A stretch of DNA of 64,000 nt from Olivibacter domesticus (lineage in GTDB: Bacteria; Bacteroidota; Bacteroidia; Sphingobacteriales; Sphingobacteriaceae), in contig NZ_FOAF01000008.1 in the NCBI RefSeq assembly GCF_900109575.1, forward strand, positions 1 to 64,000, given 5' to 3'. Below are positions 1 through 64,000 of the stretch, piece by piece. Numbering within the stretch: position 1 is the stretch's first letter; the number at the start of each line of letters is the position of its first letter. Below the pieces are notes generated by a model. The model saw only the letters and a program-made list of their open reading frames with translations. It searched no databases and had not been told where the DNA came from. The translations under genes and the position numbers were made by a program.

Positions 1-74
1 ACCACGTTGATAGGCCGCAGGTGTAAAGGTAGAGATACCATAGCCGAGCAGTACTAATAGCCCGAAGCTTTCTC
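1..74 (+). rRNA. 23S ribosomal RNA, 3' end (partial)
   Basis: The first bases match the conserved 3' terminal region of bacterial 23S rRNA: a segment reading GTTGATAGGCCGCAGGTGTA, then AGTACTAATAGCCC and AAGCTT. The gene enters from the left edge, and its 3' end is placed only approximately. A 5S gene follows after a short AT-rich spacer, which is the usual order of an rRNA operon. Confidence 0.9.
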
Positions 75-140
75 AAGCAGCAGCAGACTGTTGTCTTCCT
101 GTTTTTTTTCTTCCGGTATATATGTCATATAAAGATATTC

Positions 141-251
141 GGGTGCCTATATCGGCGGTGTCCACCTCTTCCCATACCGAACAGAGAAGTTAAGCCCGCC
201 AGAGCCGATGGTACTGCAGTAACATGTGGGAGAGTAGGTCGGTGCCACCTT
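141..251 (+). rRNA. rrf: 5S ribosomal RNA
   Basis: About 110 nt with the conserved 5S core: CCCATACCGAACAGAGAAG near 170-188, then TTAAGCCC, and a GTGGGAGAGTAGGTCGGTGCC 3' half. The 5' GGUG can pair with the 3' CACC to close helix I. It lies about 65 nt after the 23S end and directly before a strong terminator, so it is the last gene of the rRNA operon. The ends are accurate to a few bases. Confidence 0.92.
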
Positions 252-256
252 TTACT

Positions 257-290
257 GGGCCGTACAGCATTGCTGTACGGCCCTTTTTTT
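257..290 (+). terminator. Intrinsic terminator of the rRNA operon
   Basis: GGGCCGTACAGC (from 257) is complementary to GCTGTACGGCCC (ending 283). The GC-rich stem of 11-13 bp has a minimal loop and is followed by a run of eight T. It sits 6 bp after the 5S gene. Confidence 0.93.
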
Positions 291-427
291 TGTTACAGCC
301 AAATGAAATGGATTGGCCATCCCCAGTTTTTTCTCCGAACTTAAACATGCGTCATTGGATTTATTTTGACGTTACGCTTACAGCACAGATTCTTTTTTGA
401 TAGTAGTGAAGTTTAACTTTGTTGTTA

Positions 428-1426
428 ATGACAAAGCAAATTCCCTTATCGGCTCTTGAATTGGCCGTAGTAGTTGAAGGCGGAGACGCCGGCACTGCAA
501 TTAATAGTACTGTAGAAGTCGCTCAACACATAGAACAATTAGGATACCAACGCATTTGGTTAGCAGAACACCACAACATGGAACATATAGCGAGCTCCGC
601 TACCGCGGTGCTTATTGGTCATGTTGCAGGCCACACAAAAAATATTCGCGTGGGTTCTGGTGGCATTATGTTGCCTAACCATACACCTCTTATTATCGCG
701 GAGCAATTCGGAACTCTTGAAACATTATATCCTGGTCGAATTGATTTAGGCTTAGGAAGAGCACCTGGTACGGACCAACTAACAGCGATGGCTATAAGGA
801 AGAATAATATGAATGCCGCCTACCAGTTTCCTGACGACGTGAAAGAGTTGCAACAATTTCTTCATACTGAAAATGTAGCTAGTAAAGTGCGCGCATTTCC
901 AGGAGAAGGACTCGATATACCCATTTGGATATTAGGATCTAGCACCGACAGTGCCCATTTGGCTGCAAAATTTGGCTTACCATATGCGTTCGCCTCTCAT
1001 TTCGCTCCAGCCCAATTTCGCGCTGCCATAGATATTTATAAGCGTGAATTCCGTCCTTCCGATCAGCTTCAAAAACCTTACGTAATGGCCTGTGTGAATA
1101 TTATTGCAGCGGAAACAGATGAAGAAGCGGCAGTACTTTCAACGAGCTTATTTCGTATGTTTATTGGCATTCTTACTGATAGACGCCAACCTTTGCAACC
1201 CCCTGTCCCATCATTAGAACCTTATTGGAACCCAGAAATACAATATGCAGTGAATAATATGACGGCTTGCACGTTTATAGGAAGTAAGGAAAGCATTCGC
1301 CAAAAATTATCAGTGTTTATTGCGGAAACGGGTATTGATGAGTTGATGGCAGCTTCTTATATCTATGATAGCGAAAAGAAATTGCGGTCGTTCACGATTT
1401 TGAAGGATGCTTTAAGCGAGATATAG
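428..1426 (+). CDS. LLM-class flavin-dependent oxidoreductase (luciferase-like)
   Basis: A 332-residue luciferase-like monooxygenase family protein. It has the family landmarks: an N-terminal [20 protein letters not shown] segment, then [15 protein letters not shown] and [20 protein letters not shown], which belong to the flavin-binding TIM barrel. Such enzymes oxidise small organic substrates with reduced flavin from a partner reductase; the substrate cannot be told from sequence. I chose the ATG at 428 rather than a TTG at 419, because family members start just before the PLSALEL strand. A -7-like TAACTTTG at 414-421 ends only 6 bp before this ATG, so the transcript may have almost no leader. 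It is a single gene cytoplasmic in character, with no signal peptide. Confidence 0.9.
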
Positions 1427-1535
1427 ATTGGTTATTCGGGTTTCCCTGCTGAGGTATAAGTTGAATATTGATGTCGCATAAGGTAAGTGACCGCTTGAGG
1501 ATAAGATAGGTCAGTGGTGAATAATACTTGGTTAA

Positions 1536-2345
1536 TCAATATTCTTTTTTTGATTTAGAAGATCGTTTATTATCTTTATTTTTAATGTAGATATGTTTTA
1601 TTTTCGTGTTTTCAACATTTTTTTCATCAATTTCAAAGTATCTATTTAGCGACTTAAATAAGGGAGCCAATTTTAAAAAGCCATAAATACGAGGGTCGAA
1701 GTCAGGTTTTCTTTTATTGAGCAAAGCGCCGATTTCTGCTAAAAATGCCCAACCACTTTCATCGGCTACATCATTTACTGTATTTTTTAAGAGTCTTATG
1801 AAATTGCTGCTAATAGGTTCTGTGTCAACTGATTTTTGTGTCTCTTTTTCTTGTGTTTCAACTCCCTTTTCTTGCACTTTATTACCTATTGCCGCTGTAG
1901 CCTGCGTGTTATTATTACTAAGAATTTCGATGTATATGAATTTATCACAAGCAGCAATAAAAGGCTTAGGAGTTTTCTTTTGACCAATCCCTATTACTAA
2001 CTTGCCTGATTCTCGAAGTCGTATAGCTAGTCTTGTAAAATCACTGTCACTTGATACAATACAGAAGCCGTCAACCTTCTGACTATGAAGAATATCCATA
2101 GCATCTATAATAAGAGCGGAATCAGTGGAGTTTTTACCACTCGTATAACTGTACTGCTGAATAGGTGTTATAGCATGTGTAAGTAAAGGATCCTTCCAAC
2201 CCGCAACGTAAGGACTTGTCCAATCTCCATAGATGCGTTTAATGGAAGGAGTACCATGTCTCTTTACTTCATCTAAGATGTTTTCTATTTTTGAATTTGA
2301 AACATTATCTGCATCAATAAGAACGGCAATATTTAATTCCATCAT
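1536..2345 (-). CDS. NYN-domain nuclease-like protein with C-terminal LOTUS/OST-HTH domain
   Basis: A 269-residue protein. Residues 1-145 form an NYN (PIN-like) domain of the LabA/DUF88 type: the N-terminal AVLIDADNVS carries the acidic metal-binding aspartates, and STDSALIIDAMDILHS plus VSSDSDFTRLAIRLRESG are the conserved later motifs. Residues about 183-250 resemble the LOTUS/OST-HTH domain (FIRLLKNTV, GWAFLAEIGALLNKRKPDF), which binds RNA in other proteins. The two are joined by a charged linker of 30-40 residues, and the tail is very basic. The NYN-plus-LOTUS architecture is known and points to an RNA-directed nuclease, but its target is unknown. Met at 2345 or 2342 could both serve as start. 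It stands alone. Confidence 0.87.
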   Translation of the reverse strand: MMELNIAVLIDADNVSNSKIENILDEVKRHGTPSIKRIYGDWTSPYVAGWKDPLLTHAITPIQQYSYTSGKNSTDSALIIDAMDILHSQKVDGFCIVSSDSDFTRLAIRLRESGKLVIGIGQKKTPKPFIAACDKFIYIEILSNNNTQATAAIGNKVQEKGVETQEKETQKSVDTEPISSNFIRLLKNTVNDVADESGWAFLAEIGALLNKRKPDFDPRIYGFLKLAPLFKSLNRYFEIDEKNVENTKIKHIYIKNKDNKRSSKSKKEY

Positions 2346-2721
2346 AGTCTCTTATATACTCATCATCTAGATTAATTTTTGTTTTATTTCCCTTATCGAC
2401 AGCTCGATTTTTCAAATCTCTCCTATTTACATACTGTCAAACTGTTGAATCTATATCTGTCAATAGGCAGCCTTGGATAGCACGATTCTTCATACTGTTT
2501 CAAAATGAATAAGGCGAATGTACAAAATAAGATCAATTACTTCATTTTTGGTGTAGTAATAATTGTTTTTTCTTATGTTTGATGCTCAAAATATTAACTT
2601 TGAGACTAAAGCTAAGAGCTATTACATGTTGCTTGATAACTATTCGATTACAATATTTCTAGTTTATAATAGTTCGATAGGTAGATAAGAATGAGTAGCT
2701 GTTATTAAATAGAAAATAGAT
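2346..2721. other. Intergenic region between divergent NYN and DUF423 genes
   Basis: AT-rich and without an open frame of note. A TAACTTTG at 2595-2602 on the plus strand fits the Bacteroidetes -7 element and could drive the DUF423 gene 120 bp downstream. A TTG lies too close (13 bp) for a standard -33 element, so the promoter call is weak. I see no repeat or RNA gene. Confidence 0.4.
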
Positions 2722-3099
2722 ATGATTGCTCAAGTTTTTGGAGCAGCCTTTGGGTTATTGGCTGTGGTTTTTGGTGCATTTGGCGCACATGCTTTAAAAA
2801 GAAGGTTTACGGACGAGCAGTTGCAGAGTTTTGAAACGGGTGTGAAATATCAGATGTACCATGCTATTGTGTTAATCGTAGTTGGGCAGTTATGTGAGGA
2901 GACTGCAACTTTTTATCAAGCATTCACAGTTTTATTCATTGTCGGTACATTTTTATTTTCTTTTAGTATTTATGGTCTTTGCCTAAGCGCTGCATTTGGT
3001 AATAAACTCAGGTTTTTAGGCCCGGTTACACCTCTAGGAGGACTGCTTCTCGTTGGGGGATGGATGTTGCTTTTATACCAGTTTGTAATGGCTCTTTAG
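2722..3099 (+). CDS. DUF423 family small membrane protein
   Basis: A 125-residue protein with four hydrophobic segments (about 3-20, 44-62, 72-92, 101-122). It has the family's characteristic N-terminal AVVFGAFGAHALKRR, followed by FETGVKYQMYHAIVLI, and a C-terminal PVTPLGGLLLVGGW. DUF423 (YgdD-like) proteins are short inner-membrane proteins of unknown function, and length and motif order match the family. The ATG at 2722 puts the first membrane segment at the very N-terminus, as usual. It is monocistronic and converges on a small minus-strand frame 17 bp away. Confidence 0.9.
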   Translation: MIAQVFGAAFGLLAVVFGAFGAHALKRRFTDEQLQSFETGVKYQMYHAIVLIVVGQLCEETATFYQAFTVLFIVGTFLFSFSIYGLCLSAAFGNKLRFLGPVTPLGGLLLVGGWMLLLYQFVMAL

Positions 3100-3116
3100 G
3101 TTCTGTACACATAGGT

Positions 3117-3353
3117 TCAATCAAAATCTATTCCTAACCGTCTATAAAGATTATGCAGCGTGAAGATTTGTTTACTTGTATTGTTATCTAACGACTTTAC
3201 CCCGTTTTTGCAACTAGTATAACAACATGCTATTTTCTGCCCATGTCCCCACTCAGGTGTGAGCGGCAGCATAGTAGTCAACAAAGTCAATGTTAGAAAA
3301 CTAAAAAATAGTGAAAAAGCAATTTTTGTCTTGATTTTATTAATACCGAGCAT
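3117..3353 (-). CDS. Small hypothetical protein with N-terminal hydrophobic segment
   Basis: A 78-residue frame that I do not recognise. Residues 1-32 are a basic start followed by a long hydrophobic stretch (IAFSLFFSFLTLTLLTTMLPL), consistent with an uncleaved anchor or signal peptide. The remainder is hydrophilic, with three cysteines (CCYTSC). It has an ATG start and lies convergent to the DUF423 gene. No family motif supports it, so it could be a chance frame. Confidence 0.4.
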   Translation of the reverse strand: MLGINKIKTKIAFSLFFSFLTLTLLTTMLPLTPEWGHGQKIACCYTSCKNGVKSLDNNTSKQIFTLHNLYRRLGIDFD

Positions 3354-3747
3354 AATACAATTCTATTATATGCTGAATCCCGTAAAATTTATGCCGTATT
3401 TTTAAAATGCTTATTTACAGTGTCTTATTTGTTTTATGTTGACGGTTATGTTCGAAATCGGACAGTTTTTTGTGCGTTTTCGAACTGTAAGGAATGTAAA
3501 TTGACTTCTAGCGATTGGCACGAATGAAGTATTTATTGATGCTTCAAATAGTAAAGATTGCTAAAATGTATTTTAATGTTTCCTTACACTACTTCTTTTT
3601 CGACTAATTTAACTAGAACTGAAACAGATAGTCGCAGGTAGTCTTTGCCAGTTCGATTATTTTGAACTGGTAAAACTGTCTGTTTATTTCTCCTTTAGTA
3701 ACGAACGCTGATTTACACTAAAAATTAGCCGGGAAGTATTTTCTAAA
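3354..3747. other. Gene-free region
   Basis: About 390 bp of AT-rich sequence with no open frame longer than a few dozen codons. An imperfect inverted repeat occurs near 3640-3680 (CCAGTTCGATTATTTTGAACTGG: CCAGTTC pairs with GAACTGG around ATTATTTT). That hairpin is not followed by a T-run. I see nothing else. The small-RNA-like element described separately begins just downstream. Confidence 0.4.
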
Positions 3748-3781
3748 TTGTTGTTATTGTGTATACCATTCTTTGTAGCAT

Positions 3782-3841
3782 CATAATTTAGGTTTATAAT
3801 TGGTAAAAGGCCTTCAATCAAGGAGATCGAAGGCCTTTTTT
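3782..3841 (+). ncRNA. Candidate small RNA, copy 1 (promoter plus terminator unit)
   Basis: TTG at 3748-3750 and ATTCTTTG at 3768-3775 are spaced 17 bp, like a Bacteroidetes promoter with one deviation at -7. About 60 bp downstream lies an intrinsic terminator: AAAAGGCCTTC (3805-3815) pairs with GAAGGCCTTTT (3829-3839), followed by T. The stretch between (GCATCATAATTTAGG and following bases) recurs at 15691-15717 in front of a second terminator. No ATG lies in it. A free RNA of about 60 nt is inferred. It could instead be a repeated terminator cassette. Confidence 0.5.
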
Positions 3842-3886
3842 ACGTACATTGCCGTTAAATGATGTTGTGTAATAAAACCTATGTAA

Positions 3887-4936
3887 TTAAGATTTTTCCT
3901 TTGCAAAGGTCTCTGCAATAGCATTCACTTCTTTGTCAGTTAAATGGCTTCCCGAATTGATAAGTATTTTATATTTGAAGATAATTGATTTCCCTGCAGG
4001 CAGGGAAAAATTCAATGTTTCTTCACCGCCACTCATTGCGTTTTGACCTAGGGGATTAGCTGCAAATAAACCGTAGCCACGTGCATGCCAATAAGTAGGG
4101 TAACCAATATTATCTGGATGATCAATGATAACGAGTGAAATAGATTCATTATCAATCTTTCCGGTTAAGTTTACCCATTTTCCTCTGGTTCCCCAAACAT
4201 CATCGCCTTCTATACCCTCACTACTACGATATTTACCAGTTGTTTTTGAATTATCGAGCTTTGCCACCTCTGTTATATTTCCACTGGCATCTGTAAAATT
4301 AACTGGCTCGTTTGAAGGATGTTCCAATTCTCGCGCCAGACGGATTCCTAGTAGACCTTCTTTATTATCTTTGAAAGATACATTCTCTTTCAACGCCGTT
4401 AATTTTGTGGTTAATTCAATCGTGCGCATCTCACCGTTAACGCTGAATAAATAGCGCGTATCTTCCTTTAAAATATTAGTGCCATCTGGTTTTTGCCAGT
4501 ACTTGGTTACATCTAATAGAGCATGATCATTTGTCGCTTCCATCTTATTAACACTGGCGTGTACGATGGTGCCATATTCGTTCTTCTTTTCAGCAGGTAT
4601 CGCAGTAGAATTATTCCAAAAGTCGAGGCCGTTCACATCTCCATAATTAAACCAAAGGCCCACATGGTGCGGATGATCCACTCGCTCACCAGGTCTTGGA
4701 TCAAAAGGCCACCCTCTTGTTATTAAAGTATTCTTGGAAGTGCGTAATGGATATAGCACTGGTTTCATTAACGATTCAGGATAGATATAGGAGGTAAGGG
4801 GTTGACCATCGAAAGTGATATCAACACGTTTTTCCACCTTATTTTCGGTAATAGCAAAACCGTTTTTTTCAGACTTAAATCCTGTAATGGTTAATATAGC
4901 AATAAGCGCCAAAATATTTATTTGTTTATAATTCAT
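3887..4936 (-). CDS. PmoA-like family protein (DUF6807)
   Basis: A 349-residue protein of the family annotated 'methane oxygenase PmoA', which is unrelated to membrane methane monooxygenase. Typical motifs are PLRTSKNTLITRGWPFDPRPGE followed by DHPHHVGLWFNYGDVNGLDFW. Those two histidines and the aspartate form the most conserved patch. N-terminal residues 1-20 are hydrophobic, so export is likely, but there is no lipobox. It follows the Gfo/Idh/MocA gene by 11 bp in the same direction. Family members are repeatedly found with sugar oxidoreductases and are thought to act in carbohydrate breakdown, but the reaction is not established. Confidence 0.85.
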   Translation of the reverse strand: MNYKQINILALIAILTITGFKSEKNGFAITENKVEKRVDITFDGQPLTSYIYPESLMKPVLYPLRTSKNTLITRGWPFDPRPGERVDHPHHVGLWFNYGDVNGLDFWNNSTAIPAEKKNEYGTIVHASVNKMEATNDHALLDVTKYWQKPDGTNILKEDTRYLFSVNGEMRTIELTTKLTALKENVSFKDNKEGLLGIRLARELEHPSNEPVNFTDASGNITEVAKLDNSKTTGKYRSSEGIEGDDVWGTRGKWVNLTGKIDNESISLVIIDHPDNIGYPTYWHARGYGLFAANPLGQNAMSGGEETLNFSLPAGKSIIFKYKILINSGSHLTDKEVNAIAETFAKEKS

Positions 4937-4947
4937 GGTGTTACTAT

Positions 4948-6297
4948 TTAACCAACGATTACTTCTTGTTTTTCATCATTAAAAGATACCTTTTTACCTG
5001 TTTCCATTGCTATCCTCGCCATTATATTTGCGACTGAATGATTATAACCTGCCTTTACAGAGGCATTAGGGGTTTTTCTGCTACGTACGCACTCCATCCA
5101 ATTCAGCATATGAAGAGATGTCATAGGATCGCTGCCCGTATTGGCCGAAGTTTCTATACGTGCAGCATTTGCCAATGTAAAAGGCTGCAACAAATTAGCT
5201 TTCATGTCCATTTCAGCCGCCATCTTACCCGATAATCCACCTTCATCTGTTACCTGATTCGTGTCTAAATTCAGCATGCCGGCATTTGAGTAGTACAACT
5301 CTTTAATGCCCCCTGCCGAATTGGTAAAGCGCGAAGAATAAAGAACTTGAAATCCCTTAGTCTTGTCATTCTTCGGGCCATAGTCCATTACCGCGGTTAC
5401 CGTATCAGCGTTTGTTCGTCCGTCATCCCACATGTAAATACCACCGTTGGCTGCTACACTTCTTGGGTGCTCAAGATCAGTAAACCAATGTACAGTATCT
5501 ATCTGATGTGACATCCATTGTCCAAAAATACCCGAAGAATAAGGCCAGAATAAGCGATATTCTAAATACTTTCGGGGATCCCATGCTACTTTTGGCCGAT
5601 TCATTAAAAAGCGGTTCCAGTCGGTATCCTGCTCGCGTATTTCTTTTATCAATTGTGGAAGTCGCCATCTTCCAGGCTGATTAACATTCCAGGTCATCTC
5701 CACCATTTTGATGTCGCCAAATTTTCCAGATCGAATATATTCATTGGCAGCGATATAGTTAGGTGCGCTACGTCGTTGAGAACCAACTTGCAATATCTTT
5801 CCTGTTTCCGTTACAGCTTGTAGTAAGACTTTGGCGTCCTCCAATGTCTCCGCCATAGGTTTTTCTACATAAACGTCCTTACCATTACGAACGGCTTCTG
5901 CAGCCATAAGCGCATGTTGAAAATCAGCCGTACTGATGATGACCGCATCAATCCCCTTTTGCGCATAAAGTTCATCGTTATTTCGATATTTAGCGATCGA
6001 CATACCTGCTTTATCCTTAATAAAAGCTTCTGCCTCCTCACGCCGCCGATTCCAGATATCGGAGACACCTACGAACTCAAAATTTAATTTTTTCGAATGG
6101 TTTAGAAAGCTAGGGCAAAGTGTACTTTTAAAACGATTGGAGAAGCCTACAATAGCCACCCTTACACGATCATTCGCACCTAAAATGCGACCATAACTTT
6201 TGGCACTGATGCCCATCGTAGATAATCCCACAATTCCCGCACCTAAAGTGGCTTTTTTGATAAATTCGCGACGTGAATTTTCATACTTTGTTGTCAT
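4948..6297 (-). CDS. Gfo/Idh/MocA family oxidoreductase with Tat-like signal
   Basis: A 449-residue NAD(P)-dependent oxidoreductase. Residues 8-35 carry a twin-arginine-type signal (SRREFIKKATLGAGIVGLS). The Rossmann part starts at VRVAIVGFSNRF, in which the usual GxGxxG is degenerate. The family's DVYVEKPMAET follows, with the lysine-proline of the EKP motif. The C-terminal substrate domain contains WMSHQIDTVHWFTD. Exported or membrane-associated members in Bacteroidota act on sugars or glycosidic compounds. It is first in a two-gene unit with the PmoA-like gene (11 bp gap). A 14-bp near-palindrome AATCGATATCGTTT at 6525-6538, about 230 bp upstream, may be an operator. Confidence 0.92.
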   Translation of the reverse strand: MTTKYENSRREFIKKATLGAGIVGLSTMGISAKSYGRILGANDRVRVAIVGFSNRFKSTLCPSFLNHSKKLNFEFVGVSDIWNRRREEAEAFIKDKAGMSIAKYRNNDELYAQKGIDAVIISTADFQHALMAAEAVRNGKDVYVEKPMAETLEDAKVLLQAVTETGKILQVGSQRRSAPNYIAANEYIRSGKFGDIKMVEMTWNVNQPGRWRLPQLIKEIREQDTDWNRFLMNRPKVAWDPRKYLEYRLFWPYSSGIFGQWMSHQIDTVHWFTDLEHPRSVAANGGIYMWDDGRTNADTVTAVMDYGPKNDKTKGFQVLYSSRFTNSAGGIKELYYSNAGMLNLDTNQVTDEGGLSGKMAAEMDMKANLLQPFTLANAARIETSANTGSDPMTSLHMLNWMECVRSRKTPNASVKAGYNHSVANIMARIAMETGKKVSFNDEKQEVIVG

Positions 6298-6651
6298 ATC
6301 ATTATTGGTTAGTTATAAATTATATGGTTTATATTTTTTTGCGGAACAAAATCCGTTTTTGCATCATGCTAAATAATATCAAGCAAAATAATGAAGAATT
6401 ACTCACTTCACAATTTCGGTTATTTTACGTGAATGCCTGCTGAATCCCGCAATAGATAGCTAATCAGTACAAGTATAATGACATAGCAGTTTTAAAAAAA
6501 ATAAAAGCTAGGAAAAATCTACGCAATCGATATCGTTTACATTGAAATCGGTATTTGACCAAGAAAACAACGTTAATTTATCTGTTTTTAACCAAAACCC
6601 TCTCGCTAAGCTAATTATAATAGCAAGAGGGCTTAAATGATGGACTTGCAT
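6298..6651. other. Intergenic region: possible operator and upstream operon end
   Basis: The region separates the Gfo/Idh unit from locus 1. It holds a GATATC-centred 14-bp near-palindrome (6525-6538), reminiscent of LacI-type operators, and a terminator at 6590-6631 described separately. No coding frame is apparent, and no clear TAnnTTTG element is seen for the Gfo/Idh gene. Confidence 0.5.
6590..6631 (-). terminator. Terminator of uptake locus 1
   Basis: On the minus strand CCCTCTTGCT (6631-6622) pairs with AGCGAGAGGG (6607-6598): a 10-bp stem with one G-U pair, followed by four T. It lies about 20 bp past the stop of the last gene of locus 1 and marks the 3' end of that operon. Confidence 0.8.
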
Positions 6652-7506
6652 CTACTTTTTAAACGCTAGTACTGTAAGAATCGGAAAGTGATCGGAAGGA
6701 AATTTACCACGATAGGTATCTGTTAAAATTCCCCACTTTTTAGCGTGGATATCTTTTGTTACAAAAATATGGTCGATAATTTGATCACTGGCCAATGCTT
6801 TTGTCGAACCAAAAGAATTAAAAGACGCATTGCTTTTATAGGGATATTGTACCTGTATTTGTGTATCGAAAACTAATTCAGATTGTGCTAGTGTCTTATA
6901 CCACTCCGTATCACTGGCACCATTAAAATCACCTGTTAAAATAGTGGGCGCCCCCTCGGCTATCTCCTTTATCTTTTTTAGAATCAAATGACTGCTTTCC
7001 TTTCGGGCGATAATGCCTTGATGGTCATAGTGAACATTAAAGAAGTAGAAGGTACGTTTACTTGCTTTGTCTTCTAAAAATACCCAAGAGCATATACGTT
7101 TGTGTGACTGTGCATCCCAGCCAAAACTAGGCTCGTCGGGTGTTTGAGAGAGCCAGAAATCTCCTTTGTCCAACAAATTGAATTTGTCTTTTTTAAAGTA
7201 AATTGCCGAATGCTCTCCAGCGTCTTTTCCATCATCTCGGCCAACACCGTAACGGTCGTAATTAGGTAGTCCAACACTGAGATCATCAATCTGATTTTTT
7301 AATCCTTCCTGTGTGCCAAAAATATCAAAATCATGAAATCGAATAAGAGAAATAATTACTGGTGCACGATCTTGCCAAAGATTACCTGTATCGGTTTTGT
7401 TAGCATAACGAATGTTATAAGAACCAACTGTAATGGTTTGTGCATAAAGTCCGTTGATTATCAATAACAGAACGATAAGTAGGGAATATACATGTTTTGT
7501 GCTCAT
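6652..7506 (-). CDS. Endonuclease/exonuclease/phosphatase family protein, secreted
   Basis: A 284-residue protein with a signal peptide (residues 1-22, ending GLYAQ) and a complete EEP fold. SYNIRYAN is near the start, and GTQEGL carries the metal-binding Glu. FFNVHYDHQG and the TGDFNGASDTEWY segment carry the catalytic Asp/Asn, and DHIFVTKD plus SDHFPILTVL hold the terminal Asp-His pair. These enzymes cut phosphodiester or phosphomonoester bonds in nucleic acids, lipids or sugar phosphates. It is the last gene of locus 1, 24 bp after the SusD gene. That suggests the imported compound contains a phosphoester, though this cannot be read from sequence. Confidence 0.9.
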   Translation of the reverse strand: MSTKHVYSLLIVLLLIINGLYAQTITVGSYNIRYANKTDTGNLWQDRAPVIISLIRFHDFDIFGTQEGLKNQIDDLSVGLPNYDRYGVGRDDGKDAGEHSAIYFKKDKFNLLDKGDFWLSQTPDEPSFGWDAQSHKRICSWVFLEDKASKRTFYFFNVHYDHQGIIARKESSHLILKKIKEIAEGAPTILTGDFNGASDTEWYKTLAQSELVFDTQIQVQYPYKSNASFNSFGSTKALASDQIIDHIFVTKDIHAKKWGILTDTYRGKFPSDHFPILTVLAFKK

Positions 7507-7530
7507 CTTTATAAATTTGCGGTTGGGAGT

Positions 7531-9312
7531 TTAGTTCTCCCAACCTGGGTTTTGTCCGATATTCGGGTTTAATAAATAGTCTTCTTGTGGAATAGGATAT
7601 AAATAATGCTTTTCCTCCCAATGCCGGTTAATGTTATTCAGCCACGTCAATTCGCCAGATGTACTATTTTTTAACTGTTGTGGATTTACTCCTCCACTAA
7701 TGGTAGGACCTACGTTTACATAGGTAACACCAGGAATCCGTTGGGCTGGTTCCTGTTGAAAGAAGCAAACATCTAATATACCGTCCTCGTTAAGATCAAG
7801 TGGCGTATTTAGCGCAGGTACATAAAAGCCGTTCCATGGCAGATCCATCAGTTCTCCCTTGTGCCAACGTACAATATCATAAAAGCGAAAGCCCTCCAAC
7901 GCGAGTTCGATACCTCTTTCCCTACGTACTTCCAAAAGTATTGGATCGCTAGTTTCTTTAAAATAATTCTGTTGTAGATATGGATCTACCTGAGTAGGTA
8001 AGGAAGATGTGTTTCCCGTAATACCTGCGCGTCGGCGAAGCGCGCCAATTGTATTGTTCCAATCAGTGGCGCTAAGTACGCCAAGTTCTGTCTTGGCTTC
8101 CGCGTAATTTAACAACACTTCTGCATATCTAATTATACAGATAGAATTCGTATTGCGCGTGCCACCGTCATAAGATGTATTATCAACGGTCCATTTTATT
8201 GGTTGATATCCCGTATAGGTATAAGAAAATACAGGAGGAGCCGCTTCCGGTTTTCCGCCGTTTAGGCGTTTGTAATCACCCATACGGATAGTTTGCTGCA
8301 AGCGCTTATCCCGGCCCTTTACTTCCTCTGCAAAAGTCATCGTGGCATAGTTTGATTTATTTGTAAATGGCGTACCATCAATATTGAGGTACGTATTAAC
8401 GAACGTACGAGTAAAACTCAATCGAGCACCGTAAGTAGCACTCGTCCACCACCAGTTTGCATCGTTTAAAACATTTAAAGAAGCGTTCATTACTGCTGAT
8501 AACATTATTTCCTGCGCAACAGGGGCATCACTAGTAAACAGTTGTCGATAAGAAAGTTCTTCTCCACCAGCAGTATTTAAGCTAAACCGATTACCTTGGA
8601 TTACGACTTCAGCTGCATTAGCAGCCTCTTGGAGCCATTGATTGGCCGATCCACTAAGATTGTATGCCACATGATATTTTCTAAAGGTACCTTCAAATAA
8701 ACATACCCGTGATTTAAAGGCATAAGCAACGTCCTTCGTAATAAGACTTCTGGTAGCATCGTTTGTGGCCGTAATGTTTTGGCAAGCATAATTAATATCG
8801 GCTAAGATTGAATCCATTACTACGGTTCGATTATCGCGACCATTGAACAAATTAGGGTCATCAATAGTAAAGGGTTTGCTAATCCAAGGCACATCTCCAA
8901 AACGTTTAACTTTATCGAAATAAAACCACGCCCGGAAAAAACGAGCTAAGCCAATATAATTGTTTTTTACTTCTGTACTCAGTAATGGACTATTGCAATT
9001 TGCTATAAAAAAGTTCACATTACGCAAATCTTCCCAATCCCAGCCATCACTTTGTTGAGGGCCATAAGCGCCCACACGTAAAAAATCAGGTACCTGGCTG
9101 CGCGCGCCATAATCTGACATTTCGTCGCCACGATGAATATTATTTGCCGTGGGTAAAATATCATAAAAAGAGTTTGCATATAAGGCTAAGCCATTCTCAC
9201 TATTAAAAACAGCCTCGCCGGTTGCAGTATCTTCAGGCTGTTGATCTAATTTTTGGCAACTGGTGAAGATAATCATAAGTACTGCGAAAAACAGCCATTT
9301 AGTCGCTTTCAT
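7531..9312 (-). CDS. RagB/SusD family outer-membrane lipoprotein, locus 1
   Basis: A 593-residue SusD-like surface lipoprotein that caps its SusC partner and binds substrate. The N-terminus MKATKWLFFAVLMIIFTSCQ is a lipoprotein signal with the acylated Cys in the FTSC lipobox. The Met at 9312 gives this compact signal; an upstream Met at 9339 would add nine residues. SusD helical-repeat features include ARFFRAWFYFDKVKRFGDVPW and IIRYAEVLLNYAEAKTELG. The C-terminal RRERGIELALEGFRFYDIVRW segment is a SusD hallmark, and the end LYPIPQEDYLLNPNIGQNPG is typical. It starts within 40 bp of the SusC stop. Confidence 0.95.
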   Translation of the reverse strand: MKATKWLFFAVLMIIFTSCQKLDQQPEDTATGEAVFNSENGLALYANSFYDILPTANNIHRGDEMSDYGARSQVPDFLRVGAYGPQQSDGWDWEDLRNVNFFIANCNSPLLSTEVKNNYIGLARFFRAWFYFDKVKRFGDVPWISKPFTIDDPNLFNGRDNRTVVMDSILADINYACQNITATNDATRSLITKDVAYAFKSRVCLFEGTFRKYHVAYNLSGSANQWLQEAANAAEVVIQGNRFSLNTAGGEELSYRQLFTSDAPVAQEIMLSAVMNASLNVLNDANWWWTSATYGARLSFTRTFVNTYLNIDGTPFTNKSNYATMTFAEEVKGRDKRLQQTIRMGDYKRLNGGKPEAAPPVFSYTYTGYQPIKWTVDNTSYDGGTRNTNSICIIRYAEVLLNYAEAKTELGVLSATDWNNTIGALRRRAGITGNTSSLPTQVDPYLQQNYFKETSDPILLEVRRERGIELALEGFRFYDIVRWHKGELMDLPWNGFYVPALNTPLDLNEDGILDVCFFQQEPAQRIPGVTYVNVGPTISGGVNPQQLKNSTSGELTWLNNINRHWEEKHYLYPIPQEDYLLNPNIGQNPGWEN

Positions 9313-9350
9313 TTGATTTATATTTAAATGCTTTATCATAATTCTTTTGA

Positions 9351-12300
9351 TTAAAAAGTGGCCGATATACCAAAAGATATACTCTTTAACATAGGGTAAT
9401 TATTTCCGTTACCACTGTTGTTATTATTGGGGTCGGCTACAGCATCAGTAGGTGGATTGAGGAGCGTGTCCGAACGCCAAACATTTTCTACATCTAAATC
9501 TTTGGTGCGTTTATATAAAGGCGACCAAGTAAAAAGATTTTCACCCGAAACGAATATTCGTGTTGCACTCATTCCCAGCCGTTTAATCCAATTTTCTGGA
9601 AGCATATAACCCAGTTGTATATTTTTCATGCGGATATAAGCTACATTTTGTAGATAACGTGTTTGATTTTGCCGAAGTGTAGCTTGGTCATTCTGCGCAA
9701 TGTATCCTCTATAGCGTGGTAAATAGGCATTTGGATTATCCTCCGACCAAATTTCACCCAGTTGCCAAGTAGGAATCTTATTATACGGGCGATTGTATTG
9801 CCCCCAGAAAATGGCCGCTTCTCGTCCAGGATACCAATCTTGTTTTCCTACGCCCTGAAAAAAAACAGAAAACGAAAAACGATTCCAATCGGCTCCCAAA
9901 TTAATGCCATAAGTATATCTAGGCGTCGTATTACCAATGATAGACATATCGCCAGGATTTCCTACTGTTTCGGTCCCTTTATCTATTACACCATCTCCAT
10001 TAAGATCTGCAAACTTAATGTCGCCTGGAAGTGTTTGTCCACTGGTAGATGATTTATAAAGAATTTGTGTAGGAGAGCTGGCGATATCTTCGGCCGACGT
10101 ATAAAATCCAGCTGTAGTGAAACCCCAAATTTCGCCTAACTTCTGGCCAGCATAATAATCAGAGAGCCGTTTGTCAGGGTTATTATATTTAGTAACCTCC
10201 GCTTGGTAATCTGCTAAGTTTAACCGGATATTATAATGGAAAGGTTTGGCACCAAGGTCAAACTTGTCATTCCATTGAACAGAGACCTCCCATCCTTTTG
10301 TTTCCAGATCAGCATAATTGCCTTTCGGCACATCGGTGCCAAAAACAGCGGGTAAAGTCATGCCCACCGTAAACATATCGGTTGTTTTGCGTATATAGGC
10401 ATCTGCTACCAATGTTAGGCGATTAGCTAACATACTTACATCTAAACCTACGTTGGTTGTAGTAGAAGTTTCCCAGGTAAGACCATCTGGCAATACGCCT
10501 GGCTGGCCCGTTTGTTGCGGACGTACGCCGTTTAAAATCCTTTCTGATTGAGTAATCTTGTATCGCTCTTGAAAGGCATAAGACGCAATACTTCCGTTTC
10601 CTAGTGATCCATATGATGCCCTTAATTTCAATTCAGATATAAAGTTTGGCGAAACATTCCAAAAAGGTTCACTATTAATGCGCCAACCAGCAGAAATGGA
10701 AGGGAAAAAGGCGAAGCGCTGGTCTTCCGGAAATTTCGAGGATCCATCGTATCGCCCATTGGTTTCGATGAGATAACGGTCCTTATAAGCGTAATTTAAT
10801 CGATAAAATCCACCACGAATAGCCCATTTTTCTCTACCTCCTAAAGTAGTTATAGATTGCCCGAGGGCTAAGTTGATGTCTGTACCATCTTCAAAGATAA
10901 GTCCGTTACGGGTAGTGGTAAGGGATTTAAAGGTAGACTGCTCATTGTTAAAACCAACTAACGCTTTTACATAATGGCCGTTCGTTAATTTCGGCTCATA
11001 TTCAGCATAGACGTTCGTTGCAAGATAATCGGTAAGCCTATCCGTAAATTGCAGATCATTCGTATTGGTTCCTACATATTCAATTACCCCCGGAATCCGG
11101 CTATATGGCACTTGAACACGTCTTCTTTGCTCATCGTTATTGGTCTGTTGAAAAGTGAAGTCTGCATTTACACGAAGTTGATTGCTGAAAAAATTAGTGT
11201 TTACAGAACTGGTGTTTCGGAAAACCCTTCTATCCATATCGACACCATTTTTACCGTACCAAAAATCACCTACTGTATAAGCTGCAGAATAAGTAAGTGT
11301 TCCGTCTGGATTAAACATAGGTGCCATCGTGTGTCCCTCATCAGAAATATTACGCCAGATACTCCCGCCTTCGCCAACATTTAAAGGATTATGATATTTA
11401 ATACTTGAATAATCTGCATTATTGGCAAATCGCAGCCAAGGAAATACTTGTAAGGAACCTTTAGCACGGAGATTATAAGATTTATAATCATCAGAATTAT
11501 AGCGAAAAAGGCCGCTTTGATTGAACATTCGGCCGGAGACATAAAAATCAGATTTACCTTGGCTTCCGGAGATGGTGATGTTATGGTCGTTAGAATTGTT
11601 ATGGTCTTTATAAAGTTCCTTATACCAATCGGTATTGCCATAGTATACATATTCTCCCGCTTCATTTACGTCAACTTTTGGTAAACTTGGATCTGCTGCT
11701 CTACGCTGATACTCTGCCAAATATTCAGGAGAAAATTTAACAGTTTTATTAACGTTCTGCGGTGTTTGAGAATAATCGTTCCAAGCTGACCAAGAATCGT
11801 TAAACATTGTAGCGAACTGATAACCATCTGTAACAAAATCGGGCGATGCCACAGGACTTTTGATACCATGATTAAATGAATAAGTGACACTGGTTTTATC
11901 AGGATTCGGATTTTTAGTCGTAATTAATATAACACCAAAAGCTCCTCTGGCTCCGTAAATTGCTGCAGAAGAAGCGTCTTTCAATACAGAAACGGTGGCT
12001 ACGTCGTTCGGGTTAAGTCTACTAGGATCTCCTTCAACTCCGTCAATAAGCACCAGAGCGTTACCTCCTTGACCAATTGACGTTATACCTCGGACATTAT
12101 ACGAGGGCGACTGAATGGGTTTGCCGTCGAGCGGCACCAAATTCAAATTGGGTATAGTTCCCTGCAAGCCTTGGGTGAGATTAGGAATGGCCCTATTTTC
12201 AAGCACCTTGCTTGTTACCTGATCTACGGCTCCGGTAAGATTAACTTTCTTTTGTGTTCCATAGCCAACCACCACTACCTCGTCCAAGCCTTCGAATCCT

Positions 12301-12926
12301 TCTTTTAATGTAACTTCTAAGGTGCTTTTACCATTCAGTGGTATTTCTTGTGTAAGATAACCTGTGTAGGAAATTATCAGAATGGATTGTAGATCGATAT
12401 CTTTTAATTCGAAAATCCCATTATCATTGGTTACAGTAACCCGCTGTGTACCCTTCACTTTTATGGACGCTCTTGGCAGGGGAGTGCCAGTGGTATCCGT
12501 AATTTTTCCATTCACCGTATTCTGCTGCGCATGATCAAATGAATTTTTGTTTATTACCAATGGTTCCTTTTTCTTGATAACTACAGCATTGCCTTTGATG
12601 GTGTAAGTAAGTTGTTGATTTTGCAAAGCCAGCTGTAATACTTGAGAAATAGAGGCATCTTTCACGGAAAGATTAATAGGTTTAATTTGCTTTAAGAGCT
12701 TAGCATCATAGAAAAAATCAAAATTAGTTTGCTGATGAAGATTTGTCAAAAACTGCTCCACAGATAAATTTTTTGCCGAAAGGGTAATGTTTTGAGCATT
12801 CCCAGGCTTTGCATATCCTTGAAGGATACTGAGTAAAATCAGGAAACCTGTAATTTTCATGACCAAAAATGTTTGAAAATGAGGGATCGTCCAATCCCTT
12901 GATTTTAGGGCGTAGATTAATTGCAT
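9351..12926 (-). CDS. SusC/RagA TonB-dependent outer-membrane transporter with STN domain, locus 1
   Basis: A 1191-residue SusC-like transporter. In order it has an N-terminal signal region (to about 45), an STN secretin/TonB signalling domain (about 50-118) and a carboxypeptidase-regulatory-like domain (about 138-208). A TonB-box-like EVVVVGYG follows at 216-223, then the plug (containing VLIDGVEGDPSRLNPNDVA and IYGARGAFGVILITTK) and a 22-strand barrel ending in aromatic Phe. The STN domain implies signal relay to the FecR protein encoded upstream. The first Met gives a long leader as in many family entries; Met at 12860 would start directly at the signal peptide. It lies 113 bp after fecR, and this gap holds an opposite-strand terminator. 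Confidence 0.95.
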   Translation of the reverse strand: MQLIYALKSRDWTIPHFQTFLVMKITGFLILLSILQGYAKPGNAQNITLSAKNLSVEQFLTNLHQQTNFDFFYDAKLLKQIKPINLSVKDASISQVLQLALQNQQLTYTIKGNAVVIKKKEPLVINKNSFDHAQQNTVNGKITDTTGTPLPRASIKVKGTQRVTVTNDNGIFELKDIDLQSILIISYTGYLTQEIPLNGKSTLEVTLKEGFEGLDEVVVVGYGTQKKVNLTGAVDQVTSKVLENRAIPNLTQGLQGTIPNLNLVPLDGKPIQSPSYNVRGITSIGQGGNALVLIDGVEGDPSRLNPNDVATVSVLKDASSAAIYGARGAFGVILITTKNPNPDKTSVTYSFNHGIKSPVASPDFVTDGYQFATMFNDSWSAWNDYSQTPQNVNKTVKFSPEYLAEYQRRAADPSLPKVDVNEAGEYVYYGNTDWYKELYKDHNNSNDHNITISGSQGKSDFYVSGRMFNQSGLFRYNSDDYKSYNLRAKGSLQVFPWLRFANNADYSSIKYHNPLNVGEGGSIWRNISDEGHTMAPMFNPDGTLTYSAAYTVGDFWYGKNGVDMDRRVFRNTSSVNTNFFSNQLRVNADFTFQQTNNDEQRRRVQVPYSRIPGVIEYVGTNTNDLQFTDRLTDYLATNVYAEYEPKLTNGHYVKALVGFNNEQSTFKSLTTTRNGLIFEDGTDINLALGQSITTLGGREKWAIRGGFYRLNYAYKDRYLIETNGRYDGSSKFPEDQRFAFFPSISAGWRINSEPFWNVSPNFISELKLRASYGSLGNGSIASYAFQERYKITQSERILNGVRPQQTGQPGVLPDGLTWETSTTTNVGLDVSMLANRLTLVADAYIRKTTDMFTVGMTLPAVFGTDVPKGNYADLETKGWEVSVQWNDKFDLGAKPFHYNIRLNLADYQAEVTKYNNPDKRLSDYYAGQKLGEIWGFTTAGFYTSAEDIASSPTQILYKSSTSGQTLPGDIKFADLNGDGVIDKGTETVGNPGDMSIIGNTTPRYTYGINLGADWNRFSFSVFFQGVGKQDWYPGREAAIFWGQYNRPYNKIPTWQLGEIWSEDNPNAYLPRYRGYIAQNDQATLRQNQTRYLQNVAYIRMKNIQLGYMLPENWIKRLGMSATRIFVSGENLFTWSPLYKRTKDLDVENVWRSDTLLNPPTDAVADPNNNNSGNGNNYPMLKSISFGISATF

Positions 12927-12939
12927 ATATTTGTCTAAA

Positions 12940-13022
12940 TGGATATTGAAAAAATGAGTGCTATTCTTTTTTTGATTTCTAAATTCATAACCAGGGGCGC
13001 GGTAACGCTTCTGGTTTTTTTT
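12940..13022 (+). ncRNA. Candidate antisense RNA in the fecR-susC gap of locus 1
   Basis: On the strand opposite to the operon, AACCAGGGGCG (12989-12999) pairs with CGCTTCTGGTT (13006-13016). The stem is 11 bp with a 6-nt loop, followed by T8 (13015-13022). Two of the pairs are G-U in the plus-strand RNA and would be A-C mismatches in the minus-strand RNA, so the plus strand is the functional one. A TATATTTG at 12926-12933 fits the -7 element, giving an RNA of about 83 nt antisense to the susC leader. No good -33 is seen. DonS-type antisense RNAs of Bacteroides have this position; homology is inferred only from layout. Confidence 0.6.
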
Positions 13023-13039
13023 GGATAGCCTGTCTATTG

Positions 13040-14176
13040 TTAGGGCATAACCATTACCCTCCTTCCCTCAACCTTAAAGTGTACGTTGTCTGTTAGTTCC
13101 ATAATGCTTAAGATGCTTGAAATATAATTGTTGCTGGAAATCATTCCACCAAATGTTTGATATTTATTAGCTTTCGGATGATATATTACCTCTATATTAT
13201 ACCATCTTTGTAATTTTCGCATAATACTGTTAAGCGGCTCATCTTTAAAATAGAAGTAACCTTCTTTCCACGAAAGAGCTTCCTTCATATCTGCAGCAAC
13301 TACTCGAATTGGTGCTGAAGAATGAGTGACTGCCTGTAAACCAGGTTTGAGTTGTTTGCTTATATTTCTATTATCAACACGTACGGATCCTTCAACCAAC
13401 GTTGTTTTTGTATTTTCCTCGTCGAGGTAAGCCATAATATTAAAAGCTGTCCCTAAAACTTCTATGTTGGTACCTTTAGCCTTTACAATGAAGGGTAACG
13501 ATTTATTTTGCGCTACTTCAAAATAGGCTTCACCCTCAAGTTCTACGACTCTTTGATTACCAGTAAAACTACTTGGAAAAGAAAGTCTACTGGAAGCATT
13601 TAACCATACCTTGGTACCGTCAGCTAATGTTAGCATATACTTACCGCCTGGCGGAGTAATAAGTTGATTTTGGCGGCTAGAGAGATTTTTTTTATTTAAT
13701 TCTACCGTCTTAAAGTTTAAACTGCCATCTATTGTTTTAATAACTTGAACCTTATTTTGCAAAGCAAGCAAGCCGTTCTTCTTTTCATCAAGTATAATTG
13801 TTTTACCGCCACCTAATATTAATTGCGCACGTTTACTGCCGGGTGGTACATCATGCGGAGCAGTGGCAACTTTTTCAGGGAGAACCTGTTGTTTTTGATG
13901 ATGATAGTAAATAGCAAAAACAGAAGAAATTACTATCAATATAGAAGCAGCGGCATGCCAATGGGTGAATTTTTTCTTTACTACTGAGGGTTCTTGCTGA
14001 ATGGTTTGCATGAGTTTTTCATACATTTCATTTTTGGTGCCCAGATCTTTTTCATTTACCTTATTCGGCAGCGCATCGAATAATTCATAATATCGATTGA
14101 TAAAATCCTCCTCCGTTTTGGATGCTTTACCTTCGTTGTATTTTTTTAATAATGTTAGAAGCGTTTTGCGGGTCAT
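13040..14176 (-). CDS. FecR family anti-sigma factor, locus 1
   Basis: A 378-residue inner-membrane anti-sigma factor. The N-terminal cytoplasmic part (1-70) should hold the sigma factor. One membrane helix lies at about 73-92 (ASILIVISSVFAIYY). The periplasmic FecR domain contains the core PPGGKYMLTLADGTKVWLNA, then GEAYFEVA and VLGTAFNIMAY. A C-terminal DUF4974 domain includes YFKDEPLNSIMRKLQRWYNI. The frame stays open to 14275, but that start would overlap the sigma gene. Met at 14176 leaves a 74-bp gap and gives the usual family N-terminus. It should receive the signal from the STN domain of the SusC protein encoded next. Confidence 0.93.
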   Translation of the reverse strand: MTRKTLLTLLKKYNEGKASKTEEDFINRYYELFDALPNKVNEKDLGTKNEMYEKLMQTIQQEPSVVKKKFTHWHAAASILIVISSVFAIYYHHQKQQVLPEKVATAPHDVPPGSKRAQLILGGGKTIILDEKKNGLLALQNKVQVIKTIDGSLNFKTVELNKKNLSSRQNQLITPPGGKYMLTLADGTKVWLNASSRLSFPSSFTGNQRVVELEGEAYFEVAQNKSLPFIVKAKGTNIEVLGTAFNIMAYLDEENTKTTLVEGSVRVDNRNISKQLKPGLQAVTHSSAPIRVVAADMKEALSWKEGYFYFKDEPLNSIMRKLQRWYNIEVIYHPKANKYQTFGGMISSNNYISSILSIMELTDNVHFKVEGRRVMVMP

Positions 14177-14250
14177 ATAAATTATTACTGCATTTATGAT
14201 ATGATCCGCGAAACAGAAAAACTCCCATGAAAAAGATTTTTTTTTAAATG

Positions 14251-14832
14251 TTATTTGTAAGCAATTAAAAAACAATATAAAATGATTAGCAGTAAAGTTT
14301 CTTTCAATTTATGACGACAGTAAGCAAGTTGATTTTGAACTGTTTTACGGGATATATGTAATTGCTTAGCTATAATGTCGGTGGATAGGTCTTCTAAGTA
14401 TCGAAGACGGTAAATGTTTTGCTGGGAAGGGGTTAGTTCTCTAAGGAGTTTTTTATAGGCCGCCATAAATTCTTTCTCCCGTATTCTACCATCTGTTTTA
14501 TCTCCACTTGTTCTGAATTGATCTAGTAACACCGGTATGGAGCAATATTTGTTTTCTTTTTCCATTAACTTAATTACTTGATTTCGAGTACAGACATATA
14601 AGTAGGCTTGGAGATTTTCGACTTTTAGGTGTTCCCGCTGTTGCCAAAGCTTTAAGAAAATATCTTGCGTGGTGTCTTTGGCAAGCGAGATGTCCTGCAG
14701 CCTTTTATAAGCAAGATTGTAGATATAAGCCCAATATTTATCATATAAGGTATTAAAAGCACTAATAGAACCTATACTAAGTTCGTGAAGAAGACGTAGG
14801 TCTTCCTCTGGATGGTTGACAGTTTTTATCAT
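14251..14832 (-). CDS. ECF-type RNA polymerase sigma-70 factor, locus 1
   Basis: A 193-residue extracytoplasmic-function sigma factor. Region 2 spans about 20-90 (FNTLYDKYWAYIYNLAYKRL, then DTTQDIFLKLWQQRE). Region 4 spans about 125-180, with LTPSQQNIYRLRYLEDLST and the helix-turn-helix IAKQLHISRKTVQNQLAYC. The hydrophobic C-terminal tail is common in Bacteroidota sigma factors of this group. It is the first gene of locus 1 and lies directly upstream of its fecR, the standard order. The first Met falls 18 residues before the start of the region 2 homology. Confidence 0.94.
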   Translation of the reverse strand: MIKTVNHPEEDLRLLHELSIGSISAFNTLYDKYWAYIYNLAYKRLQDISLAKDTTQDIFLKLWQQREHLKVENLQAYLYVCTRNQVIKLMEKENKYCSIPVLLDQFRTSGDKTDGRIREKEFMAAYKKLLRELTPSQQNIYRLRYLEDLSTDIIAKQLHISRKTVQNQLAYCRHKLKETLLLIILYCFLIAYK

Positions 14833-15079
14833 TATAAGGAGCTTTGGGCAAATAAATGGTTCAACTATTAAGTCTGTGTTAAATATAAATGGTTTTTTTA
14901 ATTGTTGGTAGCCGAGCTAACAATTAGTTGCCTATTTAAACAGGTGGTAGAAACTACGCGTACTATAAATATTAAAGAAATGAACATTATGTTTCTACTG
15001 AATATCTTTTGGTGCTTTATAAGAGCTGTCGCATCACGAAATTGGCTTGTATTTTGATAGATGGTATAAAACTAATAAT

Positions 15080-15604
15080 ATGCGCAACTATTTTACGATT
15101 ACTCTTTTATTAGCTACGGTGATCAGTAGCACGGTCTCTTGCCACATGTCTAAAAACCGACCTGAAAAAACGGATACGGTCTCAAAAAAATTGGAATTCC
15201 CCTCTGCAAGTGATACGAATCTTGTAGCACTATTATCCATCCAGCAGCCGTTACATCTTCGTGATAGTATTCTCTTGCATTTTACCGTATTTAATCCAAC
15301 GGAAGATACCCTGCGATTTACTAAATATCATACACCTTTTGAAGGTTTTTTGAACAACTATTTAACGATCAACCATGCTGACGGAAGTGAAGTGACCTAT
15401 ATCGGTCCGATGGCGAAACGTATTATGCCACCCGTTCCAGAAAGTTATCTGGTAGTGGCTCCTCACGATAGTCTGTCTGTAAATATTGATTTAAAAAAAG
15501 GCTACCGTTTTGAAAAAAAAGGGATGTATAGGATACAATATAATGGTGGGAACGTGAGTGGAATAGTGAGCGGAAAAGGTATAAATGCAGTTATTGAAGA
15601 ATAG
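15080..15604 (+). CDS. Lipoprotein resembling the N-terminal domain of M35-type metalloproteases
   Basis: A 174-residue lipoprotein. The ATG at 15080 begins a signal with the lipobox Cys in SSTVSCH (an upstream TTG at 15047 is less likely). The mature part is one beta-sandwich-like domain: LHFTVFNPTEDTLRFTKYHT, PFEGFLNNYLTI, YIGPMAKRIMPPVPESYLVV and GMYRIQYNGG. This series resembles the N-terminal domain found before the catalytic domain in peptidyl-Lys/deuterolysin-type metalloproteases. No HExxH or other protease motif is present, so an inhibitory or binding role is more plausible than proteolysis. Similar standalone proteins are often just called 'protease'. It is divergent from locus 1. 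Confidence 0.75.
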   Translation: MRNYFTITLLLATVISSTVSCHMSKNRPEKTDTVSKKLEFPSASDTNLVALLSIQQPLHLRDSILLHFTVFNPTEDTLRFTKYHTPFEGFLNNYLTINHADGSEVTYIGPMAKRIMPPVPESYLVVAPHDSLSVNIDLKKGYRFEKKGMYRIQYNGGNVSGIVSGKGINAVIEE

Positions 15605-15694
15605 GTTTAGAAAGAAGGCAACTACTATATGTAGATTTGTGCAACTAATAAAACAAGTATTTGCCATAGGTAATGTACTACTATCTTTGTATCA

Positions 15695-15758
15695 TCATAA
15701 TTTAGGTTTAATAATTGGCTAGTAAAGACCTTTGATCTCTCCGATTGAAGGCCTTTTT
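15695..15758 (+). ncRNA. Candidate small RNA, copy 2 (inverted terminator loop)
   Basis: TTG at 15661-15663, an 18-bp spacer and TATCTTTG at 15682-15689 form a full Bacteroidetes promoter. Directly after comes ATCATCATAATTTAGGTTTA, shared with copy 1 near 3780. A terminator follows: AGACCTTTGATC (15727-15738) pairs with GATTGAAGGCCT (15744-15755), with one mismatch and two G-U pairs, then T5. The predicted RNA is about 64 nt and has no start codon. Its loop reads GATCTCTCCGATT, nearly the reverse complement of the copy 1 loop. Confidence 0.58.
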
Positions 15759-15928
15759 CATTCTTATAATGAATCTATTTCATTAGAATATTGATCATTC
15801 GATAAGAAAGGATGTTTTTGTTAAACCAAAAGCTTGCTTATAACTAAAATAAAGATAGAATGTGTGAAAAATTTGCACAGATAAAGGATTATATCTATTT
15901 TGCTTGCTCTATTTCTTTTAAACTAACG

Positions 15929-15950
15929 CAGCAGCAAATAAATGCTGCTG
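15929..15950 (+). promoter_or_regulatory. Leader hairpin upstream of histone H1-like gene
   Basis: CAGCAGCA (15929-15936) and TGCTGCTG (15943-15950) form a perfect 8-bp stem with a 6-nt loop, 28 bp before the start codon. No T-run follows, so a terminator is unlikely. The second H1-like gene has a hairpin at almost the same distance. Confidence 0.5.
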
Positions 15951-15978
15951 TAAATTATAAACAATAAATTTAAATAAT

Positions 15979-16155
15979 ATGAAAAAGTTCAATGAATTAA
16001 AAGAGTTGATCAATTCAATGGAAAAGGACGCACTAGCTTTTTATGAAAAAGGAAACAAAGCAGCGGGAACCCGATTGAGAGGTGCCCTGCAGCAAACAAA
16101 AGCGATTGCTCAGGATATAAGAAATAGTGTGACTGAATTGAAAAATAAAAAATAA
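15979..16155 (+). CDS. Histone H1-like DNA-binding protein (copy 1)
   Basis: A 58-residue lysine-rich protein starting MKKFNELKELINSMEKDALA, with a core FYEKGNKAAGTRLRGALQQT and a basic end ELKNKK. This is the short Bacteroidota protein annotated as histone H1-like (Hc1 family); it is thought to bind DNA, but its role is poorly defined. Length and sequence match the family closely. It is monocistronic, with a hairpin in its leader and a bidirectional terminator 9 bp after its stop. A paralogue about 76% identical by eye lies at 62129-62305. Confidence 0.9.
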   Translation: MKKFNELKELINSMEKDALAFYEKGNKAAGTRLRGALQQTKAIAQDIRNSVTELKNKK

Positions 16156-16163
16156 AACCATTA

Positions 16164-16200
16164 TAAGCCGCTTGTAGATAGCTATCAAGCGGCTTAAATT
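16164..16200. terminator. Bidirectional terminator between H1-like gene and locus 2
   Basis: TAAGCCGCTTG (16164-16174) pairs with CAAGCGGCTTA (16186-16196), a perfect 11-bp stem flanked by A-rich sequence on the left and AATTTAAAT on the right. It lies between two convergent genes and can serve both. Confidence 0.8.
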
Positions 16201-16206
16201 TAAATG

Positions 16207-17823
16207 CTATTGTTTTTCTCTAATGGTTGGATAGCTAATACCTAGTTGCTCTAAGTAAGTGGCATATTTCTTAGGATCGTAATAGTATTTTTTCATTTGT
16301 GGTCTAAACTCCTCCATAATCTTTTTATTCAGATAAATAGCTGGTTTATCTTTTTCTGAAATCAAAGGCGTGTATTTAATCTCTTTAGTTTGCACATCCT
16401 TAAAATAAGTCCACGCATCCTCAATAATCTGCGGATTAATTAACATATCCAATAAAGTAAGTGCCTCTGCCTTTGCTCCAGCAATGACTCCTTTATGTGC
16501 AATTGGCGTAGCCATAGCTATAGCATTAGCCCAATGATGGCCCGGTAAACCAGGTATATTAGCTGGATAACGTAATACAACAGTTGGTACATTCCAAGCA
16601 ATATCTGCTATATCATCGGATCCTCCACCCATAGTAGAAGAAGTGGCAGACGGTACACCCAGGGGACTTAACTCGCTATTCATTCCCTCTTCTTTAACTT
16701 TTAACTCTTTCTGTATCGCCTTTGCTAACTCTTGATCCTGATCGCTCCATTGGGGTAATCCTACGGTTTTTATATTTTCATACATTGTTTCAGCAATTGC
16801 TTTATTAAAATGACCTGGCCAGGCACTGCCTAAGACCTCGTACGTCATCTTCGTGTTGGTCATTTTAGCCGCTCCTTCGGCGATTCGTATGCCATCTTGG
16901 TACATCTGCACAATTTTTGGATAAGTTTTTTCTCTAAAGTAATACCATACCGCTGCCTTCGAAGGAACAACATTAGGTTGATCACCCCCATCTGTTACTA
17001 CATAATGTGATCGTTGAGTAGGTTCCATATGCTGTCGATGATAGTTCCATCCTACATTCATTAGCTCAACCGCATCTAACGCACTTTTCCCCCGCCATGG
17101 AGCTCCCCCTGAATGGGCCGCTTCTCCTTCAAAATTAAATTTGACAGATATCATGCCATTGCCTCCGCTATCTCCGTAAGAAACACCAAGATTATTGGCG
17201 ACATGAGTGAAAATACACGCATCTACATCCTTAAAGTAACCGTCTCTTACATAATAAGCTTTAGTAGCAAGCTGCTCTTCCGCAACACCGGGCCATAATA
17301 CCAAGGTACCAACAATCTTTTCACGCTCCATTATTTTTTTTAAGGCTAGTACCGCAGTAATATTGAGTGGAATTCCGGAATTATGTCCTTCTCCATGTCC
17401 TGGAGCTCCTTCCACCAGGGGCGCATGATAGGCAACACCAGGTTTTTGGGAAGCTTTTGGAATACAATCAATATCACTGCCTATAGCGATAACAGGCTTG
17501 CCACTGCCCCATTTAGCCAGCCAAGAAGTAGGAACCCCAGAGATGCCATATTCTATCTCAAATCCATTTTCTTTTAAAATATCGGTGAGATAACGGGAAG
17601 TCTCTTCTTCCTGAAAGCCTAGTTCGCCAAAGCTGAAGACCATGTCTACCATCTCTTGACTACGTTTTTGCTCTTTATCGATTTCTTGAACAAGCTCACT
17701 CTTTAAAGCCGATAATTTTTTATCGCTTATTTTTTGTGCTGATACGTTATTAATAGATGCAAATGCCATATATCCCAATAAAGCACTGGCAGTGAATATT
17801 TTTAAAAAAGAATTCGTTTGCAT
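16207..17823 (-). CDS. M20 family amidohydrolase, AbgB-like, exported
   Basis: A 538-residue metal-dependent amidohydrolase of the M20 peptidase family, closest in layout to AbgB (p-aminobenzoyl-glutamate hydrolase subunit B). A signal peptide covers residues 1-29 (ending NVSAQ). Metal-site motifs include IAIGSDIDCIPK, GHGEGHNSGI, GVAEEQLATKAYYVRDG and the C-terminal GLPGHHWANAIAM. The internal SGGAPWRGKSALDAVELMN is the dimerisation-domain signature. It should release an amino acid from an N-acyl or peptide substrate in the periplasm. It is the last gene of locus 2, 11 bp after the metalloprotease gene, which points to peptide or acyl-amino-acid uptake. Confidence 0.9.
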   Translation of the reverse strand: MQTNSFLKIFTASALLGYMAFASINNVSAQKISDKKLSALKSELVQEIDKEQKRSQEMVDMVFSFGELGFQEEETSRYLTDILKENGFEIEYGISGVPTSWLAKWGSGKPVIAIGSDIDCIPKASQKPGVAYHAPLVEGAPGHGEGHNSGIPLNITAVLALKKIMEREKIVGTLVLWPGVAEEQLATKAYYVRDGYFKDVDACIFTHVANNLGVSYGDSGGNGMISVKFNFEGEAAHSGGAPWRGKSALDAVELMNVGWNYHRQHMEPTQRSHYVVTDGGDQPNVVPSKAAVWYYFREKTYPKIVQMYQDGIRIAEGAAKMTNTKMTYEVLGSAWPGHFNKAIAETMYENIKTVGLPQWSDQDQELAKAIQKELKVKEEGMNSELSPLGVPSATSSTMGGGSDDIADIAWNVPTVVLRYPANIPGLPGHHWANAIAMATPIAHKGVIAGAKAEALTLLDMLINPQIIEDAWTYFKDVQTKEIKYTPLISEKDKPAIYLNKKIMEEFRPQMKKYYYDPKKYATYLEQLGISYPTIREKQ

Positions 17824-17834
17824 GAATGTTTCAA

Positions 17835-20378
17835 TTAGTTAAATGAACAAATACTATTGTTATTAAAATCTATTGATGGCATACCTATTGGTGCTCCTGG
17901 AGGCATTTGCATAGGCGTTTGTACCTCAAACTGAGATGGATTTCGCCTAAAAGTAGCCACCTCTGCTAGACCATAACGTAGGTTAGAAGCATAAGCTGGC
18001 GATGCAGTGCCAACTGTCTTTTCCATCCATGCAGCAAGCGCATCTATGAGGAAAAGTGTTTGTCCTTTAACGATAGGAGAAACATTTTTACTTGCGGCTA
18101 GCTGAAGTAGATATTGTAAGGTAGTGTTGTTTACCATCACCTGTAATTCACCTTCGTAACCAGCGGGAAGCGGTTTTTTCCAAGTGGCATCAAGCAATTT
18201 TTCTACCATAGAAATAAATCCCGGTTGTTTAGCATCTCTGCCTTGGTATTCAATTAAACGAGCGGCTCTGGCAGGGTCTAATAAAAAGCCAATAGTAGTA
18301 CCCGCAACCGTTTCGGCTGCAGCTATAGGATCAAATGTCGAACCGGTGTAGCGATTAAATATTTCTCTGGTTTCCGGATAACCCGAAGGACGGGGAGGGA
18401 TTTGTTGAATTAAGCTTTCGGGTAAAGTTAAAGCACTTGGCTGAATGGTTTTTAATAACGTATTGAAAGCATTCCACTGTTCGTCAGGTTCTATAAGCTT
18501 AGTTACCGTTTGTCCGTCGTTCTTTATGGCGTGCGTAAAATATAAACCGCCAATAGACTTAACAGCTGCCTCAATTTGATAGCGATGTAAAAGATACATT
18601 GGCACTAATACTTCCTCCAAGGTTGCCATCGGAGCGCCGCTTGGGATAGCTTTTTCAGAGAATTTCTTTAATACTGCTGCTCTTATTTCGATTATACGCT
18701 CAAGTTCATCTACTGCATTTACCCCTTCATCCCATTGGTTTGCAATGGGGTGCACATAGCCCCCTATATCAGGTATAAAGATATGTCCCTGTGCTAAGGT
18801 TTCCTGCATGATTTTATCCAAGGCATCGTCTTCGTTCGTGCCTTCGGGAAAATCTTGGTAACCCCACATAATTGCCCTTTTGTCCCAAGCACCAATGCCA
18901 ATAGCGTAGGCATCAGCTACATTTATGTTTCCTTGCTTATCCATGCTAAAGCGAGGAAAAGGATAATCCATTACAGAGGCTCGGTCTTTCGTACTGGAAG
19001 TGAAATTATGATAAAGCCCTAGGGTGTGGCCAATTTCATGTGCAGACAACTGACGAATGCGTGCTAAGGCAAACTTTTCCATTGCTTCACTTACCGGTTT
19101 GCCGTCTTCATAATTTTGCAATAAGCCTTCGGCTATCAGGTAGTCTTGACGATGTCTATCGGCACCTAGCGTTACTACTCCTTTAATAATTTCACCGGTA
19201 CGCGGGTCGATATGTGACATGCCGGTAGAATAGGCACGTGGATTGCCCGTGCGATTAATCCAATTTACAATATTGTAGCGAATATCCATCGGGTCGGCTC
19301 CTTCTGGGAGTTCCTTAATCTGAAAGGCATTTTTGTAGCCTGCGGCCTCAAAAGCTTGATTCCACCAACTACCACCTTCTATAAGCGCTTTTTTAATTAA
19401 GGCCGGCGCACCCCGATCTACATAATAGATAATTGGTTTTACGGGTTCACTCAGTGCCGCATTTGGATCTTTCTTTTGCAAACGTTGCCTACGAGTAAAG
19501 CGTTTGAGTATCGGTTCTTTCATAGACGCTGCAAAATCCATATAACTGAACATATTAAAGCCAGATCGCGGATCAAATTTTCTTGGTTTATATCCATCAT
19601 CAGGTAATGCTACAAAGGATTGGTGCATTTTTACGGTGACTGAGTTTGGATCGGGCGCGATACCAGGCCCTCCGCCCCAACGGCTAGCAGCGGTGGAGCC
19701 ACCGGTGAAGGTAATAATCGCTTCAAATTCAGTATTTTTTGGAAAGTTTTTAGTGTTTTCCATGTAAATGGCAGATCGGCTTTCATCGAAATGGTAAGTA
19801 GCACTGCTACTTTTACCTTCCCCTATATTAAGACCAGGAAGATTGTTTTGTCCCACGCGATTGGCTATTTTCTGGCTATCCCGTATAATGAAAGGAGTGA
19901 GGTCAATTAATATATGTTCGCCTTCTGCAGCAAGGGGGGTGAAAGCCCAAATAACTGATTGAGCGAAAGCGTTTTCTACCGCCTTTTGCTCATCTTTATT
20001 CTCGGTCACAGCTCTAAAAGAATAGTTTGGTTCAACTAGCAATATTTTAGGACCCACCTTGATAAATTTGGCAATTGCCGCGCTTGCCTGCCCCCGTTCC
20101 GGTCCACCTGAACCAACACCGTCAGTCAGCGAATTATAATAGAGAAATTCGGCGCCAAGTTTGTCAACCTCTAGATAAATTTTACCGTTTTTTTCATCAT
20201 AATAAAAATTAAAATAACCAGCATGTTTTGTTAAGTTCTTTACCTTCTCGGTGATGTTTTCAACGCTACTTGCATCTGTTTTAACTTTTTGTGCGCACGC
20301 TATTCGATAAGACAGGAGCCCGCCTAGCGGAAGTATTATTAGCAAAGTGTTAGTGATTGCTTTTTTAATATGCATCAT
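17835..20378 (-). CDS. Zinc-dependent metalloprotease (DUF5117/DUF4953 type), exported
   Basis: An 847-residue gluzincin-like protease. A signal peptide covers about 1-29. A DUF5118-like segment (about 40-90, FNFYYDEKNGKIYLEV) and DUF5117 (about 95-285) precede the catalytic DUF4953 part. The zinc motif HEIGHTLGLYHNF puts zinc ligands at His447, His451 and His457, with Glu448 as the catalytic base; a conserved SVMDYP follows as the Met-turn. Length matches the family (about 800-850). The gene lies 14 bp after the SusD gene and 11 bp before an M20 amidohydrolase. I infer that locus 2 breaks down a peptide or protein; the specificity of the family is unknown. Confidence 0.93.
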   Translation of the reverse strand: MMHIKKAITNTLLIILPLGGLLSYRIACAQKVKTDASSVENITEKVKNLTKHAGYFNFYYDEKNGKIYLEVDKLGAEFLYYNSLTDGVGSGGPERGQASAAIAKFIKVGPKILLVEPNYSFRAVTENKDEQKAVENAFAQSVIWAFTPLAAEGEHILIDLTPFIIRDSQKIANRVGQNNLPGLNIGEGKSSSATYHFDESRSAIYMENTKNFPKNTEFEAIITFTGGSTAASRWGGGPGIAPDPNSVTVKMHQSFVALPDDGYKPRKFDPRSGFNMFSYMDFAASMKEPILKRFTRRQRLQKKDPNAALSEPVKPIIYYVDRGAPALIKKALIEGGSWWNQAFEAAGYKNAFQIKELPEGADPMDIRYNIVNWINRTGNPRAYSTGMSHIDPRTGEIIKGVVTLGADRHRQDYLIAEGLLQNYEDGKPVSEAMEKFALARIRQLSAHEIGHTLGLYHNFTSSTKDRASVMDYPFPRFSMDKQGNINVADAYAIGIGAWDKRAIMWGYQDFPEGTNEDDALDKIMQETLAQGHIFIPDIGGYVHPIANQWDEGVNAVDELERIIEIRAAVLKKFSEKAIPSGAPMATLEEVLVPMYLLHRYQIEAAVKSIGGLYFTHAIKNDGQTVTKLIEPDEQWNAFNTLLKTIQPSALTLPESLIQQIPPRPSGYPETREIFNRYTGSTFDPIAAAETVAGTTIGFLLDPARAARLIEYQGRDAKQPGFISMVEKLLDATWKKPLPAGYEGELQVMVNNTTLQYLLQLAASKNVSPIVKGQTLFLIDALAAWMEKTVGTASPAYASNLRYGLAEVATFRRNPSQFEVQTPMQMPPGAPIGMPSIDFNNNSICSFN

Positions 20379-20392
20379 AATAGTATTTAAGT

Positions 20393-21847
20393 TTATAAAT
20401 CTTTATTGGTTAATAATTCTGAATTCGGCAACGGAAAAATATACGCTTCGTCTGCTGGAGCCACGGCTGGAGCCGAACCCTTGGCAGGGATAGTTCGTAA
20501 AGTACGTAACAAATCATTGGAACGCAATCCCTCGCCAAGGAATTCTATACGTCTTTCATGTAAGATTGTGTTGACTAAAGAAGTTTCATCAGCAACAGCA
20601 TTTGCCGTGAATTGATAGCTGGCATCTGCTCGATTTCTCACGAATGATAAAAGATTTCTTGCTTTATTAAGATCCCCCGTGTGAGCGGCAGCCTCTGCGT
20701 AGTTTAACAATACTTCGGCATAACGTATAACGGGAATATAATCAAGGAAAGGTGACGGTTTATTATATTTTTTTAGATATTTAGTTGTGCCGGTAGTGAT
20801 GAACTGCCTACGTTGATCGTTTTCCCGCCATTCCATATCGCCAATGATCCCATCTGGATTGAGATTGTATTCGGAGTTTCCAGCGGGAGCCGTATTGAGA
20901 TTATAAGTAATGGATGATTGACCGGTAGAGGAATCTAAATCAGTCATAGGCATACTGAAGATGGATTCAGTCGTTGTATAATTGTTCCCCAAAAACGGAA
21001 CCGTAGCATCCGTTTGTAATGTGTTGGCTACACCTGTTTCAGCGCGATAGGGAGCGTTAGAGGAGACAATTTTTTGTGCCTCTTGTACCACCATGCTATA
21101 ATTACCCATTGTAAGGTATACCCTTGTTTTAAAAGCAATAGCCGTATTGCGATGGGCACGAGTAGTATTAAGTAATGGTGTGTCATACGTTAAAGGTAAG
21201 TTCTCTTCTGCTTCGTCGAGGTCTTTTAATATTTGACTATACACTTCAGCAACCGTACTTCTAGCTAAGGAGTTATTCTCGGATGTAGTTTCCCCTTGCA
21301 GCCGAAGGGGTAAACCGGGTGACGTGCCGTTATTTTCTATATAGGGCCTGGCATACAGTGTTACCAATGCAAAATAAGCAACAGCACGAACGAATTTAGC
21401 TTCCGCTGCATATTGAGATGCTATTTTAGGATCTACTTTGTTGGCATTGTCGTTGAGCCCTTGTAGAAATACATTACAAAGGTTAATGGTGCGATAAGCC
21501 GCGGTCCATAAATTCTGAACCTCGTTAGAACCCGCATTTAACGTATGATTCCATGAGTCAAATGCAGTAAATAGGTTAGCTGTCCGGTTAATATATTCAT
21601 CACCACGTACCTCCGCATAAATATAATAGCGGCCACCATAAAATTGTTGATCTTTCATGCCTCTATATAAACCATTTACCAGTGCCAATACGCGCTCTGG
21701 TGTATCAAACGTTTGCTCCTGTGGAATATATGTGGTTGGGTCTGGATGCAAATAATCTTTTTCACTACAAGAACTGAGACTCAAGATCGTTAGCAATAAA
21801 AGTTTAAAGCTATGCTTGTATAAATCGTTTTGAAGAGTAACTTTCAT
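20393..21847 (-). CDS. RagB/SusD family outer-membrane lipoprotein, locus 2
   Basis: A 484-residue SusD-like lipoprotein. The signal ends in the lipobox SLSSCSEKD. TPERVLALVNGLYRGMKDQQF and AEAKFVRAVAYFALVTLYARPY are SusD N-terminal features. VIRYAEVLLNYAEAAAHTGDL and ERRIEFLGEGLRSNDLLR are the conserved C-terminal helices, and FPLPNSELLTNKDL closes the protein. It should bind the locus 2 ligand on the surface over its SusC partner. The gene follows susC by 38 bp and is followed by the metalloprotease gene after 14 bp, so the operon is tightly packed. Confidence 0.95.
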   Translation of the reverse strand: MKVTLQNDLYKHSFKLLLLTILSLSSCSEKDYLHPDPTTYIPQEQTFDTPERVLALVNGLYRGMKDQQFYGGRYYIYAEVRGDEYINRTANLFTAFDSWNHTLNAGSNEVQNLWTAAYRTINLCNVFLQGLNDNANKVDPKIASQYAAEAKFVRAVAYFALVTLYARPYIENNGTSPGLPLRLQGETTSENNSLARSTVAEVYSQILKDLDEAEENLPLTYDTPLLNTTRAHRNTAIAFKTRVYLTMGNYSMVVQEAQKIVSSNAPYRAETGVANTLQTDATVPFLGNNYTTTESIFSMPMTDLDSSTGQSSITYNLNTAPAGNSEYNLNPDGIIGDMEWRENDQRRQFITTGTTKYLKKYNKPSPFLDYIPVIRYAEVLLNYAEAAAHTGDLNKARNLLSFVRNRADASYQFTANAVADETSLVNTILHERRIEFLGEGLRSNDLLRTLRTIPAKGSAPAVAPADEAYIFPLPNSELLTNKDL

Positions 21848-21885
21848 AATTTTTTTTTTACATACATTTTAAATTGTTCTAGGGC

Positions 21886-24800
21886 TTAGAAGCCTACGTT
21901 TACACCTAATGTAAAAGTACGTGCTTGGGGTACCGAATTTTTGTCAACACCGGGAGTTAAATTGTCATTTCCATTAGATGAAAGTTCTGGATCGGAACCG
22001 CTGTAGCCTGTAATTAAAAAGGCATTAAACACTTGTCCATAGATACGAACCGAGCTAATGCCCGATTTACCCAATAAGCGAGGAGGGATTCGATAACCCA
22101 GCGATACCGTTTGCAAACGTAGAAAATCGGCCTTCTCTACATTCTCAGAAATTGGATAAGAAGAACCATTAGAAATCACATCCCCATATACCAGGCGAGG
22201 AATATCTGTTATTTGTCCAGGTGTCGTCCAACGATCAAGTACATCGGTATAATTGTTCCAAAAACGCTGGTCGCGCAATGTTCCTTTGCTACCATTTTGA
22301 ATATAGTTGCCGCCCGAATAGACAAAATTTAAGTTAAGATCAAAATTCTTGTATTGGAGAGTATTGTCAAAACCACCGTACCAAGTGGGAAGCGCATTGC
22401 CGAGCAAATAATAATCACTCCCTGAGATAGCGGCAGCGGGGCTTCCATCTAAGTATGTCCACCTACTTTGTCCCGTTGCTACCGCATGGCTATATTGTAC
22501 GCGTTCACCATTACGATTAATAAAAATACGTTGCCCTGTTTCGGGATTAACGCCATCGGTTTTCGCACCGTATAAGCTGCCTACTGAATAACCCACACGT
22601 GTTATATTGGTTGCTTCGGCGGCAGTACTAGTTGACCCTACAATATCAGCGTTGCCTTCTGCCAGTGCAGTTACCCTGTTTTTTATAGTCGTAAAATTTA
22701 ATGAAGCATTCCAATTAAACGCATTCCGCTCAATTACGCGTGTATTAAATGCGAATTCAAAACCGCGGTTATACATAGCGCCAACATTTAACATAATGCC
22801 GTTATTGGGAATTCCCTTAGAAGGCGACTGCGGTGCATTTAAGATGAGTCCATTTACATCATTGTAGAAATAAGTCATCTCGACTTGAAAGCGGTCATGA
22901 AAGAAGGAGATATCGGCACCCAAATTAGTTTGGTCACTCGTTTCCCACTCTAAGCCAGTATTACCTGCTTGGTAGTAATTTAGCATAGGAGCATCTCCAT
23001 ATAAACCAGATTCATATAGATTGAGAGATGCAAATTTATTAGGGTTGTTTGCATTGCCTACACGACCCCAGCTAGCACGTAACTTTACACTATTCATGAT
23101 GGCGGCCAAACTCGAATTCTTATAGAAACTTTCCTCAGAGAGTGTCCAGCCTAGTGAGGCGCCGCCGAATACACCGAATTTAGAATCTTCCCCTAGAATG
23201 GAATTGCCATCCCGACGAAAGTTGATTGTCAAGAAATATCTCTTAGCATAATCGTAATTGATGCGAGAGATATAAGAAATGAGCGAAGATTGAGCGTCTA
23301 GCATGTTGGCGAAAGGAATAATCCGGCCGTAGCTTCCTTCAAAGTTTTCATAATATTGATCGGAAAGTTGTGTGCGGTTTGCTCCCCATCTATTAAAATC
23401 AAAATGTTGAACTTCATATCCCGCTAATAAGGCGAGGTTGTGCTCCGCAAAGTTTCTTCTAAAAGAAAGTGTGTTGCTCCAGTTCCAGGTATTAATATTA
23501 TTCATCGTGTTTGCCGCGTTTCCTCTAGCGGTGAAACCGGGGCCGTGCAAGGCGCTTTCGAAGGTCTTATTCTCAACTTTTGTCCAATCAAGGGCATAAC
23601 TGGTTTTAAAGTCCAAACCCTCCAATAATGTTACGGTGGCTCCCACATTGCCAATAATATGGTCATTCTGCGCATCATACCTATTTAAACCAAGTAGGGC
23701 AGTCGGATTATAAAAATTGCTAGGCACCGTGTTATTTCCCATTCCCATGGTGTTAGTGCTACTGTTTATGTTATAAGATCCATCTGTATTGTAGGGCCCC
23801 ACATTTGGAGCTGTAAGCCACGCTAGTCGAGCTATTCCGGTAAGTAAGAAGGCGTTGCCTCTTAAAGATCCTGTATTCGGTGACTGATTGTTACTACGGG
23901 TATAATTGGCGCCACCTGTTAATTTGAGCCAGTTAGTAAGGTTATGATCAACATTGAAACGGACACCAATACGATCAAATTCATTATTTTTGATGAAGCC
24001 CTTTTGGTCGGAATAATTGGTTGAGAAGAAATATTTAGTGTCTTCTGATCCGCCTGTAATATTCAAACTGTGATTGTGTGAGAATCCTGTTCTGTAAGTT
24101 TCGTCGTACCACCGGGTGTCTACTAAAGAACCATCGTCATTATATGTAGGAAAGAAATAGGCAGATGCTACTTTATCATTATTCGCATTGCCACTTGAAA
24201 TTTTTGAGTTTAATACAGCTTCATTTTTTATCATCATAAATTGTTCTGCATTCAACATAGTAGGCAATCTTACTGGATTCGAAATACCTGTCCAGCCTTC
24301 ATAATTTACACGGGCTTTGCCCGTCTTCCCTCTTTTGGTAGTAATGATCATCACGCCAGCTGCACCTCTTGAGCCATAAATAGAGGTAGATGCCGCATCT
24401 TTCAATATATTAATAGATTCAATATCGGCGGGGTTGATATCTCCGAGGGGGTTGTTCGACACGTTAGCATTAGATGATACGCTCTCACCCGCATTGATAG
24501 GAATTCCATCCACCACAATAAGTGGGTAAGAACTTTGAGAAATAGAGTTGACACCACGGATACGGATAACAGGTGCATTATTTAGAACCCCGTTAGGTTG
24601 GGCAATATTGACACCAGAAGCCCTACCTGCCAATGCTTGATCAAAACTTTGAACCGGCTGATCTGCCAATTTTTCTCCTCCAATGCGAGAAGCAGAACCT
24701 GTAAATTCTTCTTTTCGCTGTACGCCATAACCAACCACCACCACCTCACTTAATTCAGCAGCAACAGGCTCCAATTTAAAATTTAAAACAGTTTTGTCTG

Positions 24801-25401
24801 AAACGGCCATCTCAATTGGGCGATATCCCATATAAGAAACGATGATAATAGCATTTTTTGGGAGATTTTTCAACATGAAGTGACCATTCTCATTTGTGCT
24901 TGTACCGAGGCTTGTACCTTTTATCTTTACCGCAGCAAACGGAATGGGGTCTCCTTTCTCATCCGTTACTGTTCCAGTGATTATTTGCTGCTGTGTTTGC
25001 GGGTTTCTATTGATATTGCTTTTAATACCTGTATTTTTTTTCTTTTCAATGATAACATAGAACTTTTCATTGTTCTTGGTATAGGTTAAATTTTTTTCAG
25101 CCAGTGCTTTACTTAAAGCAGCCTCAACCGTAGTTAGCATTTTAAGTGCATCCATATCCACTTGATTGCTGCCGAGCAATCCGCTGCGGTATGCTATTGA
25201 AACGTTAAATTTTTCTTCCAGGGTTTTAAACGCTTGTTCCAAACTAACTAGTTGAATGGAATGAATATAAGCCGGATGAATTTTTCTTAAATGAATAAAT
25301 GTAGAACTATGCACAGCTCCATAGGCATTGAGAGGTAGGAGTGGTAGCGTAGTTACACCAAGGAGAAGAGTTAAACTGACATTTTTTAGAGTTTTACGCA
25401 T
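21886..25401 (-). CDS. SusC/RagA TonB-dependent outer-membrane transporter with STN domain, locus 2
   Basis: A 1171-residue transporter if it starts at 25401 (MRKTLKNVSLTLLLG, a clean signal peptide); the frame is open to a Met at 25455. Next come an STN-like domain (about 50-122), a carboxypeptidase-regulatory-like domain (about 140-215), a TonB-box-like EVVVVGYG (about 219-226), a plug with PLIVVDGIPINAGE and IYGSRGAAGVMIITTKRG, and a long beta-barrel ending VNVGF. It partners the SusD protein downstream and is expected to signal through the FecR encoded upstream. The gap to fecR is 219 bp or more, the longest of the three loci. Confidence 0.95.
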   Translation of the reverse strand: MRKTLKNVSLTLLLGVTTLPLLPLNAYGAVHSSTFIHLRKIHPAYIHSIQLVSLEQAFKTLEEKFNVSIAYRSGLLGSNQVDMDALKMLTTVEAALSKALAEKNLTYTKNNEKFYVIIEKKKNTGIKSNINRNPQTQQQIITGTVTDEKGDPIPFAAVKIKGTSLGTSTNENGHFMLKNLPKNAIIIVSYMGYRPIEMAVSDKTVLNFKLEPVAAELSEVVVVGYGVQRKEEFTGSASRIGGEKLADQPVQSFDQALAGRASGVNIAQPNGVLNNAPVIRIRGVNSISQSSYPLIVVDGIPINAGESVSSNANVSNNPLGDINPADIESINILKDAASTSIYGSRGAAGVMIITTKRGKTGKARVNYEGWTGISNPVRLPTMLNAEQFMMIKNEAVLNSKISSGNANNDKVASAYFFPTYNDDGSLVDTRWYDETYRTGFSHNHSLNITGGSEDTKYFFSTNYSDQKGFIKNNEFDRIGVRFNVDHNLTNWLKLTGGANYTRSNNQSPNTGSLRGNAFLLTGIARLAWLTAPNVGPYNTDGSYNINSSTNTMGMGNNTVPSNFYNPTALLGLNRYDAQNDHIIGNVGATVTLLEGLDFKTSYALDWTKVENKTFESALHGPGFTARGNAANTMNNINTWNWSNTLSFRRNFAEHNLALLAGYEVQHFDFNRWGANRTQLSDQYYENFEGSYGRIIPFANMLDAQSSLISYISRINYDYAKRYFLTINFRRDGNSILGEDSKFGVFGGASLGWTLSEESFYKNSSLAAIMNSVKLRASWGRVGNANNPNKFASLNLYESGLYGDAPMLNYYQAGNTGLEWETSDQTNLGADISFFHDRFQVEMTYFYNDVNGLILNAPQSPSKGIPNNGIMLNVGAMYNRGFEFAFNTRVIERNAFNWNASLNFTTIKNRVTALAEGNADIVGSTSTAAEATNITRVGYSVGSLYGAKTDGVNPETGQRIFINRNGERVQYSHAVATGQSRWTYLDGSPAAAISGSDYYLLGNALPTWYGGFDNTLQYKNFDLNLNFVYSGGNYIQNGSKGTLRDQRFWNNYTDVLDRWTTPGQITDIPRLVYGDVISNGSSYPISENVEKADFLRLQTVSLGYRIPPRLLGKSGISSVRIYGQVFNAFLITGYSGSDPELSSNGNDNLTPGVDKNSVPQARTFTLGVNVGF

Positions 25402-25623
25402 GATGAAGACTTGTTTAGATGATTTTAAAAAATGCAAAGCATTTCCATTAACCAATAAATGTGTTTTACTGATTTCACTTTTTAATGTAGATGAACCTAA
25501 ATTTTAGAGGTCAAAAGCTGGTTTAACAGCGGAGAATAATGAATGTTTTTTGTGGCTTCATAGTAATGGGTTTGATATTTATATTATTGTCGATTATATT
25601 TTCTATAACAATAAAAAGTCTTT

Positions 25624-25648
25624 ACATGCGATTGAGCACATGTTTTTT
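25624..25648 (+). terminator. Weak opposite-strand terminator candidate in the fecR-susC gap of locus 2
   Basis: ACATG (25624-25628) pairs with CATGT (25639-25643), followed by a run of T ending at 25648. It is on the strand opposite to the operon, in the same gap where loci 1 and 3 have much stronger structures. No TAnnTTTG element was found at a matching distance. Confidence 0.3.
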
Positions 25649-25674
25649 CGTTAAAAATCCTGCTATAAAGCGAT

Positions 25675-26628
25675 TTATTTACGATATATTGATTTAGGTA
25701 GCAATAAGAATTGATCGTCCTTTCTCATAACATTTAAATCATATAATAATGCAATATTCGATATCATTTCTTTATGACTGACATTGAGGGGTAGAGAGCC
25801 TGAAGCATCCCTTTCTAACAATTTACTGTCTGTCACTTTCAGTCTTAACCCGTAAGTTTCTGATAATGTGGATAACACATATGAAAGTGTACCATGATTT
25901 AATACGAGCTTATACTGCTGCCAAATAAAAAAATCATCAATTGGTGCATTGTCTTTAAGTCTATACCCTGTACTGTTTTCCGTTAAAGAGAGGTACTGCC
26001 CAGGATGGATGAGTATTTGATGTTTACCTTTTTTGCTGTTATATCGAAAATTGATTTTTCCATTGCGGAGGGCTACCAGCGTCTCTACCGTTCTATTTCG
26101 TACATTAAATTCGGTACCTAATACATCAATATAGGTACTGTCGGATACATGTACCCTAAAAGGTTGATTGTTTTGTCGGTGTACGACCTGAAAAGTCCCT
26201 TCTCCCTTGATCCAAACTTCCCGTTCTGATGAAAAGCTATATTTATGATAAACCAAACTAGAGTTACCGTTTAGTTTAACAAGGGAGCCATCTGGCAATT
26301 TTAACTGTTTTATTTGACCAAACGCAGTTTTATAGGTTAATTTTTTAGGTGCAGATAATAATACAACTATGCTGGTGAATACCAATATAATAGAAGCTGC
26401 ATATAACACAGGCTTCCACCGGAACTTTAAAGAAAATGATGTAGCAGGTTGATAAGATATGTTGGATTTTGTCTTGATCGCTGACAGCATGTTACTGCGA
26501 AGATTGCGTCTAGTTTGCGGCCTTAGTTCTTCCGTATAACTATGCAGCTCATCCACTTCATTATACCATTTTTCGAAGCGTTCGTTAAGAGCTCTTTCCT
26601 CTTCCTTATGTTGATTGTATGGATCCAT
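25675..26628 (-). CDS. FecR family anti-sigma factor, locus 2
   Basis: A 317-residue FecR-like protein. The charged cytoplasmic N-terminus (1-70) precedes one membrane helix at about 73-93 (VLYAASIILVFTSIVVLLS). The periplasmic FecR domain contains LKLPDGSLVKLNGNSSLVYH, GEGTFQVVHRQNNQPFRVHV and VLGTEFNVRN. A short DUF4974-like end includes LNHGTLSYVLSTLSETYGL. It lacks the long insert seen in the FecR proteins of loci 1 and 3 and is about 60-80 residues shorter. It lies 56 bp after its sigma gene and should control it in response to the locus 2 SusC protein. Confidence 0.92.
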   Translation of the reverse strand: MDPYNQHKEEERALNERFEKWYNEVDELHSYTEELRPQTRRNLRSNMLSAIKTKSNISYQPATSFSLKFRWKPVLYAASIILVFTSIVVLLSAPKKLTYKTAFGQIKQLKLPDGSLVKLNGNSSLVYHKYSFSSEREVWIKGEGTFQVVHRQNNQPFRVHVSDSTYIDVLGTEFNVRNRTVETLVALRNGKINFRYNSKKGKHQILIHPGQYLSLTENSTGYRLKDNAPIDDFFIWQQYKLVLNHGTLSYVLSTLSETYGLRLKVTDSKLLERDASGSLPLNVSHKEMISNIALLYDLNVMRKDDQFLLLPKSIYRK

Positions 26629-26684
26629 TATCTACGCAAATACAAACAATAGTAAACTTAAGCAAGATAATACCTCCATTTTTT

Positions 26685-27269
26685 CTAAAAAATAAAAAAT
26701 AATAACAAAAAAAAATACTTTAGTTCCTCGCGAATCGTTTTTAAGGCCCTAATGATATGTTTTTCTACCGTGCTAATGGATATTTGTAACAGAGCGGCAA
26801 TTTCTGGATAAGTCAGTCCATCTTCTTGTTTTAATTTGTATACTCTTTGGGCTTGTTTGGGTAATTTTTCAATGCATTTTTTTAATGCTTGATGGAGATC
26901 GGTATAATTTAAGTGTTCTTCAGTTTGATTACTATTACCAGAGCGCAAAGAGGCTTGTATATTTACAAATTCCTTATAGCGTTCCTGTACTTGTTGAGAT
27001 TTATAATGATTGAAGATTTTAAATTTTAAAGATTGTTGTAAGTAGGAGGATAGCGAAGTGTGAATTTCTATTTTACCTTTATTCAGCCACAATTCAGTGA
27101 AAAGATCCTGTATAAATTCCTTGACAATCTCTTCATCAGCCAATCGCCGATGAGCTTGATCGAAAAGTTTAGACCAATATTTATCATAAATCTGCTCAAA
27201 GGCTTTTATATCGCCCGATTTTAGCTTTTGGAAGATATCTATATCCGACATTTTCTTATTTACCGACAT
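26685..27269 (-). CDS. ECF-type RNA polymerase sigma-70 factor, locus 2
   Basis: A 194-residue ECF sigma factor. Region 2 is at about 15-85 (AFEQIYDKYWSKLFDQAHRR, then FIQDLFTELWLNKGKIE). Region 4 is at about 125-180, with LPKQAQRVYKLKQEDGLTYP and the helix-turn-helix IAALLQISISTVEKHIIRAL. The C-terminal LKYFFLLLFFIF is a hydrophobic tail like that of locus 1. It is the first gene of locus 2. I found no good housekeeping promoter upstream, unlike at locus 3. Confidence 0.94.
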   Translation of the reverse strand: MSVNKKMSDIDIFQKLKSGDIKAFEQIYDKYWSKLFDQAHRRLADEEIVKEFIQDLFTELWLNKGKIEIHTSLSSYLQQSLKFKIFNHYKSQQVQERYKEFVNIQASLRSGNSNQTEEHLNYTDLHQALKKCIEKLPKQAQRVYKLKQEDGLTYPEIAALLQISISTVEKHIIRALKTIREELKYFFLLLFFIF

Positions 27270-27508
27270 AATTAATAGAATTCAATTAAAATTCATTATC
27301 TCTTGTCAGTTCAATTCGGTTTTATCGGTTTCGTTAATACGAATTTAATCTAATAGGATTATAAAAACAACAAATTTTAGAATTAATAACCAATAGCAAT
27401 TCAACGAGACGTTAAGAAATACTTGAACACCTTTTAAGATTAAAAATTAATAATATGGCTGATTATTCTATGATGCTTTGTCAATTAATAGGTTTAGATG
27501 TTATTTGC

Positions 27509-27955
27509 TTATTGCTCAATTAATTTTTTCAGCAATTCCAATGTAATGTTCCAGTAGAAGGCTAAATGTTTATATATGGTTTCTGTCGGAAAGTTGGAAA
27601 GTGTAATTGTCAATGCTGTTTGATTCTCTTCTTCTGTTAAACTAAAATCAATTATGGAATAGTTTTCGATGGTGTTGGGAAGCCGTGAAAGAGAGCTTAA
27701 ATGGCTGTATTTTAAATGCTTGTTAGGTTTAAATGCTAGAATTATACCTTTATTTTCAAGTTGGGTTTTATACCAATCCACCCGAATGGTTATTGGGCTT
27801 CCAACTTTCCAATCGGTGATTATATCAATTTCCGTTTCGAACATCCACTTTTTCATTAGCTTAATATCTGTCAGGAACTCCCAAACTTTTGAAGAGGAGG
27901 CATTTATAATAACCGTTTTATTGACCATACGCTGCAGCAAATTTTTCTCATCCAT
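27509..27955 (-). CDS. SRPBCC (START-like/AHSA1) domain protein
   Basis: A 148-residue single-domain protein with the SRPBCC layout: TVIINASSSKVWEFLTDIKLMKKWMF at the N-terminus, IRVDWYKTQLENKGIILAFKPNKHLKYSH in the middle, and the closing helix HLAFYWNITLELLKKLIEQ, typical of the AHSA1/polyketide-cyclase-like group. Such domains bind hydrophobic ligands or protein partners; the ligand here is unknown. It has no signal peptide and stands alone, 104 bp downstream of the MutS-like gene stop region in the same direction. Confidence 0.85.
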   Translation of the reverse strand: MDEKNLLQRMVNKTVIINASSSKVWEFLTDIKLMKKWMFETEIDIITDWKVGSPITIRVDWYKTQLENKGIILAFKPNKHLKYSHLSSLSRLPNTIENYSIIDFSLTEEENQTALTITLSNFPTETIYKHLAFYWNITLELLKKLIEQ

Positions 27956-28059
27956 TTTTTATAGTCATGTATGCAAATCTGCAATAAATCTAAAAATACT
28001 GGAGCTTTTATTAGCATAATTTAATATGGAAAATTTTTGACGAACTTTTGAGGTGATTT

Positions 28060-29400
28060 TTAGGTCAAAGGGTTAGTTAAAGCGCCATCCAATATCTCCA
28101 GTATACCTTCATTTTTTAAGATCCAAGCGCCTATTCTATTATCTGTGATACCTCCAACAAGCTTATAATTGAAGGTTGGTGTGTTACTTTTCATTTTTGT
28201 TTCGAAATGCCTGAAGTCTATCTGCTTGTTTTCTTTTAAATCGTGGGCCACCTCTATCAAATGGCTGGAAATAATAAAAAAACTCGTCGGTACTTTTGAA
28301 AAGGCCTCTATCACTAAAAGAGAAGATTCATAAGCATCTTTAACATTTGTTCCCCGGAAAAGTTCATCAAAGATGATCAGGAGGTTTTTTCGTGTTGCAA
28401 CCTGTTGAGCAACAAGTTTTACTCTTAACACCTCATTATAAAAATGGCTTCTACCCAGTGTTAAGTTGTCAGCAAGGTTGATGGTGGTCAATATTCCATT
28501 AAACAGGCCGGTCTCCATCCCGACAGCTGGCACAGGAAATCCAATATGGGCAAGATACACGGCAATGGCGACAGATTTCATTAAGGTGGATTTACCCGAC
28601 ATATTTACGCCCGTCAGGAAGCAAAGATGTTGTTGTCTATCTAACTCGAAATTGTTCGTAACAGGCGTGCTTAAAAATGGGTGAAAAACTCCTTCTAAAA
28701 TAAGTTTGCTTTCGTTATCATGGTGATAAATGGGAAAGGAAAAATTATATTTTCTTGCAGCCAATGCAATGGCATAATAGGCGTCAAGTTGATATACACT
28801 AGCTAATATTTTAAGTATATCCTCTAAATAGATATTTCTAATAAGGAAATCGCATCTCTCCAATCGTAATCCCTTAAGCTTTTTAGGGTAGGTCAAACAC
28901 TTTTTTATAAACGGATCGCTGCACACTTTCTCTAACCGTAAGTAAAGCTCCTTAATAAAGTTGAGCTCATGCTTTTGTTGGATTTCCTTAGAAAGCACAT
29001 TGAGAAAAACCAAGGTGTTTAGTATTTCACCTAATCCGCGTTGTTTGTTGTATTGCTCTTGTTTCTTTGTGTATCGATATTTAACCGACTTTTTAAAAGC
29101 AGCATGCCAAGTGTATTTTTTGGGCTTATCGATACTGTTTAAATAATATTCAATGAAATCGATAGATTCCCTTTGAAAAGATAGGCTCTCTACCTCATTG
29201 AAAAGAAATTGGATATCCTTACTTCGATGTATTAGCTCCTCTATGTTAATAATTGGCTTAGTAAACAAATCTTTTAAAAAGGCTTTTCCGCCAATGGTGG
29301 TGGTATTATCAAAATAGGCATAGATACTACGATCATGCTTCGTACTCTCAAAAAGCTGTAAATCATCAATCGTTTGACTATCTATCAGAAAGGTATCCAC
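28060..29400 (-). CDS. MutS-like DNA-binding ATPase without mismatch-recognition domain
   Basis: A 446-residue protein related to MutS. The N-terminal 1-250 is a lever/clamp-like helical region (MutS domain III type). The C-terminal ATPase has Walker A TGVNMSGKST (about 264-273), LADNLTLGRSHFYNEVLRV and Walker B LLIIFDELFRGTN (about 340-352). It ends in a HLIEVAHDL switch segment. The mismatch-binding domain I and the connector are absent, and it is half the size of MutS, so it is not the mismatch repair protein. Short MutS-like ATPases of this kind are common in Bacteroidota, with unknown function. It is divergent from the PhoX-like gene. Confidence 0.88.
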   Translation of the reverse strand: MDTFLIDSQTIDDLQLFESTKHDRSIYAYFDNTTTIGGKAFLKDLFTKPIINIEELIHRSKDIQFLFNEVESLSFQRESIDFIEYYLNSIDKPKKYTWHAAFKKSVKYRYTKKQEQYNKQRGLGEILNTLVFLNVLSKEIQQKHELNFIKELYLRLEKVCSDPFIKKCLTYPKKLKGLRLERCDFLIRNIYLEDILKILASVYQLDAYYAIALAARKYNFSFPIYHHDNESKLILEGVFHPFLSTPVTNNFELDRQQHLCFLTGVNMSGKSTLMKSVAIAVYLAHIGFPVPAVGMETGLFNGILTTINLADNLTLGRSHFYNEVLRVKLVAQQVATRKNLLIIFDELFRGTNVKDAYESSLLVIEAFSKVPTSFFIISSHLIEVAHDLKENKQIDFRHFETKMKSNTPTFNYKLVGGITDNRIGAWILKNEGILEILDGALTNPLT

Positions 29401-29604
29401 GTATTATATATATATGTTTAGGCAATTTAATGATTCTATCATAAAAAAGTGCATCCAGTCGGCTTTTGTTATCTTATACATACTAATTTAATATCTGTTA
29501 ACTCGTCCCGCTAAACGAAAACTGACAAAGTACGTGAATTTAACATACGGTTAAATATTAAAAAACATTGGGAAGTTACTTTTACAGCAAAAGATAACTG
29601 AACT

Positions 29605-31098
29605 ATGATAAACACGAACGCCAAACAATCACTAAAACTAGGTATAAGCCTTTTTGTCTTATCAACACTCTTATTTGGAGCTTGTAAAAAGAACAATGAT
29701 AATAATACCGACGAAGAAAATCCAAATCCCGATTTCGAAATCGTTGATAGATCGGTAAATCCTTCTTTGGTGAAATCACTGACTGGATTCGAAGATTTAA
29801 AGATCAATACATTGATTAGCAGTGACGACGTTCTTTCTGAGTCACCAGACTTTATCTTTGGTGCTCAACCTGATGGTGCCGGTATTCTTAAAAACCCTGA
29901 TGGAACTGGCTATATCATGATCAATAACCATGAGATCTTACAATCTGTTTCGAGAGTTTATTTAGATAATGAATTAAAACCCTTAAAAGGTGAATATATT
30001 GTAGATTCTGATGGGGGTATGACCCGTCTATGTTCTGCAACATTAGCAACACCCGAAGAACATGGATTTGCGAAACCCTTGTTTCTTACTGCTGGGGAAA
30101 GTGGCGCGGAGTCTTTGATACATGTTATTGATCCCTTGGCACCTGCTGATAAAAAGAATCAACAACGTGTAAACCCTGCCTTTGGACGGTGGAGTGCAGA
30201 GAATGCCGTTCCATTACCAAAAGATGCTTTTCCAGGAAAGACCGTTATTCTTATAGGTGAGGATGAGGGTGATGGACAAGTAGCAATGTACGTGTCGAAT
30301 AATCAGGGAAATTTGGATGATGGTAAATTATATGTACTGAAACGGAGCGACAATAATCCGGTAGAAACAGACATATCAAAAGGAAATTCATATGATGTGG
30401 AATTTGTAGAGATGGATAAGGTTAAGGATAGTAGGGGTGAAGAGCTTCAGCAGCAAACCGTTGACAAAAATGCTGTAATGTTTGCTCGTGTAGAGGATAT
30501 TGATTATCGTAAGGGGGGGAGCGCCAATGGTCGGGAGGTTTATTTTACAGCAACAGGTGTAAGTCAAGCCGATAAAATTACGCCCGTTAGTGGTAAAACG
30601 ATGTGGGGACGTGTATACAAATTGATCTTGAATGCCGATAACCCGTTGAAAGGTAAACTCGAAATTGCTGTTGATGGGGCGGATGATCCAGGTAATAGTA
30701 TTGTTAACCCAGATAATCTCTGCGTAACCGAAAATTTTGTTTATATTCAAGAAGATGGGGATTCGTTCTATAAAAATAATAATCACGATGGAACTATCTG
30801 GCAATATGAAATGTCGAACAAAGCATTAAAACCAATGCTTCAGATGAATCATAGAAGAAACGAAGCTGAATTTAATGCAAAGTATAATCCGGACAATGTG
30901 CAGACACTAAGTACTTGGGAGTACGGTGCTATGTATGATATTTCAGAAATCATTGGTAAACCTAATACCTTCGTAGTCAATTTACACCCACATACGTGGA
31001 AAGATGATAAATATAAGAACGCCGATGGCGGAGATGCACGGCTTACCAATAACAGCGAGGGTGGCCAGGTGGTGATTGTAAGCGGGGTTAAGAAATAG
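29605..31098 (+). CDS. PhoX-like alkaline phosphatase family lipoprotein
   Basis: A 497-residue lipoprotein (lipobox in LLFGACKKN) that looks like the PhoX family (DUF839 type). Features include GFEDLKINTLISSDDVL, IMINNHEILQSVSRVYLDN, MTRLCSATLATPEEHGF, FARVEDIDYRKGG and NPDNLCVTENFVYIQEDG. PhoX enzymes hydrolyse phosphate esters with calcium and iron at a beta-propeller centre, and the Asn/Glu/Asp-rich motifs are in keeping with metal binding. Activity on phosphate is not proven for this branch. The gene is followed after 70 bp by a di-heme peroxidase gene in the same direction and is probably transcribed with it. Confidence 0.8.
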   Translation: MINTNAKQSLKLGISLFVLSTLLFGACKKNNDNNTDEENPNPDFEIVDRSVNPSLVKSLTGFEDLKINTLISSDDVLSESPDFIFGAQPDGAGILKNPDGTGYIMINNHEILQSVSRVYLDNELKPLKGEYIVDSDGGMTRLCSATLATPEEHGFAKPLFLTAGESGAESLIHVIDPLAPADKKNQQRVNPAFGRWSAENAVPLPKDAFPGKTVILIGEDEGDGQVAMYVSNNQGNLDDGKLYVLKRSDNNPVETDISKGNSYDVEFVEMDKVKDSRGEELQQQTVDKNAVMFARVEDIDYRKGGSANGREVYFTATGVSQADKITPVSGKTMWGRVYKLILNADNPLKGKLEIAVDGADDPGNSIVNPDNLCVTENFVYIQEDGDSFYKNNNHDGTIWQYEMSNKALKPMLQMNHRRNEAEFNAKYNPDNVQTLSTWEYGAMYDISEIIGKPNTFVVNLHPHTWKDDKYKNADGGDARLTNNSEGGQVVIVSGVKK

Positions 31099-31168
31099 CT
31101 ATAATAATAAATACTACCATTTCCCTTTGTGGCGTTGCTACAAAGGGAATTTTATTTACTCATCCTAT

Positions 31169-32959
31169 ATGATTAAAAGACTTTTTATCATTCTTGGAAT
31201 GTCTGTTATCATTATCTTTTTAGTGACTTTCTGCGCTCAAAATAAAAAAACGAACGCGGTTACTATAAAAGATCAGGTAACCAAAGAAATTTGCAAGCTA
31301 GAGACATTGATTAATGCCGATTTGCTGCCTTTGGCTATCAACAGTAAGGATACATTGGCTATCAAAAAAAGCTTTTTAGAATGTAGAAATCAATTTAAAG
31401 TCATTGAGTATTATATAGAATATTTTTTTCCAAGTACAGCGAAAGTTCTAAATGGTCCCCCTATTAATGAAATTGAGTTAGGCGAGAATCTGGTAGAGCC
31501 TCCCGGTGGATTTCAGGTAATGGAAGATTATATATACAACGACTTGACACCAGAAGCTAGGGAAGAGCTTGTTAATGAGATTAAAAAAATGGAGGTCGCT
31601 TTAAAAAGAGTTCAACAATATCAACAAGCGTATACCATTACCAATGAACAGATTTTTGACGCGATGCGATTGGAACTTTTCCGCATTGCCGCTTTAGGTA
31701 TTACAGGTTTTGATACTCCTTTGGCGCTACAGTCGCTCGATGAAGCTGTATCCTCGTTAACAGGATTAAAACAGTGTCTTTTGCTTTTTCAAAAGCACGA
31801 TGCCGTTATTGAGGCATTAGATAAATCGATAAAGTATCTTCAAAGAAACAATGATTTTAATAAATTTAACCGCTTGGATTTTATAATCCAGTATCTGGAC
31901 CCTTTAAATGTTTTGCTTAATGAGATGCGGAATACACTTCAAATTGCCTCAATATCTAGTACCGTAGCACTTGATAATGAAGCTACAAGTCTCTTTAAAG
32001 GGAAGGTTTTAGATATCAACAAATTTGTTAGTAACAAAACAGCATATTTTTCGAATGAAAAAGCGGCACTAGGGAAAGTGCTCTTTGCAGACGTTATTTT
32101 GTCGAACGGGAATAATAAAAGTTGTGCAAGTTGTCATCATATTGAGAAGGCATTTACAGATGGATTAGTGAAAGCCATTGGTATTGATCAACAAAAAAGT
32201 CTTTTAAGAAATACACCAACGCTTAGTTATGCAGGTTTTCAACGTGCTTTCTTTTACGATCATAAGGCCGGAACCTTAGAAGATCAGGCGCTCGATGTAG
32301 TGCACAATGAAGCCGAAATGCAGGGAACACTCGCTAAAGCGGCGGAAGCTTTACAAAAAAATCAAAGATATGCTGCTCTTTTTAAGCGTGCCTACGGCTC
32401 GGATCCATCTCAAATTGATCCTTGGAAAATACAACATGCGCTCGCGAGTTATGTCAGGTCTTTAGCGCCTTTTTCTTCCAGGTTTGATCAATATATGGAT
32501 GGCGATTACCAGCAGCTAAATGAACCTGAGAAAAAGGGATTTAATTTATTTATGGGTAAAGCGAAATGTGCCACCTGCCATTTTGTACCACTATTTAATG
32601 GTACACCCGCTCCGCTATTTGATAAATCGGAGACTGAGGTACTAGGTGTGCCTTCTAAGCCAGATACTATTCACGCTGTGATCGATGATGATAAAGGTCG
32701 TTTTTTATTAAGCCCATATAATCAGTATAAATATTCTTTTAAGACGCCCACCCTGAGAAATATTGCTAAAACGGCTCCTTACATGCACAATGGCGTTTAT
32801 AAAAGCTTAGAAGAAGTGATGGACTTTTATAATCGAGGAGGGGGAGCAGGTATTGGAATATCGCTTAACAACCAAACCTTATCGGATCAACGACTAAACT
32901 TGTCGCAGCAGGAAATAACGGAAATCATTGCTTTTATGAAAACACTGACAGATAATTAA
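31169..32959 (+). CDS. Di-heme cytochrome c peroxidase (CcpA/MauG family) with extended N-terminal domain
   Basis: A 596-residue protein starting with a signal anchor or lipoprotein-type signal (MIKRLFIILG through FLVTFCAQ). The ATG at 31169 was preferred over an upstream one at 31127 because the signal begins there. Residues about 290-596 are the peroxidase, with two c-type heme motifs, CASCHH at 319-324 and CATCHF at 467-472. A YMHNGVYKSLEEVMDFY segment also occurs near the end, as in bacterial di-heme peroxidases. Residues 30-280 are an all-helical domain unrelated to hemes that looks imelysin-like. It probably reduces peroxide, or oxidises a partner, in the periplasm, and is paired with the PhoX-like gene. 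Confidence 0.9.
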   Translation: MIKRLFIILGMSVIIIFLVTFCAQNKKTNAVTIKDQVTKEICKLETLINADLLPLAINSKDTLAIKKSFLECRNQFKVIEYYIEYFFPSTAKVLNGPPINEIELGENLVEPPGGFQVMEDYIYNDLTPEAREELVNEIKKMEVALKRVQQYQQAYTITNEQIFDAMRLELFRIAALGITGFDTPLALQSLDEAVSSLTGLKQCLLLFQKHDAVIEALDKSIKYLQRNNDFNKFNRLDFIIQYLDPLNVLLNEMRNTLQIASISSTVALDNEATSLFKGKVLDINKFVSNKTAYFSNEKAALGKVLFADVILSNGNNKSCASCHHIEKAFTDGLVKAIGIDQQKSLLRNTPTLSYAGFQRAFFYDHKAGTLEDQALDVVHNEAEMQGTLAKAAEALQKNQRYAALFKRAYGSDPSQIDPWKIQHALASYVRSLAPFSSRFDQYMDGDYQQLNEPEKKGFNLFMGKAKCATCHFVPLFNGTPAPLFDKSETEVLGVPSKPDTIHAVIDDDKGRFLLSPYNQYKYSFKTPTLRNIAKTAPYMHNGVYKSLEEVMDFYNRGGGAGIGISLNNQTLSDQRLNLSQQEITEIIAFMKTLTDN

Positions 32960-33488
32960 GGCCTAAATTTTTGTCTTATACACTAATTCTGTTTTAAAAA
33001 ATCATCAGTTGTTGAATTATATCGATTTCGATGATATATAAGATATCACCGTTGAAGATAAATAAACGACATTCTCGTTTTATAGACATATAGCAAGCTA
33101 CCTTTAATTTTCAGCTTCATTTGGTTACCATTCTCCTGTGTTTTACATGTCAAATGTGGAAGTAATTTTCTCTATCTAATATGAACGTTTTAGGTATGGG
33201 CTTTTCAACAAAGTTAATTTGAGCCTTTCAACAAAACTTTATCGTAAATAAGAGTTAAATTTGTTCTGGATTATCATATGGTCGATTCATTCAACTACTT
33301 CATAAATTAATTGTTGAAGCAATGGAAGTGTTGTTAATAGATGCTACTGGTATGCCAATGCTGTTTTTTCTTTTCCTGAGGGAACCTTTTGTATGAAATT
33401 GAATTGATGATGATTAATGCTGTACGTAAACTCTTTATAAAAAATGGATTTTAGCTGTGAAAGATATTAAGTTTTGACTCACGTATAA
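32960..33488. other. Gene-free region
   Basis: About 530 bp without a credible open frame. TATCGATTTCGATGATA (33021-33037) is a loose palindrome. CTTTTCAACAAAGTT and CCTTTCAACAAAACTT (about 33199-33237) form a short direct repeat 27 bp apart. I see no terminator-like stem directly after the peroxidase gene and no RNA gene. It may be decayed coding sequence. Confidence 0.4.
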
Positions 33489-34640
33489 ATGTCTGCTGTT
33501 GAAATTAAAATGAAGCGATTTTTAAAAATATTTAAACGAATAATGATAGTCCTCCTATGTATCGTGCTGCTCACAGCAATTGTTGTATTCTTATATATGC
33601 GCCAGCAGAAATTTGGTAAAGCCCCATCGGGTAAACGCCTTGAGCTAATAAAGAAATCACCACATTACAAAGACGGACAATTTCAAAATATTCATTTTAC
33701 GCCAACTATCACCGAAGGCTATTCTACAGCAGGCGTTACCTATGATTTTCTCTTTAAAAGTTTTCCAAGGAGAACCCCTGCGGATAGTATCCCTTCTATA
33801 AAAACAGACCTACTACAATTGAATGTAGATAGTAATGTGTTGGTATGGTTCGGACATTCCTCTTATTTCATGCAAATAGGAGGGAAGCGTTTTTTGATCG
33901 ATCCGGTCTTTAGTGGAAATGCTTCTCCTATTCCAAGGACAAATAAAAGTTTTAAAGGTACTGATATTTACCATGCTACCGACATGCCCGATATTGATTA
34001 TTTATTGATAACGCACGACCATTATGATCATCTTGACTATGAAACCATTCTTGCATTAAAAGGAAAGGTTAAGCATGTAATTTGTGGGCTCGGTGTGGGT
34101 GAACATTTTGAACAATGGGGATTTGATGTTAAGAAGATTATAGAGAAAGATTGGAATGATAGTATTCCGCTTGGCGACGGTTTTGTTGTGCATACTGCAC
34201 CTGCAAGACATTTTTCGGGAAGAGGTTTTACGAGAAACAATACCTTATGGTTGTCATATGTTCTACAAACACCCAATCTGAAGGTATATATTGGTGGTGA
34301 TAGCGGATATGATAATCACTTTGCCGATATAGGTAAGCAGTACGGCCCGATTGATTTGGCTATCTTAGATAATGGCCAATACAATGTTGCTTGGCAAGCA
34401 ATTCACATGTTACCGGAAGAGGTACTTAAAGCCGCGCAAGAACTAAGGGCGAAACGTATATTTCCGGTGCATTCCTCAAAATTTGTGTTGGCGTTACATC
34501 CATGGGACGAACCTTTAATGAAGATTACAGCCTTAAGCAAATCTCATGATTTTCCATTAGTAACACCGATGATAGGACAAGAAGTGAATTTAAATGATAC
34601 TGCACAAGTTTTTAGCGAATGGTGGAAAGGGCTAAACTAG
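33489..34640 (+). CDS. MBL-fold metallo-hydrolase, membrane-anchored
   Basis: A 383-residue metallo-beta-lactamase-fold protein related to the UlaG/NAPE-PLD-like group. The zinc motif is THDHYDHLDY (His176, His178, Asp180, His181). Earlier VWFGHSSYFMQIGGKRFLID and PVFSGNASPIP, and later HTAPARHFSGRG and YIGGDSGYDNHF, supply the remaining ligands and the family pattern. A hydrophobic segment near residues 18-38 (IVLLCIVLLTAIVVFLY) anchors it in the membrane. Met at 33489 or 33510 could start. Family members hydrolyse phosphodiesters or lactones; the substrate is unknown. It converges with locus 3, separated by a long shared hairpin. Confidence 0.9.
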   Translation: MSAVEIKMKRFLKIFKRIMIVLLCIVLLTAIVVFLYMRQQKFGKAPSGKRLELIKKSPHYKDGQFQNIHFTPTITEGYSTAGVTYDFLFKSFPRRTPADSIPSIKTDLLQLNVDSNVLVWFGHSSYFMQIGGKRFLIDPVFSGNASPIPRTNKSFKGTDIYHATDMPDIDYLLITHDHYDHLDYETILALKGKVKHVICGLGVGEHFEQWGFDVKKIIEKDWNDSIPLGDGFVVHTAPARHFSGRGFTRNNTLWLSYVLQTPNLKVYIGGDSGYDNHFADIGKQYGPIDLAILDNGQYNVAWQAIHMLPEEVLKAAQELRAKRIFPVHSSKFVLALHPWDEPLMKITALSKSHDFPLVTPMIGQEVNLNDTAQVFSEWWKGLN

Positions 34641-34648
34641 AATTTAAA

Positions 34649-34732
34649 AGAACAAGCATACCCTATATCGGGCAAGAGGAGAGATAGGCGTAACCGAAGT
34701 TCAAATCGTCCTATCTCTCTTTGCTTGTTCTC
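34649..34732. terminator. Large bipartite hairpin between convergent genes
   Basis: The outer arms AGAACAAGCA (34649-34658) and TGCTTGTTCT (34723-34732) are perfect. Inner arms GAGAGATAGG and CCTATCTCTC stack further in. On the 5' side a small CCC-TATATC-GGG hairpin fills the internal loop. It lies between the metallo-hydrolase gene and locus 3, with a T-rich right flank. It can end both transcripts. Confidence 0.75.
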
Positions 34733-34736
34733 TTAT

Positions 34737-36716
34737 TTATTTTATTGCCGAGCTATTTATAGAGATATCCGTAATTTTGGTTGGTAGCCAAACTTGCATC
34801 TCGCCCATACCTCGATTCGCCCAAGAGTAATAGGGAACTGCGGTAATGGTTGCTCTTTTTAGGTTTACCGATTGTGCATCTGTAGCCGGACTGACTACTG
34901 GAAGATTACTTTGGATAGTTACAATACCTCCAAGTAAATCTTTTTGATACGACGTTGTAAAAGAAACATCTTCAGGCACAAAAAAGTTCGAGACAGATTG
35001 TTGATCTGCCTGTTCCACACAGTATACGAGGGGGCCCCTTTGTAATGCTATACGGTTTTTGTTAGCTGAAACCTTATCACTAGCGCCTACTTTTTTAACC
35101 TCCATAGGCAATGAAACGCTTAATACATCACCCTTGTTCCAAGCTCTGTCAATGACGGCATATCCCTTTTCCATCCTATAATCTACGACTTTTCCATTGA
35201 TGGATATTTCTATTTTATCCTGTTTCCCATTAACAAAATGATAGGTGTCGCCAGGTACAGGTTGATTCTGCGTCCAGCCAGGAATTCGGATGTGCATAGG
35301 AAAAGACATTTTCTTGTTTGGTGTAACGGTTAGTTTAATATTCCCCTCCCAAGGGTAATTGCTTTGTTGTGTGATGTCTACCTGTCCCTTTTTGAGTAGT
35401 ACACTGGTATTGCTACCAACAAATAAATTAACCCAAATAGACTGATCAGATTTTGCATAGATATAATTACCTAATGACTCCACTAGTCGCGCTATGTTGG
35501 ATGGACAGCAAGCGGTGCCGAACCACTCACTTCTAGAATAGTTCCCTTGTGAAGCAAGTGGATTTCCATAAAAAAAACGATCGCCACTCAATGATAGACC
35601 ATCAAGTGCCCCGTTGTACAAACTTCTTTCAAGCACATCAAAATACTTAGCCTCACCAGTAAGTAAATTCATGCGCTGATTCCAGAAAACCATACCAACA
35701 GAAGCACATGTTTCGCAATAGGCAGTGGCGTTGGGCAAATCGTAGTCTTGGCTGAAACCTTCATTTTTTGCTGTTGAACCGATTCCACCAGTAATATACA
35801 TGTTTCGATATACCACATCTTGCCAAACATCTTGCATGGCCTGCATATAATCGGCATTTTGCGTAGCGGCACCCACGTCAGCCGCACCTGTATAAAGATA
35901 CATAGCCCGCACCGCATGGCCCGTAATTTCCCGTTGATCCATTAGAGGTATGGCATCTTGGCAACGAGCTGGATCCTTCCATTCATCCCAAGTTTGTCCT
36001 TTGCCATAACCACGTCCACGCTGCTGAAGAAACCAATCCGCCAATTGCAGATAACGTTCATTTTGCGTAGTATGATAGAGTTTGACGAGTGCTAATTCGA
36101 TTTCCTGATGCCCACTGACCCAATGCCTATTTGGTAGTCGAAATGTCGTATCAATGTGGTCAGCAAAGCGAATGGCCACGTCCAGCAGCTTTCTTTTACC
36201 TGTGGTGTTATAGTAAGCAATTGCAGCTTCCATTAAATGTCCGGCACAGTAATCTTCATGCATATCCATATCGGTCCATCGTTTATCTAATCCGTTTAGT
36301 GTAAAATAGGTGTTTAAATAACCATCAGATAGCTGAGCGGCTGCAATCTTATCGATCCATTCGTCAGCTTTATCAACTAAAGCTTGATTAGGTTGGTTTT
36401 TTAATGAGTAGGCGATGGCTTCCAATGCTTTGTAAACATCCGAATCATCATAATAAATGCCCTCATGTTTTTCACCTGTTTTACGAGCAACTTTTTCAAA
36501 ATTGCGAATACGTGGAGTTTTGACTTCGGTTTGCTCAATGCATACAGGAATGGTCACGGTGCTCACCGTTTTTATCTTGGGTGTCCAAAACTGATCAGTT
36601 ATTTCAACTTTAGAGAAATTAACGGGTTGTATCGTGTTGACTTTGTTCTGCGCGTATGCCACTGCTCCGGAATGTAGGAGCAAGCTAGTACTTATATAGA
36701 TGAATGTATTTTTCAT
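34737..36716 (-). CDS. Glycoside hydrolase family 127-type beta-L-arabinofuranosidase
   Basis: A 659-residue exported enzyme (signal peptide 1-22, ending AVAYAQ). It is an (alpha/alpha)6-barrel protein of the DUF1680/GH127 family. The family's metal-thiolate site is intact: Glu335 and Cys337 in the YCETCAS segment, and Cys403-Cys404 in TACCPSNIARL. These match the zinc-binding Glu, Cys and the Cys nucleophile known from HypBA1. NEGFSQDYDLPN at 318-329 carries the second conserved Glu. Predicted activity is removal of terminal beta-L-arabinofuranose from arabinosylated proteins or plant glycans. It is the last gene of locus 3, 11 bp after another DUF1680 gene. Confidence 0.92.
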   Translation of the reverse strand: MKNTFIYISTSLLLHSGAVAYAQNKVNTIQPVNFSKVEITDQFWTPKIKTVSTVTIPVCIEQTEVKTPRIRNFEKVARKTGEKHEGIYYDDSDVYKALEAIAYSLKNQPNQALVDKADEWIDKIAAAQLSDGYLNTYFTLNGLDKRWTDMDMHEDYCAGHLMEAAIAYYNTTGKRKLLDVAIRFADHIDTTFRLPNRHWVSGHQEIELALVKLYHTTQNERYLQLADWFLQQRGRGYGKGQTWDEWKDPARCQDAIPLMDQREITGHAVRAMYLYTGAADVGAATQNADYMQAMQDVWQDVVYRNMYITGGIGSTAKNEGFSQDYDLPNATAYCETCASVGMVFWNQRMNLLTGEAKYFDVLERSLYNGALDGLSLSGDRFFYGNPLASQGNYSRSEWFGTACCPSNIARLVESLGNYIYAKSDQSIWVNLFVGSNTSVLLKKGQVDITQQSNYPWEGNIKLTVTPNKKMSFPMHIRIPGWTQNQPVPGDTYHFVNGKQDKIEISINGKVVDYRMEKGYAVIDRAWNKGDVLSVSLPMEVKKVGASDKVSANKNRIALQRGPLVYCVEQADQQSVSNFFVPEDVSFTTSYQKDLLGGIVTIQSNLPVVSPATDAQSVNLKRATITAVPYYSWANRGMGEMQVWLPTKITDISINSSAIK

Positions 36717-36727
36717 AATTACTTGTT

Positions 36728-38812
36728 TTAATTAACTACCGGGAACTGAGTGATACGAAGAGTAGAGCAGCCATAAGGAACCAGCACTATGGGTGTTTCT
36801 TCTCCTTTGGCAGATGAAAACTGATGAGGAAGAGGACCTGCCATATTTTTATATAAGGTCCATTCAGGGATCTTCTTGGCCTTCGTTTTTATAAGGATGG
36901 GCGCACCGGCTAAATTCCAGGGGTACTGCCCGTTTGTCTGGTTTTTAATCACCTCGAATCCGTTCTGAGGGTCGTTTATTGCTTTTTCCAGTAACCCGTA
37001 ATTCCATTCCGATTTAGGATATACCTCATAGAAATCGCCGAAGTATTCCGCATTACTTACTTTGCGCCAGTCTTCCTCTATCTTAAGTGCATATACCAAA
37101 GGGCCTCTTTCTACAGCAACCGATAGTTCAGCCCAACGGCTGGTTTCGATATGCATTGGTAAAACCAAGCTAACCTGGTCGCCTTCTTTCCAGCTGCGAT
37201 TAATTTTTACAATGCTACCGGGCTTAGTTATTTCACTTATGGTATCTCCATTGATAGTTATTTTTGCATCTTTTGCCCAGTACGGGATACGGAGATGGAA
37301 CGGAAAGCTAACTGCTTTCTTTGTCTTTATGGTGAAACGGATAGTCTCGTCAAATGGATAATGGGTGTCTTCAGTAATATGGATGGATTGACCATCGGCC
37401 ACTTTTGCATCTACTTCGCTGGGCCCATAAAGCAGGGCAGCTATACCTTTATCTGCTGTTTGATACCATAGGTTTTGCACAAATTTAGGCCATCCTTGAT
37501 GCATATTGGCGGTGCAACAAGGATAACCGGTAAGGAGTCCATAACACTGATCAGTGCCTTGGTGCCCACCATCTTCAAAAAAGTTGCGTTCGGCTCTAGA
37601 AATCAATACCTGATTAGCACTCTGGAAGTATTGACGATGGTTGAAGTCGTCGGTTGCCTGCGTAGGCATGGCGTTATATGCAATTTTTTCCAAGAGATCT
37701 GCAAATTCTGTATCACCGGTAATGGAAAGCATGCTCTCTAGGGAAAACAGCATTTCGACTACCGAACAAAACTCAATACCTTGAGTTGGGGCATTGCCGT
37801 GTAGGGGCTCATCGCCACCATACATGCCTTGCGCCTGCCCGTGAAAAATTGCAATATCATTATAAGCTCTTTTTACCGCTTTTATGTAATTTGTATCTGG
37901 ATTTTGCTGGTAATAAATGATGGGTGACTTAATACCTTGCGCTAAATTAACACAGTGAAAGCTTTGTAGCTGGCCAACATGCAATCTATTAATTGCTTGC
38001 TGATCGAATGGATAGGTGTTCCCGGTGTTGTAAGGATAGAGGTGTGAGATACCGTTTTGCTTGTCGTTATATTGATTTGAAAAGACAGTAGCGTAAGGAA
38101 ATGTTTGCTGGTAAAGCAGATTCCCCAATTCTAATAGAAAAGACTCTCCCGTTTGGTTATACAACCAGTATACCACCATTAGGTTATCTGCTCCCCGGCG
38201 ATTTCCCCAGAAAGACCATTGGTCTAAAGGGTGTTTAGGTAGTTCTTGGAGCTGATACCTAAAATAATTGGTTAAGGTTTTAATAACCCTTTTATCACCT
38301 GTGGCATTATAATATTGTTGTAGCACCTTTAACATTACCATTCGTGGCCACCAATCTTCAACGGGCTCCTTTTGGATTCCTGGTTCAGGTTTTGATTTTT
38401 CTTTAAGTGGCCTTGGTCCGATATATCCGTCATCACGTTGGTTCCTTATAGTCCATTCAATCCATGGCTTTACTTTTCTAATTAACTCATCATCTTTTAA
38501 AATGTAAGCAAGGGGCAGTAAACCATCTAACCAGTAAGGACCTCTTTCCCAAGCATCGCCATCACCACCAAGCCAGCCATTTCTGTTGCCAACCACTTGC
38601 GGGTATCGTTCATCTAAATGACCTGTTAAGCCGGTTTTCATACGTGTTAATTGATTTTTTAACCAGTCTTTGGGCTGAATAGCACCTAATGGCAATTCCA
38701 TATAAGGATTAGCGCGTAATGGTTTACGATTCTGTAACTGAGCCTTGCCTTCGGCACACAGGCCGAACGCAAGGAGGATAAAGCAAAAAAACTGTTTTGT
38801 TTTCATCGTCAT
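36728..38812 (-). CDS. DUF1680 (GH127-superfamily) glycosidase, divergent second member
   Basis: A 694-residue exported protein (signal about 1-24, ending EGKAQ). Overall layout matches DUF1680 enzymes: GAIQPKDWLKNQLTRMKTGL, GPYWLDGLLPLAYIL, GTDQCYGLLTG and a C-terminal beta-domain with LPMHIETSRWAELSVAVERG. The metal-thiolate residues are retained as Glu347 and Cys349 (IEFCS) and Cys432-Cys433 (YPCCTANMH). Surrounding residues differ strongly from the neighbour, so the specificity probably differs, for example a different arabinoside linkage. It stands between the SusD gene (15 bp) and the GH127-type gene (11 bp) in locus 3. Confidence 0.9.
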   Translation of the reverse strand: MTMKTKQFFCFILLAFGLCAEGKAQLQNRKPLRANPYMELPLGAIQPKDWLKNQLTRMKTGLTGHLDERYPQVVGNRNGWLGGDGDAWERGPYWLDGLLPLAYILKDDELIRKVKPWIEWTIRNQRDDGYIGPRPLKEKSKPEPGIQKEPVEDWWPRMVMLKVLQQYYNATGDKRVIKTLTNYFRYQLQELPKHPLDQWSFWGNRRGADNLMVVYWLYNQTGESFLLELGNLLYQQTFPYATVFSNQYNDKQNGISHLYPYNTGNTYPFDQQAINRLHVGQLQSFHCVNLAQGIKSPIIYYQQNPDTNYIKAVKRAYNDIAIFHGQAQGMYGGDEPLHGNAPTQGIEFCSVVEMLFSLESMLSITGDTEFADLLEKIAYNAMPTQATDDFNHRQYFQSANQVLISRAERNFFEDGGHQGTDQCYGLLTGYPCCTANMHQGWPKFVQNLWYQTADKGIAALLYGPSEVDAKVADGQSIHITEDTHYPFDETIRFTIKTKKAVSFPFHLRIPYWAKDAKITINGDTISEITKPGSIVKINRSWKEGDQVSLVLPMHIETSRWAELSVAVERGPLVYALKIEEDWRKVSNAEYFGDFYEVYPKSEWNYGLLEKAINDPQNGFEVIKNQTNGQYPWNLAGAPILIKTKAKKIPEWTLYKNMAGPLPHQFSSAKGEETPIVLVPYGCSTLRITQFPVVN

Positions 38813-38827
38813 ATGGAGAATAAAATA

Positions 38828-40435
38828 TTAATAACCTTGATTTTGCGTTAGGTTAGGATTCGAATTAATAGTCTGTTGCGGAATCGGAAAAGTAATACGG
38901 TAGTCGCCATTTGGCTTGTGCGAGAGCCAGCTTTTAGTGGTAAATATACCGAAACGAATCATGTCACGACGACGGTGACCTTCCCAAGCAAACTCCCAAC
39001 CTAGCTCATCCAGTAGGCGTCCATATTGTACCGGTGCTGTATTCCCTTCGTCTACAAGCTTGTAGTCTTCTACATAGCCATACTTATAACGACTATTTTG
39101 CTGGAGGTCGTTTCCAGTTACCGTCGCCTTCGCTGGATTGTTTTTAAAAGCACGAGCTCTTACCTGACTGACCAATGTGGAAGCTTCATTGGGATTGCCG
39201 TTTCGTAAGAGGCATTCAGCTTTCATCAATAGGATATCAGCATAGCGAAAGAAGGGGAAATCATTATCTAGATTATGTAGTGCCCCCATTTTTACGGTGA
39301 ATTTATTCATACGATAACCTTCCGATTCGCCAGTATATAAGCCATCGGGAATATCTTTGGTGAATACGAGTGGTTTACCCGCCTGGTCATAAGCACCCAA
39401 AAGTGGTGTTTTACCATCAGCAGCAAATTGAGGGCCCATTAACCAGGTGTCGGCTAATCGTCCATCAAGCGGATCATAAGTATCAATAAATTGCGGAACA
39501 GCCATAGCCGAACCCGAACCCCATGGTGTTGCTTGCATATTTGCTTTAGCCTTTAGTGAGGCATGCCAAGAAAACATATGGAACAGGAAACCGCCACCAA
39601 CTGTTTCTTCAAAAGGAATGGCAAATACGATTTCCGGTGAGTTTTCATTCTGAGTTGTAAATACATCTCTGAAGTTGGCGTTCAAGCTATATTTGGCAGA
39701 ATTGATCACATCATCACATTGCTGAATGCATTCTTGCCATGCCGGTGTACCTGTATACACACCAGCATTGAGATATACGTTGGCCAATAATGCTTTTGCA
39801 GCCCATTTATTAAAGCGTCCATATAACAACCGACTATTATCTTCACTTAAGTTGGGCAGTGCGGCATTGACTTCTGAAACAATGAATTGATAAAGCTCGG
39901 TTCTTGACGATTTTGCCTGTAATTCAGTGCCTGTACTGGTAACTAAGGGGGCATCGCCAAAATTGTCACAAATGAGCCAGTAAAAAAAGGCTCGTGCTAT
40001 CTTTACTTCGGCTAGTACGCCTTCTTTTGTAAGCCCGTCTGTTAACGGAATTTTGTTTTCTTCAAGCAAACTGATAATACGGTTTGCATTGATCGCACCT
40101 TTATAGAGGCTATTCCACATGGCATTCATTTGCTCGTTTTCTGAATTCCAAGTATGGAGATGAATACGCTTATAGATGCCACCATCATCCCAGCCGGAGG
40201 CATTGGCAGGCATAACTAGCTCGTCTGAGGAGGTTTCCTGCACACCGGCCCAGTTATGATGATCAAAAAGTTCACGCATATTGGCATAAAGAACACCGGT
40301 GGCCTGGTATGCATTTGTATAGGTCAATTGATCATCAGTCACTTCTGTATATAGCATTTCATCTAGATCGTTGTTACAGGCGGCGAGCAACAATATCAGC
40401 AGAAGGGTGGTTATGTTATATTTAATTGTTTTCAT
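38828..40435 (-). CDS. RagB/SusD family outer-membrane lipoprotein, locus 3
   Basis: A 535-residue SusD-like lipoprotein with lipobox LLLAACNND. Characteristic features are AEVKIARAFFYWLICDNFGDAPLV, FFRYADILLMKAECLLRNGN and the C-terminal ELGWEFAWEGHRRRDMIRFG. The end FPIPQQTINSNPNLTQNQGY is a SusD terminus. It lies 11 bp after its susC gene. With two DUF1680 enzymes downstream, it likely binds an arabinofuranose-containing glycan or glycopeptide. Confidence 0.95.
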   Translation of the reverse strand: MKTIKYNITTLLLILLLAACNNDLDEMLYTEVTDDQLTYTNAYQATGVLYANMRELFDHHNWAGVQETSSDELVMPANASGWDDGGIYKRIHLHTWNSENEQMNAMWNSLYKGAINANRIISLLEENKIPLTDGLTKEGVLAEVKIARAFFYWLICDNFGDAPLVTSTGTELQAKSSRTELYQFIVSEVNAALPNLSEDNSRLLYGRFNKWAAKALLANVYLNAGVYTGTPAWQECIQQCDDVINSAKYSLNANFRDVFTTQNENSPEIVFAIPFEETVGGGFLFHMFSWHASLKAKANMQATPWGSGSAMAVPQFIDTYDPLDGRLADTWLMGPQFAADGKTPLLGAYDQAGKPLVFTKDIPDGLYTGESEGYRMNKFTVKMGALHNLDNDFPFFRYADILLMKAECLLRNGNPNEASTLVSQVRARAFKNNPAKATVTGNDLQQNSRYKYGYVEDYKLVDEGNTAPVQYGRLLDELGWEFAWEGHRRRDMIRFGIFTTKSWLSHKPNGDYRITFPIPQQTINSNPNLTQNQGY

Positions 40436-40446
40436 AAATCAGGTAA

Positions 40447-43400
40447 TTAGAAGGTTAAAAATGCACCGAGTGTATAGCTGGTTGTGGATGGATAACGATT
40501 TTTGTTGTCAATTCCCGGTGAGAGGCCATTGATGCTCACTTCAGGATCAATGCCTTTGTAACCAGTGATTGTTGCTAAATTCGAGACCGCTCCATAGAGT
40601 CGGATGCGTTTGATATACTTGCTCTTAAGCCCAACATTGTAACCCAGGGTGACATTATCTATTTTCCAATAATCGCCATCTTCAATATAGTAACTTACAT
40701 AATTAAGAGATTGATCGTCAGCGAGTGGTCGTTTGTCGAAAATGTTATCATAAGCCGAATTAAGTAAATTCCCACGGGTCAGCATTACTGGGTTGCCGTA
40801 AAACATCTCGGGCATGTTCAGAATCTGAAAACCAAATGCACCACGCATGGTGATATTTAAGTCGAAATTTTTGTAGACGAAGGTGTTGTTCCAGCTGGCA
40901 TAATACTGTGGTAATCCATTTCCAATGATTTGTTTGTCATCGGCTTGCTGATTGGAAATAGATTTTGGATTACCATCTTTACCCTCAATTATCCAATAAC
41001 CATTCTCATCAATATCAATGGTTTTGAATCCATAAAAATTTCCAATGGGCTGACCTACTTGCACCCGATGGGTACGTTGTTGGATAGGTTCACCCGTTTC
41101 ACCAGCATCAAAGTAACCGCTGGCCAGTTGGAAATTCTCATCCGAAAGCGAAAGAATCTTGTTTCTGTTCGTAGAGAAATTAACAGAAGTACGCCATTGA
41201 AAATTGTCGGATTGCACCGGGATACCATTTATTTGTACCTCTAAACCCTTGTTTTGCATGGAAGCTGCGTTGGCACGTATGGTACTATATAAATAGGGAG
41301 GCGTTGGAACAGGATAATCCATCAGCAGATCTTTGGTAGTGCGTTTGTAATAATCTATGGAACCGGAAATACGATTATCAAAGAAACCGTAATCCACACC
41401 GATGTTTAACTCCTCTTTCTTTTCCCAGCGTAAATCGGGATTAGGATTTAAAGAAGGATTTACGACTTGTATCCACTGCCCGTCTACTAAGCTATAGGTG
41501 TCAAAATTAATGAGGCTTAAAGACCGATATGGATCAGTCGGTTCAGTACCTGTAATACCAAAACCAGCACGAAATTTCAAATTGTTGAGCACCTTGAGAT
41601 CCCGAAGAAAATCCTCGCGAATGGCATTCCAACCAATAGAAATGGCCGGGAAATTACCCCATTTATAGTTTCTTCCGAATTTAGATGACCCTTCATGTCG
41701 TATACTGGCCATAAGTAAGTATTTCTCTTTGTAATTATAATTTATACGGAAGAAATACCCCACTAACTTGTTTTCGGTTTGGATCGAATTTTCAGGTGCT
41801 TGTCCGCGTTTTAAGGCCAAACCTGCACCCATATTATTATATGAGAAATCGTCAGTAGGAAAATCCCAATTTTGCATCCAGTAATCTTGGTAATTGTTGT
41901 TTCGCCAACTGTAACCTACTAAACCAGTAATTTCATGATCTTTGAATATTTTATGATAGTCGGCCGTTAGTTCCAATAAATCTTCTTGTGTCCTAGTGGT
42001 GCCTCTAGAAGCATATCCATTTTTACCATCTCTGATAGTGGAAAAATGTTTTTTGGTTTCGTAGTAGCCTCTTGTACTATTATATAAATCGCGAGAGAGT
42101 AAGAGTTTGACGTTGATGTCATTATTTGGTGAATAGGTAATATTACCAAAAGTGCGGAAATTGTTGTTTTGAACAAGCCCCTGTGTTTCTTCTAAAAGTG
42201 CTACCGGATTCATGTAATCCGTTTTCTCAATACGTTCAATCCAGACACCATTGTCGTCTTTCACGCGATCGGTAGGGTTGAAGGTAAGGCCATTCCTGTA
42301 GATATCGCCTCTAAAGCTATTACTCTCCGTACTTGTGAAATTTTCGGGCTGATCGGCGCTTGCATAGTACTTTTGTTGATAGCCATTAATATTGGCATTC
42401 AACTTTAGTTTACCATCAAACATTTTATGGTTAAATTCGATTCGTGGAAAAAGTACCTTGTTATCCGATCGTTTGACAATACCTTCGATGCTTCTATAAT
42501 TTATATTGGCAATGTAGTTGGTATTACTGTCTCCCCCCTTTAAACTGATGTTGTACACCTGTGATATAGGCGTTTGTGTAATCTCATCCAGCCAATTGGT
42601 TTCATAACCATAATCAGTAGCACCTGGTCTACCTTCTGCAACACGTTGGCGATATTGAGCAGCATTCATAAAGTCCAACCGCCTAGCAATGCTTTGAGTA
42701 GTAAAGTAGGTGTTGATATCAATAGTGGCTGGCGTTTTTCCGTTCACCTTTTTTGTGGTGATTAGGATGACCCCATTGGTGCCGCGCGTACCGTATATCG
42801 CTGCCGCGGAGCCATCCTTAAGAATATCGATAGATTCGATATCTTCTGGTGCAACTGTAAATAAAGTACCCGGCACACCATCAATTAAAACCAAGGGGGT
42901 GCTGCTTGCCAAGATGGAAGGAACACCACGTAAATTTACTTGTGCAGTAGCAACAGGATTTGCATCTGACGATACAATGTTCAATCCTGCAACTTTACCA
43001 CGAATCAACTGAGCCGCATCGTTTACGGATCCCTGTACAAAATCTTCAGATTTGACGCTGGCTATAGCAGTAGTAATTTGTTCTCGCTTTTGTGTGCCAT
43101 AGCCAACAACCACTACTTCGTTAAGCGTATTGGCATCCTCTTTCATGATCACATTTACTACGCTTTGTTGGCCAGAGGAGATTTCCTGTACAACATATCC
43201 TAAATAGCTGAATACTAGTAAAGTATTATTTTTCGGTACATTAATTTTATAGTAACCGTCCGTATTGGTAATCGTCCCAATGTTTGTTCCTTTTACTTTA
43301 ACACTTACCCGTTGAAGTGGTAAGCCCTTTTCATCCGTTAGCTTTCCCGTGATTTGCAACTGAATTGACTTAGGAATAGCAGGGAGGATTGGGGCGCTTT

Positions 43401-43746
43401 TTAGCACAATGGTTTGGCGGATTATTTTGTAAGACAGGGGTTGATTCTCTAAACTTTTCTTCAACACTTCCTCAATAGCCGCGTTTTCTACTGCTATTGA
43501 AATTAATCCTGCTTTTTCAAGGTCAATTTTGTTAAATAAAAAATGGTAACCCGTTTGCGCTTCTATCAATTTAAGTATTCTGGCTACAGAACTGTGTTTT
43601 TCATTGAGTGTGATTCCTTGACTATAGCTTTTAGCACTCACTTGTACGAGTATTAAAAACATGAAAAAAGCAGTAAGTTTCATAGTCAATAAAATTTTGT
43701 GATGATATGGCCATTTCAATAAAAAGGCCCTTGAAATAAAATTCAT
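40447..43746 (-). CDS. SusC/RagA TonB-dependent outer-membrane transporter with STN domain, locus 3
   Basis: A 1099-residue transporter. Signal region about 1-44, STN domain about 45-117 (SSVARILKLIEAQTGYHFLF), carboxypeptidase-regulatory-like domain about 130-205, TonB-box-like EVVVVGYG at 210-217. The plug contains PLVLIDGVPGTLFTVAPED and IYGTRGTNGVILITTKK, and the barrel ends TLGAFLTF. A later Met (43683) would give the usual MKLTAFFMFLI signal start directly. It forms a pair with the SusD protein 11 bp downstream. The STN domain again predicts signalling to FecR, 189 bp upstream. Confidence 0.95.
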   Translation of the reverse strand: MNFISRAFLLKWPYHHKILLTMKLTAFFMFLILVQVSAKSYSQGITLNEKHSSVARILKLIEAQTGYHFLFNKIDLEKAGLISIAVENAAIEEVLKKSLENQPLSYKIIRQTIVLKSAPILPAIPKSIQLQITGKLTDEKGLPLQRVSVKVKGTNIGTITNTDGYYKINVPKNNTLLVFSYLGYVVQEISSGQQSVVNVIMKEDANTLNEVVVVGYGTQKREQITTAIASVKSEDFVQGSVNDAAQLIRGKVAGLNIVSSDANPVATAQVNLRGVPSILASSTPLVLIDGVPGTLFTVAPEDIESIDILKDGSAAAIYGTRGTNGVILITTKKVNGKTPATIDINTYFTTQSIARRLDFMNAAQYRQRVAEGRPGATDYGYETNWLDEITQTPISQVYNISLKGGDSNTNYIANINYRSIEGIVKRSDNKVLFPRIEFNHKMFDGKLKLNANINGYQQKYYASADQPENFTSTESNSFRGDIYRNGLTFNPTDRVKDDNGVWIERIEKTDYMNPVALLEETQGLVQNNNFRTFGNITYSPNNDINVKLLLSRDLYNSTRGYYETKKHFSTIRDGKNGYASRGTTRTQEDLLELTADYHKIFKDHEITGLVGYSWRNNNYQDYWMQNWDFPTDDFSYNNMGAGLALKRGQAPENSIQTENKLVGYFFRINYNYKEKYLLMASIRHEGSSKFGRNYKWGNFPAISIGWNAIREDFLRDLKVLNNLKFRAGFGITGTEPTDPYRSLSLINFDTYSLVDGQWIQVVNPSLNPNPDLRWEKKEELNIGVDYGFFDNRISGSIDYYKRTTKDLLMDYPVPTPPYLYSTIRANAASMQNKGLEVQINGIPVQSDNFQWRTSVNFSTNRNKILSLSDENFQLASGYFDAGETGEPIQQRTHRVQVGQPIGNFYGFKTIDIDENGYWIIEGKDGNPKSISNQQADDKQIIGNGLPQYYASWNNTFVYKNFDLNITMRGAFGFQILNMPEMFYGNPVMLTRGNLLNSAYDNIFDKRPLADDQSLNYVSYYIEDGDYWKIDNVTLGYNVGLKSKYIKRIRLYGAVSNLATITGYKGIDPEVSINGLSPGIDNKNRYPSTTSYTLGAFLTF

Positions 43747-43760
43747 TACTTTTGTTTGTT

Positions 43761-43842
43761 TGGGTTAAATAAAATATTGATTCATCGATGTGGAAAAATC
43801 CAAGCATATGCCGGGGAGTGCTGGTACCACTCTTCGGTTTTT
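43761..43842 (+). ncRNA. Candidate antisense RNA in the fecR-susC gap of locus 3
   Basis: On the strand opposite to the operon, CCGGGGAGTG (43811-43820) pairs with CACTCTTCGG (43828-43837), followed by T5. Two pairs are G-U in the plus-strand RNA and A-C mismatches on the other strand. TACTTTTG at 43747-43754 fits the -7 element and lies directly against the susC start codon, as in locus 1. The predicted RNA is about 82 nt, matching 83 nt at locus 1. No -33 at the right spacing is visible. Confidence 0.58.
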
Positions 43843-43935
43843 ATTAGATTTCTATTATTAAATCCTTTTAGCTGTCTATAATTGCTGGTTGCGTTTTCAT
43901 AATTTAAAATTTAAGTAAATAATGTTTATGTATGG

Positions 43936-45132
43936 TTAGTTTTTTATTATGATATTTCTTTCTTTTATTTCATAGGCTACCCCAGTAAATGCTAACATGC
44001 TCATTAGCTCATCGAGATTAGCACTTCTAGACACACTACCATTGAATAATTTTTTTGAATTCTTACCTGTATATATTACCTTAACGTTATACCATCGCGC
44101 TACTTGGTTCATAACCTCTTTCATACTTGCATCCTTAAATAAAAAGAGCCCGTTTTTCCACGCTAATTCTACTTCAGGATCAACGCCATCTTTCAGTTGG
44201 AATTGATTGTTTGCCGTAAGTATGCTCTGTTCTCCCGGTTTTAGTAGTTGTGTTTTTTCTCCCCGCTTTATTTTTATGGCCCCATCAAAAAGTGTGGTTT
44301 TTTGGGTGGTTTCGTCTTTATAGCCTGAAATACTAAAGGCAGTTCCTAATACTTGCACTTCTATTCGGTTAGTTACTACTTTAAAAGGTTGATTTATTTT
44401 CTTTGCTATTTCAAAGTAAGCTTCGCCTATCAACTCTACTCTTCTTTCTGCACCGATAAATTTTGACGGGAATTTTATAGATGTTTCGGCATTTAACCAA
44501 ACTTTACTACCATCAGGAAGGATAATTTGATATTGCCCTCCCCTCGGCGTATAAATGGTGTTTACGCCTATAGAAGCTTCTTTGTCGTATTGTATATGGC
44601 GCGCATTAAAAGCTAGTTGTCCTTCAGCAGTTTTTTTTATGATGGTGCCTTCATCCCTTGCTAAAACGCCCTTATTAGCACTATCTAGCAAGATGATCGT
44701 ACCATTGGCCATGCTGAGTGTGGCCCTATTGCCCCCCGCAGAAATATCACTTGTTTGCTTAATGGGTAAGGTACGCTGATTGTCTTTTTGTAAGCTATAA
44801 AATTTAAAAAAAACTAAACCAAAGGTAATTGCACCGATTATTGCAGCGATGCTTAATTTATATATAGGCGAATACTTCCTTTTAGAAAAATGAGTTTGTT
44901 GACTGATTTTGGTATCCTTTAAAATATTCTGAAGTATATTTTGGCTTTGATCAAGGTTAAGAACAGGATTAGTGGTGTCAGTCTGCTCATAAATTTGCTC
45001 CATTATTTTGTTTATCTCTTCTATTTCAAGCGTATGTAACAGGGTGGATAGCTCTTCAATTTCTGCCGCTGTAGCAGATTTATTGAGGTATTTAGTTACA
45101 AGAAAAGTGAATCTAAGAGATGCTTTTTTCAT
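43936..45132 (-). CDS. FecR family anti-sigma factor, locus 3
   Basis: A 398-residue FecR-like protein. The N-terminal cytoplasmic region (1-88) precedes a membrane helix at about 92-111 (LSIAAIIGAITFGLVFFKF). The periplasmic FecR domain has TPRGGQYQIILPDGSKVWLNA, VELIGEAYFEIAK and VLGTAFSISGYKD. The C-terminal DUF4974 domain has LFKDASMKEVMNQVARWYNV. It lies 100 bp after its sigma gene and should hold that sigma factor inactive until the locus 3 SusC protein signals. Confidence 0.93.
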   Translation of the reverse strand: MKKASLRFTFLVTKYLNKSATAAEIEELSTLLHTLEIEEINKIMEQIYEQTDTTNPVLNLDQSQNILQNILKDTKISQQTHFSKRKYSPIYKLSIAAIIGAITFGLVFFKFYSLQKDNQRTLPIKQTSDISAGGNRATLSMANGTIILLDSANKGVLARDEGTIIKKTAEGQLAFNARHIQYDKEASIGVNTIYTPRGGQYQIILPDGSKVWLNAETSIKFPSKFIGAERRVELIGEAYFEIAKKINQPFKVVTNRIEVQVLGTAFSISGYKDETTQKTTLFDGAIKIKRGEKTQLLKPGEQSILTANNQFQLKDGVDPEVELAWKNGLFLFKDASMKEVMNQVARWYNVKVIYTGKNSKKLFNGSVSRSANLDELMSMLAFTGVAYEIKERNIIIKN

Positions 45133-45232
45133 TTTTCGGTATAATTGTTTAGATGAACGCCTTACTTGCGCTTATAAGAAAGACAAAAAGATGCCTAAAA
45201 AGGGGGTAACGAAAAATAAAAAAATAAAATTT

Positions 45233-45790
45233 TTACTTTGTAAGGAAAAGAAGCAATAAATAAATATTTTTTTTAACGAAGCTTTTTATTGAAACAATCG
45301 CAAGCTTTAGATAGCTTTTCACCGTCTCTGGAGAAATACCCATTAAAGATGCTATCTCTGAATATTTTAAACGTTGTTGTTTACTAAGTACATAGACTTT
45401 TTGTTGTTGGGGAGGTAGTTCATTAATAGCCTTATCCAGTAATAAATGATAGAAGGAGGGACTCTCTTCAGCATCGTTGATGACACTTTCAGTTTCCAAA
45501 TATTGCATCAGCGCTCTTTCTTTTACAGCTTGCTTTAAACAATTAAGCGTATGATTTTTTGAAATCGTAAATAGGTAGCCTTTGAAATTCTTGATATCAG
45601 TTAGTTGTTCTCTATTGATCCATATTTTTAGGAAGGTATCCTGAACTACCTCTTCAGTTAATGTATAGGAATCAGTTAATTTGAAGACAAAAGCAGCTAG
45701 ATGTTGATGATGACGATGAAAGAGGAGAGCGAACGCATGTTCGCTGCCCTTTGATACTTGTAATATCAATTCCTGCTCATTAACATCCAT
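45233..45790 (-). CDS. ECF-type RNA polymerase sigma-70 factor, locus 3
   Basis: A 185-residue ECF sigma factor. Region 2 is at about 17-85 (AFALLFHRHHQHLAAFVFKL, then VVQDTFLKIWINREQLTD). Region 4 is at about 120-175 (LPPQQQKVYVLSKQQRLKYS, then helix-turn-helix IASLMGISPETVKSYLKLAI). The hydrophobic C-terminal tail resembles those of loci 1 and 2. It has the clearest housekeeping-type promoter of the three loci (45817-45846), so basal sigma production is probably constitutive and activity is controlled by FecR. Confidence 0.94.
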   Translation of the reverse strand: MDVNEQELILQVSKGSEHAFALLFHRHHQHLAAFVFKLTDSYTLTEEVVQDTFLKIWINREQLTDIKNFKGYLFTISKNHTLNCLKQAVKERALMQYLETESVINDAEESPSFYHLLLDKAINELPPQQQKVYVLSKQQRLKYSEIASLMGISPETVKSYLKLAIVSIKSFVKKNIYLLLLFLTK

Positions 45791-45816
45791 TAGGTTAGTA
45801 TATGGTTATCGCGGAG

Positions 45817-45846
45817 CAAAAATATGCAATAGTTGATTAACCGCAA
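45817..45846 (-). promoter_or_regulatory. Bacteroidetes-type promoter of the locus 3 sigma gene
   Basis: On the minus strand TTG (45846-45844), a 19-bp spacer and TATTTTTG (45824-45817) match the -33/-7 consensus of the primary Bacteroidetes sigma factor. The start would be near 45810, about 20 nt before the ATG. Confidence 0.65.
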
Positions 45847-46005
45847 AAAATACTACGCGACTGTGGTGAATTTATAAATTTTCAATAAACATCCAGCGGC
45901 AAACGTGAAAAAAAAATTAAGCAATTTAAAATCATCCGAAGCAATTTTTATCTTTGTCTGCAAGTCCCTTTCTTCAAATTTTCAACAGAGATACAGCTAT
46001 AGCGC

Positions 46006-48114
46006 ATGAATTTAAGCATCACACATAAACGTGTTATTGATTTCCTTGTAAATACCAATAAACCAATATTTTTAACGGGGAAAGCAGGAACAGGAAAAAC
46101 TACCTTTCTTCATTATATTAAAAATAACATTACAAAGAACATGGCAGTCGTAGCTCCTACAGCCATAGCTGCGCTAAATGCTGGCGGTGTTACTATCAAC
46201 TCCTTTTTTCAAATACCTTTTGGGCCACTTATTCCAAACACATCTGGAGAAATATATAATGCTGAAAAAGTTAGCCGTATGTCTCCTGATAAGGCAAAGC
46301 TATTGGCCAGTCTTCAACTGCTGATTATTGATGAAATTAGTATGGTTCGTGCTGACACCATTGACCGGATTGATAGTATTCTGAAAATTGTAAAAGGTTC
46401 TTCGCGACCCTTTGGAGGGGTACAGCTTCTAATGATTGGCGATCTTTATCAGTTACCGCCCGTATATCAGAACGATTGGCCCGTTTTGAAAGCATTTTAC
46501 ACAAGCCCCTATTTTTTTAATGGTCTAATTTTTAATACGTTTCCTGTGCTTAGCTTTGAGCTTACAGAAGTTTTTAGACAATCGGATCCTACTTTTGTAC
46601 AAATTTTAAATAGCATTAGAAATGCCGATATAAACGCGTCGCTTCTCGGTATTTTGAACAAGCAATACAACCCAGATCTTGCCCCCGATACACTGTCGGA
46701 TTACATCACACTATCCACCCATAACAGTTCGGTAAGTAAAATAAATGAATCCCGACTTGAAAATCTAAAAGGAGAATTATTGATCTACAAAGCAACTGTC
46801 GCAGGTGATTTTCCGAAAGAAGCATATCCTGCCGAACCTGAACTACGTATAAAAACAGGCGCACAGATTATCTTCATAAAAAACGATTCTAGTGGTAAAA
46901 AGCAATACTATAATGGGCGTGCTGCCAAAATTATTGCAGCAAGTGAAAACAGTATACAAGTTCGGTTTTTGGATGATGGATCTGAATTTGAGGTAGTCCC
47001 AGAGACATGGGAAAATGTGAAGTATGCACTTAACGAGTCGGACGGCAAAATAGCAGAATCGAACAATGGCTCATTTACGCAATATCCGATTAAGCTTGCA
47101 TGGGCAATAACCATCCATAAAAGCCAGGGATTAACATTCGACAAGGCGGTCATTGATGTAGAGGCGGCCTTTGCTTCGGGCCAGAGCTATGTAGCACTTA
47201 GTCGTTGTAGGACGCTGGAAGGTTTGGTGTTAAAGGCACCCGTGAAAGCAGAAAATATAATAACGGATGGCCGTATTATCACCTTTATGCAGGAGACTAC
47301 CTCGAAGCACGATAAACAGGAAATACTCAAGACTGCGAAGCTCGAACATGAATATGAAGTTGTGGCCGATCTCTTCAACTTCAGCTCTATTCAACAAGAA
47401 TGGAGACTGTTAAGTTCCATGATAGATTATAGTGATTATTCGGATAAGATGATTCTTTTAACGCTTTTTAAAGAAGTTGAAGAAATATTGGGTAATCAAA
47501 TAAAGAAGGTTGCTGATAAATTTTTACAAAAGGAGTTTTCTGCCTTAATCGTCGAAAAGCCCCTCAAAATGCAGATGGGATTTTTAGTTCGGTTAAAACA
47601 AGCGGCTGTCTATTTTAAACCAAAAATAGAAGACTTAATCAACTGCATACAAAAATTACTGACATTTCCTTTAGAAAAAAATCTAGATCCAGATTTCTTT
47701 TCTATCTATAACCAATTGATGAGCCATTTAAAAGGAAAACTTAGGGGTTTGCAAGTTGATTTAACTACCTCCGATTTAAACGAGCTACTTACTGCCATTA
47801 CAGAAGCTGGCATTAGCTATCACCCCGTGTATCAGTTGAAGACAGAAAGACCTGCTCAAATAAAAGAAATCGTGAACCCGCTCTTGCTTCAAGAAATTTT
47901 AACCTGGAGGGTAGACACTGGTACTAAAAGAGGAATAGCAGATTATCTGGTATTGAGCGATCAACTTTGTGTCTCCATTGCCGCTAAATCACCTAGATCA
48001 CTCAGCGAACTGGCGCAAATTAAAGGTGTTGGAGCTGGAAAAGCTACCGAGCTAGGGGATGATTTCGTAAAAATAATCCGTAATTATCTTGGAGAAAACG
48101 ACCTGTTTGCTTAG
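46006..48114 (+). CDS. Pif1-like AAA helicase with C-terminal HRDC domain
   Basis: A 702-residue superfamily 1B helicase. Walker A is GKAGTGKT at 25-32 and Walker B is LLIIDEISMV near 105-114, followed by RPFGGVQLLMIGDLYQLPP. Motif VI-type sequences are AWAITIHKSQGLTFDKAVID and YVALSRCRTLEGL. The C-terminal 620-700 reads as an HRDC domain (WRVDTGTKRGIADYLVLSD, then LAQIKGVGAGKATELGD). Pif1 helicases unwind DNA, including G-quadruplexes and stalled forks. This Pif1-plus-HRDC form is frequent in Bacteroidota. TATCTTTG at 45949-45956 is a probable -7 element, with no clear -33. It is divergent from locus 3. Confidence 0.93.
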   Translation: MNLSITHKRVIDFLVNTNKPIFLTGKAGTGKTTFLHYIKNNITKNMAVVAPTAIAALNAGGVTINSFFQIPFGPLIPNTSGEIYNAEKVSRMSPDKAKLLASLQLLIIDEISMVRADTIDRIDSILKIVKGSSRPFGGVQLLMIGDLYQLPPVYQNDWPVLKAFYTSPYFFNGLIFNTFPVLSFELTEVFRQSDPTFVQILNSIRNADINASLLGILNKQYNPDLAPDTLSDYITLSTHNSSVSKINESRLENLKGELLIYKATVAGDFPKEAYPAEPELRIKTGAQIIFIKNDSSGKKQYYNGRAAKIIAASENSIQVRFLDDGSEFEVVPETWENVKYALNESDGKIAESNNGSFTQYPIKLAWAITIHKSQGLTFDKAVIDVEAAFASGQSYVALSRCRTLEGLVLKAPVKAENIITDGRIITFMQETTSKHDKQEILKTAKLEHEYEVVADLFNFSSIQQEWRLLSSMIDYSDYSDKMILLTLFKEVEEILGNQIKKVADKFLQKEFSALIVEKPLKMQMGFLVRLKQAAVYFKPKIEDLINCIQKLLTFPLEKNLDPDFFSIYNQLMSHLKGKLRGLQVDLTTSDLNELLTAITEAGISYHPVYQLKTERPAQIKEIVNPLLLQEILTWRVDTGTKRGIADYLVLSDQLCVSIAAKSPRSLSELAQIKGVGAGKATELGDDFVKIIRNYLGENDLFA

Positions 48115-48231
48115 CGTTTTTTAGCTTTAAGTGGTTACGCTCCTTGTGTTTTTGAACTTCACAAGGAAATTGTAAATTAATTCAAAAGTTGCTGAAACAC
48201 CAAAGGTGATATTTTATAAGCCTATTGGAAT

Positions 48232-48876
48232 CTATTTTTTACGGCTAATAGCAATGCCCGAACTGCTTGATTTATTTATAATAGTTTCATAATCTGGCCG
48301 ACTTTTTACATAGTCCATATATGCCCGGATTCCGCTCATATTTTGAAGTACATTGTGAGCTGTAAAGCGGCCACCTTTTTGAAGTTTGGGATCTAGATCC
48401 TTGAAATATTGTATATACCAGTCTTTATCAGCATCCGAAAAAACAAAATCAAAAGGTCCATCTAGCGATTTGACGATCTGATGGGCATCGCCATGCTTGA
48501 AGCTTACAAAATTAGATAGACCAAGCATTTCTAAATTCTTGATTGCTTCCTTTTGCCGATTCATGTCAATTTCTATAGTCGTTAACTTGCCACCAGTTTT
48601 ACTAAGTGCCCATGCTATCCAAATGGTAGAATGCCCTGTAGAGGTACCAATTTCCAACGCGGATTTGTAATTATTATTTACAATAAGATCATGCAGCACC
48701 TGTCCATCTTCATAGGGCACATTTAGGCTATGCCATTTCTGCCGATTTTCATTTAGAAATTTTTGTACACGTTCATCCAACTGTTTTTGGTTTGTACTTT
48801 GTGCTGTGCTTGCTGTTACTAATCCAAAAAATAGGATAAGTAATAAAACTGACTTAATTTGAAATATAGTTTTCAT
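48232..48876 (-). CDS. Class I SAM-dependent methyltransferase (O-methyltransferase type), exported
   Basis: A 214-residue protein from the ATG at 48876, which gives a clean signal peptide (SVLLLILFFGLVTASTAQ); an upstream Met at 48921 is less likely. SAM-binding motifs are ALEIGTSTGHSTIWIAWAL, TIEIDMNRQKEAIKNL, FKHGDAHQIV and FDFVFSDADKDWYIQYF. These are close to caffeoyl-CoA-type O-methyltransferases. A periplasmic methyltransferase is odd, as SAM is a cytoplasmic cofactor, yet signal-bearing versions are seen in Bacteroidota. The substrate is unknown. An 8-bp hairpin (48141-48167) lies between it and the helicase gene. Confidence 0.85.
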   Translation of the reverse strand: MKTIFQIKSVLLLILFFGLVTASTAQSTNQKQLDERVQKFLNENRQKWHSLNVPYEDGQVLHDLIVNNNYKSALEIGTSTGHSTIWIAWALSKTGGKLTTIEIDMNRQKEAIKNLEMLGLSNFVSFKHGDAHQIVKSLDGPFDFVFSDADKDWYIQYFKDLDPKLQKGGRFTAHNVLQNMSGIRAYMDYVKSRPDYETIINKSSSSGIAISRKK

Positions 48877-49166
48877 GATTGTTGATATTAGCTTAATATA
48901 GAAACATGAAATATTATTCATTTGTTGCGATATTTTTGTGTAATTTCATGAGTAAACTATTTCGTTCTATTGGATCGTTGTTAAAAATGCTATGTTGGGT
49001 TTAAGATAATTTTCCAAATCGGTATTGTTGCTACGATTCCTGAGTAGGCCCTTATTGAATAATAATATTATATCGAATTGTTCGAAAATGTTTGACGAAA
49101 GGATGGTCGGTAAAGAGCTACTAAAATAAACTAATTTTATCAAATTCTTGAATTTATGAACCCGAC

Positions 49167-49215
49167 ATGAATAAAATAATTGTTAAACACAAAGGTTAAC
49201 AATTAGTTTATTCAT
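49167..49215. repeat. Long inverted repeat (20-bp stem, 9-nt loop)
   Basis: ATGAATAAAATAATTGTTAA (49167-49186) faces TTAACAATTAGTTTATTCAT (49196-49215), with 19 of 20 pairs and the loop ACACAAAGG. It is AT-rich, not followed by a T-run, and sits 290 bp upstream of the methyltransferase start and far from the next gene. It is not an evident terminator. Confidence 0.75.
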
Positions 49216-49265
49216 CAAAGGCTCCATCTGACCACTAAACCGCCGAAGGCAGCATGAACCGAGTG

Positions 49266-49571
49266 AACCGAACGAAGTGAGCTCACGAATACCTTAGAAT
49301 ACCAATTTAATGAGTAAACGAGCTCATGAATGCCTTTGAAAATAAATACTTATGAATAAATGTCTTTAGAAACATGCAATAATGAATAAACAAAAAAATA
49401 AACAGATGAAACCATCATGATTTGCCAATCACACAGTGAAATGAACTAAGCGTAGCGCTCTCTTGAACGCCGTTGAAAAACATACAAAAAGTGAAAAATA
49501 AATCATGATAGCTTCATCGCCTTAAAAAAAACAAACCGAGTGTAACGAGCTCATTTATGCCAATGAGAAAC
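49266..49571. repeat. Degenerate direct repeats, GAGCTC-type
   Basis: At least four related units of about 35-38 bp share the order: CGAGTG-like lead, (C/T)GAGCTCA(T/C)GAAT, G/A-CC-TT, GAAAA. Unit 1 starts at 49266 (GTGAGCTCACGAATACC), unit 2 at 49311 (CGAGCTCATGAATGCC), unit 3 at 49444 (GCGCTCTCTTGAACGCC) and unit 4 at 49533 (CGAGCTCATTTATGCC). Spacing is irregular. Some centres are palindromic (GTGAGCTCAC). Confidence 0.6.
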
Positions 49572-49596
49572 TTCACTCATAAATAATTATACACGG

Positions 49597-50025
49597 ATGA
49601 AAAAGATATTATTTCTCTTTGCATTAATTGTTTGTTCTGCTGCTGTCCAAAACGCTATGGCACAGAAAAAAGTAATCCATCAGCTGCGTATCTATGAAAT
49701 TTTTGACAATAATAAAGCAGCTTTTCATAAACGATTTGAGGAGCATGCACAGCGGATCATGAAAAATTATGGATTTCATATTGTAGCAATGTGGGAATCA
49801 AAAAGTGACAAGAAAACAGAGTTTGTCTATTTATTAGAATGGACAGACATACCAACTTTGCAGGACAGCTGGGCGAAGTTCATGAAGGATGAAGAGTGGA
49901 AAGAGATTAAGCGGCAAACAGGCAAGCTCCATGGTCAGCTAGTTGGCGAAATACAAGATAGAATTTTGACAGCAACACCTTATTCACCAGTTCAGGGGGT
50001 GGATGAAATGCAAGAGCAGCACTAA
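49597..50025 (+). CDS. NIPSNAP family protein, exported
   Basis: A 142-residue protein with a signal peptide (1-22, ending QNAMAQ) and a single NIPSNAP domain: VIHQLRIYEIFDNNKAAFHKR, then NYGFHIVAMWESKSD, FVYLLEWTDIP and DEEWKEIKRQTG. It is a dimeric alpha/beta-barrel fold with no settled function, often near redox or catabolic enzymes. Its stop codon overlaps that of the convergent GNAT gene by four bases (50022-50025). Upstream is the repeat-rich gap, in which no -7 element was found. Confidence 0.9.
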   Translation: MKKILFLFALIVCSAAVQNAMAQKKVIHQLRIYEIFDNNKAAFHKRFEEHAQRIMKNYGFHIVAMWESKSDKKTEFVYLLEWTDIPTLQDSWAKFMKDEEWKEIKRQTGKLHGQLVGEIQDRILTATPYSPVQGVDEMQEQH

Positions 50026-50498
50026 GACTGTCTTTCTGTTAAATCCATACGCATTTCAATCATGTGCTTTTTGAAACCAATCTTCTCATATGCACGAATG
50101 GCAGTCTCATTTTCTTGGTACACATTCAATTTGAATTCGGTCAAGCCTTGCTCAGTTCCCCAATGTATAAGAACATCCATGATTTTTTTATTTACTCCCA
50201 TACCACGGTAATCAGCAAGAACGTACATAAAACCAAGGTAACCAAACTTACGATTTCTGAAATGATTCTTCGCGTTCATGATGCGGATATAACCAGAGCC
50301 AATCAACTTGCCGTCAATTACAGCCACCACGATTTCGACATCGGGGTCAACAATGAAAGCCTTTACATCATAGTAATTAATAGGGGTATCTTTAAGAGAG
50401 GTCGTTAATGGACGTTCCGCCGCAATGACTCCCTGTTCAAACGTTAGAAGTACTTCTATATCCTCTAATGTGGCAGTGCGGATGGTTATTTGATTCAT
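50022..50498 (-). CDS. GNAT family N-acetyltransferase
   Basis: A 158-residue acetyltransferase. The N-terminal ITIRTATLEDIEVLLTFEQG is followed by EIVVAVIDGKLIGSGYIRI and the acetyl-CoA motif LADYRGMGVNKKIMDVLIHW (an R-G-x-G pattern). NETAIRAYEKIGFKKHMIEM is the typical C-terminal strand. It is a general GNAT, with the acceptor molecule unknown. It converges with the NIPSNAP gene, the last codons overlapping. It is cytoplasmic and monocistronic. Confidence 0.9.
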   Translation of the reverse strand: MNQITIRTATLEDIEVLLTFEQGVIAAERPLTTSLKDTPINYYDVKAFIVDPDVEIVVAVIDGKLIGSGYIRIMNAKNHFRNRKFGYLGFMYVLADYRGMGVNKKIMDVLIHWGTEQGLTEFKLNVYQENETAIRAYEKIGFKKHMIEMRMDLTERQS

Positions 50499-50628
50499 GT
50501 GTTAATCTGTTTTTTTGTTAATTCATTTCGTATCAGCCATTATCTAAAGCTCATCTCATTCCAATACCTTGCTGGTTTTTACTACAGTAGATCTTTTCAG
50601 TACTGTTTTTTCATTGAGAATAGTAGTC

Positions 50629-52215
50629 TCACAAATCAATAATTCGTTCAATATTTATCTGTTTTAGAAAATATTCATCATGTGATACCACAAGGAGCGT
50701 ACCGTTGTATTCGTTAATGGCGGCAGTTAATATTTCAAGGTTTTGTATATCTAAATTATTGGTTGGTTCATCCAAAATAATGATGTCAGGGGCATGATTA
50801 CTTATCGTGAGACAGCTAAGCATCAGTCGCATTTTTTCTCCACCACTTAAGGCAGCACAAGATTTGTCCCAATCTTCTTTCGTAAATAAAAAGCGGTTGA
50901 GTCTGATTTTTATTTCATGTTCTTGTAATAAAGAAGTGTTAAATTGTTGCGCCTGTTCATAAATAGCGAGTTGATTATCGATCAATGAATAATCCTGATC
51001 GATATATACCGACTTATTCTCTGCTCGATAAACCGTGCCTCGTTTGGGATTCAGTTCACCTAGTATTATTTTGATCAATGTTGTTTTACCAGAGCCATTG
51101 TATCCCTTAAGCACTATCCGTTCGCCACTAGTGATTTGAAAGTTTAGATTTTGCTGCCAAAGCAAACGATTTCCGTAGGCAAAATTTATGTCATTTGCAT
51201 TGAAGAGTATTTTACCCTTGTGAACAGTAGAATTGTCAAATCCAAATTTCATTTTATTCACATCAGGAACCTCCTTACGTAGATCACTTAACTCCTGAGA
51301 TATAGTGCCTATTTTTTCAGTATGTACACCTTTCAGCTTGGATGTGCTTTTTTCAGCATTGTTTTTTAATGTGTTCATTAATATGGTCGGTAACCCTGCT
51401 TTTTCCTGTTTCTTTTTGCCTCTGGCATCTAATTTTTGCTGTCTTTCTATCGTTTCCCGTTCTATTTCTTTTGCTTTACGTAGTGCTTTTTCTTTATTTT
51501 TTACGTCCTGGTTTAATGCATTGCTTTCAATTAACTTCTGCTCTGTATAAAAGTCATAATTACCACCGTAAGCTGTTATGCCTCTTTTACTCAGTTCGTA
51601 AACAGTATCGAGTAGGTTTAGCAACTTTCTATCGTGGCTCACAACAATTAAGGTTTTTGAAACAGAATTGATAAAATCGTACAGTTGCTGTCTTCCTATC
51701 TTATCCATATGATTACTAGGTTCGTCCAACAAGATAAGCTCAGATTGATGGATAGATATACCTGCAAGAAATACCTTAGTTTTTTGTCCGCCGCTTAAGG
51801 TTTCCATCTTTTGAGACAAATCTAAATGACCCAATTTCCAATAACTCAGCGCTTCTTTGCACCGTTCTTCTATTGACCAATCATCATTGAGAAGTGTGAA
51901 ATTGGCGTCCGTTAAGTTGCCGGCAAGAATCTCGTTCAAAGCCTTTAATTTATCTTCAATCCGGAGCGCTTGCGCAATGGTTAAATGATTGTACTGACCA
52001 AATATTTGGGGCACATGATAAATGGAAGTCTCCATTTTTATAAGCCCTGCTGATGGTGATAATTCACCTGCGATAATTTTTAACAAGGTAGATTTTCCAA
52101 TACCATTGTTGCCAATTAAAGCAATTTTACTATGCTTATTAAGCGTGAGATTTATATCATGAAACAATAAATCCTTATTGGGATGTATATAGGTTATATT
52201 TTGTAGAAAAACCAT
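50629..52215 (-). CDS. ABC-F family ATPase (translation factor / possible ribosome protection)
   Basis: A 528-residue protein with two ABC cassettes and no membrane segments. First cassette: Walker A GNNGIGKST (35-43), signature LSGGQKTK, and ILLDEPSNHMD. Second: GYNGSGKTT, LSGGEKMRL and IILDEPTNNLD. The linker of about 80 residues is rich in Lys/Glu (KEKALRKAKEIERE and following). ABC-F proteins act on the ribosome, and some protect it from antibiotics. This one is divergent from an AraC regulator, and its leader can pair over the start region (52217-52291), as in regulated ABC-F genes. A resistance role is an inference. Confidence 0.9.
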   Translation of the reverse strand: MVFLQNITYIHPNKDLLFHDINLTLNKHSKIALIGNNGIGKSTLLKIIAGELSPSAGLIKMETSIYHVPQIFGQYNHLTIAQALRIEDKLKALNEILAGNLTDANFTLLNDDWSIEERCKEALSYWKLGHLDLSQKMETLSGGQKTKVFLAGISIHQSELILLDEPSNHMDKIGRQQLYDFINSVSKTLIVVSHDRKLLNLLDTVYELSKRGITAYGGNYDFYTEQKLIESNALNQDVKNKEKALRKAKEIERETIERQQKLDARGKKKQEKAGLPTILMNTLKNNAEKSTSKLKGVHTEKIGTISQELSDLRKEVPDVNKMKFGFDNSTVHKGKILFNANDINFAYGNRLLWQQNLNFQITSGERIVLKGYNGSGKTTLIKIILGELNPKRGTVYRAENKSVYIDQDYSLIDNQLAIYEQAQQFNTSLLQEHEIKIRLNRFLFTKEDWDKSCAALSGGEKMRLMLSCLTISNHAPDIIILDEPTNNLDIQNLEILTAAINEYNGTLLVVSHDEYFLKQINIERIIDL

Positions 52216-52216
52216 A

Positions 52217-52291
52217 ATTTCTTTCTTTTAAAAAAATCAACAATGATAGTGAGCCAATTATGGGTGCACTAATTAATTTATTGAAAGAAAT
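52217..52291 (-). promoter_or_regulatory. Leader inverted repeat before the ABC-F start codon
   Basis: ATTTCTTTC (52217-52225) and GAAAGAAAT (52283-52291) are perfectly complementary. In the minus-strand mRNA they would pair the leader with the bases directly before the ATG (52215-52213). A -7-like TAGCTTTG (52331-52324, minus strand) would start the RNA near 52317. A start-stop pair ATG-TAG occurs in the leader near 52309-52304. Confidence 0.4.
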
Positions 52292-52395
52292 GATCTCCTA
52301 CATGAAGTGTTGTTAGTTTTTTGCAAAGCTACAAAACATTTTTCAATCGGCATTATTTAATTTTTTGTGTTTTTTGTCCGATAATCTAACAGCAC

Positions 52396-52432
52396 TTATA
52401 TTGTATTTTTTGTTGAATAAAAATTATATTGT
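52396..52432 (+). promoter_or_regulatory. Direct repeat upstream of the AraC regulator
   Basis: TTATATTGT occurs at 52396-52404 and again at 52424-52432, 28 bp apart centre to centre, each near a GTTGAA word. The second copy ends 20 bp before the regulator's start codon. AraC proteins bind direct repeats, so autoregulation is possible. Confidence 0.35.
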
Positions 52433-52452
52433 TGAACATGCATTCATAAAAA

Positions 52453-53292
52453 ATGATTGAACAAAAAATTTCGCTAAAAAATCTTAATGATTGGAATACA
52501 GATCAAATCATTTCATCGCCTTGTTATAATATATTATTGCTGAATGGAGCAGGTGAGATATCGATCGATCATAATCAATTTGTGTTTTCAAAATATACAA
52601 TATTGTTTGCAACCCCGTATCAGAAAATCCTGATCAACCATAACAATTCGTTTAATATAAGACAGTTAACCTTTCATGGTGATTTTTACTGCATAGAATA
52701 TCATAAAAAAGAAGTCGCCTGCAACGGATTACTATTTAATAATATTTACATTAAGCCATTTATCAGCATTTCGGAAGACCAGTATCGAGTATTTAAAAAC
52801 GACATGGAACACGTCGATCAGTTTTTAAAGGAAAACGATCCCCATGTTGAACCTATAGTAAAAGCATATCTACAAGTGATTCTTGCAAAGGCGAGTCGAT
52901 TAAAAATGAAGGAGTTACATGAAAATGTTCATTTAAATAGACAACGCCATCCCATTGAAAAGTTTCAAACGTTGCTGGAAGAACATTATCTTACTAAAAA
53001 GCAACCAGCATTTTATGCTGATGCGTTATTGATGTCAACTAATTCTTTCTCCAGAAAGTGCAAGGAATACTTTGGCAAATCACCGTCCGAAATGTTGCAG
53101 GAGCGTGTCATATTAGAAGCAAAAAAGCTACTACACCTAAGTTATAAAAGTGTAAAAGAAGTAGCAACGGCCTTGCATTTTGAAGATGAACATTACTTCA
53201 GTCGTTATTTTAAAAAATATACCGGGGTGTCACCAACGCTATTCCGAAAAAAGGTAGGTATCTCAATTGTAGCAGATTTGTCCAAGAAATAG
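52453..53292 (+). CDS. AraC family transcriptional regulator
   Basis: A 279-residue regulator. Residues 1-170 form a sensory domain with a cupin-like character (ILLLNGAGEISIDHNQFVFS) and two or three cysteines. The C-terminal two-helix-turn-helix DNA-binding domain covers about 185-275: ALLMSTNSFSRKCKEYFGKSPSE and VKEVATALHFEDEHYFSRYFKKYTGVSP are the AraC signature. It is followed after 59 bp by a DUF417 gene and is divergent from the ABC-F gene. The arrangement recalls RclR-RclC of E. coli, but RclR identity is not shown. Confidence 0.93.
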   Translation: MIEQKISLKNLNDWNTDQIISSPCYNILLLNGAGEISIDHNQFVFSKYTILFATPYQKILINHNNSFNIRQLTFHGDFYCIEYHKKEVACNGLLFNNIYIKPFISISEDQYRVFKNDMEHVDQFLKENDPHVEPIVKAYLQVILAKASRLKMKELHENVHLNRQRHPIEKFQTLLEEHYLTKKQPAFYADALLMSTNSFSRKCKEYFGKSPSEMLQERVILEAKKLLHLSYKSVKEVATALHFEDEHYFSRYFKKYTGVSPTLFRKKVGISIVADLSKK

Positions 53293-53351
53293 AACAATTT
53301 GTCCATTTATCACTTGAGAGCATGTCTGTAAATTTGTGAAAAAATAAAAAT

Positions 53352-53906
53352 ATGAAGAAGTTCTTAATTTTATTAGCAAAAACGCAACCTGGTTTTATAA
53401 ATCTTATCCGTATAGCCGTTTTCATTGTTATGGCCTGGATAGGAGGCCTAAAGGCACTTCCATATGAAGCAGAGGGTATTGTCCCTTTCGTCGCAAATAG
53501 TCCACTGATGAGTTTTTTCTATACGAAAGAAGCTCCCGAATATAAAATTTATCAAAATAAAGAAGGGGCCTTGGTTCCGGAAAATATAGTTTGGCATAAG
53601 GCAAATGGCACCTACTTGTTCTCCTATGGCTTGGGTGTGGTAATCGTGCTAATCGGAATCTTAACACTCTTAGGTATCTGGTTTGCTAAAATTGGTGTTT
53701 TGGGAGGCTTATTAACCTTTGGTATGGCGCTCGTTACTTTGTCCTTTCTGATCAGTACTCCAGAAGTATACGTAGCCCCCCTAGGCGGCCCTCATGTCGG
53801 GTTCCCCTTTCTTTCTGGCGCTGGAAGATTGGTTATAAAAGACGTCATTATGATGGCAGCAGGATTAATAGTCGCTTCAGAAGCCGCAAAGAGAACCTTG
53901 TCTTAG
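53352..53906 (+). CDS. DUF417 family membrane protein (YkgB/RclC-like)
   Basis: A 184-residue protein with four hydrophobic segments (about 16-34, 85-110, 116-135 and 155-175). Conserved features of the family are KALPYEAEGIVPFVANSPLMSF near residues 35-56, FSYGLGVVIVLIGILTLLGI, and FLISTPEV followed by GRLVIKDVIMMAAGL. The E. coli family member RclC is in the reactive-chlorine resistance operon controlled by the AraC-type RclR. Here too an AraC gene precedes it by 59 bp, which supports a stress role. The biochemical function is unknown. The ATG at 53352 fits the family start. Confidence 0.9.
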   Translation: MKKFLILLAKTQPGFINLIRIAVFIVMAWIGGLKALPYEAEGIVPFVANSPLMSFFYTKEAPEYKIYQNKEGALVPENIVWHKANGTYLFSYGLGVVIVLIGILTLLGIWFAKIGVLGGLLTFGMALVTLSFLISTPEVYVAPLGGPHVGFPFLSGAGRLVIKDVIMMAAGLIVASEAAKRTLS

Positions 53907-54026
53907 AATAGGTACGATTTAGAAACAAAATATGTTCAAGATGTATATAATTTCGTGTAGAGAAATTTGAAACTTAAAAGAAGGAAAAATGTTAATAACC
54001 TGAAACCTGAAGTAATAATTTTGACT

Positions 54027-54245
54027 ATGAAAAGGAAAAAGGTTGAGTTCGAAAAGAAAAAGGGCAAATTAGTAAATCAAAACAAGTCTGGTAGCGAGAC
54101 CCCAGGAAACCTAGCTGACGAAGATATAGCAACGGATCATGCATCGATTGATGAGCTCGAGGAGGATATAACAGGTCCTGTTAAGAAAAATGTGCCTCCC
54201 AAACCAGATTTATTGAGAGGAGATCATCCAGATTTAGCCAAATAA
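54027..54245 (+). CDS. Small hydrophilic hypothetical protein
   Basis: A 72-residue protein from the ATG at 54027 (an upstream TTG is unlikely). The first 17 residues are strongly basic (MKRKKVEFEKKKGKLVNQ), the middle is acidic (SIDELEEDITGPVKK), and the end is Pro/Asp-rich. There is no signal or membrane segment; it is probably disordered. I do not recognise the family. It lies between the DUF417 and S9 peptidase genes in the same direction, with its own gaps of about 100 bp. Confidence 0.55.
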   Translation: MKRKKVEFEKKKGKLVNQNKSGSETPGNLADEDIATDHASIDELEEDITGPVKKNVPPKPDLLRGDHPDLAK

Positions 54246-54345
54246 CTGAAATTTTCATTACATACGAAAGGTTAAAGAACAGTTATTATAAGTTAAATAT
54301 CGGTCAATATTTCGACCATTTTTATAATAGCTTTGCTAGCTTATA

Positions 54346-56646
54346 ATGAGTTTTATGAGCTTTAAAATCAGTATATTGGGGTTTTGTTTTTTAGTGATTG
54401 GGTGTGTAAGATCATTAAATGCACAAGAAGTAACCCGTTTTCAACCCACACATGAGCAATTGGTAGCCCGTTATAAGCGAGCAGCGAAAATAGATAGCCT
54501 CACCGAAGATGCTGTGTTTCGTACCAACGTAACGGCCCATTGGTCGCCTGATGAGAAGTCGTTTTGGTATAAAAATACATTGAAAGACGGTGCAACCGAG
54601 TATATCGAGGTAGATGCTGCATCTGGAAGCAAGCGAACAATTTTTGATGCCTATAAGCTGTCCCTTGCCCTAAAAAAAATCGGTATAGATACAAACCCGG
54701 AAAAAATACAAATTAGCGCCATTCAAAAAGACCAAGATAAAAAGGTCATGCGATTTGCAATGGCGGGTCAGTGGTTTGAATACCGTGTCGCCCAAAATAC
54801 CTGTATTAAAATAGGCTTCCCTCTACGAGAAAAAAAGCCTGACATCGAGATTGCTACTCATGTATCTCCCAATAGAAAATGGGAGGCATATATAAAAGAG
54901 GGAAACCTATTTGTGAAATCGGTAGATGGCAAAGAGACTGTACAATTTACAAAAGATGGTAGCGAGGTTCATCCTTACGGCGAAATACATTGGAGTCCCG
55001 ATAGCAAATATCTGACTGGATACAAAATCCATCCAGTTAAAGATTCATTGGTTTATTATATTTCGAGCTCCGTACCAGGTACTACCCGCGGACAACTACG
55101 CTCACATCCCTATAAACAACCAGGTGATGCTTTTACCTCTTATGAGCTATTCCTTTTTTCCCTTGATAAGCAAAAAGTACTCAAGGTAAATACCGAAACA
55201 ATAGACTTTCCAAATATTCCTCCAGATTTACATTGGCGCTATGACAACGCCCGTTATTTTACTTATGAAAAGTTTGATCGAGGACATCAACGTTTTCGTA
55301 TCATTGAAGTGGATGCCCAGACAGCTCAAACACGCACTGTGGTAGATGAAAAATCAAATACTTTTATATATTTAGCCCGTCAGTATACCCATTATCCAAA
55401 AGGTAGCAATGTGGTGATCCGTTCTTCCGAAAAGGACGGATGGCGACATTTATATCTTATCGACCTAGTAACGGGAGAAGAGCAGCGCATAACAAAAGGG
55501 AATTGGGTGGTTCGCGGTGTGGATAGTGTGGACTTTTCAAAAAAGGAAATTTGGTTCTCCGCCAGTGGGATGAAAACGAATGAAGACCCCTACCTGATAT
55601 ATTATTATCGTGTGGGGTTTGATGGGAAGAATCTGTTGGCCTTAACGCCTGATAAAGGCAATCATGAAGTGGTGTTTTCGCCCACTAAAAAATATTATTT
55701 AGATACCTATTCTTTAGTTAATGTACCGCCTATTACCAAACTACGTCGTAGCAAAGATGGGCAGGAGATAACCCTTTTGGAAAAAGCAGACCTTTCGTTT
55801 TATGAAAAGGCAGGGGTTTCTCCACCAGAAGTGTTTGTAGCGAAGGGAAGAGATGGCGTAACCGATATATGGGGCATCGTAAGCAAGCCGTCGGATTATG
55901 ACCCTCAAAAAAAATACCCTGTATTGGAGAATATTTATGCCGGACCTCACGACTCCTTTGTGCCTAAATCTTTTGTGCCATATAGTGAAATGCAGAGTCT
56001 TGCTGAATTAGGCTTCATCGTCGTGATGATTGATGGTATGGGAACGGCTAACAGATCAAAAGATTTTCACGATGTATGTTGGAAAAATATTGCCGATGCA
56101 GGTTTCGAAGATCGAATTTTATGGATAAAAGCCCTTGCTAAAAAATATCCCTATGTAGATGCTGAACGTGTTGGATTATATGGTACTTCCGCTGGCGGGC
56201 AGAATACACTTTCAGCGTTGCTATTCCATCCTGAATTTTATAAGGCAGGTGTTGCTGCCTGCGGTTGTCACGATAATAGGGTAGATAAACAATGGTGGAA
56301 TGAACAATGGATGGGGTATCCTGTTGGTGAACATTACGAAGAACAATCCAATGTAAGTAATGCAGCTAAATTGCGTGGCGATTTACTGCTGATTGTTGGA
56401 GAGGAAGATACAAATGTGCCTCCAGAATCTTCTTATCGAGTGGCAGATGCACTTATTAAGGCTGGTAAGGATTTTGATTTTCTGGCCATACCGGGGATGG
56501 GCCACAGCGACGGCGGCCCGTATGGCAGGATGAAGAAACGCGATTTCTTTGTTAGGCATTTGATGGGTATAGAGCCGCCGAGATGGAATGTTGGTGAATT
56601 ACCTTACAATAATAATATAGGTAGAGAAAGATGGTCTTTTAAGTAG
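54346..56646 (+). CDS. S9 family dipeptidyl peptidase IV-like serine protease, exported
   Basis: A 766-residue peptidase. A signal peptide covers about 1-26 (ending SLNAQE). The N-terminal beta-propeller (about 90-500) belongs to the DPP IV N-terminal domain type. The C-terminal alpha/beta-hydrolase domain has the catalytic triad Ser615 (LYGTSAGGQ), Asp688 (EEDTNVPP) and His720 (GMGHSDGG). It likely cleaves dipeptides, preferably after proline, from peptides in the periplasm. A TAGCTTTG at 54328-54335 fits -7 and would start transcription almost at the start codon, so the leader is very short. The second Met (54355) is also possible. Confidence 0.93.
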   Translation: MSFMSFKISILGFCFLVIGCVRSLNAQEVTRFQPTHEQLVARYKRAAKIDSLTEDAVFRTNVTAHWSPDEKSFWYKNTLKDGATEYIEVDAASGSKRTIFDAYKLSLALKKIGIDTNPEKIQISAIQKDQDKKVMRFAMAGQWFEYRVAQNTCIKIGFPLREKKPDIEIATHVSPNRKWEAYIKEGNLFVKSVDGKETVQFTKDGSEVHPYGEIHWSPDSKYLTGYKIHPVKDSLVYYISSSVPGTTRGQLRSHPYKQPGDAFTSYELFLFSLDKQKVLKVNTETIDFPNIPPDLHWRYDNARYFTYEKFDRGHQRFRIIEVDAQTAQTRTVVDEKSNTFIYLARQYTHYPKGSNVVIRSSEKDGWRHLYLIDLVTGEEQRITKGNWVVRGVDSVDFSKKEIWFSASGMKTNEDPYLIYYYRVGFDGKNLLALTPDKGNHEVVFSPTKKYYLDTYSLVNVPPITKLRRSKDGQEITLLEKADLSFYEKAGVSPPEVFVAKGRDGVTDIWGIVSKPSDYDPQKKYPVLENIYAGPHDSFVPKSFVPYSEMQSLAELGFIVVMIDGMGTANRSKDFHDVCWKNIADAGFEDRILWIKALAKKYPYVDAERVGLYGTSAGGQNTLSALLFHPEFYKAGVAACGCHDNRVDKQWWNEQWMGYPVGEHYEEQSNVSNAAKLRGDLLLIVGEEDTNVPPESSYRVADALIKAGKDFDFLAIPGMGHSDGGPYGRMKKRDFFVRHLMGIEPPRWNVGELPYNNNIGRERWSFK

Positions 56647-56674
56647 ATCTATTTTATCCTGCCGGAAAGTATTC

Positions 56675-56692
56675 TGTAGCAATATTGCTACA
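56675..56692. promoter_or_regulatory. 18-bp perfect palindrome, possible operator
   Basis: TGTAGCAATATTGCTACA reads the same on both strands. It sits five bases before the TTG of the following promoter (56698-56727), and 29 bp after the stop of the S9 peptidase gene. There is no T-run, so it is a better operator than terminator. Confidence 0.55.
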
Positions 56693-56697
56693 ACGCT

Positions 56698-56727
56698 TTG
56701 ATGGTACACTATTATCAAGTATCTTTA
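56698..56727 (+). promoter_or_regulatory. Promoter of the sugar-phosphate isomerase-like gene
   Basis: TTG (56698-56700), a 19-bp spacer and TATCTTTA (56720-56727) match the Bacteroidetes consensus except for the last base. The start would be near 56734, 42 nt before the ATG. Confidence 0.55.
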
Positions 56728-56775
56728 AATCCAAGTAACATTTATTGTTAACTGAAACAATAGCCATTTATACCT

Positions 56776-57675
56776 ATGAAAGAATATATAGAAAGTTCAA
56801 GGCGCAAATTCTTGATGCAACTCGGTATTTTAACTGCAATACCTCTTTTAGGATCTGGTAAAATATTACCGGCTGCAAAAATTAAATTTGGTTATTCTAC
56901 TATCACCTGGGGAAATGATATAGAGCGGGCCATTAAAGAAATTGCCTCACTTGGTTTTACAGGTGTACAGCTACGAAATCCTTTTGCTGCTTACGGCAGT
57001 AAACCGGAAGTACTAAAACAACTATTGAGTGCTGCTAATTTAGAGGTGGTGATGCTTTCCAGTGGAAATGCCAATATTAATACGGGCAATGATGAATCGG
57101 AAATAACAAAACATGTTGAAAATGCCAAATTCATTAAGAAGTTAGGAGGCAAACGTATTCAAATTACCAATTCCTCCAGACCAAAGACAGGAGATGTTAA
57201 GGAAGAAGATCTTATTAGGTTTGGAAAATTATTAACGGAAATAGGTAGTAGAACTGCTGAGTTCGATATAGAAACTACCTATCATAACCATATGGAACAG
57301 TTGGGAGAAACACCGGAAGAGGTAGATATCATTTTGCAACATGCAGACCCAAAATATGTAGGGTTTCTATTGGATATTGCACATTATTTTCAAGGTGGAG
57401 GAGATCCTGCCGCGGCGGTATTGAAATATAAAGACCGCATTAAGATGCTCCATCTGAAAGATGTAATCAGCAAGGAAGGCGGAAATGGCTATCAGTTCGT
57501 AGAATTAGGGCAGGGCAGCGTAGATATTCCAGCTGTTTTTAAGGCATTGAATACCATTAACTTTAAAGGTTACGCAGTAGTGGAGCTGGATGCTGTACCC
57601 GTAAAAGGTCGCACACAGCTGGCATCTGGTCAAATATCAAAAGATTACCTTGATACACTAGGTTATAATATTTAA
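56776..57675 (+). CDS. Sugar phosphate isomerase/epimerase family TIM-barrel protein
   Basis: A 299-residue protein of the AP-endonuclease-2-like TIM-barrel family. The N-terminus carries a twin-arginine-like signal (SSRRKFLMQLGILTAIPLL). The barrel starts at KIKFGYSTITWGNDIERAI. Metal-binding positions expected in the family are visible in TTYHNHMEQLG, GFLLDIAHYFQGG, KMLHLKDV and the closing YAVVELDAVP. Exported members in Bacteroidota are thought to rearrange sugars, such as keto-sugars made by Gfo/Idh enzymes. It has its own promoter and palindromic operator candidate. The substrate is unknown. Confidence 0.9.
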   Translation: MKEYIESSRRKFLMQLGILTAIPLLGSGKILPAAKIKFGYSTITWGNDIERAIKEIASLGFTGVQLRNPFAAYGSKPEVLKQLLSAANLEVVMLSSGNANINTGNDESEITKHVENAKFIKKLGGKRIQITNSSRPKTGDVKEEDLIRFGKLLTEIGSRTAEFDIETTYHNHMEQLGETPEEVDIILQHADPKYVGFLLDIAHYFQGGGDPAAAVLKYKDRIKMLHLKDVISKEGGNGYQFVELGQGSVDIPAVFKALNTINFKGYAVVELDAVPVKGRTQLASGQISKDYLDTLGYNI

Positions 57676-57776
57676 ATATTCGTACCTGCGTCACGCAAAC
57701 CTACGTATTCGAGGATGATCGGGATATTAATACACTATATGTCATTTCAACCGAGATGGCATATAATTATATCGGT

Positions 57777-59399
57777 TTAATTAACAATTTGTTCCCCCGC
57801 GAATCTTTGTTGTTTGGATATCGGCTCCATATCTTTTACTTCCTCTTTTTTCTTTAGTTTTAATGCTATCACGGTTGTTAGAAGAGCCAATACTATCCAA
57901 AAAGCATCCATGAAGAAGATCTGATAATGGCTGCCATAACTTTTCCATATCCAGTTTCCTGTGATCATACCATTGGCTATAGGGATCATAAATCCTAGCA
58001 GAGAACCGATTAGCAGTGTATATTTATTCGTGAAGTAATTGTCGCGCTTAGCGGCGAATAGTACAGATAAAAACAACCAACTATAGAAAAATACTTGGAA
58101 AATAAATGCCATCCGGTCAGGATTTATGTCTGCTGAAAAGATCTTAACGGCCAAAAAAGTAAATGCAGTGACGGGATACATACTTAAGCAGATAGACAGA
58201 TAGATCCTAACAACCCAAGCATTGAAACGCCTTTGCTTTTCGGGTATGCTCTTTTTATCTCTGGCAACGAGCCATGTCATGACACCAGAAATAATTACAA
58301 AACAAGAAAGAAGTCCTAGAACGAAATAGATGATTCGCATGCCAATACCACCGAAATCACCAAAATGAAGTTTACGAAGCACTTCCGTTGCTCCGTCGAG
58401 ATACGAGCTTGGCCCATAAGGGCTTTTATTGGAAACAATTTCACCCGTAGTAGCCTTATAAACAATTAAGCCTTTACCTGTAAACTTTAATTTGGATAGA
58501 GGAAGGCCTTCAATGGAAATATGCATACTGGCATCTCCATAATTTTGCAGATTTACAGATCTTAATTCAAAATCACCCCACTGCTTTTTTGTCTTTTCAA
58601 TAAATGAATTGATATTAGGAGGGGTAGATAATTTTTCCATCGTCATAGGAAAAGTAGACGTTGTTACTCCCATATCTGAATACAGCTTTTCTGTATTGTT
58701 GTTATAAAGGAAGGAGGCTACGGGAGGGGCAAAAAGTGTTGTGCCAATGATTAGGTATACACCTGTAACGGCATATACAAATTGGTAAGGCAGTCCCAGC
58801 ATACCCAAAACAGTATGAGCATCAGTCCACATGGTTTTGAGTTTTGCTTTTGGCCTAAACAGATAAAAGTTAGACACAATCTTATTCCAGTGTACCCATA
58901 CACCGGTTATGATGGCAAATAGAAAGAAGAAAGATACAAAACCTGCCAGCAGGTAACCTGATGTTCCATATAGATTTAGCTGCGCAAAGAAATGCAAGCG
59001 ATATAAAAATTCTCCCAAAGAATAACCACTCTTATAATCATAACTCTTCATGTCATCAACATCGAGGTAAAAGAATTGCCGTGCTTTATCTTCTTCTACC
59101 GCAAGTGAATCCTTAGAACCAGACATGCTGATATATACTCTACGCTCCGGATTTATTTGGCCAATGAGAATATCCCGGCCATAGGTACCATAACGCTGTC
59201 CAACGGTATCAACCAAACGATCAAAATCGGTGCTTTTAAAAATGTCTTCTTTTATGGGTTGATCTCGTTCCCAAGCTACAATTTCTTCTTTAAAGAAAGA
59301 AAAGGAGCCAGCAAAGAATATAACGTATAAGGCTACGCTGATAACAATGCCGCTAACAGTATGCGTGTGGAAGAGAATATTGTAAATTCTATTGTTCAT
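57777..59399 (-). CDS. PepSY-associated TM helix protein (PiuB-like, iron-related)
   Basis: A 540-residue inner-membrane protein with five or more membrane segments. The first, IVISVALYVIFFAGSFSFFKEE, follows the typical ILFHTHTVSGIV N-terminus. The next, FVSFFFLFAIITGVWVHW, precedes a conserved MWTDAHTVLGMLGLPYQFVYAVTG. A periplasmic region contains PepSY-like sequence (YKATTGEIV), followed by KLHFGDFGGIGMRIIYFVLGLLSC. Relatives are iron-regulated and may reduce ferric siderophores. It lies downstream of two small membrane-protein genes with 5-bp gaps, the usual operon. No TonB receptor gene is next to it here. Confidence 0.9.
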   Translation of the reverse strand: MNNRIYNILFHTHTVSGIVISVALYVIFFAGSFSFFKEEIVAWERDQPIKEDIFKSTDFDRLVDTVGQRYGTYGRDILIGQINPERRVYISMSGSKDSLAVEEDKARQFFYLDVDDMKSYDYKSGYSLGEFLYRLHFFAQLNLYGTSGYLLAGFVSFFFLFAIITGVWVHWNKIVSNFYLFRPKAKLKTMWTDAHTVLGMLGLPYQFVYAVTGVYLIIGTTLFAPPVASFLYNNNTEKLYSDMGVTTSTFPMTMEKLSTPPNINSFIEKTKKQWGDFELRSVNLQNYGDASMHISIEGLPLSKLKFTGKGLIVYKATTGEIVSNKSPYGPSSYLDGATEVLRKLHFGDFGGIGMRIIYFVLGLLSCFVIISGVMTWLVARDKKSIPEKQRRFNAWVVRIYLSICLSMYPVTAFTFLAVKIFSADINPDRMAFIFQVFFYSWLFLSVLFAAKRDNYFTNKYTLLIGSLLGFMIPIANGMITGNWIWKSYGSHYQIFFMDAFWIVLALLTTVIALKLKKKEEVKDMEPISKQQRFAGEQIVN

Positions 59400-59404
59400 A
59401 TCTG

Positions 59405-59704
59405 CTAGATTATAGGGTTATAAATTTTTCCCAAATAAATGAGGCCACAACATAAGAGTGTTATCGCTATGTAGATGGCCCATACTCTCCAGCCATTTTT
59501 TAGTAAGAATGCAAAAACAAAGAGAAAAGCCCATAGGATAATGCCCCCATACCGTAAAGTCATCAATACATTAATGTGGTTGATCCAAAAAGACAATGCG
59601 AGAAAAAGCGATACCGTTACCAAGTATCCGCCTAATAAACCCGCTGAAATCTTTGCAAAGCGTTGCGAGGGAGAGGTGTTTAAATATTTTTTATTAGCAG
59701 GCAT
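59405..59704 (-). CDS. Small membrane protein, DUF3649-like
   Basis: A 99-residue protein with three hydrophobic segments (about 17-37, 49-66 and 72-92). The position between a DUF3325-like gene and the PepSY gene, and the start RFAKISAGLLGGYLVTVSLF, match DUF3649 members seen in iron-uptake operons of many bacteria. Function unknown. The gap to the PepSY gene is 5 bp, which indicates one transcript. Confidence 0.75.
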   Translation of the reverse strand: MPANKKYLNTSPSQRFAKISAGLLGGYLVTVSLFLALSFWINHINVLMTLRYGGIILWAFLFVFAFLLKNGWRVWAIYIAITLLCCGLIYLGKIYNPII

Positions 59705-59709
59705 TTTCC

Positions 59710-60036
59710 TTAGATTAGTTCGGCTATCAGAGAAAGCGAAAAGATAAATAAGAATGTTTTATCATTCACAAAACGTAGAGGGGCCAGTAACACCGTTGCA
59801 CTCGCTAAGGTCATCAATATGACAAAAAATGAAAATATACCTGCACCCAGTCCAAAATGAAGAATACAGCCTGTCAAAGCCGCTAATAATAATAACAAAC
59901 CTATAAATTTACCAAAATGAGGATTGGCCTTTATCCATAAAATAAATCTTATCGTTGAAGATAAGAGCGCTTTCTGCGATGTATTATAAAGCAGAAAAAA
60001 GCCAAGGAAGGTTAATGAGGTGATGGTCGTTAACAT
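59710..60036 (-). CDS. Small membrane protein, DUF3325-like
   Basis: A 108-residue protein from the ATG at 60036 (another Met at 60066 would add ten residues). It has three or four hydrophobic segments. LLYNTSQKALLSSTI and a GLLLLLAALTGCILHFGLGAG region recall DUF3325, which pairs with DUF3649 and PepSY proteins. It is first of the three-gene operon, 5 bp before the next gene. Assignment rests as much on context as on sequence. Confidence 0.7.
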   Translation of the reverse strand: MLTTITSLTFLGFFLLYNTSQKALLSSTIRFILWIKANPHFGKFIGLLLLLAALTGCILHFGLGAGIFSFFVILMTLASATVLLAPLRFVNDKTFLFIFSLSLIAELI

Positions 60037-60245
60037 TATCTTAAATCTGTGGTGTAAAATTATCATTATTTAGATTTAATACAAATTAACTTGTAAAAAA
60101 TATTACTGTTTATAAAGTATTTATTAACAAACAAGGTTTAAGATGCTCGTTAAGCCAACAGTCTATGGTGAGCGACATGATAAGATCGGCTTTATTGGGT
60201 AGGGAACGGATAGCGAAAAACCGGTAAGATCCCAAGTAATAATGA

Positions 60246-60270
60246 AAGAGCCATCCAATCAATGGCTCTT
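60246..60270 (-). terminator. Terminator downstream of the azoreductase gene
   Basis: AAGAGCCAT and ATGGCTCTT form a perfect 9-bp stem with a 7-nt loop (60246-60270), followed on the minus strand by TTCATT. It is about 55 bp beyond the azoreductase stop. Confidence 0.65.
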
Positions 60271-60326
60271 AGTCTTAATTTTTTGATCAACGTGAGTTAA
60301 GTATATTCTTCCCTCATCCTATTTTA

Positions 60327-60935
60327 CTAAAAGGCATATGCTTCTACACTTTCAGCAGTTTTTGGCCAGGCAGCATCTTTTATTTCAGCAACAAGAGTTC
60401 CTTCAATACGGAATACAATAATATCGGTAAGACCTATGAAACCCAAAATCGTTTTCAAATAAGGTTCGACGAAATCATAGCCTTTCAAGGGACCTTCCGA
60501 ATAAACACCGCCAGATGAAATCGCCAGGTATACCTTTTTATTAATTAATAGTCCCTCCGGCCCATTTTCGTTATAGCGGAAAGTAAGGCCCGCTCGAGTA
60601 ATATGATCGACCCATGCCTTTAATGTGGACGGAATGCCAAAGTTATATAAGGGAACGCCAATGACAATTATTTCGGCTTCTTGAACCTCTTTAATAGCTT
60701 CGTCAGAAGGTAATAAGGCACTTCTGTCATCTTCAGTGAGCGATTCACTGGGCTTATAGAATGCCGTAAAATGAGTGTCTTCTAAATGGGGGAGAGGATT
60801 TTTTGCCAAATCGCGCATTTGCACAGTGCTACCGGGATAAATGGACAATAGTCTTTCTAAGATGGTGTTAGATAGTTTGAGGCTAAAAGATTGATTTCCA
60901 TTAACGCTTGAAATTATTTGCAGTATTTTCTTCAT
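60327..60935 (-). CDS. azoR: FMN-dependent NADH-azoreductase / quinone reductase
   Basis: A 202-residue flavodoxin-fold oxidoreductase of the AzoR family. The FMN phosphate loop is in SSVNGNQSFSLKLSNTIL near the start. VIGVPLYNFGIPSTLKAWVDH is followed by TRAGLTFRYNENGPEGLL, and ISSGGVYSEGPLKGYDFVEPYL is close to the C-terminal half of AzoR. It reduces azo compounds and quinones by two-electron transfer, protecting from quinone stress. It lies 88 bp after a DoxX gene that diverges from an HxlR regulator, so it may be part of that regulon. Length equals that of AzoR. Confidence 0.92.
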   Translation of the reverse strand: MKKILQIISSVNGNQSFSLKLSNTILERLLSIYPGSTVQMRDLAKNPLPHLEDTHFTAFYKPSESLTEDDRSALLPSDEAIKEVQEAEIIVIGVPLYNFGIPSTLKAWVDHITRAGLTFRYNENGPEGLLINKKVYLAISSGGVYSEGPLKGYDFVEPYLKTILGFIGLTDIIVFRIEGTLVAEIKDAAWPKTAESVEAYAF

Positions 60936-61023
60936 TTTTTCGTTTTTTATAAATTTTTAATTTGAAAAAGATCAGCAGAGATTTTGTCATTTATCGCTAC
61001 TATATGTGGAGATTAATTTGAAT

Positions 61024-61386
61024 TTATTTGTTTGCTTTTTTAAAGTAGATATAAGAAATTACTAATATTGCTAAGAAAATTAAAGGCATGAGGGAATGCT
61101 GTGTAGCGTCACCTACGGCAGTATGTGCAACAAACGCAGAGATAAAAGTTAATCCAAAACCCCAATAGGCCATTTCCTTAAATTTTCCGGGTACTATAGG
61201 TAATAGCAGTGCTGCCGCTCCGATGAATTTAAGAATAGCTAATTCTACTCGGAAGAAATTAGGAAAACCAAGGTGTACAAATGCACCTTTTATTTCTTCA
61301 TTCGTGAGATAGCTAAATGCACTGAATAGCATCATTGCCCCAACAAGCCCTGTGGCGATCCAATAGATAATTTTATTTGTCATCAT
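61024..61386 (-). CDS. DoxX family membrane protein
   Basis: A 120-residue membrane protein with four hydrophobic segments (about 7-24, 46-66, 72-90 and 95-113). Features typical of the family are IYWIATGLVGAMMLFSAFSYL, KGAFVHLGFPNFFRVELAILKF and the closing SLMPLIFLAILVISYIYFKK. DoxX-like proteins such as CatD of Bacillus belong to quinone/catechol stress systems. It lies divergent from an HxlR-type regulator, sharing the -7 region and a 36-bp palindrome, and precedes the azoreductase gene. Confidence 0.92.
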   Translation of the reverse strand: MMTNKIIYWIATGLVGAMMLFSAFSYLTNEEIKGAFVHLGFPNFFRVELAILKFIGAAALLLPIVPGKFKEMAYWGFGLTFISAFVAHTAVGDATQHSLMPLIFLAILVISYIYFKKANK

Positions 61387-61440
61387 TTTTAATTGTGCTT
61401 TTTACGTAAGCTTTTTGTTTCAATTATTAATTTATTAAGA

Positions 61441-61458
61441 CAAAAGTAGCTATCTTTG
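61441..61458. promoter_or_regulatory. Back-to-back -7 elements of the doxX and hxlR genes
   Basis: CAAAAGTA (61441-61448) is a minus-strand TACTTTTG, and TATCTTTG follows at 61451-61458 on the plus strand. Both match TAnnTTTG and they are separated by two bases. No -33 motif is seen at the right distance for either, so an activator or the palindrome-binding protein may be needed. Confidence 0.5.
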
Positions 61459-61474
61459 CTATAAATAAGTAAGT

Positions 61475-61510
61475 ACTATACTAATGTATAGTACTATACA
61501 TTAGTATAGT
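61475..61510. promoter_or_regulatory. 36-bp perfect palindrome, probable HxlR operator
   Basis: ACTATACTAATGTATAGT (61475-61492) is followed without a gap by its exact reverse complement (61493-61510). It lies just downstream of the expected start of the hxlR transcript, 17 bp before the ATG, and over the -33 region for doxX transcription. The site suits a dimeric repressor. Confidence 0.8.
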
Positions 61511-61527
61511 TGTCTTAAATTGCATAT

Positions 61528-61923
61528 ATGAGTACGCAAACGGAATCAATGAATGTAGCGGAAGTAAAAGAAGAGCATAAGGAGTTAAGGGACCATAGCA
61601 CTTGTATGGGAATGATACAGCCTGTACAGGATGCATTATACGTGCTTAATGGTAAATGGAAGTTGCCTATCATTATTTCTTTATCATTTGGAAATAAAAG
61701 GTTTAGTGAGATGGCAAGGGAAATACCTAAAATAACTGACCGAATGTTGTCAAAAGAATTGCGGGAATTAGAAATGAATCAGTTAGTAAAAAGAACCGTA
61801 TACGATACTGTACCTGTGGTGGTTGAATATTCGTTAACTGATTACGGTAGTTCACTAGATCCTGCCATCAGTGAACTACGTAAATGGGGAATTCAACATC
61901 GAGAACGGATTACTCGTAAATGA
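61528..61923 (+). CDS. HxlR family winged-helix regulator, single cysteine
   Basis: A 131-residue winged-helix protein. The family core is DALYVLNGKWKLPIIISLSFG, KRFSEMAREIPKITDRMLSKEL and KRTVYDTVPVVVEYSLTDYG. Cys26 (HSTCMGM) is the only cysteine. In YodB, CatR and HypR of Bacillus an N-terminal cysteine senses quinones or disulfide stress. Here Cys26 is four residues further from the conserved Trp than in YodB. It is divergent from doxX and azoR, classic targets of such regulators, and next to a 36-bp palindrome that should be its binding site. Confidence 0.93.
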   Translation: MSTQTESMNVAEVKEEHKELRDHSTCMGMIQPVQDALYVLNGKWKLPIIISLSFGNKRFSEMAREIPKITDRMLSKELRELEMNQLVKRTVYDTVPVVVEYSLTDYGSSLDPAISELRKWGIQHRERITRK

Positions 61924-62075
61924 TTGCTGCTTTGCTTACGTACACTCAATCTCGCGACGAGCTATCCGATATGAATGGCTCAAATAATCTTTTCAAAAAA
62001 TTAAAATTTTGGATGGCAAAGTTTGTTGAGATAGGTTTTTATTCCTACTTTGGCTCCATCTTTGAAAAATATAGG

Positions 62076-62098
62076 CGGAACTGTTATGTTTAGTTCCG
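62076..62098 (+). promoter_or_regulatory. Leader hairpin upstream of second histone H1-like gene
   Basis: CGGAACT (62076-62082) pairs with AGTTCCG (62092-62098), 30 bp before the start codon. The first H1-like gene has its hairpin 28 bp before the start. The sequences differ, so the position rather than the sequence is shared. Confidence 0.45.
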
Positions 62099-62128
62099 TA
62101 AAGCGTTAACCTTTAATTTTTAAACAAA

Positions 62129-62305
62129 ATGGAAAAATTTAATGAATTAAAAGAATTGCTGGCTTCAGCAGAACAAGATGCAGTAGCATTTTACGAAAAG
62201 GGAAATAAAGCAGCTGGTACTCGACTTCGCAATGCTTTACAACAAACTAAAAATTTGGCACAAGATATTCGTAATCACGTAACAGAGATTAAGAATAAAA
62301 AATAA
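62129..62305 (+). CDS. Histone H1-like DNA-binding protein (copy 2)
   Basis: A 58-residue protein MEKFNELKELLASAEQDAVA..., with the FYEKGNKAAGTRLRNALQQT core and a basic KNKK end. It aligns without gaps to the first copy at 15979-16155 and differs at 14 of 58 positions by eye. It belongs to the Bacteroidota histone H1-like (Hc1) proteins. It is monocistronic between the HxlR and heme oxygenase genes, with a shared terminator downstream. Confidence 0.9.
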   Translation: MEKFNELKELLASAEQDAVAFYEKGNKAAGTRLRNALQQTKNLAQDIRNHVTEIKNKK

Positions 62306-62330
62306 TAAGCTATAAAAATATAGGATTTTG

Positions 62331-62373
62331 AAAAAGAGGTTGTATCATCGATAAAATGATCAACCTCTTTTTG
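62331..62373. terminator. Bidirectional terminator between H1-like and heme oxygenase genes
   Basis: AAAAGAGGTTG pairs with CAACCTCTTTT, and inner ATCAT pairs with ATGAT, giving a long stem flanked by A-run and T-run. It lies between two convergent genes. Confidence 0.85.
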
Positions 62374-62391
62374 TACTGAGTATGTGGTAGT

Positions 62392-62958
62392 CTAGTTGTT
62401 TGGTACTTCTTCTTGTTCGAATACTTTACCAAATTGCTCGAACGTGTTTCCTGCGGCATTGATCGCTAGCGCCTCTTCTCCCTCACTACTTGCGTTTTTA
62501 TTTAGAACCTCAATGAACAAAGCCCATTTTTGTCCTGTTCCCTCACCATAACCAGAAAAAAAGGAAATGCCTTTAGTAATACCTAATTTTTCAAGCATCT
62601 TCACAATAATGCTTCCCCCCATAATTGATCCCTCCAATACATAAAGGGCACCAAGCGCTTCCTGGATATTGCCAATAGCTGGAGCATGTGCTTCCGGTGA
62701 ATCGTCGATAGTTCCTTTTAATGCTTCGATGTCATTTCTGAGATAAGAAGAATTTCTCCTATCGCCATAATCTGGTAAAACCTCTTTGGTAATATATGGT
62801 TTAATAGCTTTTTCTACCGCATTGAAATAGGCATAGAAGTATTTAAGAAAATCTGCATAATCGCCTTCATTTTTTATAGCTTTTAATTTCCTGACAACAA
62901 CTCCCTCCAATTGTTGATGAGGTGCTTTAGTTGCTTCTTTTATTTTTGTACTTAACAT
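62392..62958 (-). CDS. Biliverdin-producing heme oxygenase
   Basis: A 188-residue protein of the heme oxygenase family. The proximal histidine is His14 (TKAPHQQLEG). YFYAYFNAVEKAIKP and the distal helix ALGALYVLEGSIMGGSIIVK, with its Gly-rich kink, are visible. It opens heme to biliverdin, CO and iron. The usual length is about 190-220. It stands alone; no heme transporter gene is in the window, although the PepSY operon nearby is iron-related. The tandem TTTGTTATTCGTTATT repeats directly upstream (62966-62999) may affect expression. Confidence 0.88.
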   Translation of the reverse strand: MLSTKIKEATKAPHQQLEGVVVRKLKAIKNEGDYADFLKYFYAYFNAVEKAIKPYITKEVLPDYGDRRNSSYLRNDIEALKGTIDDSPEAHAPAIGNIQEALGALYVLEGSIMGGSIIVKMLEKLGITKGISFFSGYGEGTGQKWALFIEVLNKNASSEGEEALAINAAGNTFEQFGKVFEQEEVPNN

Positions 62959-62965
62959 ATTCTTA

Positions 62966-62999
62966 TTTGTTATTCGTTATTGTTTGTTATTCGTTATTC
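62966..62999. repeat. Short tandem repeat upstream of heme oxygenase
   Basis: Two 17-bp copies reading TTTGTTATTCGTTATTG and TTTGTTATTCGTTATTC stand in tandem 8-41 bp before the start codon of the minus-strand heme oxygenase gene. They lie in its leader or promoter. Confidence 0.6.
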
Positions 63000-63217
63000 T
63001 CCGGCATGCTGCGCGGAATTGAGTAGCTGTCTATACATCTTTTTATTCCTTATTCCGTAGTCACCACTAAATTTTGGTGTCACTATTTTAAACGGTCAAC
63101 CCTAACAAAGATTGCAAAATTTGAAGCAAAAGTTGTATGCAATCCGCTTAATTTTGTATCAATTTCGCTGGCTTATAATGAATGGAATAAGCAAACTTTA
63201 ATTAAAAAGAGTTCTCA

Positions 63218-63790
63218 ATGGAGTCTATTTTTAGTATAATCCCAACAGACTTTATTGTAAACCTAAGCAGCTTTGGGGTAAATCCGACTGTTTTTAATGT
63301 CAACCCAATTGGCATTACGCCAAATCGGGTTGACATTGTTGCAAACCCAACAGGCTTCGTTGTAAACCCAACCGTCTTTAATGTCAACCCAACCGGCATT
63401 GTGCCAAATCGGGTTGACATCGTTGCAAGCCCAACATACTTTGTTGCAAACCCAACCGTCTTTAAGGTCAACCCAACCAGCATTGTTTCAAATCAGGTTG
63501 ACATTGTTGCAAACCCAACATACTTCGTTACAAACCCAACCGTCTTTAATGTCAATCCAATCGGCATTGCGTCAAATCGGGTTGTCCTTGTTGCAAACCC
63601 AACAGACTTCATTGTAAACCTAAGCGTCTTTAAGGTCAACCCAACCGGCATTGTTTCAAATCAGGTTGCCCTTGTTGTAACACCAACAGACTTCGTTGTA
63701 AACCTAACTATCTTTGGGGTAAATCCAACCGGCATCGTAGCAGATCCAATTGTCTTTATACTAAATATAACCGTCTCCCAGCGGACTTAA
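63218..63790 (+). CDS. Heptapeptide-repeat protein of unknown function
   Basis: A 190-residue frame with an ATG start and no signal peptide. From residue 8 almost the whole chain is made of seven-residue repeats with the consensus N-P-T-x-F-x-V (for example NPTVFNV, NPTGIVP, NPTDFIV). Every four heptads form a 28-residue unit; the fourth heptad is N-R/Q-V-D-I-V-A. There are about 25 heptads. The alternate hydrophobic pattern would suit a beta-solenoid. I do not recognise a family. The minus strand (63202-63483) and another plus frame (63381-63617) are also open, so it is not certain that this one is translated. Confidence 0.5.
   Translation: MESIFSIIPTDFIVNLSSFGVNPTVFNVNPIGITPNRVDIVANPTGFVVNPTVFNVNPTGIVPNRVDIVASPTYFVANPTVFKVNPTSIVSNQVDIVANPTYFVTNPTVFNVNPIGIASNRVVLVANPTDFIVNLSVFKVNPTGIVSNQVALVVTPTDFVVNLTIFGVNPTGIVADPIVFILNITVSQRT
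63239..63775. repeat. 21-bp/84-bp hierarchical tandem repeat array
   Basis: About 25 copies of a 21-bp unit are organised into units of 84 bp (for instance GTCAACCC at 63299 and again at 63383). Each 84-bp unit contains an inverted repeat GTCAACCC...GGGTTGAC, best seen at 63299-63334 and 63383-63418, with a smaller GGCA-TTG-TGCC hairpin inside the second. Copies differ by point changes and not by frame-breaking indels. Confidence 0.85.
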
Positions 63791-63860
63791 TTTACTTTGT
63801 TATAAATCCGTTCGTTCTTATTATAACTGCATCAATCTACAATATGACCCGTCCATGCTT

Positions 63861-63878
63861 ATCCACCAACTGGTGGAT
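63861..63878. repeat. Short palindrome in the right-hand gap
   Basis: ATCCACCA and TGGTGGAT flank AC, a perfect 8-bp stem. It lies about 70 bp past the repeat gene and has no clear T-run. The last 120 bp of the window hold nothing else I can assign. Confidence 0.45.
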
Positions 63879-64000
63879 TAATCACATAGGTAAATATGGA
63901 TTTATTCACGGATTTTAAATATTCAATTGTGTTCATGATCCCTTCGGGGTTTAAACATGGTAAGTCCCTCTGACCGATAGATAAAAGCTATTTATTAGTG

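Follow-up and report, generated by a model that had tools for sequence, protein, structure and literature searches.

Organization of locus 1 and its fecR-susC gap

Locus 1 occupies the minus strand of the window, by which we mean the whole 64-kb stretch of DNA that was analysed, and encodes an ECF sigma factor, a FecR anti-sigma factor, a SusC transporter and SusD, with a predicted antisense RNA gene on the plus strand of the gap between fecR and susC. The features are listed below with the basis for each in brackets.

7531-9339, minus strand: susD, downstream of susC in the same operon (Pfam)
9351-12926, minus strand: susC, a TonB-dependent transporter with an STN domain and the presumed antisense target (Pfam: STN, Plug)
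12926-12933, plus strand: TATATTTG, -7 box TAnnTTTG of the predicted antisense promoter (sequence; the position recurs in other gaps)
12939-13022, plus strand: predicted antisense RNA to the susC leader, about 83-85 nt long (box and terminator; fold)
12940-12981, plus strand: P1, predicted 5' helix of the antisense RNA (MFE fold; cognate pairing ranks at 5% of partners)
12989-13022, plus strand: intrinsic terminator, 11-bp stem with T8 (sequence search)
13040-13066, minus strand: fecR end with the Shine-Dalgarno-like GGAAGGAGGG (13057-13066) and a mini-ORF, ATG CCC TAA (13040-13048) (sequence)
13040-14275, minus strand: fecR, anti-sigma factor, stop end at 13040 (Pfam: FecR, FecR_C)
14251-14832, minus strand: ECF sigma factor (Pfam: Sigma70)

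The gap spans 12927-13039 (113 bp) if susC is assumed to start at its first in-frame ATG (complement CAT, 12924-12926); a second methionine lies 22 codons downstream of this assumed start. A sense ECF promoter of susC was not located. The antisense unit (12926-13022) lies opposite susC, between the anti-sigma gene and susC, which is reportedly where the RNA was placed in the original DonS work. The nearest relatives of the locus 1 SusC are found in Mucilaginibacter and Pedobacter, and the ribosomal protein S7 of the host genome is of the Bacteroidia type, in agreement with an earlier note on this DNA that had placed the locus outside Bacteroides.

A predicted antisense promoter on the susC start codon

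TAnnTTTG is a housekeeping (primary-sigma) promoter type (PMC7366714), and at locus 1 the first T of TATATTTG doubles as the final base of the CAT opposite the susC ATG. The earlier note had reported such a box at the start codon and an RNA of about 83 nt; we find the box at 12926-12933 and, taking the RNA start at 5-7 nt after it, predict a product of about 83-85 nt. Across the class the box is locked in this position: 93 of 224 fecR-susC gaps (42%) have an antisense TAnnTTTG at the start codon, compared to 3 of 772 other ORFs (0.4%), and the sense orientation never occurs in the gaps surveyed. The rarity of the box at those 772 other ORF starts disfavours the idea that it is mere translation context, as does the shift of the CAAA-to-ATG distance in the -5, -1 and 0 classes, in which TAnnTTTG stays intact. 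No -33 element was visible in the box-aligned profile.

The terminator and the strand under selection

The terminator consists of AACCAGGGGCG (12989-12999), a CGGTAA loop (13000-13005) and CGCTTCTGGTT (13006-13016), with T8 at 13015-13022; the first two T of this tract are also paired, so six T follow the stem. Two of the pairs, 12995·13010 and 12996·13009, are G·U in the plus RNA and A·C on the minus strand. The 11-bp stem with its T8 and both G·U pairs is thus exactly where the earlier note had seen it, within the fecR-susC gap, and the selection on the plus RNA that the note argued from these two pairs holds class-wide. In a hairpin search that is blind to strand, with G·U and A·C counted alike, the antisense-strand hairpins of the fecR-susC gaps contain 101 G·U compared to 8 A·C pairs, 88 stems fold more strongly as antisense RNA and 6 as sense RNA, and T occupies 5.5 of the 8 bases after the antisense stem compared to 2.0. 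A comparable strand bias, if slightly weaker, is seen at ordinary gene-end terminators, so the bias tells us which strand is transcribed and says only weakly that the sense leader must stay open. A role of the G·U pairs as a device that keeps the sense leader open, beyond what ordinary terminators show, was considered and is only weakly supported (p = 0.09 for the counts and p = 0.008 for the energy difference).

The earlier note had also looked to the conservation of the stem in related genomes. The stem sequence is not kept in the orthologues of locus 1: in those of Pedobacter and Mucilaginibacter another stem has taken its place, which leaves no basis for judging covariation of the stem between direct orthologues. 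When six sequences of one orthologous group were aligned with MAFFT, the terminator arms were misaligned, and no pair counts were taken from the alignment.

A covarying 5' helix

The locus 1 plus RNA has a predicted folding energy of -25.2 kcal/mol (z -4.4 relative to shuffles at -13.2), whereas the same stretch read as the susC leader (minus copy) folds at only -13.2 kcal/mol. Within the 83 nt lies P1, a helix absent from the earlier note's description. The predicted RNAs often begin with GTTTGGGTTAA or TTAGGTT, and these 5' ends are complementary to the stretch before the terminator; the two arms vary together, GTTTGG occurring for example with CCAAAC and TTAGGTT with GACCTAA. In 74 units the pairing of each arm with its own partner averages -10.0 kcal/mol, compared to -6.8 (sd 0.27) when partners are permuted among units (z -12), and while related units are not independent, related partners make this test conservative. 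The same test gave z -4.7 for the sense copies and -1.1 and -0.1 for susC or fecR coding windows, and P1 is stronger as antisense in 69 units and as sense in 2. The cognate P1 falls within the best tenth of partners in 60% of the units of this genome, in 75% of those of Chitinophaga (n = 4), in 100% of those of Massilibacteroides (n = 6) and in 2 of 5 Bacteroides units; that of locus 1 is weaker (-8.5) and lies in the top 5% of partners. We take the covariation of P1 as evidence, drawn from comparison of sequences, that an RNA is made from the antisense strand and that its fold matters.

In the Pedobacter orthologues of locus 1 (L085 and L089) the antisense RNA includes an additional hairpin whose loop carries the motif GGGTCTCAAGC; the motif also occurs at a locus of the host genome (L044).

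Recurrence in the window, the genome and the class

In the 64-kb window, a strong terminator preceded by TAnnTTTG at a distance of 40-130 nt is found at two plus-strand sites, both of them fecR-susC gaps, and once, in weaker form, on the minus strand. The second plus-strand unit belongs to the third uptake locus of the window:

43747-43754, plus strand: TACTTTTG, -7 box of the second unit, immediately following the susC CAT (start 43746) (sequence search)
43758-43842, plus strand: second predicted antisense RNA of the window, between fecR and susC of the third uptake locus (sequence search)
43758-43766/43797-43805, plus strand: P1 of the second unit, GTTTGGGTT/AATCCAAGC (P1 pairing test)
43810-43838 and the T-tract, plus strand: terminator of the second unit (sequence search)

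This unit (43747-43842) shares with locus 1 the central G·U pairs and the GGTA in the loop. At the second uptake locus (25402-25675), FecR lacks FecR_C and SusC lacks STN; inspection of its gap by eye showed no antisense unit, which fits the linkage to STN described below.

Among 45 analysable fecR-susC pairs of the host genome, an antisense terminator is present in 27 and a sense terminator in none; the strict box on the start codon is present in 23, and box and terminator together in 18. At least one part of the signature is found in 32 of the 41 STN-type pairs, and we estimate about 30 units in the genome in all. Over the genomes outside the outgroup, 111 of 201 fecR-susC gaps contain an antisense terminator and 4 a sense terminator (108 of 174 antisense when gaps of at least 85 bp are considered), compared to 29 antisense and 44 sense terminators at 772 other ORFs. 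The terminator starts at a median of 71 nt from the ATG (IQR 63-84), and the predicted RNA has a median length of 90 nt (10-90% range 78-114).

The signature follows the STN domain, being present in 138 of 198 STN SusC genes compared to 2 of 20 without STN (p = 2e-7), so that about 30% of STN-type loci are without it by the criteria used. None of 16 SusC genes without a fecR neighbour (among 30 SusC genes of the host genome retrieved by family) has an antisense terminator. Units are found in Sphingobacteriaceae, Chitinophaga, Terrimonas, Dyadobacter, Runella, Algoriphagus, Massilibacteroides, Tannerella and Bacteroides, and also in a family (f4), one of whose members, G150, nearly matches Flavobacterium johnsoniae in its S7 protein; in Flavobacteriaceae-type genomes the unit is present in 5 of 23 fecR-susC gaps. 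The deep-branching outgroup family f21 has no antisense terminator in 23 gaps (Fisher 7e-8). Its S7 protein is not Bacteroidia-like and is not close to that of F. johnsoniae, which rules out that f21 represents the Flavobacteriaceae.

Relation to known antisense RNAs

The DonS family comprises PUL cis-antisense RNAs of Bacteroides fragilis (Cao et al., 2016, J Bacteriol 198:2410), which are described in PMC7366714 and PMC9723704; they are 78-128 nt long, antisense to susC and repress it (PMC7366714). The likeness that the earlier note had drawn to RNAs which are antisense to susC and repress it is well founded, as the position, orientation and length of the locus 1 unit match the published description: it is antisense to the susC leader, its predicted length falls within 78-128 nt (PMC7366714) and it has a predicted TAnnTTTG promoter. 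The layout of locus 1 was also found, identical, in two genomes of Bacteroides, the genus of DonS, both from species other than that of DonS. The locus 1 unit differs from DonS in that it belongs to another order of the class, has about 30 counterparts per genome and is apparently unrelated in primary sequence.

Bacteroides thetaiotaomicron possesses 32 PUL-associated antisense RNAs that are likewise antisense to susC homologues, several of them verified by northern blot, but these are known from transcriptomes of one gut species (PMC10994844). The FopS/GibS RNAs of the same species resemble the predicted unit in being short and ending in a terminator, and they block susC translation beside the start codon, but they act in trans through a shared R1 seed and are bound by the RRM protein RbpB (PMC11697453). 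No match to RRM_1, the family of Bacteroides RbpB, was found in the host genome, whereas a Bacteroides control genome has one, so any protein partner would differ from that of Bacteroides. Rfam gave nothing at 12850-13150 up to E = 5 beyond chance-level matches, and no FopS/GibS-type match in the window. In another order of Bacteroidia, antisense RNAs are listed for Flavobacterium psychrophilum, with no PUL class named in the available part of that source (PMC9723704); beyond this general list, the searchable literature, which took in little of the subscription journals, does not describe PUL antisense RNAs outside Bacteroides. The kind of RNA is already known from DonS and the Bacteroides PUL antisense RNAs, and what may be added here, with priority uncertain, is its class-wide spread, P1, the embedding of the promoter in the start codon and the linkage to STN.

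Alternative explanations

A terminator placed here does protect fecR, and it could serve purely as an insulator that keeps stray antisense transcription from susC out of fecR and the sigma gene, the short RNA having no role of its own; the authors of work on B. thetaiotaomicron warn that much antisense transcription is noise (PMC7366714). An insulator would need neither a promoter locked to the start codon nor a covarying 5' helix, and such terminators are missing from SusC genes without fecR, so that we regard this explanation as distinctly unlikely. We give even less weight to a structured element acting in the susC mRNA leader (an attenuator, riboswitch or processing site) with the antisense features as by-products. 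Each hairpin is necessarily mirrored in the sense strand, and the sense copies of P1 do keep some pairing, but the G·U to A·C ratio, the T-tracts and the energies all favour the antisense strand, on which the locus 1 sequence also folds far better than as sense leader; this makes a leader element very improbable.

Action mainly in trans deserves somewhat closer attention. The predicted RNAs of one genome share similar, GTTTGGGTTAA-like 5' ends, so cross-pairing with other susC leaders is possible, and the roughly 30 paralogues could form a network like that of FopS, whose RNAs act on susC start regions (PMC11697453). GTTTGG, TTAGGTT and GGGTT(T/A) motifs are indeed enriched at the 5' end (33% compared to 4% of other ORFs), yet P1 ties up this shared end with a partner that changes along with it, complementarity in cis is perfect by construction and no FopS-like match was returned by Rfam, and we consider trans action as the main mode unlikely, if by no means negligible. 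The RNA could finally be the mRNA of a small membrane peptide, as a 29-codon open frame (MDIEKMSAILFLISKFITRGAVTLLVFFG) begins at 12939. We reject this reading and give it practically no credence: the stop of the ORF lies beyond the terminator, relatives have no counterpart of it, and across 74 antisense RNAs the closed ORFs (3.2 codons) fall short of those in shuffles (5.4 codons).

Proposed mechanism

STN-type transporters signal via FecR to an ECF sigma factor, which activates the operon. Our data suggest that locus 1 very likely contains a cis-antisense small-RNA gene of the DonS kind that would silence susC until the ECF sigma factor is active. At the level of sequence, the promoter and terminator signatures, the selection on the antisense strand, the covarying P1, the recurrence and the STN linkage are all apparent, and from them we infer transcription, repression and the following order of events. 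Housekeeping RNA polymerase would start at the TAnnTTTG over the susC start codon, read away from susC through the leader and stop at the terminator before fecR, yielding a product of about 85 nt composed of P1 and the terminator hairpin. Its complementarity to the susC leader would be complete, beginning about 12 nt upstream of the start codon and reaching almost to fecR; as the RNA covers the leader and ends before fecR, it could act on susC and leave the regulator genes untouched.

As long as FecR holds the cognate ECF sigma factor, susC message that arises from leaky or read-through transcription would be silenced by the antisense RNA and by the act of transcribing it, either because the site where ribosomes land is covered, because polymerases collide, or both. 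Once substrate frees the sigma factor, strong sense transcription would overrun the antisense promoter and lift the block; both the repression, by base-pairing or by colliding polymerases, and its lifting are proposed here by analogy with DonS. In B. thetaiotaomicron some antisense/PUL pairs correlate positively and others negatively (PMC10994844), so repression need not be general. Given its recurrence at the majority of uptake loci of this type in the host genome and throughout the class, the unit probably serves Bacteroidia as a general off-switch.

A mini-ORF in the sense leader

The Shine-Dalgarno-like sequence and mini-ORF at the end of fecR may be a further part of the susC leader and not of the antisense RNA. 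Such a mini-ORF occurs in the fecR-susC gaps of many genomes, placed either within the sense leader or right where fecR ends. In the stretch from the fecR end to the antisense terminator, AAGGAGG occurs 26 times compared to 1.0 expected and GCCTATG 17 times compared to 0.3, and they precede ATGs that open very short frames, mostly of 1-9 codons and often ATG-NNN-stop. Outside the fecR frame, a stop follows within three codons for 11 of 16 Shine-Dalgarno-preceded ATGs (p = 3e-4) and 19 of 38 GCCT-type ATGs (p = 0.0015), compared to 24% of other ATGs. Over the final 15 codons of fecR, in this genome and its family, 57% of arginine codons are AGG compared to 15.5% elsewhere in the gene (p = 4e-18), an in-frame signal that may come partly from the conserved FecR C-terminus (GRRxxVM). 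In Sphingobacteriaceae the Shine-Dalgarno sequence is perfect and the mini-ORF signal strong. Ribosomes of this class normally ignore Shine-Dalgarno sequences, and those without bS21 regain their use (PMC9976891). The co-occurrence of mini-ORF and antisense unit is no more than suggestive (p = 0.08).

These observations raise the tentative possibility, which we hold to be somewhat doubtful, of a class-wide leader architecture at sigma-regulated SusC genes, in which a start-codon-embedded antisense promoter and a two-part antisense RNA would face an opposing ORF of 1-9 codons (behind a Shine-Dalgarno sequence in Sphingobacteriaceae), with ribosomes, perhaps those without bS21, and the antisense RNA competing for the leader. 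If true, this competition would link nutrient uptake to the state of the ribosome.

Implications

PUL antisense RNAs have been described as a trait of Bacteroides. The evidence gathered here suggests instead that antisense units belong to the standard control of SusC genes regulated by ECF and anti-sigma factors throughout Bacteroidia, including soil and aquatic lineages, and the box, P1 and terminator together provide a precise anatomy by which such RNAs can be annotated. The unit would also offer a reason why susC promoters stay silent when no substrate is present.

Follow-up and report, generated by a model that had tools for sequence, protein, structure and literature searches.

A putative DonS-type antisense RNA gene across the susC leader of a FecR-linked locus in Olivibacter domesticus

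Positions 43758-43842 (+) of the window (the whole stretch of 64,000 nucleotides of Olivibacter domesticus DNA that was analysed) most probably correspond to the gene of a cis-antisense RNA of the DonS type, which would keep the facing susC gene repressed until it is driven by its cognate ECF sigma factor. A promoter box and a terminator are found at a fixed spacing, are restricted to fecR-linked susC genes and are conserved in a strand-specific manner. As put forward in the initial annotation, an antisense RNA encoded over the susC leader remains the putative function that best accounts for the box, the terminator and the controls.

Elements of the candidate RNA at locus 3

Locus 3 is a polysaccharide utilization locus (PUL) under surface signalling. 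Its genes, the predicted elements of the antisense RNA and the counterparts of these elements at locus 1 are the following:

34737..36716 (-), second GH127 enzyme of locus 3
36728..38812 (-), GH127 beta-L-arabinofuranosidase-like enzyme of locus 3
38828..40435 (-), susD of locus 3
40447..43746 (-), target gene, SusC TonB-dependent transporter of 1099 aa with a weak STN match
43936..45132 (-), fecR, anti-sigma factor (FecR, FecR_C)
45233..45790 (-), ECF sigma factor
43747..43754 (+), -7 promoter box TACTTTTG (TAnnTTTG) for the antisense RNA, with a position conserved across the family
43758..43842 (+), predicted antisense RNA of about 85 nt, from promoter box, terminator and fold, with a 5' end inferred to +/- 3 nt
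43758..43805 (+), 5' stem-loop domain predicted by folding, in which GUUUGGGUU pairs with AAUCCAAGC around an inner 7-bp helix; similar fold in the orthologue (78% identity)
43810..43838 (+, functional strand), terminator hairpin GCCGGGGAGTG-CTGGTAC-CACTCTTCGGT, 11 pairs
43838..43842 (+), terminator U-run (T-run)
12926..12933 (+), locus 1 counterpart, -7 box TATATTTG overlapping the susC start
12989..13016 (+), locus 1 counterpart, antisense terminator hairpin AACCAGGGGCGCGGTAACGCTTCTGGTT, then a T-run

The -7 element had been described as touching the susC start, and the box does directly adjoin the start codon (CAT at 43744-43746, minus strand); the -33 element of this promoter is weak. The hairpin lies 56 nt from the box and is followed by the U-run, which gives a predicted RNA of about 82-86 nt, its start being placed to within about 3 nt, in agreement with the length of about 82 nt proposed initially. 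The 10-bp stem with two G-U pairs noted earlier was recovered as the core of the 11-pair hairpin, and the five T reported after it are those of 43838-43842. This hairpin is the sole terminator-like site in 43600-44000, where 0.2 would be expected, and the fold of 43758-43843 (86 nt) reaches -29.5 kcal/mol, with a z-score of -5.05 against dinucleotide shuffles. No Rfam match above the gathering score was obtained in 43700-43900, 5S rRNA being the only match in the window, and a search for sigma-70 promoters gave no excess.

Two other candidate functions were discarded: a small ORF of 19 codons within the RNA (ATGTGGAAAAATCC...), because the Olivibacter jilunii orthologue stops after three codons, and a type I toxin-antitoxin RNA, because the sense gene encodes the 1099-aa SusC and no small hydrophobic toxin lies opposite. 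The fecR-susC gap of locus 3 also contains a short ORF, MKTQPAIIDS, at 43868-43900 (-), and locus 2 has one resembling it (MKPQKTFIILRC); both are devoid of a Shine-Dalgarno sequence and may be due to chance.

The recurrence of the same arrangement 31 kb away was confirmed by the box and hairpin of locus 1. The likeness that had been seen between the A/T-rich starts of the two RNAs (AAAT...ATATTGA) was not upheld: across the family no column of this kind is conserved, the sequence at this place in the locus 3 orthologue is ATGTTG, and the two predicted 5' ends resemble each other by chance. Locus 2 (21886-26628) has neither box nor terminator; its SusC has no STN and its FecR no FecR_C match, which makes it a fitting negative.

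Occurrence at fecR-linked susC genes

In the genome (6.78 Mb, 23 contigs, about 50 fecR genes), the susC gene following each fecR was tested for the module, i.e. a box with at most 1 mismatch together with an antisense terminator. The module was found at 28 of the 45 fecR-linked susC genes, and about 30 such putative silencers may be counted in this genome. Among 235 control genes drawn from 400 kb of sampled stretches, neither the module nor the box alone was found (0/235 each), and 8 had an antisense hairpin alone; 40 susC genes without fecR yielded a single exact box and a single doubtful co-occurrence of box and terminator. The Fisher p-values for fecR-linked susC genes (4e-27 against other genes, 1e-9 against fecR-free susC) are overstated, because paralogous loci and orthologue pairs share ancestry and are not independent. 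The earlier argument that two loci with equal geometry speak against chance holds at this scale (28/45 vs 0/235 and 1/40), and the same controls answer the question raised initially of whether such stems are equally frequent outside fecR-susC gaps, which they are not.

STN is present in 27 of the 28 SusC proteins having the module. About one third of the fecR-linked loci, some of them carrying STN, lack the module by these criteria, and it is therefore not obligatory. The initial hairpin search covered the antisense strand only and used fixed thresholds, so that some loci scored as negative (e.g. L008, L020, L021, L027) do have a box or a hairpin. Separately, a strong antisense terminator was observed in the fecR-susC gap of L039, L027 and L004 of this genome, where the annotated start lacks an exact box, for which the start-codon annotation or a displaced promoter are candidate explanations.

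The module was also found at 24/39 and 38/78 loci when four other genomes of the same genus were examined. In the pooled set of 162 fecR-linked susC genes (five genomes, one genus), 82 exact boxes near the start are distributed over offsets -5 (25), -1 (42) and 0 (15) from the ATG, with almost none beyond these three positions (13.7 per position vs 0.14 elsewhere); exact boxes on the sense strand number 6 in all. Among named relatives, O. jilunii has the SusC closest to that of locus 3 (83% identity), and this orthologous locus retains the box, the stem and the 5' domain. Relatives from Chitinophagaceae bacterium DXS, Puteibacter and Prolixibacteraceae, whose SusC keeps the N-terminal STN part next to a fecR-sized neighbour, carry the start-codon box, with a terminator in 2 of 3, and the module is mostly absent from STN-less relatives. 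A phylum-wide sample provided more cases in other families. In Bacteroides cellulosilyticus, an antisense terminator accompanies TATCTTTG or TATATTTG at offset -1 in five fecR loci, and a sixth has a weaker version of this layout. An identical antisense terminator hairpin was seen at L122 (G025) and L135 (G029), loci from two genomes belonging to a single other genus, which may be orthologues or the result of a recent transfer.

Over the family, the predicted RNAs measure 66-130 nt (median 91), and their portion upstream of the terminator has more structure than shuffled sequences (mean z -2.3; 50/90 below -2). Many members, including locus 3, have a GGTTAA-like 5' end that pairs with the nucleotides immediately preceding the terminator. 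Covariation in this 5' domain is only moderate (33 pairs kept on the antisense strand, 13 on the sense strand only, 11 double changes, 49 breaks), and its structure is therefore a suggestion.

Two sequence words were noticed apart from the module. TTAACC (GGTTAA on the antisense RNA) lies on the sense strand 8-37 nt upstream of the susC ATG at 35 loci (L009-L041 and others) against 9.8 expected, about half of the occurrences being near the RNA 5' end. At fecR 3' ends of this genus, before the antisense terminator, AAGGAGG, a perfect Shine-Dalgarno sequence, is 37 times as frequent as in the background (55 in 21.5 kb vs 55 in 800 kb); it is not confined to a single reading frame and continues to occur beyond the stop codon. 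Examples are 13058-13064 (-) at the end of the locus 1 fecR and, after the fecR stop, L023, L194, L230, L178 and others. It is followed by an ATG and a stop within 5 codons in 31/55 cases vs 1/55 in the background, and in 6/7 of those located after the fecR stop. Among the loci examined, the pattern is found in this genus only, and it resembles a mini-ORF with a Shine-Dalgarno start, an unusual thing in Bacteroidota, which rarely start translation in this way. A common ECF promoter motif for susC was searched for on the sense strand and not found, the enriched words being the stems themselves, AGGAGG and TTAACC.

Strand under selection and rival explanations

Conservation of the stems was examined in 51 orthologue pairs, defined as reciprocal best FecR hits with at least 45% identity, by projecting the stem of one orthologue onto the other via the alignment, without requiring that the second stem fold. 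Of the projected pairs, 453 were unchanged, 26 had changed on both sides and still paired, and 28 were broken. One-sided changes kept pairing on the antisense strand in 48 cases, vs 3 that paired on the sense strand only. The T-run occurs on the antisense side of the hairpin only (5.8 vs 2.5 T in 8 nt). From this pair retention and this T-run, it follows that the product is an antisense-strand terminator. At locus 3, terminator pairing is retained in the orthologue (L095/L162, CGGAGAGTG..CACTCTCCG). The G-U pairs, regarded initially as a special feature, lose that role: the ordinary gene-end terminators of the genome have the same share of them as the antisense stems (11.4% vs 12.7%), with the same strand asymmetry.

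These data also bear on the idea that the hairpin belongs to the sense strand, as a structure of the susC mRNA leader or a terminator of the fecR transcript, the box then being part of the translation start signal. The hairpin does sit between fecR and susC and a weaker version of it can form on the sense strand, but the sense side has no T-run, pairs are retained 48:3 toward the antisense strand and the 235 other starts are without the box, so that this explanation appears very improbable. A chance box and hairpin in AT-rich DNA can be practically dismissed: a hairpin by itself does occur elsewhere, as in the 8 control genes mentioned above, but the combination with the box is absent from the controls and conserved across species, which refutes chance at the level of the family, and conservation in O. 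jilunii opposes it for locus 3 taken alone.

A more serious competitor, although still an unlikely one, is that promoter and terminator act on the DNA, short antisense transcription interfering with that of susC by placing a polymerase on the susC start, with the RNA as a by-product. The box would then be expected where it is, pinned on the start codon and not anywhere in the leader, and the stems of paralogues are mostly unrelated, as if the RNA sequence mattered little beyond complementarity. However, a terminator placed at a fixed distance would be superfluous for interference, which would also not account for an RNA structured beyond its terminator across the family and for the domain of locus 3 that is kept in the orthologue.

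Proposed function and comparison with known systems

In the favoured reading, that of a repressing cis-antisense RNA, a housekeeping sigma factor recognising the TAnnTTTG promoter would transcribe a short RNA with two hairpins that exactly complements the stretch of susC leader lying between about 12 and about 100 nt before the AUG; the overlap would be partial if susC transcription starts inside this region. Pairing with the leader would block ribosome loading and/or expose the duplex to RNase, and a susC transcript made without induction, from a leaky ECF promoter or by read-through from fecR, would thereby stay untranslated. When a glycan is sensed by STN-SusC and FecR, the freed ECF sigma factor would raise susC mRNA beyond the antisense RNA, and polymerase crossing the antisense promoter on the susC start codon might also shut that promoter off; given the position of the box, activity of the antisense promoter and entry of polymerase into susC may be mutually exclusive. 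Transcription of the RNA, pairing, repression, exclusion and the read-through argument are what we infer from the arrangement. Sense terminators are nearly absent from fecR-susC gaps, none being seen for fecR at locus 3, and this, together with the restriction to STN-SusC/FecR loci, suggests a silencer of the uninduced susC transcript, including fecR read-through.

As a tentative extension, somewhat less likely true than not, STN-SusC/FecR ECF circuits across Bacteroidota would each carry a dedicated antisense silencer, one to one, with its promoter fixed on the susC start codon, such that silencer transcription and susC expression exclude each other by position and dozens of paralogous circuits per cell (about 30 here) are kept quiet and insulated from fecR read-through. 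An architecture fixed in about half of the fecR-linked susC genes of five genomes bears on how Bacteroidota silence many similar nutrient-uptake circuits. The signature (start-codon box and antisense terminator) allows such RNAs to be annotated without RNA-seq and ties them to STN/FecR signalling, and exclusion by a promoter on the start codon is a testable mechanism.

With FecI/FecR/FecA-type signalling, locus 3 shares the STN receptor, the anti-sigma factor and the ECF sigma factor; an antisense RNA is not known to be part of the classical system. Cis-antisense RNAs that target mRNA leaders, such as those of the CopA/CopT type in plasmid copy control, are structured RNAs fully complementary to a leader and transcribed from their own promoter. 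The predicted RNA of locus 3 has the same complementarity to the leader, structure and own promoter, but it lies in a chromosomal nutrient-uptake locus under ECF control and has no sequence relation to them.

The closest likeness is with the Bacteroides RNAs. PUL-associated RNAs were reportedly linked to ECF sigma/anti-sigma (FecR) PULs by Cao and colleagues in 2016. In B. thetaiotaomicron, 32 PUL-associated antisense RNAs have been described (PMC10994844), some of which are anticorrelated with susC (PMC7366714, PMC10994844), and in B. fragilis DonS represses its cognate PUL by a mechanism called unknown (PMC11697453). The candidate of locus 3 is likewise divergent to a susC homologue and lies over its 5' region, with a TAnnTTTG-type promoter and an intrinsic terminator; its length of about 85 nt (66-130 nt in the family) compares with the 78-128 nt of the expressed Bacteroides RNAs (PMC7366714, PMC10994844). 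The module is present at fecR-linked susC genes, with 1 doubtful case at a fecR-free one, and the same layout is found in the fecR-susC gaps of B. cellulosilyticus. The present RNAs differ in that they are predicted from sequence in Olivibacter and in further families and orders of Bacteroidota, in their putative 5' stem-loop domain, and possibly in having the box exactly on the susC start codon. A literature search found no description of such RNAs outside Bacteroides, which is weak evidence as most subscription papers were beyond its reach. By every testable feature, the predicted RNA of locus 3 very probably belongs with the DonS-type RNAs, a kind already known from Bacteroides, and the present analysis extends this knowledge to their breadth of occurrence, to a promoter fixed in position, to an association with STN-SusC/FecR and to conservation specific to one strand.
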